A stretch of DNA of 30,276 nucleotides from a virus. Both the position numbers and the translations under genes were made by a program. The stretch is taken from IMG/VR virus record IMGVR_UViG_3300032092_000164, positions 1-30,276 of that record. One strand, 5' to 3'. The notes under the pieces were generated by a model. The model was given only the letters and a program-made list of their open reading frames with translations. It did no database searches and was not told where the DNA came from. This document shows, one piece after another, positions 1 to 30,276 of this stretch; positions within the stretch are counted from its first letter, which is position 1, and every line of letters begins with the position of its first letter.

Positions 1-127
1 AGCAAATCTTCAGCTAATCGCGCTATGAAATATGCGCAGGGAGTCGTTGCTAGACTAGAGGAAGAAAATCGCGCAAGCATAAGTCAGGAAAGCGAACAAA
101 TGGCAAAGATTGAAAAGCGAACTAACG
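1..127. repeat. Left copy of the 127-bp contig-end overlap
   Basis: These bases are identical to 30150-30276. The protease reading frame runs through the join without interruption, so the two copies are one genomic segment seen twice. The length equals a common maximal assembler k-mer, which points to a circular assembly graph and not to a true direct terminal repeat. Confidence 0.95.
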
Positions 128-825
128 AAGTCCAGTTCGAACTGAGAGCCGTTGAAGGTGGCGACGGTATGACTTTCACCGGATACGCCGCAGTCTTCAA
201 CTCCCCTAGCGAACCACTTCCATTTATTGAAAGAATCGCACCGGGCGCATTCAAGCGTTCACTAAAAGCGCGCAACGATATCAAGCTTCTTTTCAACCAC
301 GACACCGGAGCAGTTCTTGGTTCCACCCGGGCTGGAACTCTAAAGCTGGAAGAAGATAACTACGGCCTACGCGTTACCGCAATTCTGCCACCGACCACGC
401 TCGGAAATGATGTCAAGGTGCTTGTTCAACGTGGCGATTTATCGGCTATGAGCTTTGGATTCTCAGTTCCAGCTAACGGTGATTCTTGGAACACCGACGG
501 AACCGAAAGAACTCTAAAGAGCGTAAGGATTCACGAAGTTTCAATCGTGGCATTCCCGGCCTATTCTCAGACCGCTGGAACCGCAGCCGTTCGTTCATTC
601 GACGGAGTAGCGAAGCGCGCAGAGGTAGACGCAGACCAACTGGCAGACGCTATGCTTGCTATCGAAGACGGCAAGGACTTATCTCTAGAGCAGTCCGAGC
701 TTCTAACAAAGGTAATCCAGCGACTAACTCCGCAAGAAGAAGCCGAAGCTGAAGCTAACTCCGAAGAGCTTACGGCGCTGGAACTAAAGAAAAAGAAATT
801 TGAACTACTAATGAAGAGGCTATAA
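1..825 (+). CDS. HK97-family prohead protease, C-terminal part (continues from 29259-30276)
   Basis: This is the catalytic half of the head-maturation protease that trims the capsid scaffold domain before DNA packaging. Joined with 29259-30276 the protein is 571 residues. The S78-type protease core lies at about residues 340-500. It includes TGYAAVFN, the LFNHD stretch with the likely catalytic His (about residue 397 of the whole) and MSFGFS with the likely nucleophile Ser (about 448), followed by HEVSIVAFPAY. The C-terminus is a Glu/Lys-rich helix. An internal ATG at position 100 could yield a protease-only form starting MAKIEKRT. The gene sits between portal and major capsid protein, the standard order. 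Family assignment is firm; exact processing is inferred. Confidence 0.95.
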   Translation, partial: SKSSANRAMKYAQGVVARLEEENRASISQESEQMAKIEKRTNEVQFELRAVEGGDGMTFTGYAAVFNSPSEPLPFIERIAPGAFKRSLKARNDIKLLFNHDTGAVLGSTRAGTLKLEEDNYGLRVTAILPPTTLGNDVKVLVQRGDLSAMSFGFSVPANGDSWNTDGTERTLKSVRIHEVSIVAFPAYSQTAGTAAVRSFDGVAKRAEVDADQLADAMLAIEDGKDLSLEQSELLTKVIQRLTPQEEAEAEANSEELTALELKKKKFELLMKRL

Positions 826-993
826 ATGGCAAGCAAAGACGCAATCAAAGAAGCAATTCTAAAATCTTCAGGTAATCCGGAATATGGAATAGTTGTTGAT
901 AATGTAGAAGCTTGGGCGCAAGCAATCTGGGAACTTGATAATAAAGTCGAGTCTAAAGAAGTGCGCGTCACAGAGGCTAAAGAAACCCGATAA
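826..993 (+). CDS. Small hypothetical protein between protease and capsid
   Basis: A 55-residue protein (MASKDAIKEAIL...) whose ATG follows the protease stop directly, so it is probably translated by coupling. It has no Cys, no membrane segment and no domain I recognise. Its position between prohead protease and major capsid protein, and ahead of a strong terminator, suggests a minor head or assembly role. That is context only. Confidence 0.7.
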   Translation: MASKDAIKEAILKSSGNPEYGIVVDNVEAWAQAIWELDNKVESKEVRVTEAKETR

Positions 994-1028
994 GGGTCAG
1001 TCGAGGATTTCCCCCTTTCTCTCGACAC

Positions 1029-1062
1029 GCAACCCCGCCGTATTCCTTTCCGGCGGGGTTGC
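1029..1062 (+). terminator. Strong intrinsic terminator before the capsid gene
   Basis: A perfect 12-bp stem (1029-1040 with 1051-1062, GCAACCCCGCCG arm) closes a 10-base loop and is followed by TCTTT. It separates the packaging/portal/protease transcript from the capsid gene, which has its own promoter-like site just downstream. This would let capsid expression be set independently. Confidence 0.85.
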
Positions 1063-1176
1063 TCTTTACCCGGATTGGTAGAATATAAACAGCGGGTCGA
1101 GTCAGCTCCCCGTAGTATCCGTTCGAGTTAGCTTGGCGGGAATCCATAATCACAAATCAAACAAGGAGTAACAACT
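1063..1176 (+). promoter_or_regulatory. Putative capsid promoter and leader
   Basis: TAGAAT at 1079-1084 preceded by TGG forms an extended -10 box. No convincing -35 is visible. About 90 bases of leader follow, ending with an AAGGAG ribosome site 8 bases before the capsid ATG. The long leader after a terminator is unusual for this compact genome and may give high capsid expression. Confidence 0.5.
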
Positions 1177-2352
1177 ATGTCAGACTTTCTAAAGTCGCAG
1201 GTTGAAGCCCGCAACAACCTAATCGAGCAAGCTCGTACAGTAATCGAGTCAGCCGAAGCGGACAAGCGCGGACTAACCGTAGATGACCAAGCAACAATCG
1301 AGCGTATTGAGAACGAAATTTCTCAGCGCGACGCAGCTATCGAAACCGCTAAGAAAATGGAAGAGCGTGAGGCCCGCGCAATTGACGCAGCTCGCAACTC
1401 TTTCATTCCTTCTAACGAAGTTCGTGGCGACGCAGATATCCTACGCGCAATCGCTAACGGAGAAATGCGTTCACACACATTCGCACCAGAGAAGAGAACT
1501 CTTGTTCCTTCCGACAACCTAGTTCCAAAATCTTTCTACGACGAAGTTTTCAGCGTGGCAAGAATGGCCGGGCCTATGCTTTCGGTTTCTCAGGTTATCA
1601 ATACCGCAGGTGGAGATACTCTAACAATCCCAACCTTGACCGGATATTCAACCGCAACAATCAAGAGTGCTGGTTCTGCTATCTCAGACAGCGAGCCAAC
1701 ATTCTCAAACATTCAGCTATCCGCATTCAAGTATTCCTTCCTAGTCCCAGTAGCAAACGAACTTCTAGTTGACTCTTCACTAGACATTTCTGCGCTAATC
1801 GCGGAGCAGGCCGGAAACGCAATTGGTTTCGGAATCAACACCGGACTAACTGTTGGAACTGGAACTGTAGAGCCTACTGGTATCTTCACAACTGGTTCTT
1901 CAGCGGTAACTGGAGGCACCGGAGTTTCTGGCGCACCGACTTACGAAAATCTGGTCGATTTATTGTACACACTAAATGGTCAAGCCCGTTTGCTCCCCGG
2001 AGTCGGCTGGCTAATGAACAAGACTGGTCTTGCGGCAGTTCGCAAAATCAAGGACGGTTCTGGAGCGTTTATCTGGACAGCCGGAAATATCGCACAGGGT
2101 CAGCCAGACCAGCTTCTAGGCTACCCAGTATACGAGAACCCGGCAGTAACAGACGTTGCCGTAAACAACTTCTCAATCGGTGTAGGCCACTTGCCGTCGC
2201 TGAAGACAAGAATTGCTGGCGGTGTACAGGTGGCACAGTCCGCAGATTACGCATTCAACCAGGACGTAACCACGTTCCGCGTAACTGCTCGCGTGGATTC
2301 AAAATTGACACACGCAAGCCACTTCGTGAAATTCCGCGGAGGCGCAAGCTAA
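1177..2352 (+). CDS. Major capsid protein, HK97 fold
   Basis: The 391-residue protein forms the icosahedral shell. Residues 1 to about 75 are a charged helical segment (scaffold-like delta domain) that the upstream protease would be expected to remove. The HK97-type core follows, with VPKSFYDEVF, the TLTIPTLTG strand, LLVDSSLDISALI and the C-terminal VTARVDSKLTHASHFVKF. The length is typical. The ATG has a strong AAGGAG site. It is flanked by terminators on both sides, giving a monocistronic unit, as expected for the most abundant virion protein. No covalent cross-linking lysine can be assigned by eye. Confidence 0.97.
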   Translation: MSDFLKSQVEARNNLIEQARTVIESAEADKRGLTVDDQATIERIENEISQRDAAIETAKKMEEREARAIDAARNSFIPSNEVRGDADILRAIANGEMRSHTFAPEKRTLVPSDNLVPKSFYDEVFSVARMAGPMLSVSQVINTAGGDTLTIPTLTGYSTATIKSAGSAISDSEPTFSNIQLSAFKYSFLVPVANELLVDSSLDISALIAEQAGNAIGFGINTGLTVGTGTVEPTGIFTTGSSAVTGGTGVSGAPTYENLVDLLYTLNGQARLLPGVGWLMNKTGLAAVRKIKDGSGAFIWTAGNIAQGQPDQLLGYPVYENPAVTDVAVNNFSIGVGHLPSLKTRIAGGVQVAQSADYAFNQDVTTFRVTARVDSKLTHASHFVKFRGGAS

Positions 2353-2380
2353 GCCAAAAGCATTAGCTAACAGACTGGAG

Positions 2381-2427
2381 AGGTCGCCGGACGGTAGGGT
2401 TTCGGCGGCCTTTCCTTTTGTCTTTTT
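2381..2427 (+). terminator. Intrinsic terminator after the capsid gene
   Basis: AGGTCGCCG (2381-2389) pairs with CGGCGGCCT (2403-2411), 9 pairs with one G-U, followed by a T-rich tract (TTTCCTTTTGTCTTTTT). It ends the capsid transcript immediately before the sugar cassette. Confidence 0.85.
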
Positions 2428-2432
2428 GAAGT

Positions 2433-2447
2433 GATAATGTTTTTCTA
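2433..2447 (+). promoter_or_regulatory. Putative leaderless promoter for the sugar cassette
   Basis: GATAAT at 2433-2438 lies 8 bases before the ATG at 2447, with only GTTTTTCT between and no Shine-Dalgarno sequence. Transcription would start at or next to the start codon. Leaderless mRNAs are common in Actinobacteria. The -35 region is not evident. Confidence 0.55.
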
Positions 2448-3658
2448 TGACTCCTACCAAATCAAAGAACCCTGCTAACCGTGAACAGTTCAAAGGAACG
2501 GTTACGCTTTATTCGAATTCGCCCGACCAACCGACGGGCTATGGGCAGCAAGCCCGCTACCTAGTAGACAGATTGAAGCGTCACGGCTTCGATGTCGCTG
2601 CTCTTTCTAACTACGGACTTGAAGGAATCAAACGCGAACTAGAAACGCCTTACGGAAAGATTCCGCACTTCGCCCGGGGCTTCGATATGTATTCGAACGA
2701 TTCAGCTCCGGTAGACCACAAAACTTTTTCAGCTGCTAAGCCAAACCAACCAAACGCTATGATTACGCTCTACGACGTTTGGGTTCTTACTAATCCAGCG
2801 TTCAACGACATAGATATTCTGAGCTGGGTTCCGCTCGACCACATAACGCTGCCTCCTAGAGTCGAAGAGTTTCTAAAGAAAAAGAAAGTGACTCCGGTTG
2901 CTATGGCTCCGCACGGAGTTAGACAAATAGAAGCTAAAGGGATTGAGTGTAAATACGCACCGCACGGAATAGACACTAAAGTTCTAAAGCCGACTTATGA
3001 AATAAATGGACAATCGGTAGAAGAACATATGGGAACTAAAGACCGCTTCGTTGTAGGAATGGTAGCCGCAAATAAAAGTTCGGGCCTAGTCCACCGCAAA
3101 GCGTTCTCAGAAAATCTACTTGCCTTCTCTATCTTCCAGAAGAAGCACCCCGACGTTATGCTCTATCTTCACACCGACCCAGTTTCTAAAGGTATTGGCT
3201 GGAATCTGGTTTCGCTTCTTCAAAGCTTGGGCGTAGATAAGAACGACGTTGCCTTTCCAAATCCGTTTAGTTATCGCTACGGAATCCCGCAGGAAACTCT
3301 AGCCGGATACTATACAGGAATGGACGTTCTTCTAGCGACGTCTTACGGAGAAGGCTTCGGAGTGCCGTCGGTGGAAGCGCAAGCCTGCGGAACCCGAGTT
3401 ATTGGTTCTTCTTGGGCAGCTACTCCAGACCTTCTTTCTGAAGATTCTTTCCTAGTGGAAGGTCAGCCTTCTTGGGATTCAGGGCAGGACGCGTGGTGGC
3501 AGATTCCGAACGTGCCTTCAATCGTTGCCGCTCTCGAAGAAGCTTACAAGCTAGGCAAGGGCCGTTCACAAGTAGCAATCGACTTCGCTTCAGACTTTGA
3601 CGTGGATAAGGTTTGGACTAAATACTGGTTGCCGATTCTTCGCGAGAAATTCGCCTAA
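2447..3658 (+). CDS. Glycosyltransferase, GT4-like (GT-B fold)
   Basis: A 403-residue glycosyltransferase of the retaining GT-B type. The N-terminal Rossmann half has PTGYGQQARYL, typical of the acceptor side. The C-terminal half carries the donor-binding signature GEGFGVPSVEAQACG near residues 301-315, the E-x7-E motif of GT4 enzymes. No membrane segment is present, so it acts in the cytoplasm. It is the first gene of a three-gene cassette (TAATG overlap with the next) inserted between capsid and head-tail connector. A plausible job is to add sugar to virion proteins during assembly, or to phage DNA or host envelope. Substrate cannot be read from the sequence. Confidence 0.9.
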   Translation: MTPTKSKNPANREQFKGTVTLYSNSPDQPTGYGQQARYLVDRLKRHGFDVAALSNYGLEGIKRELETPYGKIPHFARGFDMYSNDSAPVDHKTFSAAKPNQPNAMITLYDVWVLTNPAFNDIDILSWVPLDHITLPPRVEEFLKKKKVTPVAMAPHGVRQIEAKGIECKYAPHGIDTKVLKPTYEINGQSVEEHMGTKDRFVVGMVAANKSSGLVHRKAFSENLLAFSIFQKKHPDVMLYLHTDPVSKGIGWNLVSLLQSLGVDKNDVAFPNPFSYRYGIPQETLAGYYTGMDVLLATSYGEGFGVPSVEAQACGTRVIGSSWAATPDLLSEDSFLVEGQPSWDSGQDAWWQIPNVPSIVAALEEAYKLGKGRSQVAIDFASDFDVDKVWTKYWLPILREKFA

Positions 3659-4302
3659 TGATTCCAGTTCTAGGATTCGCAACTTACAGTCAATTCGACT
3701 TAGCTAATCGGCTTCTAGATTCGATAGATTATCCGGTAGAGAACTTGGTAATCGTAGATAATTCTGGACTAAAGACTTGGGAACCGAAGCAACCGGAGCA
3801 GGTAAAGAATCTATGGCTTATACGAGTTCCCTTCGGACTCGGGCTTGTAGGTGCTTGGAATCTCATAATCAAATCGACACCTTACGCGCCTTACTGGGTT
3901 CTAGTAAATGACGACGCTTGGTTTGAAGCTGGAGCGCTAGAAATAATTGCGCGGGACGTAGACCCGGACGCTATGAACTTCGTAGACATTATTCCCGAAT
4001 GGTCGTGCGTTGTATTTGGAGAAGGCGCAATAGCTAAGGCTGGACTTTATGACGAACGTTTCTATCCGCTCTACTTCGACGATAACGACCTTCAGCGCAG
4101 AATGGAAAAAGCTGGGGTAAAGGTTCATAAAATACAAGCCGGAGTGAATCATCAAAATTCTTCTAGCCTTGAAGGTAAGAGAAAAGAAAATGACCGAACC
4201 TACGAAGCTAACCGAAAGCTAATGGATAAGAAAGTTATCGAGAATGACTTCTCCCCGGGCTACTGGGACTTGACTATTCGAAGGGCTAACCGTTGGGACT
4301 AA
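3658..4302 (+). CDS. Glycosyltransferase, GT2-like (GT-A fold)
   Basis: A 214-residue short GT-A enzyme. The N-terminus (PVLGFATYSQFDLANRLLDS) and VIVDNSG are the usual nucleotide-binding start. LVNDDAW near residue 84 supplies the DxD-like metal and nucleotide-sugar site, and FDDNDLQRRM near residue 140 matches the acidic motif with the expected catalytic base. NHQNSSS follows. It overlaps the preceding gene by one base and the next by ten, so all three are translationally coupled. It probably adds a second sugar, or starts the glycan that the GT4-like enzyme extends. Acceptor unknown. Confidence 0.85.
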   Translation: MIPVLGFATYSQFDLANRLLDSIDYPVENLVIVDNSGLKTWEPKQPEQVKNLWLIRVPFGLGLVGAWNLIIKSTPYAPYWVLVNDDAWFEAGALEIIARDVDPDAMNFVDIIPEWSCVVFGEGAIAKAGLYDERFYPLYFDDNDLQRRMEKAGVKVHKIQAGVNHQNSSSLEGKRKENDRTYEANRKLMDKKVIENDFSPGYWDLTIRRANRWD

Positions 4303-4712
4303 CCGTTTACACCGGGGGAACGTTCGACCTTTATCATTCGGGCCACGCTAACTTCTTAGCTCGTTGCGCCGAGTTAGGACAGGTAGTAGTTTCTCTAAAC
4401 ACGGACGAATTTATTGAAGCTTACAAAGGCAAGCGTCCAGTCATTAGCTACGAAGAAAGACGGGCAGTTCTTCTTTCTTGTCGTTCGGTATCAGAAGTAA
4501 TTCCTAACTACGGCGGCGCAGATTCAAAGCCCGCTATTGAAATGACGGCTCCAGACATTCTTGCGATTGGCTCAGACTGGGCAAGGCGCGACTACTACGC
4601 GCAAATGGGATTCACTCAGGATTGGTTAGACGACCGCGGAATCTCTCTAATCTACATTCCCTACACCGCTGGAATCAGCTCGACCGCCATAAAAGCCCGA
4701 CTGGTAAGATAG
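4293..4712 (+). CDS. Cytidylyltransferase-fold nucleotidyltransferase (TagD-like)
   Basis: A 139-residue HxGH nucleotidyltransferase. GGTFDLYHSGH at residues 8-18 holds the HxGH catalytic motif, RPVISYEERRAVLL is the usual second motif, and ISSTAIKARL is the ISSTxxK/R-type motif that closes the active site. Length and motifs match glycerol-3-phosphate cytidylyltransferases and related sugar-phosphate nucleotidyltransferases. The only fitting start is TTG at 4293, overlapping the GT2-like gene by ten bases. With two glycosyltransferases it would provide an activated CDP- or ADP-linked donor. Which substrate it uses is not decidable here. Confidence 0.85.
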   Translation: MGLTVYTGGTFDLYHSGHANFLARCAELGQVVVSLNTDEFIEAYKGKRPVISYEERRAVLLSCRSVSEVIPNYGGADSKPAIEMTAPDILAIGSDWARRDYYAQMGFTQDWLDDRGISLIYIPYTAGISSTAIKARLVR

Positions 4713-4714
4713 AA
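4705..4714 (+). promoter_or_regulatory. TARRATAGAA promoter-like motif before the connector gene
   Basis: TAAGATAGAA preceded by TGG gives an extended -10 box (TGG-TAAGAT). It overlaps the stop of the nucleotidyltransferase gene and precedes the AAAGGA ribosome site of the connector gene. It lets the head-tail genes be transcribed independently of the sugar cassette. It is one of six matches to this motif on the + strand. Confidence 0.55.
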
Positions 4715-4733
4715 ACGAACAAAGGAAAATCTT

Positions 4734-5330
4734 ATGGCAATCGTAAACGGATATTGCTCACTCGCAGAAATCAAAGCTTCGGCTCGGATTACCGATAGCG
4801 TAGACGACGCTCTGCTAGAGCTTGCGGTCGAATCAGCTTCCCGAATGGTGGATAGCTACACCCAACGCTACTTCTACAACGCTGGAACTGCGACCCGTCT
4901 ATTCGCTCCGCAGGATTCTTACGTTGCCGAAATTGACGACCTAATTTCTTTGACGACTCTTCAGACTTCCGACGGCGACGACTTCGGCACAACTTGGGCC
5001 GCTAAGGATTATCAGCTAGAGCCACTAAACGGAAACGTGGACGGTCTTACAGGACACCCAGCTACCCGTATAAGAGCCGTAGACGACTTTATCTTCAACG
5101 TCCTAGACGGAGAAGCAACCGTTCGCGTTGTGGGCGTCTGGGGCTGGTCAGCGGTTCCAATCGCGGTAAAGCAAGCAACAATCATTCAGGCCGCAAGAAT
5201 TTTCAAACGTAACGATTCGCCTTTGGGTATCGCCGGATTTGGCGAAATGGGAGCCATCCGCGTGGGCGTTCAACTTGACCCGGACGTGAAGCACCTAATC
5301 GACGTTTACAGAAAAGTTAGATTCGCCTAA
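4734..5330 (+). CDS. Head-tail connector protein, HK97 gp6-like
   Basis: A 198-residue adaptor that would form the ring below the portal. The N-terminus (CSLAEIKASARITDSVDDALLELAVESASRMVDSYTQRYFY) is the helical gp6-like region, followed by a beta domain and the C-terminal WSAVPIAVKQATIIQAARIFKR helix typical of this family. It starts at ATG after AAAGGA and overlaps the next gene by one base (TAATG). Confidence 0.88.
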   Translation: MAIVNGYCSLAEIKASARITDSVDDALLELAVESASRMVDSYTQRYFYNAGTATRLFAPQDSYVAEIDDLISLTTLQTSDGDDFGTTWAAKDYQLEPLNGNVDGLTGHPATRIRAVDDFIFNVLDGEATVRVVGVWGWSAVPIAVKQATIIQAARIFKRNDSPLGIAGFGEMGAIRVGVQLDPDVKHLIDVYRKVRFA

Positions 5331-5737
5331 TGGCTTCGATTACCGACCTACGCGCCGGACTCGCTGCCGCCATTGGAACTATCTCCGGGCTGAGAACTAC
5401 CACCGAAACACCGGACACAATCTCCCCGCCTATCTCGATTATCAACGTCGCCAGCGTCAATTATGACAAGGCTGGTTCCCGGGGACTAGACGAATACAAC
5501 TTCGTCATTACTTGTATCGTTGGACGCGTGGGAGAAAGAACCGCGCAAAGACTTCTCGATTCTTACGTGACTCCAGCCGGGAGTTCATCAGTAAAGCTTG
5601 CGATAGAATTAGACAGGACGCTCGGTGGGAGATGTGATTCTCTCCGAGTTACCGATATGCGGAACTACGGCTCCATTGTGATTGGCGAAGTTACCTATCT
5701 AGCCGCTGAATTCAACGTCGTAGTTTACGCACAATAA
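5330..5737 (+). CDS. Tail terminator / head-tail joining protein
   Basis: A 135-residue alpha/beta protein (ITDLRAGLAAAIGTISGLRTTTETPDTISPP... ending YLAAEFNVVVYAQ). The layout, an N-terminal helix, a PPISII strand and a C-terminal antiparallel strand, matches tail-terminator proteins of siphoviruses. Its position between connector and major tail protein is where that gene normally lies. The call rests mostly on gene order and length. Confidence 0.7.
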   Translation: MASITDLRAGLAAAIGTISGLRTTTETPDTISPPISIINVASVNYDKAGSRGLDEYNFVITCIVGRVGERTAQRLLDSYVTPAGSSSVKLAIELDRTLGGRCDSLRVTDMRNYGSIVIGEVTYLAAEFNVVVYAQ

Positions 5738-5768
5738 AACCGCTAGGAAAATAGGAGAAACAAAACAA

Positions 5769-6179
5769 ATGCCAAAATATGTAGTTATCAACCCAAAGGT
5801 CACAATCAACGGTGGAACAGTTTCAAGTTCCGTCGCTGCCGCAACTCTAGAGCTAACCTCTACCGATATTGACGTGACCAGCTTTGGTTCAAACGGCTGG
5901 ACAGAAATTATCGGTGGACTAAAACAGGGAACAGTATCCCTAGACTTCCACAGCGGATACGCCGCTGGTGAAATCAACACCGTTCTAAACCCGCTACTTG
6001 GAACAATCGCAACCGTCACAATCAACCCGAACGGAACCGTAACGTCTTCGTCTAACCCTGCGTGGACTGCGCTTGTTCACGTGAACAGCGTTTCCCCAGT
6101 TGCCGGAGCAGTTGGCGACCTTGCGACATTCTCAGTTTCTTACCCAACTTCGGGTTCCGTTACCTTCGCAACCGCATAA
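5769..6179 (+). CDS. Major tail protein
   Basis: A 136-residue Ser/Thr/Val-rich beta protein that would build the tail tube. It begins MPKYVVINPKVTING, has the TDIDVTSFGSNGWTEIIGGLKQG strand-loop typical of tail-tube proteins, and ends FSVSYPTSGSVTF. An AGGAG ribosome site precedes the ATG. It lies directly before the two frameshifting chaperone frames, which is the conserved siphovirus order. Confidence 0.88.
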   Translation: MPKYVVINPKVTINGGTVSSSVAAATLELTSTDIDVTSFGSNGWTEIIGGLKQGTVSLDFHSGYAAGEINTVLNPLLGTIATVTINPNGTVTSSSNPAWTALVHVNSVSPVAGAVGDLATFSVSYPTSGSVTFATA

Positions 6180-6188
6180 GGATAAAGA

Positions 6189-6443
6189 ATGAAACTAACC
6201 CTACGCATTGAGTTCGCAGACGGAACACACAAGGACGTTCTTGTATCGGCTCCCGATATGGTGGCGTTCGAAGACAAGTACGACGTTTCAATAGCAAAAC
6301 TAGACGACCCAAAAATGGGCTGGTTGCTTTTCTTGGCTTGGCATTCTGAAAAGCGCAAGAAGCAAACAGACAAAGAATTCGAAGCTTGGTTAGAACTAGT
6401 AGACGCTATTGGAGCAACAGAAGACCCAAAAGTAACAGAATAG
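6189..6443 (+). CDS. Tail assembly chaperone, short (gpG-like) product
   Basis: An 84-residue acidic protein made when ribosomes stay in frame. It would coat the tape measure protein during tail assembly. Its last codons contain the slippery heptamer C CCA AAA at 6425-6431, so some ribosomes shift -1 and produce the longer gpGT-like protein ending at 6592. Position between major tail protein and tape measure, size and the frame-aligned slippery site together identify it. Confidence 0.9.
   Translation: MKLTLRIEFADGTHKDVLVSAPDMVAFEDKYDVSIAKLDDPKMGWLLFLAWHSEKRKKQTDKEFEAWLELVDAIGATEDPKVTE
6425..6431 (+). promoter_or_regulatory. Programmed -1 frameshift site (C CCA AAA)
   Basis: The heptamer is correctly phased in the zero frame (ga-C CCA AAA gta). 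Both tRNAs can re-pair after slipping to CCC AAA. Slippage extends the protein after residue 81 by 53 residues and avoids the TAG at 6441-6443. I did not establish a downstream pseudoknot. Confidence 0.88.
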
Positions 6444-6592
6444 TCGGACTAGGCGATAGCTCCGCTCATTGGTTCATAGCTTCCCTAGCGGTCGAGTCCG
6501 GAATTCCTCCAAGTGTTTTATTGGAGCAGTCCGACCGAATGCTTTGGACAATGAACAGGTGGCTTGTCGCTAAGAACCTTCCACCGCGATAA
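6431..6592 (+). CDS. Tail assembly chaperone, frameshift (gpT-like) extension
   Basis: The -1 frame entered at 6431 encodes 53 residues starting SNRIVGLGDSSAHWF and ending WLVAKNLPPR, giving a total of 134 residues with the upstream part. SGIPPSVLLEQSDRML resembles T-domain sequences of siphovirus chaperones, which contact the tail tube subunit. It has no start codon of its own that makes sense, supporting expression by frameshift only. Confidence 0.85.
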   Translation, partial: SNRIVGLGDSSAHWFIASLAVESGIPPSVLLEQSDRMLWTMNRWLVAKNLPPR

Positions 6593-6595
6593 GGA

Positions 6596-6627
6596 AGTCC
6601 CCTGCTTCGGCAGGGGCTTCTTTATTT
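6596..6627 (+). terminator. Intrinsic terminator after the chaperone genes
   Basis: CCCCTGC (6599-6605), TTCG tetraloop, GCAGGGG (6610-6616), then CTTCTTTATTT. A compact stable hairpin with a T-rich tail. A TARRATAGAA motif follows within 10 bases. Confidence 0.88.
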
Positions 6628-6635
6628 GGATTCGG

Positions 6636-6645
6636 TAGAATAGAA
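6636..6645 (+). promoter_or_regulatory. TARRATAGAA promoter-like motif before the tail genes
   Basis: TAGAATAGAA after CGG, directly downstream of the terminator and 20 bases before the ATG at 6665. The terminator-promoter pair makes a new transcription unit running through the tape measure and minor tail genes. Confidence 0.6.
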
Positions 6646-6664
6646 GAAAAGAAGGCTGGTTGAA

Positions 6665-7171
6665 ATGCTACGAGTAGATGTTGAAGGCATAGGCGCAACC
6701 GTCAACGAACTAAAAAAGTTCGAACCACAGCTCTTCGCACAAATGAGAAAAGAAATCATAACCGAACCCGGCGTTGCTTCGGTTCTTTCTTCCATAGAGT
6801 CTAAGGTTCCTAAAGTTTCTCCGTTATTTGGAATGCTCCACAACGGAAGAACTCGCTACGTAATTCCTAAGATTAGGACTTACATAAGACCAAGCGCAAA
6901 ACTTGGCAGGGGTGGCACGGAGCGTTCTCTAATCGGCTTCGAAGCAATTTCTCCCGACAACGCGGCAGGTTTTGAGATTCTCGACTTAGTAGGTTCCGGC
7001 CCAGACGCTAACTCTAACAATGCTAAAGGAATGCTAAAGAAACTTCAGGGCAAGGCTTCCCGGTATGTCTGGAAGGGATACGAAGCTAAAAAAGAAGGCG
7101 TATCCGCGGCAGTTCTAGCAATCATCAAGAGATACACAACTAAAACAAACGTGAAGCTAAAGGTAATGTAA
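6665..7171 (+). CDS. Putative minor tail or tail-assembly protein
   Basis: A 168-residue protein (MLRVDVEGIGATVNELKKFEPQLFAQMRKEI...). The N-terminal helix and SPLFGMLHNGRTRYVIPKIRTYIRP stretch recall HK97 gp10-like tail-completion proteins, but the resemblance is weak. The C-terminus is Lys-rich. It overlaps the tape measure start (TAATG) and opens the second tail operon. No firm function. Confidence 0.65.
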   Translation: MLRVDVEGIGATVNELKKFEPQLFAQMRKEIITEPGVASVLSSIESKVPKVSPLFGMLHNGRTRYVIPKIRTYIRPSAKLGRGGTERSLIGFEAISPDNAAGFEILDLVGSGPDANSNNAKGMLKKLQGKASRYVWKGYEAKKEGVSAAVLAIIKRYTTKTNVKLKVM

Positions 7172-9384
7172 TGGCAGTCAGAATACCGATTATCACCGTC
7201 TTCGACTCTAAGGGTTTGAAGCAAGCGCAGTATCAGCTAAACAAAGTCCGTGGCAACTTCCAAGCTCTAGGACGAAACGCTGCTATTGCCGGAGTCGGTA
7301 TTGGAGCGGTCGCCGCAGCTCTAGGTAAGAGCGTCCAGAACGCAGCCGAAGCTCAAAGAATAATGTCGCAGACCGAAGCGGTTCTAAGGTCTACCGGAAC
7401 TACCGCTAATGGAACTGCCGCAGATATCGCAAACCTATCTGAAACTCTAAGTCGTCAAACCGCAGTAGACGACGAACTAATTCAGTCCGGCGCAAACCTT
7501 CTTCTCACCTTCAAGAACATTCAGAATCAGTCCGGGCTAAACAACGACATCTTCAACCAGACAGTTCAAGCAACCCTAGACGTTTCCCGGGCTATGGGAA
7601 CCGACGCAACCACCGAAGCTATCCGTCTAGGTAAGGCGTTGAACGACCCGGTAAAAGGACTCTCTGCCCTAAGCCGAGTTGGTATCCAATTCACCGCGCA
7701 ACAGAGAGAGCAGATAAAAGCTCTCACCGAATCAGGCGACCTTCTTGGCGCGCAGAAGATTATTCTTGCGGAACTACAATCTCAGTTCGGCGGTTCGGCG
7801 CAAGCTTACGCACAAACCTTCGCAGGACAAATAGAGCTTCTTGGAATTGAACTAGAAAACTTCAGCGAAGAAATCGGCGTTATCGTAATGCCAGCTCTTA
7901 GAAGTCTTATGGACGGACTCCGCGAAATGGCTCCGGAGATTGGTTCAAAACTCCGCGACGCAGTAAACTCCGTAGATTGGAAAGCACTAGCTAAAGCACT
8001 TCTCGATACAGCTACTTTCTTTCTTCAGAACGCAGAAGTAATTATCAAGGTTTCCGGTGCGCTCTTCGCTTTGAATACGGCTTACAACCTAATCAAAGTA
8101 ACGCAGGGAATCTACAACGCTATCGCAGTTGTTACTAATACCGTTCTAGGTGGAACCGACTTAGCAGCTAAGAAGGCGACTATTTCACTTGGTTTCCTGC
8201 GCTCCGCTTTGTTATTGAGTGGAATTGGCGCGGCGGTTGTAGCTCTTGGTTTCATAATCGACGGAATCTCAAAGACCAACGAAGGCGCAAGAGCTACCAC
8301 TCCAACCGTCACTAGCTTTGGAAGCGCAGTTCTGAAATCTGGACAAGACGCAGAATGGGCCGCCACGAAATACGGCGCAGCGAAGAGCGCAATCGAAGGA
8401 CTAAACAGCGCGTCGGCTGCGTATAAGCCACCCGTTCTATCAGTTGGCCCAGACGCGGCAGAACGCCGAATGAATCTCGACAAGTCATTCGCTCAAAGCA
8501 GTATGACAAACTTTATGGCTGGTCTTTCCGGAAGCACAAGTAAAAGCGGAACGGCAGAAAAAACTTACTCACAAACTCTAAACGCAGCGGTAAAAAATCA
8601 AAAACTATTTACCAAACTAACTACTAAGAGGGGTATCTCCGAGGGATTGGCGGCAGACCTTCTAGGCGGAACTAAGGGATTGGCTATTGCTAAGAAAATA
8701 GCAAAGGGCAACACGGACTTAGCTACAAGAACTCAAAACAAGTTCAACAAGACCGCCGCAGGTATCGCAGAAATCAAAGCTCAGACCGAAGCAACTAACG
8801 CGCAAATCCTAGCTGACCAACAAGAAGCGGATAGAAAACGTGATGAACTTATTGCTTCAGAAAAAGCAGCTACGGACGAACGCGAAAGAATTTACAAGTC
8901 CTTTAGCGATTCAGTCACTAGCATATTCTCTAGTATCAAAGACTCAATCGTTGGAGCGTTTAGCCTTCCCGAGCTAGGTGGTTCGACAGATTCAATTATT
9001 CGGAATATGGACAAGCTTCTCACCCGGGTAAAGTCGTTCTCGGCTAACATCACAAAGCTATCCGATATGGGACTAAACGCAAATCTTCTACAACAGGTTA
9101 TTCAAGCTGGGCCAGTTGCGGGCGCACGTTTAGCAGCGAGCCTAGTCGCTGGCGGAGCGGACGCTCTAGGACGAATAAACGCGGGCTATGGCGAAATCCA
9201 AACTCTCGGTTCAGAAATCGGTATGACTGGAACTCAGTCAAGATTCAATAACCAAGCGCAACAAAACGTCTACAACATAAACGTAGAAGGCGGAGTTGGT
9301 TCCGGTGCGACTATTGGAAAAGCAATCGTTGACGCTATCAAGGCTTACGAAAGAACTTCAGGCGCGGTCTGGCAGGGCGCGTAA
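7171..9384 (+). CDS. Tail tape measure protein
   Basis: A 737-residue, Ala/Gln/Ser-rich, largely helical protein that sets tail length; at about 1.5 angstrom per residue it predicts a tail near 110 nm. The N-terminal tape-measure region has LNKVRGNFQALGRNAAIAGVGIGAVAAALG, followed by the conserved LGKALNDPVKGLSALSRVGIQF. Two hydrophobic segments lie near residues 290-315 and 343-367 (FLRSALLLSGIGAAVVALGF), typical of proteins that enter the host membrane. No peptidase or lysozyme domain is evident. It overlaps genes on both sides. Confidence 0.95.
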   Translation: MAVRIPIITVFDSKGLKQAQYQLNKVRGNFQALGRNAAIAGVGIGAVAAALGKSVQNAAEAQRIMSQTEAVLRSTGTTANGTAADIANLSETLSRQTAVDDELIQSGANLLLTFKNIQNQSGLNNDIFNQTVQATLDVSRAMGTDATTEAIRLGKALNDPVKGLSALSRVGIQFTAQQREQIKALTESGDLLGAQKIILAELQSQFGGSAQAYAQTFAGQIELLGIELENFSEEIGVIVMPALRSLMDGLREMAPEIGSKLRDAVNSVDWKALAKALLDTATFFLQNAEVIIKVSGALFALNTAYNLIKVTQGIYNAIAVVTNTVLGGTDLAAKKATISLGFLRSALLLSGIGAAVVALGFIIDGISKTNEGARATTPTVTSFGSAVLKSGQDAEWAATKYGAAKSAIEGLNSASAAYKPPVLSVGPDAAERRMNLDKSFAQSSMTNFMAGLSGSTSKSGTAEKTYSQTLNAAVKNQKLFTKLTTKRGISEGLAADLLGGTKGLAIAKKIAKGNTDLATRTQNKFNKTAAGIAEIKAQTEATNAQILADQQEADRKRDELIASEKAATDERERIYKSFSDSVTSIFSSIKDSIVGAFSLPELGGSTDSIIRNMDKLLTRVKSFSANITKLSDMGLNANLLQQVIQAGPVAGARLAASLVAGGADALGRINAGYGEIQTLGSEIGMTGTQSRFNNQAQQNVYNINVEGGVGSGATIGKAIVDAIKAYERTSGAVWQGA

Positions 9385-10631
9385 TGGCAGCTCCAGCTAT
9401 GAAGGTCGAACTAGGTCTTGACTTAGGAGGAAACGACCCGTTTGCTTTTCGATTAGACGACGCCGTAAAAGGTGTTCTTGACAACACGGATTTCACACTA
9501 GGCGGAACGAAGCTCTTTGACATTTCTTCCCGTCTTGTTTCCGTCGCCGTCCGTCGAGGAAAGTCCCAAGCTCTCGACCGCGTGGACGCTGGAGTGGCGA
9601 CAATTACGGTGGACAACTTCGACCGACTCTTTGACCCGCTCTACGAAGCCGGACTTTATTACGGGCAGCTTATCCCCCGGCGTGAGGTGGTTATTAGCTC
9701 TAATAATTACCCGGTCTTCAACGGCTTTATCGACGACTTCGATATTCAGTATGAACCGGGAAAGAAGTCGGTGGTTTCAATAGCGGTTTCGGACGCCTTC
9801 TCCGTTCTAGCTAACTCTTCTCTCGACGAATTAGTTCCCCCAAGCGAACTAGCAGGAGCAAGAATTGAACGCGTTCTAGACCTTCCTGAAGTTGGCTGGC
9901 CTACTGCCAGAAGAGAGATAGACCCGGGAAATACCCTAATGCTTGATTCCGTAGTTACTGAAGGCACGGGAACACTTACTTATCTTCAGCTTGTAGAAAC
10001 TAGCGAGTTCGGAACTATCTTTATTTCACGCGAAGGCAACGTAGTCTTTAGGGAAAGAAACTCCGTCCCAAACGTTATCGACGTAGTCTTTGCCAATACA
10101 ACAGTAGACCCGCTTCTTACTGCCATTCCTTTTATCGACGTGAACATTGTCTACGGTTCTGAGAATCTTTACAATCGTATTCTTCTAGAAAATGACGAAG
10201 CTATCCCAGACCAAGGATTCGCGGAAGACCTAGACAGTCAAGCTCTCTACGGTGTTCGCGTTTATGACAAGTCCGGGCTGCTAGTCCAGAATCCCGCAGA
10301 CCTTCAGTTTCTATCCGACTTCTTACTAGCGCGATTCAAGCAACCGCAATACCGATTCGAAACCGTGACCGTATCGCTAGACAACATTTCAGCCGAACAA
10401 CAGAACCTAGTCTTAGACTTAGAAATCGGCGACATTGTTCAAGTCAAGTTCTTGCCTTCGGAAGTTCCCCCGGCTATCGAGCAGTATTGCCGGGTAATCG
10501 GTATAAACAATAGCTGGGACAATAACAGTAAGAACATAACCTTCAGCTTGGAGCGCCTAGACTTCGCAATCTTTATACTAGATGACGCCGTTTTGGGTGT
10601 CCTAGACGACGACCGCCTTGCTTACGAGTAA
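9384..10631 (+). CDS. Minor tail / tail hub protein with duplicated end motif
   Basis: A 415-residue protein right after the tape measure, the usual place of the distal tail or hub protein. Residues 24-33 (LDDAVKGVLD) recur almost exactly near the C-terminus as residues 399-408 (LDDAVLGVLD), nine of ten identical. Between them are regions typical of hub proteins: DRVDAGVATITVDNFDRLFDPLY, LIPRREVVI and YRFETVTVSLDNIS. It probably sits at the tail tip and links tube to fibres. Exact structural role is inferred from order. Confidence 0.8.
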   Translation: MAAPAMKVELGLDLGGNDPFAFRLDDAVKGVLDNTDFTLGGTKLFDISSRLVSVAVRRGKSQALDRVDAGVATITVDNFDRLFDPLYEAGLYYGQLIPRREVVISSNNYPVFNGFIDDFDIQYEPGKKSVVSIAVSDAFSVLANSSLDELVPPSELAGARIERVLDLPEVGWPTARREIDPGNTLMLDSVVTEGTGTLTYLQLVETSEFGTIFISREGNVVFRERNSVPNVIDVVFANTTVDPLLTAIPFIDVNIVYGSENLYNRILLENDEAIPDQGFAEDLDSQALYGVRVYDKSGLLVQNPADLQFLSDFLLARFKQPQYRFETVTVSLDNISAEQQNLVLDLEIGDIVQVKFLPSEVPPAIEQYCRVIGINNSWDNNSKNITFSLERLDFAIFILDDAVLGVLDDDRLAYE

Positions 10632-10638
10632 AATAGAA
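10629..10638 (+). promoter_or_regulatory. TARRATAGAA promoter-like motif before minor tail gene
   Basis: TAAAATAGAA overlaps the TAA stop of the hub gene and lies 20 bases before the ATG at 10658, with a CATAAGGAAAAC ribosome site between. It could drive the tail fibre and lysis genes. Confidence 0.55.
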
Positions 10639-10657
10639 GAAAGACATAAGGAAAACA

Positions 10658-11047
10658 ATGCCTAGAAAAACCTTTACCGCTGGAGAAGTCCTAGCGGCAG
10701 CCGACGTCAATTTATACCTAAGCAACGAAGTCAATCTTGCTACTAGCACGGCGACCACCTACACCGTTCTTCCGGGCGACCGCTACGAAACTCTAGTCTT
10801 CACCGCAGCTTCAGCCGTGACCGTGACAATCGGAACCGCTACCGCTTTTCAAGCCGGAGAAAGAATCGACATTCTCCAAGACGGAGCTGGAACCGTAACC
10901 ATTACCCGCGACGGAACCGCAACTACTTTATCTGGACGCGGAACTGCTGGAACCGCTTACAAGATTGGTCAGCGTTATGACGCTGTATCTGTTGTCTGTG
11001 TGGCTTCTAACTCTTACCGCATTATTGGTAACGCAACGGCGGTCTAA
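10658..11047 (+). CDS. Minor tail protein
   Basis: A 129-residue Thr/Ala/Val-rich beta protein. The opening MPRKTFTAGEVLAAADVNLYL is a recurrent N-terminus of actinophage minor tail proteins. The rest (GERIDILQDGAGTVTITRDG...) looks like a short beta-rich attachment or connector module. It overlaps the glycine-rich gene by one base (TAATG). Confidence 0.8.
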   Translation: MPRKTFTAGEVLAAADVNLYLSNEVNLATSTATTYTVLPGDRYETLVFTAASAVTVTIGTATAFQAGERIDILQDGAGTVTITRDGTATTLSGRGTAGTAYKIGQRYDAVSVVCVASNSYRIIGNATAV

Positions 11048-11829
11048 TGACTCTCTCAGCGTTAGGTATTTATTCGGCGGCAGGTGTTATTGCTGCTTTT
11101 TCTCTTGACGCACTTGTGGTCGCTGGTGGCGGTGGCGGTGCAGTTGGAGGAGGCGGTGCCGGAGGTGCAAGAAGTTTTACTGACATATCGGTAAACCAAG
11201 GTTTAAATTACGCAATTTCTATTGGTGCAGGTGGAGCTGCCTCTGCTAATGGTGTCAACTCCTCTTTTTCAACATTTAGCTCCTCCGGAGGAGGAAGTGG
11301 TGGACAGGCTGTGGCTGGTGGTACTGGAGGTTCTGGAGGTGGTCGAGGTAACTCTGCTGGTTTAGGTGGGGCAGGAAACGTAGGGGCTTATTCTCCAGTT
11401 GAAGGATTTGATGGTGGAGGTGCAACAGGCAGTTCTAATTCTGGTGGTGGTGGAGGTGCAAGTGCTATCGGAGGAACTGGAGCAGGAAACACTGGTGCAG
11501 GTGGTGGAGCGGGTATAACTTGGGAGTCTACTCAGTATGCTGGTGGCGGTGGTGGAGCTGGTTCTTCTGCTGCAGGTGCAGGAACTTTTGGTGGAGGTAA
11601 TGGTGCGGTTAACACCCCTAGTGCAGGCACAACTAACACTGGTGGTGGCGGTGGTGGTTCTTGGAATCAGGCCGGTGCTAATGGAGGTTCTGGTGTGGTG
11701 AGACTTAAATACCCAGATAGCAGAACAATTACAATCGGAGCAGGTTTAACAGGCTCAACATCAGCTCCGTCTGGTGGGTTTAAGATTACAACAATTACAC
11801 TTGGTTCTGGGAATGTGAGCTTTACATAA
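11047..11829 (+). CDS. Glycine-rich tail fibre / receptor-binding candidate
   Basis: A 260-residue protein with an Ala/Leu N-terminus (MTLSALGIYSAAGVIAAF) followed by LDALVVAGGGGGAVGG and long Gly-rich tracts to about residue 220. It ends with GGSGVVRLKYPD and a Ser/Thr tail. This is the glycine-rich domain common in phage tail fibres and adhesins, which can fold as packed polyglycine helices bearing variable loops. Codon use differs from neighbours: Gly is mostly GGT, whereas GGA is common elsewhere, and TGCA is frequent here but nearly absent in the rest of the genome. Recent acquisition is likely. Confidence 0.8.
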   Translation: MTLSALGIYSAAGVIAAFSLDALVVAGGGGGAVGGGGAGGARSFTDISVNQGLNYAISIGAGGAASANGVNSSFSTFSSSGGGSGGQAVAGGTGGSGGGRGNSAGLGGAGNVGAYSPVEGFDGGGATGSSNSGGGGGASAIGGTGAGNTGAGGGAGITWESTQYAGGGGGAGSSAAGAGTFGGGNGAVNTPSAGTTNTGGGGGGSWNQAGANGGSGVVRLKYPDSRTITIGAGLTGSTSAPSGGFKITTITLGSGNVSFT

Positions 11830-12188
11830 TGGCACACTACGCATTTTTAGACAGCAACAACATTGTCACTGAGGTCATTACTGGAATTGACGAAACTGAA
11901 CTTATTGAAGGTCTTGATACTGAAACTTGGTATGGCAACTTTCGAGGTCAGGTTTGTAAGAGAACCAGCTATAACGGAAAAATTAGAAAAAATTATGCAG
12001 GTATTGGCTTTACTTATGACTCTGAGCGTGACGCTTTTATTCCACCGAAGCCATACCCTAGCTGGCAACTAATCGAACAAACTTGTCAATGGGAAGCCCC
12101 TCTTGCTTATCCAACTGACGGCTTTACCTATTACTGGAACGAATCAGAACTAGCTTGGGAGCTGGCAGACTTCTCGGAGCCTAACTAA
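11829..12188 (+). CDS. Conserved aquatic-phage tail protein
   Basis: A 119-residue protein of a recognisable type found in many marine and freshwater phages, usually near tail fibre genes. It starts MAHYAFLDSNNIVTEVI, then KRTSYNGKIRKNYAGIGFTYD, DAFIPPKPYPSW and a final YPTDGFTYYWNE. It probably caps or decorates the tail fibre; no enzyme motif is seen. It starts at a TAATG overlap with the glycine-rich gene and shares part of that gene's T-rich composition. Confidence 0.75.
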   Translation: MAHYAFLDSNNIVTEVITGIDETELIEGLDTETWYGNFRGQVCKRTSYNGKIRKNYAGIGFTYDSERDAFIPPKPYPSWQLIEQTCQWEAPLAYPTDGFTYYWNESELAWELADFSEPN

Positions 12189-12433
12189 TGGCTGAGGAAA
12201 CAACTGGGGTACGCATCACCCAGCAAGCAATTTACGCCAAGCAACTTGAACACGGGGAAACCCTTGTCAAGATTCTTGAAAAGCTCGACCACCTAGACGA
12301 AGTACCTAGTCGTCTTCGAGAAGTCGAACTAACCCTTGCCCGGTTAGCTTGGATTGAGAAAATTGCTTACACCGGACTCGCAGCAGGAATTACCGGACTA
12401 GCTTCGGCTTTATTTTCTCTTCTTGTAAAATAG
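12188..12433 (+). CDS. XhlA-like lysis-associated membrane protein
   Basis: An 81-residue protein with an N-terminal amphipathic/coiled-coil region (QLEHGETLVKILEKLDHLDEVPSRLREVEL) and a single C-terminal membrane segment (AYTGLAAGITGLASALFSLL). This layout matches XhlA-type holin accessory proteins. It directly precedes the endopeptidase gene. Confidence 0.65.
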   Translation: MAEETTGVRITQQAIYAKQLEHGETLVKILEKLDHLDEVPSRLREVELTLARLAWIEKIAYTGLAAGITGLASALFSLLVK

Positions 12434-12438
12434 AACTA
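12426..12438 (+). promoter_or_regulatory. TARRATAGAA motif giving a leaderless lysin transcript
   Basis: TAAAATAGAA at 12426-12435. If TAAAAT is the -10 box, +1 falls about 7 bases after it, on the A of the ATG at 12438. No Shine-Dalgarno sequence fits between. This would give late, independent expression of the lysis enzyme. Confidence 0.6.
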
Positions 12439-12929
12439 TGCGCTTTCCCTTTGACAAACCAATCCCTAGAATCTCTTCGCCTTATGGTTGGAGAATTCAC
12501 CCGATAGAGAAAACCCGCAAGCACCACAACGGCGTCGATTACGCGGTTGAAATTGGTCGCCCGGTTCGAGCTATTGCTAACGGAAAAGTTATTTACGCTG
12601 GGCCTTCAACAATCAAGTTCCCTAACGGTGAACCTGCCGGGGCTGGATACATTGTTCGACTCAGCCACAAGATAAACGGGGAATGGATTACGTCGTCTTA
12701 CTATCACTTGAAAAAAGGCTCTATAAAAGACGCAGAAATCAAAGTTGGCGACGTAGTTTTTGAAGGCGAGAAACTAGGCGAATCTGGAAATACCGGAGAA
12801 TCTACCGGGCCACACCTTCACTTCGAGATTCAGCGCGGGAAGCGTTACGTCTACACAAACAACGGAACCCGCTTCACCGAACCGACTAGCTACATAAAAA
12901 CCCAAATAGCTCTAGACAAGCTAAAGTGA
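12438..12929 (+). CDS. M23 peptidase endolysin
   Basis: A 163-residue zinc metallopeptidase of the LytM/M23 family that would cut peptidoglycan cross-bridges. The zinc ligands are visible as H30-x3-D34 (HHNGVD) and H130 in GPHLHFE, with H128 of the HLH motif and H92 (YYHL) as likely catalytic residues. The protein is nearly all catalytic domain: no signal peptide and no cell-wall-binding domain. It depends on a holin from the neighbouring membrane proteins for export. Probably leaderless (see 12426). Confidence 0.92.
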   Translation: MRFPFDKPIPRISSPYGWRIHPIEKTRKHHNGVDYAVEIGRPVRAIANGKVIYAGPSTIKFPNGEPAGAGYIVRLSHKINGEWITSSYYHLKKGSIKDAEIKVGDVVFEGEKLGESGNTGESTGPHLHFEIQRGKRYVYTNNGTRFTEPTSYIKTQIALDKLK

Positions 12930-13198
12930 AAATCTTTGACGCTCTAATGCTTCTTCGGGAACAAGAAGGCGAAGACACTTCTGGCCCGTCTTGGAAGTAT
13001 CGCCGGAAACTAATCTATGGCGGTTATCGCTTGGGCTTCGTTATGATTATCTTCGGAATGGGAACCTTCTTTTTTGACAAAGAAGTATCCGTCCAGCTTG
13101 TAATCGGCGGGGTAGCTCTTATCTCGATTATTCTTACCGCGTACACGGCGTCTGCTACCTTTGAAGACGTGAACCTATACAAGAAAGAAGAAGAATAA
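12926..13198 (+). CDS. Two-segment membrane protein of the lysis cassette
   Basis: A 90-residue protein starting at GTG inside a GTGA overlap with the endolysin stop. Two hydrophobic segments, LGFVMIIFGMGTFFF and LVIGGVALISIILTAYTASA, are separated by a short charged loop, and the C-terminus is acidic (EDVNLYKKEEE). Holin or antiholin is likely from topology and context; sequence similarity is not recognised. Confidence 0.65.
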   Translation: MKIFDALMLLREQEGEDTSGPSWKYRRKLIYGGYRLGFVMIIFGMGTFFFDKEVSVQLVIGGVALISIILTAYTASATFEDVNLYKKEEE

Positions 13199-13383
13199 TG
13201 TTGAACCTTCAACCAGCCACTCGTAAATGGATTTACGGAATTGTTGCCGCAACCGTTCCGCTACTCATTAGCTTGGGAACAATCACTACCGAACTAGGCG
13301 CGCAGATTCTAAACGTGGCCGCAGCTCTACTAGCAATCGGTGGTTCTGCTCTAGCTATTACTTACGTCCCCGACGAAGAGTAA
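13198..13383 (+). CDS. Holin
   Basis: A 61-residue protein with two membrane segments (IYGIVAATVPLLISLGTIT and ILNVAAALLAIGGSALAI) after the short N-terminus MLNLQPATRKW, ending TYVPDEE. Length, segment spacing and acidic tail match small actinophage holins. Overlaps the previous stop (TAATG). Its last 22 bases overlap the 3' end of the opposing WhiB-like gene. Confidence 0.75.
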   Translation: MLNLQPATRKWIYGIVAATVPLLISLGTITTELGAQILNVAAALLAIGGSALAITYVPDEE

Positions 13384-13643
13384 CGCTCCGCTTCAGTAGT
13401 GCCTCCCCAAATCCCCGCAACCCGGGTAGACTTGGCATAGTCCCGGCATTGTACCCGAACTGGGCAATTCTGGCAGATACCTTTGGCTATTTCTTCTACT
13501 AATTTCTGGCTGATTTGGCTTGCTTCTTGGGCAAAGAACACGTCGGGCAGTTCTTCGCACTCGACCGAGCCGACCTTTCGAATCGCTTCGTGAAGTTCTA
13601 GGTAATTGCGCTCAATTCCCAATAATTGTCGTAGGGTAGTCAT
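13362..13643 (-). CDS. whiB: WhiB-like Fe-S transcription factor
   Basis: A 93-residue Wbl protein, the only minus-strand gene. Four cysteines (C29, C57, C60, C66) in the C-x27-C-x2-C-x5-C arrangement bind a [4Fe-4S] cluster; CPVRVQCRDYA and the turn GIWGG (77-81) that contacts sigma-A are intact. The family is restricted to Actinobacteria and their phages. Phage Wbl proteins (for example TM4 WhiBTM4) can inhibit host WhiB function, so this may redirect host transcription. The gene runs toward the lysis operon, overlapping its end, and is divergent from the recombination operon. The ATG lies 8 bases after a GATAAG box with no ribosome site, suggesting a leaderless message. Confidence 0.93.
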   Translation of the reverse strand: MTTLRQLLGIERNYLELHEAIRKVGSVECEELPDVFFAQEASQISQKLVEEIAKGICQNCPVRVQCRDYAKSTRVAGIWGGTTEAERYSSSGT

Positions 13644-13692
13644 AGTCTGACCTTATCGGAAAGTTAGACCGAAAATAGCAAGAAAGGAAAAA
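13644..13692. promoter_or_regulatory. Divergent intergenic region (whiB / recombination operon)
   Basis: Only 49 bases separate the two divergent genes. On the minus strand TTGCTA, an 18-base spacer, GATAAG and 8 further bases precede the whiB ATG, a plausible leaderless promoter. Imperfect direct copies GGTCTAAC and GGTCAGAC lie in this region on the minus strand, a possible operator. On the plus strand AAGAAAGGA is the ribosome site of the exonuclease gene. Confidence 0.5.
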
Positions 13693-14577
13693 ATGATTAG
13701 CAAGCTAGAACTAAAGGAATTAGGGGACGCAGTATTCTTAGGCGACTTCGAATCTGGTTCCCCTGAGTGGCACGAACTAAGAAACGAAGACGCAGCCGTG
13801 GGTGGTTCCGATATCGGAGCAATCGCCGGACTTTCTCCGTGGGAATCTCAGATAACGAAATGGGCAAAGAAGACTAAACAAATCGCGGACGACATAGAAC
13901 CAAATATGTCTATGCGTCTAGGCAACAAGTTAGAAACTCCAATCCTAGAAATCTTCGCTGAAGAACACCCGGACTACGAAATCTTCACCACCGGAACTTG
14001 GGCGCATAAAGAATTCAGTTGGCAACGAGCTAACCCGGACGCGCTCTATCGCAAGCCGGACGGAACTTGGGGCATTATCGAAGTCAAGTTCTCGCGCGAT
14101 TACTGGAGCGAAGTTCCGCAACACTACCGGGCGCAGGTTCTTTGGTATATGAACGTCTTCGCAATTCAAGAAGCGGTTCTTGTTGCTTTAGCAGGTTCCA
14201 GCTATCAGGAATTCGAAGTCGAGTGGGATTCATTCGAAGCGACTTCCCTAATCGCTGCCGCTTACCGCTTCAGGGAATCAGTTCTAAACAACAAAATGCC
14301 GGACTGGGACGGAAGCAATTCAACCTTCGAAACTATCCGGGCTATGAATCCTAAAATCGAAGACGGAGAAGAACACTTAGACGAACTAGGCGTTCACTAC
14401 TTTATTGCTCTAAGTCAATTCGAAGAAGCAGAAAAGAAACTTACCGAACTGAAGAGTCGAGTCCTATCGGCTATGGGCGGAAAGAAAAAGGGAATCGTCT
14501 ACGGCGAACACGCGATTAGCTTGCGCGCCCGGGGAATGGGAAACCCTTACTTACATCACGAGAAAGGAAAAAAGTAA
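13693..14577 (+). CDS. YqaJ-family (lambda exonuclease-like) recombination nuclease
   Basis: A 294-residue PD-(D/E)XK exonuclease. GSPEWHELRNEDAAVGGSDIGAIAG is the family's N-terminal signature. RANPDALY (metal-binding Asp) and GIIEVKFS (the E-x-K pair) form the active site, and YRAQVLWYMNV is the QxxWYM-like helix. It resects double-stranded DNA 5' to 3' to make single strands for annealing. It begins the early replication/recombination operon and is followed by a probable annealing protein, the usual partner arrangement. Strong AAGAAAGGA ribosome site. Confidence 0.93.
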   Translation: MISKLELKELGDAVFLGDFESGSPEWHELRNEDAAVGGSDIGAIAGLSPWESQITKWAKKTKQIADDIEPNMSMRLGNKLETPILEIFAEEHPDYEIFTTGTWAHKEFSWQRANPDALYRKPDGTWGIIEVKFSRDYWSEVPQHYRAQVLWYMNVFAIQEAVLVALAGSSYQEFEVEWDSFEATSLIAAAYRFRESVLNNKMPDWDGSNSTFETIRAMNPKIEDGEEHLDELGVHYFIALSQFEEAEKKLTELKSRVLSAMGGKKKGIVYGEHAISLRARGMGNPYLHHEKGKK

Positions 14578-15090
14578 ATGGCACAATTCAATCTAAACGA
14601 GTACGAAACAGTCGAGGAAAGACACGCAAGGGCAATAGCGGAGTATCCAGATATCAGGTGCGTAATTGTCAATCACACCACACCGCAAGACCGCGCTGTT
14701 GGAACTTGGGTTGTCGAAGCTAGGGTTTATCTAAATGCTGAAGACCAAGAGCGCGAACTACCAAAAGCTACTGAATGGGCTTTTGAAGTAGACGGCGTTG
14801 GAATGGCTAACAAAACTTCCGCGCTAGAAAACGCGTGTACCTCCGCTCTTGGTAGAAGTCTTAGGTGGGCATTAGGCGGTTCCAAAGGCCCGTCGAAACA
14901 AGAAATGGAAAAGGTTGCTCGCGGACAGACTCCAAAACTTCCAGTTCGCGCGTGGCTTTACGAAGCTGGCGAACTAACTAGTGCTAAAGATATCGACAAG
15001 TTGCGACTGCTCTATTCCGAAGCGAAGACTGCTAAGGCCGACGCTGGGATTCTCGAAGCCATAAAGACTATGGCGGAAAGGTTGGCCTAA
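14578..15090 (+). CDS. Probable single-strand annealing protein
   Basis: A 170-residue protein that follows the exonuclease immediately. VEARVYLNAEDQERELPKATEWAFE, then the ENACTSALGRSLRWAL helix, resembles the (E)TSALGRAL signature of phage annealing and Rad52/Erf-like proteins. This would place resected strands on homologous DNA. Evidence is one motif plus the partner position. It could instead be another ssDNA-binding recombination factor. ATG just follows the exonuclease stop; it overlaps the next gene (TAATG). Confidence 0.6.
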   Translation: MAQFNLNEYETVEERHARAIAEYPDIRCVIVNHTTPQDRAVGTWVVEARVYLNAEDQERELPKATEWAFEVDGVGMANKTSALENACTSALGRSLRWALGGSKGPSKQEMEKVARGQTPKLPVRAWLYEAGELTSAKDIDKLRLLYSEAKTAKADAGILEAIKTMAERLA

Positions 15091-15419
15091 TGGAAACCCC
15101 CGGTCAAATCGTCGAAGAGCTTCAACGGATAAGCAAGGAAATGGAAAAAGGTGCTTCGGCTCTCTATGACGCAGAAGTGAAACTAGCGGACGCTGAGGCA
15201 ACTTATGACAAGTCCGTTTCTCTATCCTTCTTGAATAGTCAAGGGACGGTAGCAGACCGTCAAGCCGTGGCAAAACTCCAAGCGGTAGACGAAAAGCTAA
15301 AGGCAGACCTAGCCCGGGCGGAGTTCAATCGGGTAAAAATGAAGATGAAAGTCCTATCCGATACGGCCACAATGACCGCCGTTATTAGCCGTAATGTAGA
15401 ACTCCAATGGCGGAGCTAG
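15090..15419 (+). CDS. Hypothetical coiled-coil protein in recombination operon
   Basis: A 109-residue Lys/Glu/Ala-rich protein, almost entirely helical (IVEELQRISKEMEKGASALYDAE..., KLQAVDEKLKADLARAEF). It has no Cys and no membrane segment. I do not recognise a family. Located between the annealing protein and nuclease genes, it may be a recombination accessory factor; that is context only. Confidence 0.7.
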   Translation: METPGQIVEELQRISKEMEKGASALYDAEVKLADAEATYDKSVSLSFLNSQGTVADRQAVAKLQAVDEKLKADLARAEFNRVKMKMKVLSDTATMTAVISRNVELQWRS

Positions 15420-15445
15420 ACTAATGGGCGGGAGAGTGGCGGCTT

Positions 15446-15679
15446 ATGAAGATACGGGAAAAGTGTTCTTGTGGCGCAAGTTTTCAAGCGTCCGGGGACG
15501 AAGCTACTCAGCTTTACAAGAATTGGATTCGTCGTCATTCGTGCCCGGCTCCAACCCAAGAAGAGATTCTCAATTTCAGAGATACGGACAGCTCTTCAAC
15601 AATCGGATTCTCCGCAGACTATTCCGGGACGGGCTTAGACCTACCCGCGAAGAAATATGACCCGTGGGAAGATGAATAA
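15446..15679 (+). CDS. Small Cys-containing hypothetical protein
   Basis: A 77-residue protein (MKIREKCSCGASFQASGDEATQ...) with CSCG near the N-terminus and HSC further on, a plausible short zinc site, ending DPWEDE. I chose this frame over an overlapping one at 15424-15660 because of the Cys/His spacing and the acidic tail that overlaps the next start by 23 bases. A GGGAG stretch lies a little far upstream. Function unknown. Confidence 0.6.
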   Translation: MKIREKCSCGASFQASGDEATQLYKNWIRRHSCPAPTQEEILNFRDTDSSSTIGFSADYSGTGLDLPAKKYDPWEDE

Positions 15680-16001
15680 AAAAGAGTTTCAAAAATACTT
15701 AGACCGAGATAAGGCTTGTCCTTGTTGCGGTTCAACTGGGCCAGAACTTATTCCGCAACACCGAGCTAATCGCGGAATGGGTGGAAGCAAAGAACGGAAT
15801 CGTCCGTCGAACATAATTGCTTTTTGTTCTTACTCAAATGGGCTAATGGAATCGCAATCAGGCTTCGCAGCCAAGGCACGAACTCTAGGTTGGAAACTCT
15901 ACTCACATCAAGACCCGGCAGAAACTCCGGTGCGCCTCTGGGACGGCTGGCACTTGCTAGACGATAATTTTGGAAAGGTTCCAACGAACCAACCAGACTG
16001 A
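15657..16001 (+). CDS. HNH endonuclease-like protein
   Basis: A 114-residue protein with CPCCG near residue 22, then PQHRANRGMGGSKERNRPSNIIAFCSYSNGLMES, an HNH-type beta-beta-alpha metal motif in which the first His is followed by Arg (QHR) and the zinc-ribbon Cys pairs hold the fold. GWKLY follows. It probably nicks DNA near replication forks or acts in recombination. ATG at 15657 overlaps the preceding gene; ATG at 15672 is an alternative. Confidence 0.75.
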   Translation: MTRGKMNKKEFQKYLDRDKACPCCGSTGPELIPQHRANRGMGGSKERNRPSNIIAFCSYSNGLMESQSGFAAKARTLGWKLYSHQDPAETPVRLWDGWHLLDDNFGKVPTNQPD

Positions 16002-16010
16002 AAGGAAAAA

Positions 16011-16430
16011 ATGGCTGGATACGAACCACGCTTTGACGTGGACTTTACACGGGGACGAATCGGGGAAGAGCTTGTCGAAACTTTTTTGGCTGACCTAATC
16101 GGCAAGAAGATAGAAGTCAAAACTGATTATCGAGTAAACGAAACGGGAAACGTCTACGTTGAAACGTGGCAGTATTCGGAACCGGACGCTTCGGATAAGA
16201 AGCAATCGGGCATAAACGTAAGTGAAGCTGAATACTATTGCTTTGGCTCACCGCTCGGGGAAGGATTCGTAATGGTCAAAACCAGCGTCCTAAAGCAATT
16301 CATAAGCAACACGAACCCCCGAGAAGCTAGACAACCAATTGCGTCAAAGGCAACCAAGGCTTCAATCGGCCGACTGATTCCGCTGGCTGATTTGTTGGCT
16401 AGTATCGGACTAGCTAAGAAAGGGAACTAA
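16011..16430 (+). CDS. PD-(D/E)XK-type nuclease (resolvase-like)
   Basis: A 139-residue protein with FTRGRIGEELVETFL, then KKIEVKTDYRVNETGNVYVE, the E-x-K pair and the TGNxYVE strand, then SGINVSEAEYYCF. This layout is common in small phage nucleases that process branched DNA. It begins with an AAAGGA ribosome site and overlaps the initiator gene (TAATG). Since a RusA resolvase is also encoded, the two may act on different structures. Confidence 0.75.
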   Translation: MAGYEPRFDVDFTRGRIGEELVETFLADLIGKKIEVKTDYRVNETGNVYVETWQYSEPDASDKKQSGINVSEAEYYCFGSPLGEGFVMVKTSVLKQFISNTNPREARQPIASKATKASIGRLIPLADLLASIGLAKKGN

Positions 16431-17101
16431 TGCCGCTGATTCGGGGACACCACTCATTCGACGACCACTTCACGCAGATACCGAACGATTGGTTGCGCGA
16501 CTCTAGAATCTCGCTCGGAGCTAAAGGACTTCTAGCCCAGCTTCTTTCTCACGCTCCGGGTTGGAGAATCAGTCAAGAAAACCTAGCCTTCGCTAATGGA
16601 GTTGGACGCGACGCAATCCGGACGCTGATAAACGAACTGCTCGAAGCTGGGTATCTAATGCGCTCCGAAGACCGGGAGAGAAACGAAAAAGGTTATCTGG
16701 GCGGATACACCTACACAACCCAAGACCCGTCGGGCGAACCTACGTTGGATAAGCCTACGCAGGACAATCCGCTACATAAGAACAACATCTTAAAGAAGAA
16801 CAACTTAAAGAATAACGAGAGAATATATAGCGATTCAGAATTTGATTCTTTCTGGGAAAGCTATCCGAAGAAGGTAGACAAGGGCGCAGCTCTACGGGCA
16901 TTCAGACGGGCAATCAAGAATCAAGACCCAGCCGTTGTAATCGCTGGAGCTAAGGCTTACGCTGAAGACCCGAATCTACCCGAGAAGCAATTCATAAAGA
17001 ACCCGGCTACGTGGTTGAATGCTGAAGCTTGGGCGAATGGGCCACTACCGAAACGCAAGACAACAGACTCTAAGGCTTTGGAAGAATGGGCAAATGACTA
17101 A
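16430..17101 (+). CDS. Replication initiator, winged helix (O-like)
   Basis: A 223-residue protein. Residues 1-85 are a winged helix (IPNDWLRDSRISLGAKGLLAQLLSH, then QENLAFANGVGRDAIRTLINELLEAGYL). A low-complexity Asn/Lys linker lies near residues 118-130. The C-terminal module FWESYPKKVDKGAALRAFRRAI...FIKNPATWLNAEAW is shared by phage initiators and DnaD-like loaders. It would recognise the origin and recruit host DnaB via the next gene. The linker is encoded by two 15-bp tandem repeats in AT-rich DNA. Confidence 0.85.
   Translation: MPLIRGHHSFDDHFTQIPNDWLRDSRISLGAKGLLAQLLSHAPGWRISQENLAFANGVGRDAIRTLINELLEAGYLMRSEDRERNEKGYLGGYTYTTQDPSGEPTLDKPTQDNPLHKNNILKKNNLKNNERIYSDSEFDSFWESYPKKVDKGAALRAFRRAIKNQDPAVVIAGAKAYAEDPNLPEKQFIKNPATWLNAEAWANGPLPKRKTTDSKALEEWAND
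16784..16813 (+). repeat. 15-bp tandem repeat inside the initiator gene
   Basis: Two adjacent copies, AACATCTTAAAGAAG and AACAACTTAAAGAAT (13 of 15 identical), followed by AT-rich DNA (GAGAATATATAGC). Lambdoid phages place origin iterons inside the initiator gene, so this is one of two origin candidates here. Confidence 0.6.
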
Positions 17102-17456
17102 GAACGAACTCAAAGAGCTAATGGAATACCTAAGCGCAATCGACAACCGACAACTGACCGCTGAGAAACTTCAGGTTTGGTTTGACCTAATCGGCTACCT
17201 AGATTTCGCCGAAGCTAAGACTGCGGTAATCGAAGCCCAGCGCGACGATTCAATTAGCTACGTCGAAGCCAAGCACGTTATCGCCTATGCCCAGCGAATC
17301 AAAGAGAAAAGAAAGGCCGAACAAACCCGAGCGACTTCGTACACCGAAGAACGCAAGGGAACCCCGCAACCGAAATGCGCTCACGGAATCGGACTTCTGA
17401 CCTGCGACCCGTGTTGTCGGAACGCCGCTATTCAAGCCGGACTAATCAAGGGCTGA
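17094..17456 (+). CDS. Candidate helicase loader with zinc motif
   Basis: A 120-residue protein whose ATG at 17094 overlaps the initiator stop by eight bases; a longer frame to 17019 lies wholly in the initiator gene and is not needed. The helical N-terminus (QVWFDLIGYLDFAEAKTAVIEAQRD) matches small proteins that follow initiators in actinophages. The C-terminus has CAHGIGLLTCDPCC, a likely zinc site. With no phage helicase present, loading the host helicase is the best guess. Confidence 0.65.
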   Translation: MTKNELKELMEYLSAIDNRQLTAEKLQVWFDLIGYLDFAEAKTAVIEAQRDDSISYVEAKHVIAYAQRIKEKRKAEQTRATSYTEERKGTPQPKCAHGIGLLTCDPCCRNAAIQAGLIKG

Positions 17457-17468
17457 TACTCTAATGCG

Positions 17469-17738
17469 GTGGAAGAGAATGAAGCGATATGTAACCGTTG
17501 CGGGCATATTTGGCGCGTCAAAATGGACGAACCTAAGACGGGCGTCCGGTGCGCCGATTGTCGAATGGGCCAGTCGCTCATTGTCAAGTATGGGAATACC
17601 AAGTGTCTTCCGTGGCAAGGCGACTTCGACGCTGAAACTCTTTCCAAGCCAATCTTTGAAGGGCTTCCAGTTCTTCCCGGGATTCGGAACTGCGGTCATC
17701 TTGACTGCGTCAACCCCGAGCATATAAAAAAGTCCTAA
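17469..17738 (+). CDS. Zinc-binding protein, paralogue of the 23317 gene
   Basis: An 89-residue Cys-rich protein starting at GTG. CNRCGHIW and CADCRMG form one likely zinc site. CLPWQGDFD, GLPVLPGIRNCGHLDCVNPEHI follows and resembles a degenerate HNH-like fold (the CGHxDCVNxxHI block). The same order, CNRC...CxDC...CxPWxGxxD...PGxRxCGHxDCVNxxHI, occurs in the protein at 23317-23670. It probably binds DNA; nuclease activity is uncertain. An overlapping ATG frame at 17464 has no such pattern. Confidence 0.7.
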   Translation: MEENEAICNRCGHIWRVKMDEPKTGVRCADCRMGQSLIVKYGNTKCLPWQGDFDAETLSKPIFEGLPVLPGIRNCGHLDCVNPEHIKKS

Positions 17739-17757
17739 CTAACTGTTAGGGTAGAAA
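17734..17757 (+). promoter_or_regulatory. Inverted repeat and -10-like box before ssb
   Basis: CCTAAC (17734-17739), five-base centre, GTTAGG (17745-17750) is a perfect 6-bp inverted repeat; GGTAGAAA follows at once (TAGAAA 17752-17757). An operator overlapping a promoter for ssb fits, though a short attenuating hairpin is possible. Confidence 0.45.
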
Positions 17758-17777
17758 AAAAGAAAGGTGGAAACACT

Positions 17778-18104
17778 ATGGCAACAGTAGAAGTAAAAGG
17801 CGAAATCGTTGGACTGGTCTTTGGAAACAAAGGCGTACAGATTCTCGAAACCTTCAAATCAAAAGACGGCGAAAAGCGCGACGCAAGATATACCGCTTGG
17901 CTAGATACTCCGACTTCAACACTTCAGGTCGGGCAAAAAGTATCCGCTCGCGGTCTGCTCTCAGCGGCAATCGGAAACTACAAGAACAAAGAAGGCGAAG
18001 ACAAAACCGTAGTAAATCTGTCAATCAACTTCGCAACAATCAAACTCGACGCTTCCGAAGCTCCGGGAATGGTTCCGACTCACGAAGACGCTCTGCCGTT
18101 CTAA
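17778..18104 (+). CDS. ssb: Single-stranded DNA-binding protein
   Basis: A 108-residue OB-fold protein: VEVKGEIVGLVFGNKGVQILETF, then DARYTAWLD, VGQKVSARGLL and VVNLSINFATIKL. It ends EDALPF, matching the acidic hydrophobic tip (classically DDIPF) that SSBs use to recruit host replication proteins. It coats single strands made by the exonuclease and replication. The ribosome site is GAAAGGTGG. Confidence 0.8.
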   Translation: MATVEVKGEIVGLVFGNKGVQILETFKSKDGEKRDARYTAWLDTPTSTLQVGQKVSARGLLSAAIGNYKNKEGEDKTVVNLSINFATIKLDASEAPGMVPTHEDALPF

Positions 18105-18262
18105 TGTTTATCCGTTGGCTAGTCCCCGTTGCGTCCGGAATTTTATTCGTGGAGTTCGCTTCCGAATCTTCCGGCTTCCTACACGTGACGGGACTAGTCT
18201 TCGGTCTTTTCTACCTTTGGGCAGGAATCACCGAAGCGTGGCGGCAGTATGTCCGCAACTGA
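18104..18262 (+). CDS. Small two-segment membrane protein
   Basis: A 52-residue protein (MFIRWLVPVASGILFVEFASES...) starting at the TAATG overlap with ssb and ending inside the rusA start (14-base overlap). Two hydrophobic stretches, LVPVASGILFV and VTGLVFGLFYLWAGI, suggest a hairpin in the inner membrane. Function unknown; its place amid replication genes is odd. Confidence 0.6.
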   Translation: MFIRWLVPVASGILFVEFASESSGFLHVTGLVFGLFYLWAGITEAWRQYVRN

Positions 18263-18656
18263 ATTACTAATCGAAGTATTCGGCGACCCCGCTTCTCAAG
18301 GTTCGCACTCCGTAATAAACGGACGAATCGTTCAAGTCAATTCAGCAAAACACAAGCGGTGGCGCAACGCCGTATCTTTCGCAGCTCTTGATTTAGTCGG
18401 GCCGGACTTTGACCTTATCGAAGACCCTGTCGAACTCTTTGTCATCTTCTACCTCCCTAGACCCAAGACAGCAACCCGGGAGTTCCCGGCGGTAATGCCC
18501 GACCTCGACAAGCTGATTCGAAGCGTCGGTGACTCCCTATCCGGGACAATAATCCGCGACGATTCAAGGATTATCAGCATTACTGCTAAGAAGCTCTACG
18601 CGGACGATAGAGGCCCGGGAGCTATTGTCAGGGTAAATACCTTACCTTCGCACTAA
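18249..18656 (+). CDS. rusA: RusA-family Holliday junction resolvase
   Basis: A 135-residue resolvase. The N-terminal loop (GDPASQGSHSV) and PDLDKLIRSVGDSL with D85 and D87, then IIRDDS with D104/D105 and K114, match the acidic RusA active site. It resolves branched DNA from recombination or replication before packaging. Length is typical. ATG at 18249 lies within the end of the preceding gene. Confidence 0.92.
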   Translation: MSATELLIEVFGDPASQGSHSVINGRIVQVNSAKHKRWRNAVSFAALDLVGPDFDLIEDPVELFVIFYLPRPKTATREFPAVMPDLDKLIRSVGDSLSGTIIRDDSRIISITAKKLYADDRGPGAIVRVNTLPSH

Positions 18657-18842
18657 AAAGCCTTCTACGGGCCTTCTACGGCCTCTGTTTCTTCGAACAA
18701 GTATTCGAACAAACCCGAATTATAACGATTTGGTAACATTCCCAAAAATTTCCCAAAATCTGCCAAAATTGGTAGAAATTCCCGAAAATCTGTGGTAATT
18801 TATTACTAACCGGAAAAGCCGGGGCAACGAAAGGGAAAAGAA
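18657..18842. other. Repeat-rich AT-rich gap: candidate replication origin
   Basis: The longest gene-free stretch (186 bp). It contains a perfect 11-bp tandem duplication (GCCTTCTACGG at 18660-18670 and 18671-18681), two TTCGAACAA copies 12 bp apart (18692, 18704), and two 20-21 bp iteron-like repeats TTGGTAACATTCCCAAAAAT (18730-18749) and TTGGTAGAAATTCCCGAAAAT-type (18769-18789), plus TTTCCCAAAATCTG at 18749-18762. It follows rusA and ends at a GAAAGGGAAAAG ribosome site. Origin or early-promoter operator are both possible. Confidence 0.6.
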
Positions 18843-19007
18843 ATGAACGTAAAGCTAACAGCCAAAGAGCTAGAAAGAATTCTTAGTGCTTTGAACTACC
18901 AGTCCGAATACTTCTTCACCTCAGACGAAGTCGAAGCCTACGGCTGGGAAAAAGCAGCAGCAGAAGTTGAAAGTCTTATCGAGAAACTAGAAAGGGTGGG
19001 CGCGTAA
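18843..19007 (+). CDS. Small hypothetical acidic helical protein
   Basis: A 54-residue protein (MNVKLTAKELERILSALNYQSEY..., ending EKLERVGA) with a strong GAAAGGG ribosome site. It is helical and acidic with no known domain. It opens the cluster of small early-type genes; its leader and start (CGAAAGGGAAAAGAAATGAAC) nearly repeat those of the next gene. Confidence 0.7.
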   Translation: MNVKLTAKELERILSALNYQSEYFFTSDEVEAYGWEKAAAEVESLIEKLERVGA

Positions 19008-19037
19008 GCGTCCCCCGGAAAACGAAAGGGAAAACAA

Positions 19038-19334
19038 ATGAACAAGAATTGGGCAGAAGCAAGAAAAGAACTAAAGGCTCTAGGAATCAAAGTAAACACA
19101 AGCCTCAAGGGTTGCTGTATCGGGTGTAGCGAATCTGTAATCGAAGAAACCGTCCCGGCAATCTACCAGTTGAAGAGTCGCTGGAATAGCTTCGACGGCG
19201 GTTCACTCAATCACCAAAACATCGGAGATACTTTTCTTGCTGCTCAAGTTATGGCAATCCTCAATCGCTCCGGGTTCAAGTGGGAGTGGGACGGCTCCGA
19301 CTCTAGAGCAATCATTCTAGAAGCAACAAACTAA
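19038..19334 (+). CDS. Hypothetical protein with CCIGC motif
   Basis: A 98-residue protein. SLKGCCIGCSES near residues 22-33 recalls the RxCCxxC region of a conserved bacterial family of unknown function (DUF6891-like), and WEWDGSDSRAIIL is near the C-terminus. The three close Cys could bind a metal. Strong ribosome site. Function unknown. Confidence 0.65.
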   Translation: MNKNWAEARKELKALGIKVNTSLKGCCIGCSESVIEETVPAIYQLKSRWNSFDGGSLNHQNIGDTFLAAQVMAILNRSGFKWEWDGSDSRAIILEATN

Positions 19335-19348
19335 GAAAGGAAAAACAA

Positions 19349-19648
19349 ATGGACCTCGCAACTTACGAAGACATCAAGCAAGAACTTCTCGACGATTGGG
19401 AACACGTCACCGAGAGCAGACTCCACGAATACGCGGAGAGCAATACTCCGGTTTATTATTCCGGGATTATGAAAGAGTGGCAAGAACTACCAATGGAAGA
19501 CACAGACGCTTGGAAAGAATACGGTCTAGAGATAAATTCCGAAACAACAATCTTTTCTCTAATGTCCGCAGACCTGAATCTTTACTACCAGGGTCTTGTT
19601 GAGAAAGCGTTCGAAGAGATTCAGAAAGAGAAGGGAGAGCAAGAATGA
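19349..19648 (+). CDS. Hypothetical acidic protein
   Basis: A 99-residue, very acidic helical protein (MDLATYEDIKQELLDDWEHVTESRLHEYA...) with Trp/Tyr-rich middle and a Glu/Lys-rich end. AGAAAGGA ribosome site. It overlaps the next gene by four bases (ATGA). No recognised domain; DNA-mimic or host-takeover protein is a loose possibility from charge only. Confidence 0.7.
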   Translation: MDLATYEDIKQELLDDWEHVTESRLHEYAESNTPVYYSGIMKEWQELPMEDTDAWKEYGLEINSETTIFSLMSADLNLYYQGLVEKAFEEIQKEKGEQE

Positions 19649-19875
19649 AGCGAATCAAAGTTATAGAAAGAGTAATGACCGAAGAAGGAAACTTCGTCGA
19701 GCTAACACACAACAGCGCAGAAGAAGGAAGAGTCTATCGAGTAGAAGTAGAAGTAGATTCTCTAACTTGGAACGAATGGTATACGTCACTAGACGGAGAA
19801 CTCAACGGACGACTTGCCCGGGAGAAGTTCTTCGAGCTAAGAGAAAAGTTCTTCGCCGGAAAGGTAATCGCCTAA
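19645..19875 (+). CDS. Hypothetical small protein
   Basis: A 76-residue mixed alpha/beta protein (MKRIKVIERVMTEEGNFVELT..., YRVEVEVDSLTWNEWYTSLDGELNGR) with no Cys or membrane segment. It overlaps both neighbours (ATGA, TAATG), so is probably coupled. Family not recognised. Confidence 0.65.
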   Translation: MKRIKVIERVMTEEGNFVELTHNSAEEGRVYRVEVEVDSLTWNEWYTSLDGELNGRLAREKFFELREKFFAGKVIA

Positions 19876-20033
19876 TGAAACTATTCGGATTCTTTATTCT
19901 CTTCGCAGCTATCTTGGCTGGTAGTTGGAAGCTTCAAGAAACAGACTTGCTTCTTGGATACACTCTCGGAGTCTTCGGGTTCCTAGCCGCAGCAATTTGG
20001 TTCGTGGATTACCTAACAAGGAAGTATCTATGA
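19875..20033 (+). CDS. Small two-segment membrane protein
   Basis: A 52-residue protein with LFGFFILFAAILAGSW and LGYTLGVFGFLAAAIWFV as membrane segments separated by a short polar loop, ending DYLTRKYL. Starts at TAATG, ends in ATGA with the next gene. It resembles the protein at 18104 in size and topology but not in sequence. Function unknown. Confidence 0.65.
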   Translation: MKLFGFFILFAAILAGSWKLQETDLLLGYTLGVFGFLAAAIWFVDYLTRKYL

Positions 20034-20209
20034 CAGAGGTCGAGTTCGTTCTCCGAAGGATTCTAAAAGTCGGACACGAATACGCAAAAGAACAGAACGA
20101 AATCCGGGCGGACAATCCGGCTCTTTCACTCTACCGATACACAGCACAGCTTCAACTATTGAATTACCTACAGAAAGAATTCTTGGAAAGGAATAAAAAT
20201 GTCAAGTAA
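20030..20209 (+). CDS. Hypothetical small helical protein
   Basis: A 59-residue helical protein (MTEVEFVLRRILKVGHEYAKEQNE..., QLLNYLQKEFLERNKNVK). The ATG at 20030 in the ATGA overlap is preferred over an earlier in-frame start inside the membrane-protein gene. No domain recognised. Confidence 0.6.
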   Translation: MTEVEFVLRRILKVGHEYAKEQNEIRADNPALSLYRYTAQLQLLNYLQKEFLERNKNVK

Positions 20210-20435
20210 AACTAATCCGGCTATCGAGTTCGGGAACGACGACTTCAACCCGAAGCAGTTTAGCTACCAGACAGCGCAGCAAGACGGAATCCTTATGGGC
20301 CGGACTCTTATGCGCGACGAAATGATTCGCTTGATTAGAGCAACTAATCCGGTTCCAACTAAAGCGGTCGCGAAGATTCTCGAACTAGTGGAGGGATTGA
20401 ACGCAGATGTTTATGCTAACGAAGTATCTCGCTAA
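20199..20435 (+). CDS. Hypothetical protein with GxxxGxxxxRxxxI-type helix
   Basis: A 78-residue protein. AQQDGILMGRTLMRDEMIRLI is a helix of the type G-x3-G-x4-R/ER-x2-x-I seen again in the genes at 20704, 21316 and 23144. Such helices are common in small phage proteins of unknown role. AAAGGA ribosome site lies within the preceding gene. Confidence 0.65.
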   Translation: MSSKTNPAIEFGNDDFNPKQFSYQTAQQDGILMGRTLMRDEMIRLIRATNPVPTKAVAKILELVEGLNADVYANEVSR

Positions 20436-20589
20436 CTACGATTACGACAAAGGCCGCAGGGACGAACAGAAGGCGACCGAAAGCGTTCTCGAAATTCTAA
20501 GTATTCAAAGATTGCTAGACCCGGGAACTCTAAACTTGATTCACTCGGAGCTAAACAAGATAGACCGCAGACCGAAGGTTGAACTATGA
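20407..20589 (+). CDS. Hypothetical small protein
   Basis: A 60-residue protein containing YDYDKGRRDEQKATESVLEIL and a basic C-terminus (NKIDRRPKVEL). It overlaps the preceding gene by 29 bases; an ATG at 20413 would reduce this slightly. It is a probable relative of neighbouring G-rR-E helical proteins. Function unknown. Confidence 0.55.
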   Translation: MFMLTKYLANYDYDKGRRDEQKATESVLEILSIQRLLDPGTLNLIHSELNKIDRRPKVEL

Positions 20590-20696
20590 ACACTTGCGCG
20601 AATTGTAAATCCAAGTTTGACCTAAGCGAAGGTGGCTTTATTTGGAACGAATTAGTATTTTGTGAACTATGCGACCCCGAAGAAAAGGAAGAGTAA
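20586..20696 (+). CDS. Very small zinc-ribbon protein
   Basis: A 36-residue protein, MNTCANCKSKFDLSEG..., with CANC and CELC as two Cys pairs 22 residues apart, a minimal zinc ribbon, and an acidic tail. ATG lies in an ATGA overlap. Too small for enzyme activity; adaptor or nucleic-acid contact is plausible. Confidence 0.6.
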   Translation: MNTCANCKSKFDLSEGGFIWNELVFCELCDPEEKEE

Positions 20697-20703
20697 AAAT
20701 CTA

Positions 20704-20949
20704 ATGAAAGAAGACCCAAGAAAGAAAGCGTTCGTCGAAGGATACTTTGCTGGAATGGACGACCGATACACAAATAATACGGCGTACAGCAACGGATTCA
20801 GAGCCGGGCAAAGACACGAGCGCGAGTATTTTCTCACGTTCGTTGAAGACCACGAAGGCTTCGGGCTAACGGTCAAAGACATAGTAAACGAAATCGAAGG
20901 TCGCTACAAGGTAGAGATGAACCAATACTTGAGGAGTCTAAATGACTGA
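20704..20949 (+). CDS. Hypothetical protein with repeated G-x3-G helices
   Basis: An 81-residue protein, MKEDPRKKAFVEGYFAGMDDRY, then SNGFRAGQRHEREYFLTFVED, giving two copies of the Gx3G helix. ATG at 20704 follows the previous stop; an in-frame extension upstream lies inside the zinc-ribbon gene and is rejected. Function unknown. Confidence 0.65.
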   Translation: MKEDPRKKAFVEGYFAGMDDRYTNNTAYSNGFRAGQRHEREYFLTFVEDHEGFGLTVKDIVNEIEGRYKVEMNQYLRSLND

Positions 20950-21052
20950 GTGTGCTTGCTCCTCTTGTATCAGTACCGAGCTTTATTCCCGGCTTTACTG
21001 TCAGGACTGCTACGACTACGCTTGTGACAAATCGGAAGAAAGGACGCACTAA
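20942..21052 (+). CDS. Very small Cys-rich protein
   Basis: A 36-residue protein, MTECACSSCISTELYSR..., with CACSSC and CQDC/YACD, six Cys in all, a plausible minimal zinc-binding protein. It overlaps both neighbours by a few bases (8 and 1). It is the second such mini zinc protein within 400 bases. Confidence 0.6.
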   Translation: MTECACSSCISTELYSRLYCQDCYDYACDKSEERTH

Positions 21053-21243
21053 TGGACGAACAATACCTAGAAGCACAAAGAGAAGAACGAGCAAGAGTTC
21101 TCGAAACTATCGAGAGCGAAATAAAGCGATTCGAGAACCACCCATACAAGCTAGGTTCGTTCGATACGAACGGAATCTATCTCGGACTCAAAATAGCTCA
21201 CCTACACGTCAAGGAGATGAAATGGACATCGAAACAAAACTAG
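21052..21243 (+). CDS. Hypothetical helical protein
   Basis: A 63-residue charged protein (MDEQYLEAQREERARVLETIESEIKRF...) that is helical at first, then YLGLKIAHLHVKEMK. Starts at TAATG and overlaps the next gene by 22 bases. No family recognised. Confidence 0.65.
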   Translation: MDEQYLEAQREERARVLETIESEIKRFENHPYKLGSFDTNGIYLGLKIAHLHVKEMKWTSKQN

Positions 21244-21341
21244 ACCTTCTACTTATCGAGCTAGAAGTTTACGCGAAGATGATTGAGCAACTAGAGAAAG
21301 ATATGGTGGCCTTCAATGAGTGGCTTCAGGCCCAACTCTAA
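21222..21341 (+). CDS. Very small coiled-coil protein
   Basis: A 39-residue protein, MDIETKLDLLLIELEVYAKMI..., a nearly perfect leucine/isoleucine heptad pattern, likely an oligomerising coiled coil. A good AAGGAGATG-type ribosome site lies just before its ATG. Overlaps genes on both sides. Confidence 0.6.
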   Translation: MDIETKLDLLLIELEVYAKMIEQLEKDMVAFNEWLQAQL

Positions 21342-21507
21342 AGAGAAGAAAGAGCGCAAGCTTACGTTCGCATTCGCCCGGGGCTATCACCGCGGAGTAA
21401 TCGCAGAGCGCGAGAGAATAATCTCCGACCTGCTCAAAGACGCAGTAGTAATTACGAACCTAGACGTTGAAGTTCTCGAAAGGATTGTCGAAATTGTCGA
21501 AGGGTAA
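21316..21507 (+). CDS. Hypothetical basic-N-terminus protein
   Basis: A 63-residue protein. NSKEKKERKL is strongly basic; FAFARGYHRGVIAERERIISDLL is the Gx3GxxxER helix seen in neighbours; the C-terminus is LDVEVLERIVEIVEG. Possibly nucleic-acid-associated, by charge only. Confidence 0.6.
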   Translation: MSGFRPNSKEKKERKLTFAFARGYHRGVIAERERIISDLLKDAVVITNLDVEVLERIVEIVEG

Positions 21508-21607
21508 ACACCGCGGAAAAAGAAAACCGTTCTACATTCGCCGTCAAATTCTATGGCTGCGATACAGAATTAGATGGTTTCTACTAGATAGGAGAAGACG
21601 TGGATAA
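21494..21607 (+). CDS. Possible 37-residue arginine-rich peptide
   Basis: TTG at 21494 opens 37 residues with about 18 Arg/Lys (MSKGKHRGKRKPFYIRR..., ending DRRRRG). It overlaps the preceding gene by 14 bases and the next by 8, fitting the tight packing around it, and fills the only gap here. Composition suggests an RNA- or DNA-binding peptide or an antimicrobial-like sequence. It may not be translated. Confidence 0.45.
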   Translation: MSKGKHRGKRKPFYIRRQILWLRYRIRWFLLDRRRRG

Positions 21608-21815
21608 GTTTCCGGAAGCTTTGGAGCTACTCAAAGACCCGAATCTAGTTTGGTCTGAAGACTTCGAAAGTATAAGAAAAAACCTCGCGTCGCTAATAGC
21701 TAAAGCTTGGGAAATGGAATACGCTGGACTGGAACCCGAACTCGGGGACTTGGCACTCAATCTCGTTAGGGGAACAAATGCTAGAAGACCTGAAGCCTCC
21801 GCAGAAGCTAACTAA
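21600..21815 (+). CDS. Hypothetical acidic protein
   Basis: A 71-residue helical protein starting at GTG with an AGGAG ribosome site (MDKFPEALELLKDPNLVWSED...). It overlaps the next gene by 38 bases. No Cys, no membrane segment and no recognised family. Confidence 0.65.
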   Translation: MDKFPEALELLKDPNLVWSEDFESIRKNLASLIAKAWEMEYAGLEPELGDLALNLVRGTNARRPEASAEAN

Positions 21816-21993
21816 TTGCGCGGTAAGAACTCTACGCAACAAGCTAGAAAAGAAAGACCAAGAAATACTCGACGGAGCTTTAGCCAATCCCGAATTCAAC
21901 TCCGGAGCTTTAGCGAGGGAACTAAGCTCTAGAGGACTAAAGATTAGCGATGTTTCAATTCTGCGTCACCGAAAGAAAGAGTGCTCTTGTTAG
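21778..21993 (+). CDS. Small helix-turn-helix-like protein
   Basis: A 71-residue protein, MLEDLKPPQKLTNCAVRTL, then KKDQEILDGALANPEFNSGALARELSSRG, KISDVSILRHRKKECSC. The PP..C.V..L...L...D..IL pattern and final HRKxxCxC are typical of a small actinophage protein type with a helix-turn-helix look. It probably binds DNA and may regulate genes. It runs into the phosphoesterase gene by 13 bases. Confidence 0.7.
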   Translation: MLEDLKPPQKLTNCAVRTLRNKLEKKDQEILDGALANPEFNSGALARELSSRGLKISDVSILRHRKKECSC

Positions 21994-23147
21994 AGAACCT
22001 AGAACCCGCAAAGAAAATAGAACCGACTCCGTTCGGACGTCCGGGAGTAATCTTTGACGGTAACGAAGGCGAAGCAACAACGCCTTACTCCGAATCACCC
22101 GCAACGTTCGAAGAGTTCTTGGAAGCTGCGGGAATGAATCCCGAAGAGTTCGAGGTAATCGGGACGCCTCGCGTTAGCAAGTGGCAACAAAAAGAAGGTG
22201 GGGACTTCCTTACTTCGTTTCGATTTACTTTTCGCAAGAGAGTATCCGGGATAGACCTTCCGCTTCTTTATGCGCAAGCAAAGAAGACAGTAAAGGAAAA
22301 GAAAAGATTCTCACCGGAGCAAAAGAGCGAGAAGGCTCTCATTGTATGTTGGTCGGATAGTCAGACCGGAAAAGCTAACGACATACGCGGAGGCACTAAA
22401 GAGCTAATCGAGAGAGTCGAAGAAAAGATTGCTCTCGTTGAACAACACCTCAAGAAAAACAAATACGACCAAATTCTTTTCTTCAACGTTGGAGATTCAA
22501 TCGAAGGCTTCGAGTCCGGAGGCAACCCTATGCGGACGAACGACCTTTCTCTTATGGAGCAGGTAGACCTCGAGGCAACTTTCGAGTGGTCGTTATTGAA
22601 AGTCCTAACAAGATACGCTCCGGTTCGAGCAGCTTCTGTTGGCTCCAACCATTGTGCTTGGCGTATTGGAAAGAAGGTTCTCGGAAGTCCGCTCGACGAT
22701 TGGGGAATTCACATTCAGCGACAGCTTGCTCGATTGGCTAGCGAGGTCGGTCTTACGCGCGAGGAACTTAGTTTCTACGAACCGCAACCGCACGACGAAT
22801 CCTTAGCGATTGACGTATGGGAAGACGGGTCGTTTATTGCCGGGTTAGTTCACGGTCATCAAGCAGGAGGAAGACCCGAACAAGTTGCGCATTGGTGGCG
22901 CGGTCAGAGTCACGGCGACCAAGCTATTGCTCAGGCCGACTTGCTCATTCACGGGCATTGGCATCATCTTCGCGTAACAGAAACCGGACGACGCAACGGA
23001 CGCTCTCGCTGGGTAGTAATGGCCCCGGCCCTAGACGCCGGAAGCTCGTGGTTCCGGCGAACAAGCGGAGAAGATTCCGACCCGGGACTTCTTATCATTC
23101 CCATAGAAAAAGGAAAAGACTTTACAGGGACGGTAATCAAACTATGA
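21981..23147 (+). CDS. Calcineurin-like metallophosphoesterase
   Basis: A 388-residue protein with metal-binding motifs: SD126-S-Q128 (the usual D-x-H has Gln here), GD172SIEG, SN223H224, HGH at 291-293 and HGHWHH at 324-329. The SDxQxGK variant is common among actinophage metallophosphoesterases. Residues 1-110 are an acidic N-terminal region that includes FEEFLEAAGMNPEEFEV. Substrate may be nucleic acid or nucleotide. GTG at 21981 is the chosen start; TTG at 21987 is an alternative. It overlaps the next gene (ATGA). Confidence 0.88.
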   Translation: MLLLENLEPAKKIEPTPFGRPGVIFDGNEGEATTPYSESPATFEEFLEAAGMNPEEFEVIGTPRVSKWQQKEGGDFLTSFRFTFRKRVSGIDLPLLYAQAKKTVKEKKRFSPEQKSEKALIVCWSDSQTGKANDIRGGTKELIERVEEKIALVEQHLKKNKYDQILFFNVGDSIEGFESGGNPMRTNDLSLMEQVDLEATFEWSLLKVLTRYAPVRAASVGSNHCAWRIGKKVLGSPLDDWGIHIQRQLARLASEVGLTREELSFYEPQPHDESLAIDVWEDGSFIAGLVHGHQAGGRPEQVAHWWRGQSHGDQAIAQADLLIHGHWHHLRVTETGRRNGRSRWVVMAPALDAGSSWFRRTSGEDSDPGLLIIPIEKGKDFTGTVIKL

Positions 23148-23314
23148 AGCAACTAAAGGATTACTTGCGCGCTCTCAATCACGGCAAAGAACTAGAGCGT
23201 CTAACAATAATCAACTGGCTAGAAGAAGTAAAAGAGATAGACGCGTTCGGAGATACTGACGTCGCAGGAATTATTGAAGCACTCAAAGAAGAGATACACA
23301 AGCGAAGGGATTAG
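23144..23314 (+). CDS. Hypothetical helical protein
   Basis: A 56-residue protein, MKQLKDYLRALNHGKELERLTIINWLEE..., with a G-x2-x-ER-x4-I helix like its neighbours and a basic tail (EEIHKRRD). ATG in an ATGA overlap with the phosphoesterase stop. Function unknown. Confidence 0.65.
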   Translation: MKQLKDYLRALNHGKELERLTIINWLEEVKEIDAFGDTDVAGIIEALKEEIHKRRD

Positions 23315-23316
23315 AA

Positions 23317-23670
23317 ATGAATTGTAATCGTTGCGGTATGCCAATCAGCGAAGCTTCTGTCGAAAGACGTAAGGCGCGGGGAACGTTCGACGGACGCTGC
23401 CACGATTGCCGAGGTCACGTATCTAGGGAAGTAAAGTATGACGGCGAACCTTGTCGTCCTTGGGTTGGAGAAGTAGACGAAGACTTCAATCCGATAGACG
23501 GCAAGCTCAGGCTCTATCTTCCGGGAGCAAGAACCTGCGGTCACAAAGATTGTGTAAACAAGAAACACATTATTCCGCCGGACTACGTCCTCGAGTTGGA
23601 GCGAAACGACATTAGCTATCGAACAGGAAGAAGAAGTAAAATAGAAGACTTCCTAAAGGAATCCGCTTAG
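23317..23670 (+). CDS. Zinc-binding protein, paralogue of the 17469 gene
   Basis: A 117-residue Cys-rich protein. CNRCGMPI and CHDCRGH form one zinc site; CRPWVGEVDED and LPGARTCGHKDCVNKKHI form the second block, matching the 17469 protein in order. It has an extra C-terminal basic helix (YRTGRRSKIEDFLKES). It probably binds DNA and may be an inactive HNH relative. A TARRATAGAA motif lies near its 3' end. Confidence 0.75.
   Translation: MNCNRCGMPISEASVERRKARGTFDGRCHDCRGHVSREVKYDGEPCRPWVGEVDEDFNPIDGKLRLYLPGARTCGHKDCVNKKHIIPPDYVLELERNDISYRTGRRSKIEDFLKESA
23637..23646 (+). promoter_or_regulatory. TARRATAGAA motif inside the zinc gene
   Basis: TAAAATAGAA 24 bases before the GTG of the FmdB-like gene. 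Same motif as at five other sites; a promoter for the FmdB/HNH pair is plausible though it lies in coding sequence. Confidence 0.4.
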
Positions 23671-23840
23671 TGCCTACTTACGATTACAAATGTTCCAAGT
23701 GCGGTATGACTATGACTGTTATCCGAAAGGTAAACGAACAAGAGCGAATCCCTATCTGCGTCAATGACGCTCAATGGTTAGTTCGAGTCTTCGCTCCGCC
23801 TCCGGTACACCTCAAGGGTAAAGGTTGGGGAAAAGATTAG
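23670..23840 (+). CDS. FmdB-like zinc-ribbon protein
   Basis: A 56-residue protein, MPTYDYKCSKCGMTMTVIRKV..., ending VHLKGKGWGKD. The MPxYDYxC..CG opening and the (F/L)KGxGW end are the FmdB-type zinc ribbon. Only the first Cys pair is complete; the second has a single Cys (PICVND), so metal binding may be altered. Starts at GTG sharing one base with the previous stop. Confidence 0.8.
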   Translation: MPTYDYKCSKCGMTMTVIRKVNEQERIPICVNDAQWLVRVFAPPPVHLKGKGWGKD

Positions 23841-24168
23841 AAGGTTCCCTAAGCCTTGCCGTATCTGCGGCGTCCTATCCCTCGACCCTCTCTGTCCTCC
23901 TCACCAAGCGCAAGCAAAAGAAGTTCACGAGGCAAGAAGAGCAATCCGTAAGGCAAGCACCGGACAGTATCAGGGTGACTACGCTCGACGGGCTAAGGCC
24001 GTCCGGGACAACGCAATTCTTTGCCACTTGTGCGGAGAAGGAAGAAAAGAAAATGACCCTTTTGAAGCAGACCACGTAATCCCGGCAAGCTCCGGAGATA
24101 CAGCAAGACTTCTTCCTGCTCATAGAAGCTGTAATAGACGAAGAAGCAACAAACCCCTCGACCGCTAG
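23836..24168 (+). CDS. HNH endonuclease, probable ATT start
   Basis: A 110-residue HNH protein of the type encoded near terminase genes. RFPKPCRICG, CHLCGEG, then FEADHVIPASSG and LLPAHRSCNRRRSNK give the DH...N/H metal site and the zinc Cys pairs. No ATG, GTG or TTG lies in a usable position: the frame is closed upstream by TAG, and the only later TTG is inside the catalytic region. ATT at 23836, overlapping the FmdB-like stop (ATTAG) after GGTTGGGGAAAAG, gives an N-terminus of normal length. A +1 shift from the FmdB-like frame is the alternative. It may act with terminase. Confidence 0.75.
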   Translation: MRRFPKPCRICGVLSLDPLCPPHQAQAKEVHEARRAIRKASTGQYQGDYARRAKAVRDNAILCHLCGEGRKENDPFEADHVIPASSGDTARLLPAHRSCNRRRSNKPLDR

Positions 24169-24339
24169 GCTCAAGGCTCAATCGCTCGCCTATCCTTGCT
24201 ACCCCTCCCGGCTGTACCCGGGGACGGGGCAAATTGTTGGATATCAGCGAGTCAAATACCCCGACCGCAGTTCTGTGTAAACACCCGCGAAATTAGTTGG
24301 TTTTCTGGTGCTACTCTAGAAGCCTAGAAAGGCGCAAGA
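24169..24339. other. Gap between HNH and ParB-like genes: possible cos / promoter region
   Basis: 171 bp without a gene. It holds a GC-rich imperfect hairpin at 24202-24229 (CCCGG with CCGGG, outer CCCC with GGGG) lacking a T tract, and the small inverted repeat GTGTAAACAC. An extended -10-like TGC-TACTCT (24312-24317) precedes the ParB-like gene. HNH and terminase genes flank cos in many phages, so a packaging site is plausible here but not shown. Confidence 0.4.
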
Positions 24340-24846
24340 ATGAAAATCGAAACCCTACAAATCAAAGACCTAACGCCCGACCCAGCTAACGCTAGGCAAC
24401 ACGACGAAAAGAACCTAAAGGCGATTCAAGGTTCCCTAAAAAACTTCGGTCAGCGTAAGCCCATAGTCCTAAGCGAAGGGGGCGTAATCGTTGCTGGGAA
24501 CGGAACCGTCGAAGCGGCGAAGCGTTTAGGGTGGCTAGAGATTCAAGCCGTTAGAGTCCCGGGCGACTGGACACCAGAGCAGACTAAAGCCTTCGCTCTA
24601 GCGGATAACCGAACCGCCGAACTAGCAACTTGGTCGCCTGAAGTCCTAGCTAGTCAGTTGCTCGAACTAGAGGAAGCTAACTTCGTAATCGAAGACTTCG
24701 GTTTCGTAAAACTCAATCCGGCGGAACTTCCCGAAGACTTCTTCGCTGGTGCTGAAGCTCCACGGCTAGACGAACGGACAGCGATTACCTGCCCTAACTG
24801 TCTTTCTGAGATTAGAAAAACTTCTAAGGGTTATGAAGTTGTTTGA
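24340..24846 (+). CDS. ParB/Srx-like protein with zinc ribbon
   Basis: A 168-residue protein with a ParB N-terminal-type domain: LTPDPANARQHDEKNLKAI, FGQRKPIVL, GGVIVAGNGTVEAAKRLGW and ALADNRTAELATW. The C-terminus carries a short zinc-ribbon-like CPNC. In phages this domain often accompanies DNA-modifying enzymes, and here it overlaps the Mom-like gene by 14 bases. It could use CTP, bind DNA or direct the modification enzyme; which is unknown. Confidence 0.88.
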   Translation: MKIETLQIKDLTPDPANARQHDEKNLKAIQGSLKNFGQRKPIVLSEGGVIVAGNGTVEAAKRLGWLEIQAVRVPGDWTPEQTKAFALADNRTAELATWSPEVLASQLLELEEANFVIEDFGFVKLNPAELPEDFFAGAEAPRLDERTAITCPNCLSEIRKTSKGYEVV

Positions 24847-25501
24847 AATAAAGCTAGTAAACCAGCAAGCCGCTTTATTTGCCGTAAAGAATTGGCACTA
24901 CTCGAAGAGCATTCCGGCTTCAAAGCTGGTTAGATTCGGCGTATTCGAAGAAGATAAATACATTGGCGTAATAATCTTTAGCCGCGGAGCCTCCCCATTC
25001 CTCGGCAATTCTCTCGGATTAGACCAAACTGAAGTATGCGAACTAACGAGAGTAGCCCTAACGAATCACAAAACCCCGGTCAGTCAGTTAGTAGCTCAAT
25101 GCCTAAAGAACCTAAAAGAACTAAACCCGGGACTTCGTTGCGTTATTAGTTTTGCTGACCCAAAGGAGGGACATAAGGGAGGAATCTATCAAGCTGGAAA
25201 CTGGCTATTTACCGGAGCTAGTAATTCAGTAGTCGAGTATTTTATAGGCGGTCGTTGGATGCACACTAGAAACGCTTATAACTTACCCGAAAGACCCTTT
25301 GCTCCTAGTCGAGTTAGTCCCGGAAAGTTTCGCTACATTTACCCGCTAGATAAGCAACTTCGTAGAAAGGTGGCTAAACTAGCCTTACCCTATCCAAATG
25401 CGGTCGAGGGCTTAGAGGTAAGCCACGGGGATTCCGTTTCCGAGGTGCTGGTTCAATCCCAGCCGACCGCTCCAACTTCGTTAGCTGTCAAGCCCCTTTA
25501 G
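24833..25501 (+). CDS. Mom-like DNA modification protein (GNAT fold)
   Basis: A 222-residue protein with the Mom/GNAT layout: KNWHYSKSIPASKLVRFGVFE, CELTRVAL, VISFADPKEGHKGGIYQAGNW and GRWMHTRNAYNL. Phage Mu Mom converts adenine to a modified base that resists restriction; many phages carry similar genes next to ParB-like ones. Substrate specificity here is unknown. The conserved part ends at LALPYPN; the final 33 residues are encoded by DNA that folds as a tRNA-Gly (25400-25474), so the ORF may read through a tRNA gene. Confidence 0.85.
   Translation: MKLFEIKLVNQQAALFAVKNWHYSKSIPASKLVRFGVFEEDKYIGVIIFSRGASPFLGNSLGLDQTEVCELTRVALTNHKTPVSQLVAQCLKNLKELNPGLRCVISFADPKEGHKGGIYQAGNWLFTGASNSVVEYFIGGRWMHTRNAYNLPERPFAPSRVSPGKFRYIYPLDKQLRRKVAKLALPYPNAVEGLEVSHGDSVSEVLVQSQPTAPTSLAVKPL
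25400..25474 (+). tRNA. tRNA-Gly(UCC), overlapping the Mom-like ORF
   Basis: The 75 bases fold as a full cloverleaf: 7-bp acceptor (GCGGTCG with CGACCGC), D arm GGCT-8-AGCC with GGTA in the loop, anticodon arm CGGGG-ATTCCGT-TTCCG (anticodon TCC, U33 present, two G-U pairs), 4-base variable region, T arm GCTGG-TTCAATC-CCAGC, then T73 and encoded CCA. G1, C2, G3, U73 and C35-C36 fit tRNA-Gly identity. Base 8 is A and base 14 is T, the reverse of the usual U8-A14 pair. GGA, its codon, is heavily used by this phage. Confidence 0.85.
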
Positions 25502-25538
25502 GGGATTGGGAAACTAAAAAAATTTTTAAGGGAAGCTA

Positions 25539-25988
25539 ATGCCAGCCGGAAGACCAACTAAACCAGCAGAGATAAAGCGACTAACTGGCAATCCCGGCAA
25601 GCGCGCTCTGCCCGAGCAATCGGCAATAATGCTAATCCCGCAAGCCAGCGAAACTCCAGAACCCGCTAGACCACTCCTAAAATACGGGCAAGAACTTTGG
25701 GACAGGGTTTGGCAATCTGGCATAAATTGGATATCTCCAAACACCGACCTAGAAATTCTTCTTATGACTTGCGAGCTAATCGACGAACGCTGGAATCTTC
25801 GAGTGCGAGTTATGACAGATAACAACCCGAAAGACCGCCGGGGACTTCGAGAGATTGACAGACAAATCGTTTCGAATCTAGGGCTTCTAGGATTCACTCC
25901 GTCCGACCGCTCTCGATTAGGCGTGGCAGAAGTAAAGAAAATGAGCAAGCTGGAAGAGCTAATGGCGAAAAAGGCTAACCGTGAATAG
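25539..25988 (+). CDS. terS: Terminase small subunit, P27-like
   Basis: A 149-residue DNA-recognition subunit. MPAGRPTKPAEIKRLTGNPGKR is the P27-type opening, followed by a helical body with LLKYGQELWDRVW and a C-terminal SDRSRLGVAEVKK helix. It binds the packaging site and brings DNA to the large subunit. AAGGGA ribosome site; overlaps terL by eight bases. Confidence 0.92.
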   Translation: MPAGRPTKPAEIKRLTGNPGKRALPEQSAIMLIPQASETPEPARPLLKYGQELWDRVWQSGINWISPNTDLEILLMTCELIDERWNLRVRVMTDNNPKDRRGLREIDRQIVSNLGLLGFTPSDRSRLGVAEVKKMSKLEELMAKKANRE

Positions 25989-27504
25989 TTGGCCCCCGCT
26001 TTGGCTAACTCCAGTTCCCAAGAAAGCTATCGAACAAGGCGACGGAGAAATAGTAATCGAGTTCTCGGAAACCTTCGGGACTATCGGTAAAGACGGAATC
26101 GCCGGAAAGGTTGGCGACGCTCTAAAGCTACGCGACTGGCAGAAAGAACTAATTCGTCACGTCTATGCCCGCGACGAAAACGGCGGCCTTATTGCGAAAA
26201 CTTGCCTAATCGGAGAACCGCGCAAAAATGGCAAGAGCGCGCTCGCTTCAGTTAGCTTTGGACTCTATTCTCTTCTCGCTGAAGGAATAGACGGCGGGGA
26301 AGTTTATTCAATCGCCGCTGAAAAAGAACAGGCTCGAATCGTATTCGGTGAAGCTAAGAGGATTGTCGAGTCTACGGAACTAAGCGAAATGGTCAAGGTA
26401 TACCGGGACGCACTATTTGTTCCGGCAACTAACTCCGTCTATCGTGTTCTTTCCGCTGAGAGTTTTTCCAAAGAGGGATACAATCCGCATAGGGTAATCG
26501 CCGACGAATTACACGCGCACAAAGACCGTTCACTCTTTGACGTTATGAGTTTGGCTATGGGAAACCGTGGAAGTATTGCTCAGCTAATCGCAATCACAAC
26601 CGCTGGAGTAAAAAAGGATATGACAGGTGGCGACTCTATTGCTTACAACTTGTTCCAGTATGGGCAGAAGGTTTCGCGCGGAGAAGTAAAAGACCCTTCT
26701 TTCTTTATGGCGTGGTGGGCAGCACCGGACGAAGCCGACCACCGCGACCCGAAAGTTTGGGAGCAAGCTAACCCGGGCTTCGACGACTTGGTAGACAAGG
26801 CAGACTTCGAGAGCGCAGTAAAGCGAACACCCGAAGCGGAGTTTAGAACCAAGCGACTAAACCAATGGGTATCTTCCCAGACCGCTTGGCTCCCGGCTGG
26901 AACTTGGGACGAACTGAAAAGCGAACGGGAACCTAGCCCCGACGACGAAATCATTCTGGGGTTCGACGGTTCGTTCTCCGGCGACTGTACCGTTCTAGTT
27001 GCTTGCGTAATCCCAAAGACCGAAGAAGATAAACCGTTCCTTTGGCTAGTCAAGGAATGGGAAAAAGACCTAACTATCCACGACGACTTATGGCGCGTAG
27101 ATATTCAAGAAGTCGAAGAAACGATTATGAACTTTATTCAGAAATACCCGAAGACCCGAGAAGTAGCTTGCGACCCTTTCCGCTGGCAACGCTCTATGGA
27201 AGTCCTAGCAGACCGGGGAGTTCCGATTGTCGAGTGGCCTTCGACTTCACCGAAGCGAATGGTTCAAGCTTGCGCTAAATTCTACGACGCAGTCACGGGC
27301 GGAACCGTAGAACACGATGGAAGCCCAGTTCTATCAAGGCACTTAGATAACGCCGTAACCAAGATAGACAACTTGGGAATCCGTATCGTAAAAGAGAATC
27401 GTCATTCTCCCCGGAAGATTGACGCAGCGGTAGCCGCAGTAATAGCCTTCGATAGAGCAGTTAGCAGTAGAATAGAAGAAATGGTTCCCGACTTCTTTTT
27501 CTAA
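25981..27504 (+). CDS. terL: Terminase large subunit
   Basis: A 507-residue packaging motor starting at GTG. Walker A-like GEPRKNGKSA (78-87), Walker B VIADE (D175, E176) and the coupling region ATTAGV-type (AITTAG, about 205) make the ATPase. The nuclease has D329 (GFDGS), D398 (CDPFR) and D481 (KIDAAVA). It cuts concatemers and pumps DNA into the prohead through the portal encoded downstream. Length is typical. Confidence 0.97.
   Translation: MNSWPPLWLTPVPKKAIEQGDGEIVIEFSETFGTIGKDGIAGKVGDALKLRDWQKELIRHVYARDENGGLIAKTCLIGEPRKNGKSALASVSFGLYSLLAEGIDGGEVYSIAAEKEQARIVFGEAKRIVESTELSEMVKVYRDALFVPATNSVYRVLSAESFSKEGYNPHRVIADELHAHKDRSLFDVMSLAMGNRGSIAQLIAITTAGVKKDMTGGDSIAYNLFQYGQKVSRGEVKDPSFFMAWWAAPDEADHRDPKVWEQANPGFDDLVDKADFESAVKRTPEAEFRTKRLNQWVSSQTAWLPAGTWDELKSEREPSPDDEIILGFDGSFSGDCTVLVACVIPKTEEDKPFLWLVKEWEKDLTIHDDLWRVDIQEVEETIMNFIQKYPKTREVACDPFRWQRSMEVLADRGVPIVEWPSTSPKRMVQACAKFYDAVTGGTVEHDGSPVLSRHLDNAVTKIDNLGIRIVKENRHSPRKIDAAVAAVIAFDRAVSSRIEEMVPDFFF
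27468..27477 (+). promoter_or_regulatory. TARRATAGAA motif near the end of terL
   Basis: TAGAATAGAA, 37 bases before the ATG at 27514. A promoter for the portal/protease operon is plausible; it lies in the terL coding sequence. Confidence 0.45.
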
Positions 27505-27513
27505 GGGTGAATA

Positions 27514-27645
27514 ATGGCAACAGTAATTCAAATAATCGGAGCCGCGCTAATCGTTGCGGGAATTGCTCTAATCTCGATTCCCGTTTCTCTTATTGTCGCT
27601 GGAACAGCGGCGGTCTTATTTGGAATTGCTATGGAGCGTAACTAA
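27514..27645 (+). CDS. Small membrane protein between terL and portal
   Basis: A 43-residue protein (MATVIQIIGAALIVAGIALIS..., ending FGIAMERN) that is almost entirely hydrophobic, either two short segments or one long one with a Pro kink. GGGTGA ribosome site. Such a protein is often found between terminase and portal in actinophages. Role unknown. Overlaps portal start (TAATG). Confidence 0.7.
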   Translation: MATVIQIIGAALIVAGIALISIPVSLIVAGTAAVLFGIAMERN

Positions 27646-28997
27646 TGTTGAATAACCTTTTTGAGAAAAGGGCAATAAGCTTTCAAACCCTATGGGGAGC
27701 CGGCGAAGACCTAACCGACCTGAATCAGTCTGGAACGGTTATCAACTCAGAAACCGCGTTCAAGATTACGGCGATTTGGTCGGCGGTATCCCTTATCTCG
27801 GACACAATCTCTACGCTTCCCCTAGACGCTTACATTCGACGCGACGGCGCACGTGGCCCGTTCCGTCCGAAGCCAGCTTGGGTTTCTAAGCCAGACTTAG
27901 ACCAACAGCCTTCCGCATTCTGGCAGTCGGTAATCGTTTCCCTACTAATCGACGGCAACGCTTTTATTCGCGTCTTCCGCTCGGGCGGTCAAGTCGTAAA
28001 CCTAGTTCCACTAAACCCGCACAAGGTACAAATTAGACGCAACGGTATCGGACGCGTAATGTTCGAAGTTCAAGGAGAGAAAAATCTTCTCAGCTCCGAA
28101 GACGTTATCTTTATTTCTGACCTAGTTCGCCCGGGTGAGATTCGGGGAATGGCTAGAGTCGAAGCTCTCAAAGATAACTTCGGTTTGTCTATGGCGTTGG
28201 AATCTTACGCAGCTCGCTTCTTTAGCAACAGCGCAACCCCGCAGGGAATCATTACCTTTCCGGGAAACCTAAACAGCGAACAGGCAGAAAATCTTCGCCG
28301 TGGATTTGATTCAGCGCACCGTGGACTAAAGCGTTCACACAAGACCGGAGTTCTATCCGGTGGCGCAGAATGGAAACCAACCGCGGTAGACCCTGAGAAC
28401 TCTCAGCTAGAAACTTCGCGTCGCCTATCAGTTGAAGACGTAGCACGCGCGTTCAACGTTCCAAACCATATGCTCGGAGTTCAAGGTTCGACCGCTTACG
28501 CTTCGGTGGAACAAGACTCTATCTTCTTCGTCCAGCACACACTTCGCCCAATCGTAACCAAGCTAGAGGTAGCATTCAGCCCGCTTCTAAGCGAAGTGCC
28601 GGGCGGAGAGAACGCATTCCTAAAGTTCAACCTAGACGGACTTCTTCGCGGAGATTCTCAGGCCCGAGCAACGTCTTACTCAATCGGACTTCAGGCGGGT
28701 TATTACACCGTGAACGATATCCGCAGGTTCGAAGACCTAACTCCAATGGCAGATTCAGTAGCCGACCAAGTTCGAGTTCCACTAGCTAACGTTTCTATCG
28801 ACGATTCTAGAATCACCACCGAAGACAAGAAGGTAGCTATGGCGCAGAAGCTAGTTCTTGCCGGATACGAACCGAAGGCAGTTCTGGAAGCTCTAGGACT
28901 TCCAGCTATCCCGCACACCGGAGTTCCAAGCACACAACTTCAGCCAGTCGCGCAGCTCGACCCGGCTAATCCTGAAGGCGTTTACGAGGTTCAGTAA
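27645..28997 (+). CDS. Portal protein, HK97 family
   Basis: A 450-residue protein that forms the dodecameric ring at one head vertex. Features: SETAFKITAIWSAVSLISDTISTLPL, LLIDGNAFIRVFR, the SVEDVARAFNVPNHMLGVQGSTAYASVEQ stretch of the stem/clip core and a C-terminal GYYTVNDIRRFEDL. It docks terminase during packaging and the gp6-like connector afterward. Length is typical. Confidence 0.95.
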   Translation: MLNNLFEKRAISFQTLWGAGEDLTDLNQSGTVINSETAFKITAIWSAVSLISDTISTLPLDAYIRRDGARGPFRPKPAWVSKPDLDQQPSAFWQSVIVSLLIDGNAFIRVFRSGGQVVNLVPLNPHKVQIRRNGIGRVMFEVQGEKNLLSSEDVIFISDLVRPGEIRGMARVEALKDNFGLSMALESYAARFFSNSATPQGIITFPGNLNSEQAENLRRGFDSAHRGLKRSHKTGVLSGGAEWKPTAVDPENSQLETSRRLSVEDVARAFNVPNHMLGVQGSTAYASVEQDSIFFVQHTLRPIVTKLEVAFSPLLSEVPGGENAFLKFNLDGLLRGDSQARATSYSIGLQAGYYTVNDIRRFEDLTPMADSVADQVRVPLANVSIDDSRITTEDKKVAMAQKLVLAGYEPKAVLEALGLPAIPHTGVPSTQLQPVAQLDPANPEGVYEVQ

Positions 28998-29257
28998 TGG
29001 CTATAAGTTCGGGAGTTATCACCGTTGGAACAGTTCCGTCAATTATCGACGGAACTTCAAACTCTAACTTTCGCCTAATTGTCCACAACAACGACAACAC
29101 CGACGCAGTTTTTATTGGCGGCCCAGATGTTACAACCGCTACTGGCTTCGTTGTAAAAAAAGAAGAAAGTATCCAGTTGGAAATGAATCCGCTAGAAAGC
29201 GTTTATGCCGTATCTGGAAAAGCCGGACACACAATTAGTTATCTGAAGCAGGTATAA
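28997..29257 (+). CDS. Small structural or head-decoration-like protein
   Basis: An 86-residue beta-rich protein, MAISSGVITVGTVPSIIDGTSN..., FIGGPDVTTATGFVVKKEES, ending YAVSGKAGHTISYLKQV. The VxxGGxDVTTxxG pattern recurs in small phage head or fibre proteins. Placed between portal and protease, it is likely a minor head component. Its TAATG start overlaps portal. Confidence 0.65.
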   Translation: MAISSGVITVGTVPSIIDGTSNSNFRLIVHNNDNTDAVFIGGPDVTTATGFVVKKEESIQLEMNPLESVYAVSGKAGHTISYLKQV

Positions 29258-29258
29258 G

Positions 29259-30276
29259 TTGCCCTATTACATAACCGACAATTCCGCAGACTGCCCTAGC
29301 TGGGCCGTTGTAAAAGAAGACGGGGAACTTCTTGCTTGCCACGACACTAAAGAATCCGCGATTGAACAAGCTATCGCAGTATCCATAGCGGAAGAAACCG
29401 AATTTGTTGGAGAGCGCGCAGCCGTCGGAGAACTAAAGATTGGCGATTGGGTAACTTGGAACATTAGAAACCCGAAGGTTCTTGCTTTGGTCGTACTCAT
29501 AGAAGGCGAACTAGCAGGACTAGAAGTTTACGAATTAGAGGACGAAGTTTATCACTCGACTAATCGCCTAATGATTATGAACGTCTTCAAGCTTCAGCGA
29601 ATCCCAATGCCAGATAAAATCTCAGCGGAATTAGAAGACGCAGAAGAACAAGACGTAGAAGATGAAGGCGAAGAAAATCTGCCCGACAACTACCGTCCGG
29701 CACTATCTCCAGATGTTCCAGAAGGTAGAGCTTGTGGCAATTGCTTCTTCTTCAACGAAGCCCGACTAAACGACGACGGGGATAAAGCTTGGTGCGAGCG
29801 TTGGGACGCATTCGTAGACGGCGGAAACTACTGTAACGCTTGGCAACCAGCGGAAGAGAATTCCGAAGCCCGAGCCGTAGACCTAACCCCGCCAGCATAT
29901 ATGAGAGCAGCAGCCCGCCGTGGACTTGAATACTACGCAGAAGGTCTAGCCGGGGACGGACTTGTAGATAGAACCGTTAGAGAAGCCCGCGCTATGGCAG
30001 AAGGAAACGTCACCGCCGACAAGTGGGTTCGTATCGCTGCGTGGATTGCTAGACACTTAGGCGACCTAGATTCTCCAGACGCAAATCCAACTTCAGAAAA
30101 TTATCCAAGCGCGGGAGTTGTCGCGCACCTTCTTTGGGGAAGTGGCCCTAGCAAATCTTCAGCTAATCGCGCTATGAAATATGCGCAGGGAGTCGTTGCT
30201 AGACTAGAGGAAGAAAATCGCGCAAGCATAAGTCAGGAAAGCGAACAAATGGCAAAGATTGAAAAGCGAACTAACG
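29259..30276 (+). CDS. Prohead protease, N-terminal multidomain part (continues at 128-825)
   Basis: TTG at 29259 begins a 571-residue protein; 305 residues lie before M306, which equals M at position 25 of the window. The first part has CPSWAVVKEDGELLACHDTK (about 12-31). A second module, VGELKIGDWVTWN (about 57-69), resembles SH3/Tudor-like domains. An acidic linker follows (120-140). Cysteines C159, C162, C179 and C192 (CGNC...CERWDAFVDGGNYC) form a metal-type site, then PPAYMRAAARRGLEYYAEGL and WVRIAAWIARHLGDL. Such extensions occur on actinophage head proteases; their functions are unknown. Confidence 0.9.
   Translation, partial: MPYYITDNSADCPSWAVVKEDGELLACHDTKESAIEQAIAVSIAEETEFVGERAAVGELKIGDWVTWNIRNPKVLALVVLIEGELAGLEVYELEDEVYHSTNRLMIMNVFKLQRIPMPDKISAELEDAEEQDVEDEGEENLPDNYRPALSPDVPEGRACGNCFFFNEARLNDDGDKAWCERWDAFVDGGNYCNAWQPAEENSEARAVDLTPPAYMRAAARRGLEYYAEGLAGDGLVDRTVREARAMAEGNVTADKWVRIAAWIARHLGDLDSPDANPTSENYPSAGVVAHLLWGSGPSKSSANRAMKYAQGVVARLEEENRASISQESEQMAKIEKRTN
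30150..30276. repeat. Right copy of the 127-bp contig-end overlap
   Basis: Identical to 1-127. Remove one copy to obtain the 30,149-bp circle. Confidence 0.95.

Follow-up and report, generated by a model that had tools for sequence, protein, structure and literature searches.

Glycosylation of virions has been described for a small number of mycobacteriophages, and what it serves in nature is an open question. According to two sources that cite Freeman 2023, the phages Che8, Corndog and Myrna glycosylate their capsid and tail tube with glycosyltransferases (GTs) of their own (PMC12363180; PMC12619734), and glycosylation of the Che8 capsid has been reported (PMC12363180; PMC11256854). Chloroviruses likewise put glycans on their own capsid protein (PMC4691112; PMC7826918). 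The report on Pontimonas phage phiPsal1 (MG835450), the nearest named relative of the phage described here, leaves the phage genes undiscussed (PMC6106888).

The window analysed in this work, the whole 30,276-nucleotide stretch of IMG/VR record IMGVR_UViG_3300032092_000164, is a complete circular phage genome, since its two ends carry the same 127 bases, and its genes follow the standard order (terS, terL, portal, protease, capsid, connector, tail). A match of the tail-tube ORF to colicin M (E 0.004, below the cut-off) was discarded as spurious because PHROGs name this ORF major tail protein. A WhiB-like gene encoded in the window and the relationship to phiPsal1, with which most core proteins share 41-61% identity, point to an actinobacterial host. 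The window also encodes a Mom-like DNA modification protein, adjoining a ParB-like protein and a tRNA-Gly gene.

The slot between the capsid and connector genes contains three overlapping genes, described in the first-pass annotation as GT4-like, GT2-like and TagD-like, and the ORFs, the profile matches and the structural models of both GTs agree with this description (Table 1). GT4 and GT2 overlap by 1 nt, and GT2 and the nucleotidyltransferase (NT) by 10 nt. The composition of the cassette is like that of the neighbouring genes (GC 45-50%). Comparison with five relatives gives dN/dS values of 0.03-0.16 for the three genes, a sign of purifying selection on each, and the active-site motifs of their products are kept across 37-47 relatives, so that the intact genes GT4, GT2 and NT look as if they encode working enzymes.

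Table 1. Positions of the features of the window discussed in the text.
Feature	Position	Strand	Remarks
Terminal direct repeat, 127 bp	1-127 and 30150-30276		Record opened inside the protease gene
Extended -10 motif TGGTAGAATA upstream of capsid gene	1076..1085	+	Same class as the motifs before GT4 and connector
HK97-type major capsid protein	1177..2352	+	PF05065 6e-52, PHROG 10
Terminator-like hairpin 3' of capsid gene	2377..2415	+	15-bp stem, 9-nt loop CGGTAGGGT, T-rich tail to ~2427
Extended -10 motif TGATAATGT, predicted leaderless promoter of GT4	2432..2440	+	6 nt before GT4 ATG
GT4-family glycosyltransferase, GT-B fold	2447..3658	+	403 aa; near-core gene of the slot
GT2-like glycosyltransferase, GT-A fold	3658..4302	+	214 aa; exchangeable
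TagD/HldE-type nucleotidyltransferase (NT)	4293..4712	+	139 aa, TTG start; exchangeable, only together with GT2
Connector -10 motif TGGTAAGATA	4702..4711	+	Overlaps NT stop codon
gp6-like head-tail connector, bounding the slot on the right	4734..5330	+	PF05135 7.5e-6, PHROG 442
Second terminator hairpin (CCCCTGCTTCGGCAGGGG)	6599-6642		GTAGAATA lies between it and the gene at 6665; motif kept in 21/29 relatives
Mom-like DNA modification protein	24833-25501		PHROG 1384, 4e-53

GT4 matches PF13692 (6e-8; 33.4 bits, cut-off 27) and PHROG 2170 (2e-38). Its AlphaFold model (pLDDT 92) resembles retaining GT-B enzymes in the PDB, including MshA, BshA and PimB', and the best fold match is the chlorovirus NY2A protein B736L (3oy2; TM 0.73-0.75), followed by MshA and others. 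The E-x7-E motif noted at first corresponds to E302/E310, of which E310 is invariant and E302 kept in at least 90% of 38 relatives. The GT-B fold, the Glycos_transf_1-type Pfam match and this motif place the protein in the GT4 family. A GT of the same PHROG 2170 occurs in Microbacterium phage Magritte (L221, 6010-7140), between the tail terminator and the major tail protein and so likewise among virion genes.

GT2 matches PHROG 29879 at 1e-27, and its score against PF00535 (E 0.009, 16.4 bits) is below the curated cut-off of 23.3. The AlphaFold model (pLDDT 94) finds GT-A glycosyltransferases in the PDB with E values of about 1e-8. The supposed DxD-like motif is really NDD; across 47 sequences D86 and D142 are invariant and D144 nearly so, and D86 and D142 would represent the metal-binding Asp motif and the catalytic base, respectively. 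Fold and Asp residues thus agree with the GT2 family despite the low Pfam score. The ORF that follows GT4 in Microcystis phage Mae-JY09 was considered as a GT2 and rejected.

NT belongs to the cytidylyltransferase-like superfamily (PF01467, 1e-16) and the HxGH motif listed in the first-pass annotation (H15, H18) is invariant among relatives. The best single-domain match of known structure was the cytidylyltransferase domain of Fom1 (74 bits), TagD being next (65); ethanolamine-phosphate cytidylyltransferase gave 78 bits, spread over two domains. The NCBIfam models rank TagD (TIGR01518, equivalog; 78.2 bits, cut-off 165.4) above the heptose-1-phosphate adenylyltransferase HldE/RfaE (TIGR02199; 66.1 bits, cut-off 181.5), both far under their curated cut-offs, and PHROG 7878 bears the HldE name. 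NT keeps the HxGH of the TagD signature, reads YTAGISST where TagD has RTEGISTT, and contains an extra conserved stretch, RDYYxQMGFTQDWLD, absent from TagD. The sub-threshold TagD score and the altered RTEGISTT segment, together with the absence of a CDP-glycerol transferase gene among the genes examined, leave the glycerol phosphate suggested initially unsupported, and the sequence comparisons single out no substrate. Homologous trios were not found consistently linked to host envelope genes, the refutation foreseen at the outset: two peptide patterns retrieved four NT relatives from 84,980 bacterial and archaeal genomes. One of these four, on a contig binned as Lokiarchaeota (L137), lies within a run of glycan genes (3042-13504) comprising GT, epimerase, methyltransferase, WecB-like and sulfotransferase-like ORFs in addition to the same NT family, after a possible virion-protein ORF; this run is perhaps an archaeal virus glycan island.

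The first-pass annotation had described the cassette as insulated by a terminator, a leaderless promoter and a downstream promoter motif, which holds by comparison with relatives. The hairpin after the capsid gene (shuffle z -3.9) was overlooked by a simple terminator scan because of its loop size. It is present at this position in 132 of 132 distinct relatives with unlike stem sequences; at the capsid 3' ends of L005-L216 the stem varies freely and the loop variants are TTGTAGGTT, GCGTAG and CGGTAGGGT. A MAFFT alignment of the hairpins displaces the two loop types relative to each other. The loop contains GTAGG in 94/132 distinct relatives versus 3/398 hairpins elsewhere in the same contigs, and its conservation suggests a site for a bound factor or a processing signal. 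An Rfam scan matched a tRNA only and assigned this hairpin to no family. As the hairpin also stays in phages that have no GT4 (L208, L209), it is an element of the capsid gene and not of the cassette.

For GT4, a TANNNT motif 5-7 nt ahead of the start codon occurs in 31 of 47 distinct upstream regions versus 0/35 for capsid and 0/49 for NT genes, a placement that argues for a leaderless promoter, and TGNTANNNT precedes the gene in 35/59 relatives; comparison thus supports the predicted leaderless, late-class promoter of GT4. The connector motif, as GTARRHTA, precedes 37/60 connectors and, in 21/29 cases, one further late gene, versus 0-5% of most genes. It is kept whether GT2 and NT, another pair or GT4 alone stands before it, and is itself leaderless in several distant relatives. 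The count of the promoter motif over the whole window is not above chance, and what supports it is solely its conserved position among relatives. Because the motif before the gene at 6665 is likewise conserved, the late genes seem to be divided among several small transcription units.

The content of the slot was surveyed by three IMG/VR searches, with GT4, with NT and with the capsid protein, the last without selecting on sugar genes. About 200 contigs were compared; as these were the top scorers and do not represent independent samples, the following fractions hold for this lineage only. GT4 lies at most 1.5 kb downstream of the capsid gene in 63 of the 65 capsid-first contigs with at least 2 kb downstream, and in 55 of 57 fully visible slots. 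The remainder of these 57 slots consists of GT2 and NT (34), GT2 without NT (11), GT4 only (6) or a different GT4-like/GT2-like pair (4), with one empty slot (L208); a few also hold an epimerase, an MptE-like protein, a SAM methyltransferase or a UDP-glucose dehydrogenase. NT is always accompanied by GT2 (34/34; Fisher p=2e-6, related contigs being treated as independent). The tie of the sugar genes to the virion module is supported, as 54/54 GT4-first and 79/80 NT-first loci adjoin the capsid or the connector gene. At this site in relatives GT4 is nearly constant but the full trio is not, and a phage with its own NT, initially regarded as unusual, is common in this lineage. The proposal of a self-contained pathway was also too strong: the trio includes neither a kinase nor a sugar-modifying enzyme and varies among relatives, some of which have GT4 by itself, and the locus must therefore draw on sugar nucleotides of the host.

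TG1, Samora and Baybae, which are more distant but have related capsids, carry no sugar gene at the slot position. In ten contigs (L079, L080, L081, L109, L111, L124, L188, L195, L197 and L205) minus-strand ORFs separate GT4 from the post-capsid hairpin; the ones that were scanned or read encode HNH endonucleases and may be homing elements that aid cassette exchange. The slot of L014 holds a small uncharacterised ORF. Relatives with as little as about 50% identity still have the capsid C-terminus F(K/R)GGAS, a candidate exposed tail. It was rejected as an acceptor marker since phages without GT4 in the slot have a similar capsid end (VGAAT in L208, VGGAS in L209) and Vibrio phage Baybae ends alike in NAAS; the GGAS tail is therefore no proof of an acceptor.

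Among near relatives the flanks are 91-98% identical and the cassette differs. The identity of L012 to the window is 97% for the capsid, 98% for GT4, 80% for GT2, 52% for NT and 98% for the connector, and L008 carries, like L012, an NT of another subtype (52%). L023 has a GT2 at 51% and no NT, L021 contains an unrelated GT pair before a connector at 97%, and in L036 and L041 nothing beyond GT4 precedes connectors at 91-92%. Module exchange within fixed borders is the pattern of diversifying surface-glycan loci.

In the mechanism that we propose, the cassette would be transcribed from its own leaderless late-class promoter just past the capsid terminator. GT4 probably places the first sugar, taken from a host sugar nucleotide, on a virion protein, most likely the capsid (or tail), and GT2 would then add a second residue to the glycan. 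The donor of GT2 would be supplied or activated by NT as a CDP- or ADP-linked sugar, polyol or similar small phosphate. The predicted promoter of the connector would let the intervening genes be swapped without harm to virion gene expression, and relatives would consequently carry different surface glycans.

A modular virion-glycosylation locus is the best explanation of these observations, with a probability of about 0.6, given that GT4 so constantly accompanies the capsid gene, that the promoter motifs are of the late class and that Che8, Corndog and Myrna offer a precedent. GTs, epimerase, UDP-glucose dehydrogenase and SAM methyltransferase were counted as glycan genes for this reading, and we infer attachment to virions from position only. 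Counting against it, many phage GTs act on DNA or on the host wall, and GT4, having its own promoter, does not require co-expression with the capsid. The chief rival is that the cassette alters a wall glycopolymer of the host surface, masking receptors against superinfection or against virion binding to debris, and that its place in the late region is due to chance or convenience. This is a known role of phage GTs, proposed for freshwater actinophages by the discoverers of Planktophila phages, who suggested DNA or host-wall roles for the GTs of theirs (PMC10202952). Enzymes of the TagD/HldE type usually work for wall or LPS polymers, the Pontimonas host of phiPsal1 is rich in exchangeable wall GTs (PMC6106888), and swapping would fit varied host walls too. 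The strict tie to the capsid-connector slot and the late-class motifs count against it, however, no membrane-bound or lipid-linked step was recognised in the trio, and the two patterns found hardly any NT relatives in cellular genomes, which makes host-wall modification unlikely, if still a serious contender.

It is distinctly less probable that the slot merely receives unrelated cargo genes (morons), with a useful GT4 and partners that are passengers without a joint pathway. The HNH genes between capsid and GT4 in several relatives and the small ORF of L014 would fit this, but the other cargo, apart from a few small ORFs, encodes glycan enzymes or takes the form of similarly sized ORFs without an assigned type, and the dependence of NT on GT2, the strong purifying selection and the overlapping start and stop codons argue for joint function. 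Least probable of all is that the enzymes put sugar on a hypermodified base of the phage DNA as an anti-restriction measure: the window does encode a Mom-like protein, but Mom is not known to add a sugar, the scanned genes of the window included no recognisable base-hydroxylating or hydroxymethylating gene, and the slot goes with the capsid gene and is shared with sugar-nucleotide enzymes. DNA glycosylation by phage GTs is in itself possible (reviewed in PMC12619734).

Extending the virion-glycosylation reading to the lineage, we tentatively propose, at somewhat less than even odds, that a "virion serotype" locus linked to the capsid is widespread among uncultured actinophages, made of a near-core capsid GT and exchangeable, promoter-insulated modules, the commonest of which would make its own nucleotide-activated donor via a phage-specific NT, with glycans swapped by recombination like bacterial O-antigens. 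Antibody shielding cannot explain virion glycans in lake or sea water. Here, almost every member sampled from an aquatic phage group has a glycan locus linked to its capsid gene, with modules that vary among close relatives, and this makes the question of purpose testable: whether swapped cassettes change the virion surface, and whether the benefit concerns grazers, particles, the host surface or host defence.

Several known systems share parts of this organization. The putative GT B736L of chlorovirus NY2A has a viral origin and its fold in common with GT4, at 17% identity and in a eukaryotic virus, and its acceptor is likewise unproven (PMC4691112). The glycerol-3-phosphate cytidylyltransferases TagD/TarD (1coz, 2b7l) and the Fom1 domain (5x3d) belong to the same fold family as NT and agree with it in HxGH and at most of the active-site positions that align, Fom1 reading YTPGISST at the segment that differs from TagD. 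The GT-GT-nucleotidyltransferase trio of the Streptomyces Stanwilliamsviridae Karp and Evy has an NT 53-56% identical to that of the window, adjoining GTs in overlapping genes; it lies away from the head genes, however, and its GTs were ruled out as GT2 homologues, homology being undetectable. In phiPsal1 the same slot has the order capsid, GT4 (50% identity), GT2 (35%) and neck, but NT is absent and a minus-strand SAM methyltransferase gene lies between the GTs. Che8 also has three GT-type genes in a row (gp108-110), located, unlike those of the window, at the right end of the genome away from the capsid; they encode a GT2-methyltransferase fusion, a GT2-like protein and a GT25, with no GT4 or NT, and gave no significant match to the window profiles. 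Judged by this comparison, the locus of the window is not a member of the Che8 system, yet would work like it.

What the first reader, a model, noticed from the sequence alone, without database searches (positions are those of the whole stretch)
24340..25501. ParB-like plus Mom-like pair as a DNA-modification module
The two genes overlap by 14 bases and lie just upstream of terminase. Mom-type enzymes modify adenine; the ParB-like partner carries a C-terminal CPNC ribbon and might load or guide it. The pairing may be a stand-alone anti-restriction system in a virulent actinophage.
Basis: partly seen in the sequence, partly recalled or inferred. Interest (0 to 1): 0.7.

Follow-up and report, generated by a model that had tools for sequence, protein, structure and literature searches.

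The report
Phage DNA-modifier gene with built-in tRNA
This phage carries a Mom-type DNA-modifying gene whose tail contains a complete glycine transfer-RNA gene, and nearly all environmental relatives carry such an RNA at the same spot (often stripped down until it probably cannot serve translation), which suggests that these phages pack their own glycine carrier to disguise their DNA from bacterial restriction enzymes.

Summary
The ParB-like/Mom pair is real (ORFs 24340-24846 and 24833-25501, 14-nt overlap), and the pairing is conserved (111 of 121 loci). All 80 nearest Mom relatives in IMG/VR also have a tRNA-Gly or tRNA-Gly-like element after mom. In one phage group it is present in 9/9 mom-bearing contigs and absent from 47 without mom. 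Searching by RNA alone returns mom in 124/128. Most elements are degenerate: no D-arm, no U33, A8 instead of U8, and a T-stem with a conserved G.A mismatch. They keep glycine identity (G1-C72, C2-G71, U73, C35C36) and usually an encoded CCA. ARAGORN and Rfam miss most of them. Mu Mom adds a glycinamide group to adenine and was reported (2025 meeting) to need tRNA-Gly. Best reading: mom carries a dedicated glycyl carrier RNA. ParB-like proteins sit beside interchangeable modification genes (Mom, N6/N4 and C5 methyltransferases, TAGT glycosyltransferase), so ParB is a general partner, role unproven. Chemistry and charging remain untested.

The parts
24340..24846 (+). ParB-like protein (168 aa): ParB/Srx N-domain plus a C-terminal tail
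24790..24801 (+). CPNC motif of the ParB-like protein (single CxxC, conserved as CPxC)
24833..24846 (+). 14-nt overlap of ParB-like and mom reading frames
24833..25501 (+). mom open reading frame as read by the ORF caller (222 aa)
24833..25399 (+). conserved Mom domain (189 aa), GNAT-like fold, best match phage Mu Mom 8bv8
25400..25474 (+). tRNA-Gly(UCC) gene with encoded CCA, inside the 3' end of the mom ORF; proposed dedicated glycyl carrier
25433..25435 (+). anticodon TCC of the tRNA-Gly
   Evidence: position counted on the sequence
25539..25988 (+). terminase small subunit (context; fixed end of the swappable modification-gene slot)
25981..27504 (+). terminase large subunit (context; used as control query)

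Best explanation
The locus is a Mom-type adenine hypermodification module with three parts: a ParB-like accessory protein, the GNAT-fold enzyme Mom, and a phage-encoded tRNA-Gly (or, in most relatives, a reduced tRNA-Gly-like RNA) lying at the 3' end of mom. The RNA is released from the mom transcript (inferred), charged with glycine by host GlyRS through its kept identity elements (inferred), and used by Mom as the glycyl donor to make the glycinamide-adenine that blocks restriction (known only for Mu: product chemistry, and tRNA-Gly dependence per a meeting report). Degenerate forms have probably lost EF-Tu and ribosome use, so the glycine is reserved for DNA (inferred). The ParB-like protein is a general partner of phage DNA-modification enzymes, possibly for DNA loading or target choice (inferred).
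For: A tRNA-Gly lies exactly at the end of Mom homology. All 81 sequences examined (80 loci plus window) have a tRNA-Gly or like element after mom; chance expectation 0.046 per site. Compensatory changes support the structures (16 of 21 pairs; 10 of 17; 0/500 shuffles for % paired and covariation). In the same phage group: 9/9 with mom, 0/47 without (Fisher 1e-10). Reverse search from RNA pattern gives mom in 44/47 and 80/81. Glycine identity is kept while decoding features are lost. A second, Mu-like Mom subfamily (27% identity) has the element too. Mu Mom reported to depend on tRNA-Gly (PMC12908700); Mu base is a glycinamide (Swinton 1983 title in the reference list of PMC4461284).
Against: No biochemistry: charging, processing and use by Mom are untested. 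Mu and its close relatives, Enterococcus, Paenibacillus, Yersinia and Pseudonocardiaceae Moms lack the element, so it is not obligatory; host tRNA-Gly presumably serves there. The window's own copy is a near-canonical cloverleaf that could also decode. Processing the tRNA out would cut the mom message inside its ORF.
Confidence: 0.83

Rival explanations
1. The tRNA-Gly is an ordinary phage tRNA that supplements host decoding of glycine codons and lies beside mom by chance or shared late expression.
For: The window copy has a full cloverleaf, TCC anticodon and encoded CCA; GGA is the commonest Gly codon in the window genes (211 of 492).
Against: Every tRNA near mom with an assigned isotype is Gly except two unrelated ones about 1.8 kb upstream. 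70 of about 95 distinct elements have non-decoding features: 40 without a D-stem, 46 without U33, T-stem mismatch in 68. A8 replaces U8 in 90/97, class I included. None in 47 mom-less sister contigs.
Confidence: 0.05
2. The element is an attachment site or relic of integration into a host tRNA-Gly gene.
For: Many prophages use tRNA genes as att sites (general knowledge).
Against: It sits between mom and terminase, with no integrase among the ORFs scanned. It tracks mom. Paired changes are kept in all stems, and D-armless forms could not match a host tRNA.
Confidence: 0.02
3. The element acts in cis: a tRNA-like 3' structure of the mom message that controls its processing, stability or translation (autoregulation by Mom or GlyRS), rather than a glycine donor.
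For: It overlaps the mom ORF, and the Mom frame is kept open through it in 77/93 elements against 45 and 27 in the other frames. Mu mom is tightly regulated and toxic when overexpressed (PMC4461284).
Against: In Microbacterium phage Appa the tRNA-Gly lies on the opposite strand. In others it follows a second mom copy or lies 50-80 nt downstream. Encoded CCA in 61/70 degenerate forms and strict Gly identity suggest charging.
Confidence: 0.1

Closest known systems
Phage Mu Mom (PDB 8bv8) with host tRNA-Gly
   Same: Same enzyme family and fold (TM 0.79-0.80, Z 19.4, 24-27% identity); Ser84 appears to match Mu Ser124, whose S124A mutant is called inactive in the PDB title; glycinamide product and tRNA-Gly dependence reported for Mu
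   Different: Mu carries no tRNA-like element after mom and has com, not a ParB-like gene, upstream
Non-proteogenic tRNA-Gly of Staphylococcus used for cell-wall pentaglycine bridges (own knowledge, not tested)
   Same: A tRNA-Gly set aside from translation as glycine donor to a GNAT-fold transferase
   Different: Chromosomal, cloverleaf, serves peptidoglycan; here phage-borne, fused to the user gene, D-armless in many, proposed to serve DNA
Bacterial tRNA-Sec (13-bp acceptor/T stack) and D-armless mitochondrial tRNA-Ser (own knowledge, not tested)
   Same: 7+6 acceptor/T stack is a possible parallel for avoiding EF-Tu; D-arm absent in class III
   Different: Glycine identity, G.A mismatch in the T stem, no decoding role expected
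ParB-domain DNA methyltransferases of phages (phrog_498; PADLOC MTase_II)
   Same: The window ParB-like protein matches their N-terminal ParB part and sits beside modification genes
   Different: Here a separate protein with a CPxC tail, partnered with Mom

Membership tests
Mom family (PF25680) | Profile match over curated cut-off across the domain | tested here: met
   154 bits against cut-off 27.1, residues 4-188
Mom family (PF25680) | Mu Mom fold | tested here: met
   AF2 pLDDT 95.5; best PDB match 8bv8, Z 19.4
Mom family (PF25680) | Ser at the place of Mu Ser124 (S124A inactive) | tested here: met
   Ser84 is S/T in 38/38; opposite Mu Ser124 in the pairwise alignment
Mom family (PF25680) | Makes glycinamide-adenine in DNA | not testable with these tools
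   needs mass spectrometry
tRNA (RF00005) | Covariance model over gathering score (window element) | tested here: met
   43.3 bits, cut-off 29
tRNA (RF00005) | Same, for class II/III elements of relatives | tested here: not met
   0 of 20 loci reach the gathering score, hence called tRNA-like
tRNA-Gly identity (bacterial GlyRS) | G1-C72, C2-G71, G3-C70, U73, C35, C36 | tested here: met
   all present in the window element; conserved in relatives (pairs 1 and 2 and U73 were also search criteria)
tRNA-Gly identity (bacterial GlyRS) | Charged with glycine | not testable with these tools
   needs an aminoacylation assay
ParB N-domain (PF02195) | Fold of ParB/Srx N-domain | tested here: met
   7bnr, 7bnk, 6sdk best matches
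ParB N-domain (PF02195) | Pfam gathering score | tested here: not met
   19.5 bits against 26.3
ParB CTPase | GERRxR-type CTP motif | tested here: inconclusive
   window GNGTVEA; relatives mostly GHGR
Mu com-mom operon | Com zinc-finger translational activator upstream of mom | tested here: not met
   upstream gene is ParB-like with one CxxC; Com seen in Mu

The most novel reading that the evidence does not exclude
A widespread class of phages and prophages encodes dedicated, non-decoding glycyl carrier RNAs (D-armless or D-reduced, 7+6 acceptor/T stack with a conserved purine.A mismatch, encoded CCA) fused to the gene of the DNA-modifying enzyme that consumes them: tRNA-like RNAs whose job is to modify DNA, not to make protein.
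Probability: 0.7. Interest if true: 0.92.

Novelty: new variant of a known kind. Interest (0 to 1): 0.85.

Why it matters
It links an old puzzle (where Mom gets its glycinamide) to a genetic signature visible across many phage lineages, independently supporting tRNA-Gly dependence of Mom beyond Mu. It would be a tRNA-like RNA with a DNA-modification role, gives compact natural GlyRS and Mom substrates to test, and shows RNA genes that standard annotation misses. The ParB-like gene marks a slot where phages swap DNA-modification enzymes.

Tried and rejected
Considered and rejected: att-site relic, decoding supplement, chance overlap (see rivals). Mu, Listeria A511, Staphylococcus Alsa_2, Pseudomonas JD024, Escherichia E21 and Exiguobacterium vB_EauM-23 Moms were checked and show no convincing element. 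RNA model R1 did not report the window's own class I copy, so R1/R2 cover class I poorly; ARAGORN and Rfam find it. ARAGORN alone gave '4 mom-positive contigs without tRNA' in the terminase set; all four hold class II elements. Literature searches for mom plus tRNA gave only the one meeting report. One pattern hit (L355) has the RNA without a recognisable Mom upstream.

Full report
Observation. The downstream protein is a clear Mom (Pfam PF25680, E 5e-45; phrog_1384, E 4e-53). The upstream protein is ParB-like (phrog_620, E 4e-38; weak Pfam ParB_N). The window is a linear 30,276-base virus record.

ARAGORN and Rfam find one tRNA in the window, tRNA-Gly(TCC) at 25400-25474 with encoded CCA, inside the 3' end of the mom ORF. 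Mom homology ends at residue 188/189, i.e. at the base before the tRNA. The last 33 codons of the ORF are therefore tRNA sequence plus a short downstream stretch.

It is a family-wide feature. Of 80 IMG/VR relatives of Mom (45-100% identity), ARAGORN finds a tRNA next to mom in about a third, and every assigned isotype is Gly. Reading the rest by eye and by a strict scan (7-bp stem GC.../...GC followed by T, spacer 40-66) gives an element in 78 of 81 sequences; the other three have a tRNA-Gly as well (L060 with one mismatch; L016 and L018 after a second mom copy). Background gives 0.046 per site. A second set seeded with Enterococcus phage phiEf11 Mom shows it in nearly all environmental contigs but not in the Enterococcus/Paenibacillus/Yersinia type. 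Named isolates: Arthrobacter phage Martha (present but unannotated), Microbacterium phage Appa (tRNA-Gly CCC on the opposite strand), Salinibacter phage B2_17 (annotated tRNA-Gly). In bacterial genome contigs it occurs in Calditrichota, Acidobacteriota, Planctomycetota, Thermodesulfobacteriota, a spirochaete MAG and others.

Structure. Three forms are seen. Class I: cloverleaf, as in the window. Class II (about 72 nt): small D arm. Class III (64-66 nt): no D arm. Classes II and III share a T stem of six positions with a purine.A mismatch (G.A 62, A.A 6 of 70), so a 7+6 acceptor/T stack. Compensatory changes support the pairs: class II 97.6% of cells paired, 16 of 21 pairs changed on both sides; class III 98.4%, 10 of 17; sliding the partners destroys pairing. 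N34 varies (ACC, TCC, CCC, GCC) while C35C36 stay. U33 is missing in 46 of 70 non-class-I forms, CCA is encoded in 61 of 70, and A replaces U at position 8 in 90 of 97, class I included. G1-C72, C2-G71 and U73 were part of the scan criteria, so their constancy is partly by selection; but the scan caught essentially every locus in the first set. Rfam's tRNA model recognises none of 20 class II/III loci at its gathering score.

Specificity controls. (1) 80 contigs found by the window's terminase: among those with over 1.2 kb upstream (window included), all 9 with mom have the element, 47 without mom have none (Fisher p 1e-10). Six of the nine carry a different, Mu-like Mom (27-29% identity), so two distant subfamilies share the feature. 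(2) Reverse: scanning IMG/VR for RNA patterns alone gave 47 class II and 81 class III elements; mom lies upstream in 44 and 80. Two exceptions are contig ends, one ends with a Mom-like C-terminus, one (L355) has no recognisable mom. (3) The Mom frame is open through the element in 77/93 against 45 and 27 in the other frames; rows are not independent, but this suggests that the tail is translated.

Mom. AF2 of the 189-aa domain (pLDDT 95.5) matches Mu Mom 8bv8 best (TM 0.79-0.80; Z 19.4) and then GNAT acetyltransferases. Ser84 lies opposite Mu Ser124, whose alanine mutant is described as inactive in the PDB title; it is S or T in 38/38 relatives.

Mechanism. Mu's base is an adenine-linked glycinamide (Swinton 1983, title in the reference list of PMC4461284). 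A 2025 meeting report states that Mu hypermodification depends on tRNA-Gly for transfer of a glycyl group (PMC12908700). An RNA with glycine identity tied to mom therefore most simply supplies that glycine. Shown here: linkage, structure, conservation, specificity. Inferred: transcription, release from the mom message, charging by host GlyRS, use by Mom. Also inferred, from general knowledge: the odd T stem and missing U33 keep the RNA from EF-Tu and ribosomes. Lineages without the element (Mu, Enterococcus, Yersinia, Pseudonocardiaceae) presumably use host tRNA-Gly. The tree of 91 Moms needs 5 changes of presence/absence and 23 changes of class; the window lies in a clade dominated by class I forms that also holds the actinobacterial Moms.

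ParB-like partner. Directly upstream of mom in 111 of 121 loci, usually overlapping, with one C-terminal CPxC throughout. In sister phages the same ParB-like gene stays beside terminase while the next gene is an N6/N4 methyltransferase, a C5 methyltransferase pair, a TET-associated glycosyltransferase, an ABC-GNAT protein or Mom. It also matches the ParB part of fused phage methyltransferases. It is thus a general companion of DNA-modifying enzymes; DNA loading or target choice is the likeliest role, untested. Its CTP motif is not canonical.

Verdict. The tRNA-Gly dependence of Mu Mom was already announced; no paper I found in the held library describes phage-borne, mom-fused tRNA-Gly-like RNAs. 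Preprints and most subscription journals were not searchable.

Noticed in passing
window 24340-25988 and loci L203-L282: The slot between the ParB-like gene and terminase small subunit is a swap site for DNA-modification genes (N6/N4 MTase, C5 MTase pair, TAGT glycosyltransferase, ABC-GNAT, two Mom subfamilies).
   Followed up: partly
window 25489-25530: CCCCTTTAGGGG hairpin followed by AAAAAAATTTTT just after the tRNA and at the mom stop codon, also present in L206 and L234; possible terminator or processing signal.
   Followed up: no
L016 from about 1070 and L018 from about 1007: Two mom genes in tandem with a single tRNA-Gly after the second.
   Followed up: partly
L227 and L230, between ParB-like and terminase: ABC-ATPase fused to a GNAT-like domain in the modification slot; resembles a GNAT-ABC system predicted in jumbo phages to modify bases (PMC7824862).
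   Followed up: no
L355:2150-2250: A class II-like element without a recognisable Mom upstream; orphan or relic.
   Followed up: partly
window 2447-3658: Glycosyltransferase-like gene (phrog_2170) between capsid and tail genes.
   Followed up: no
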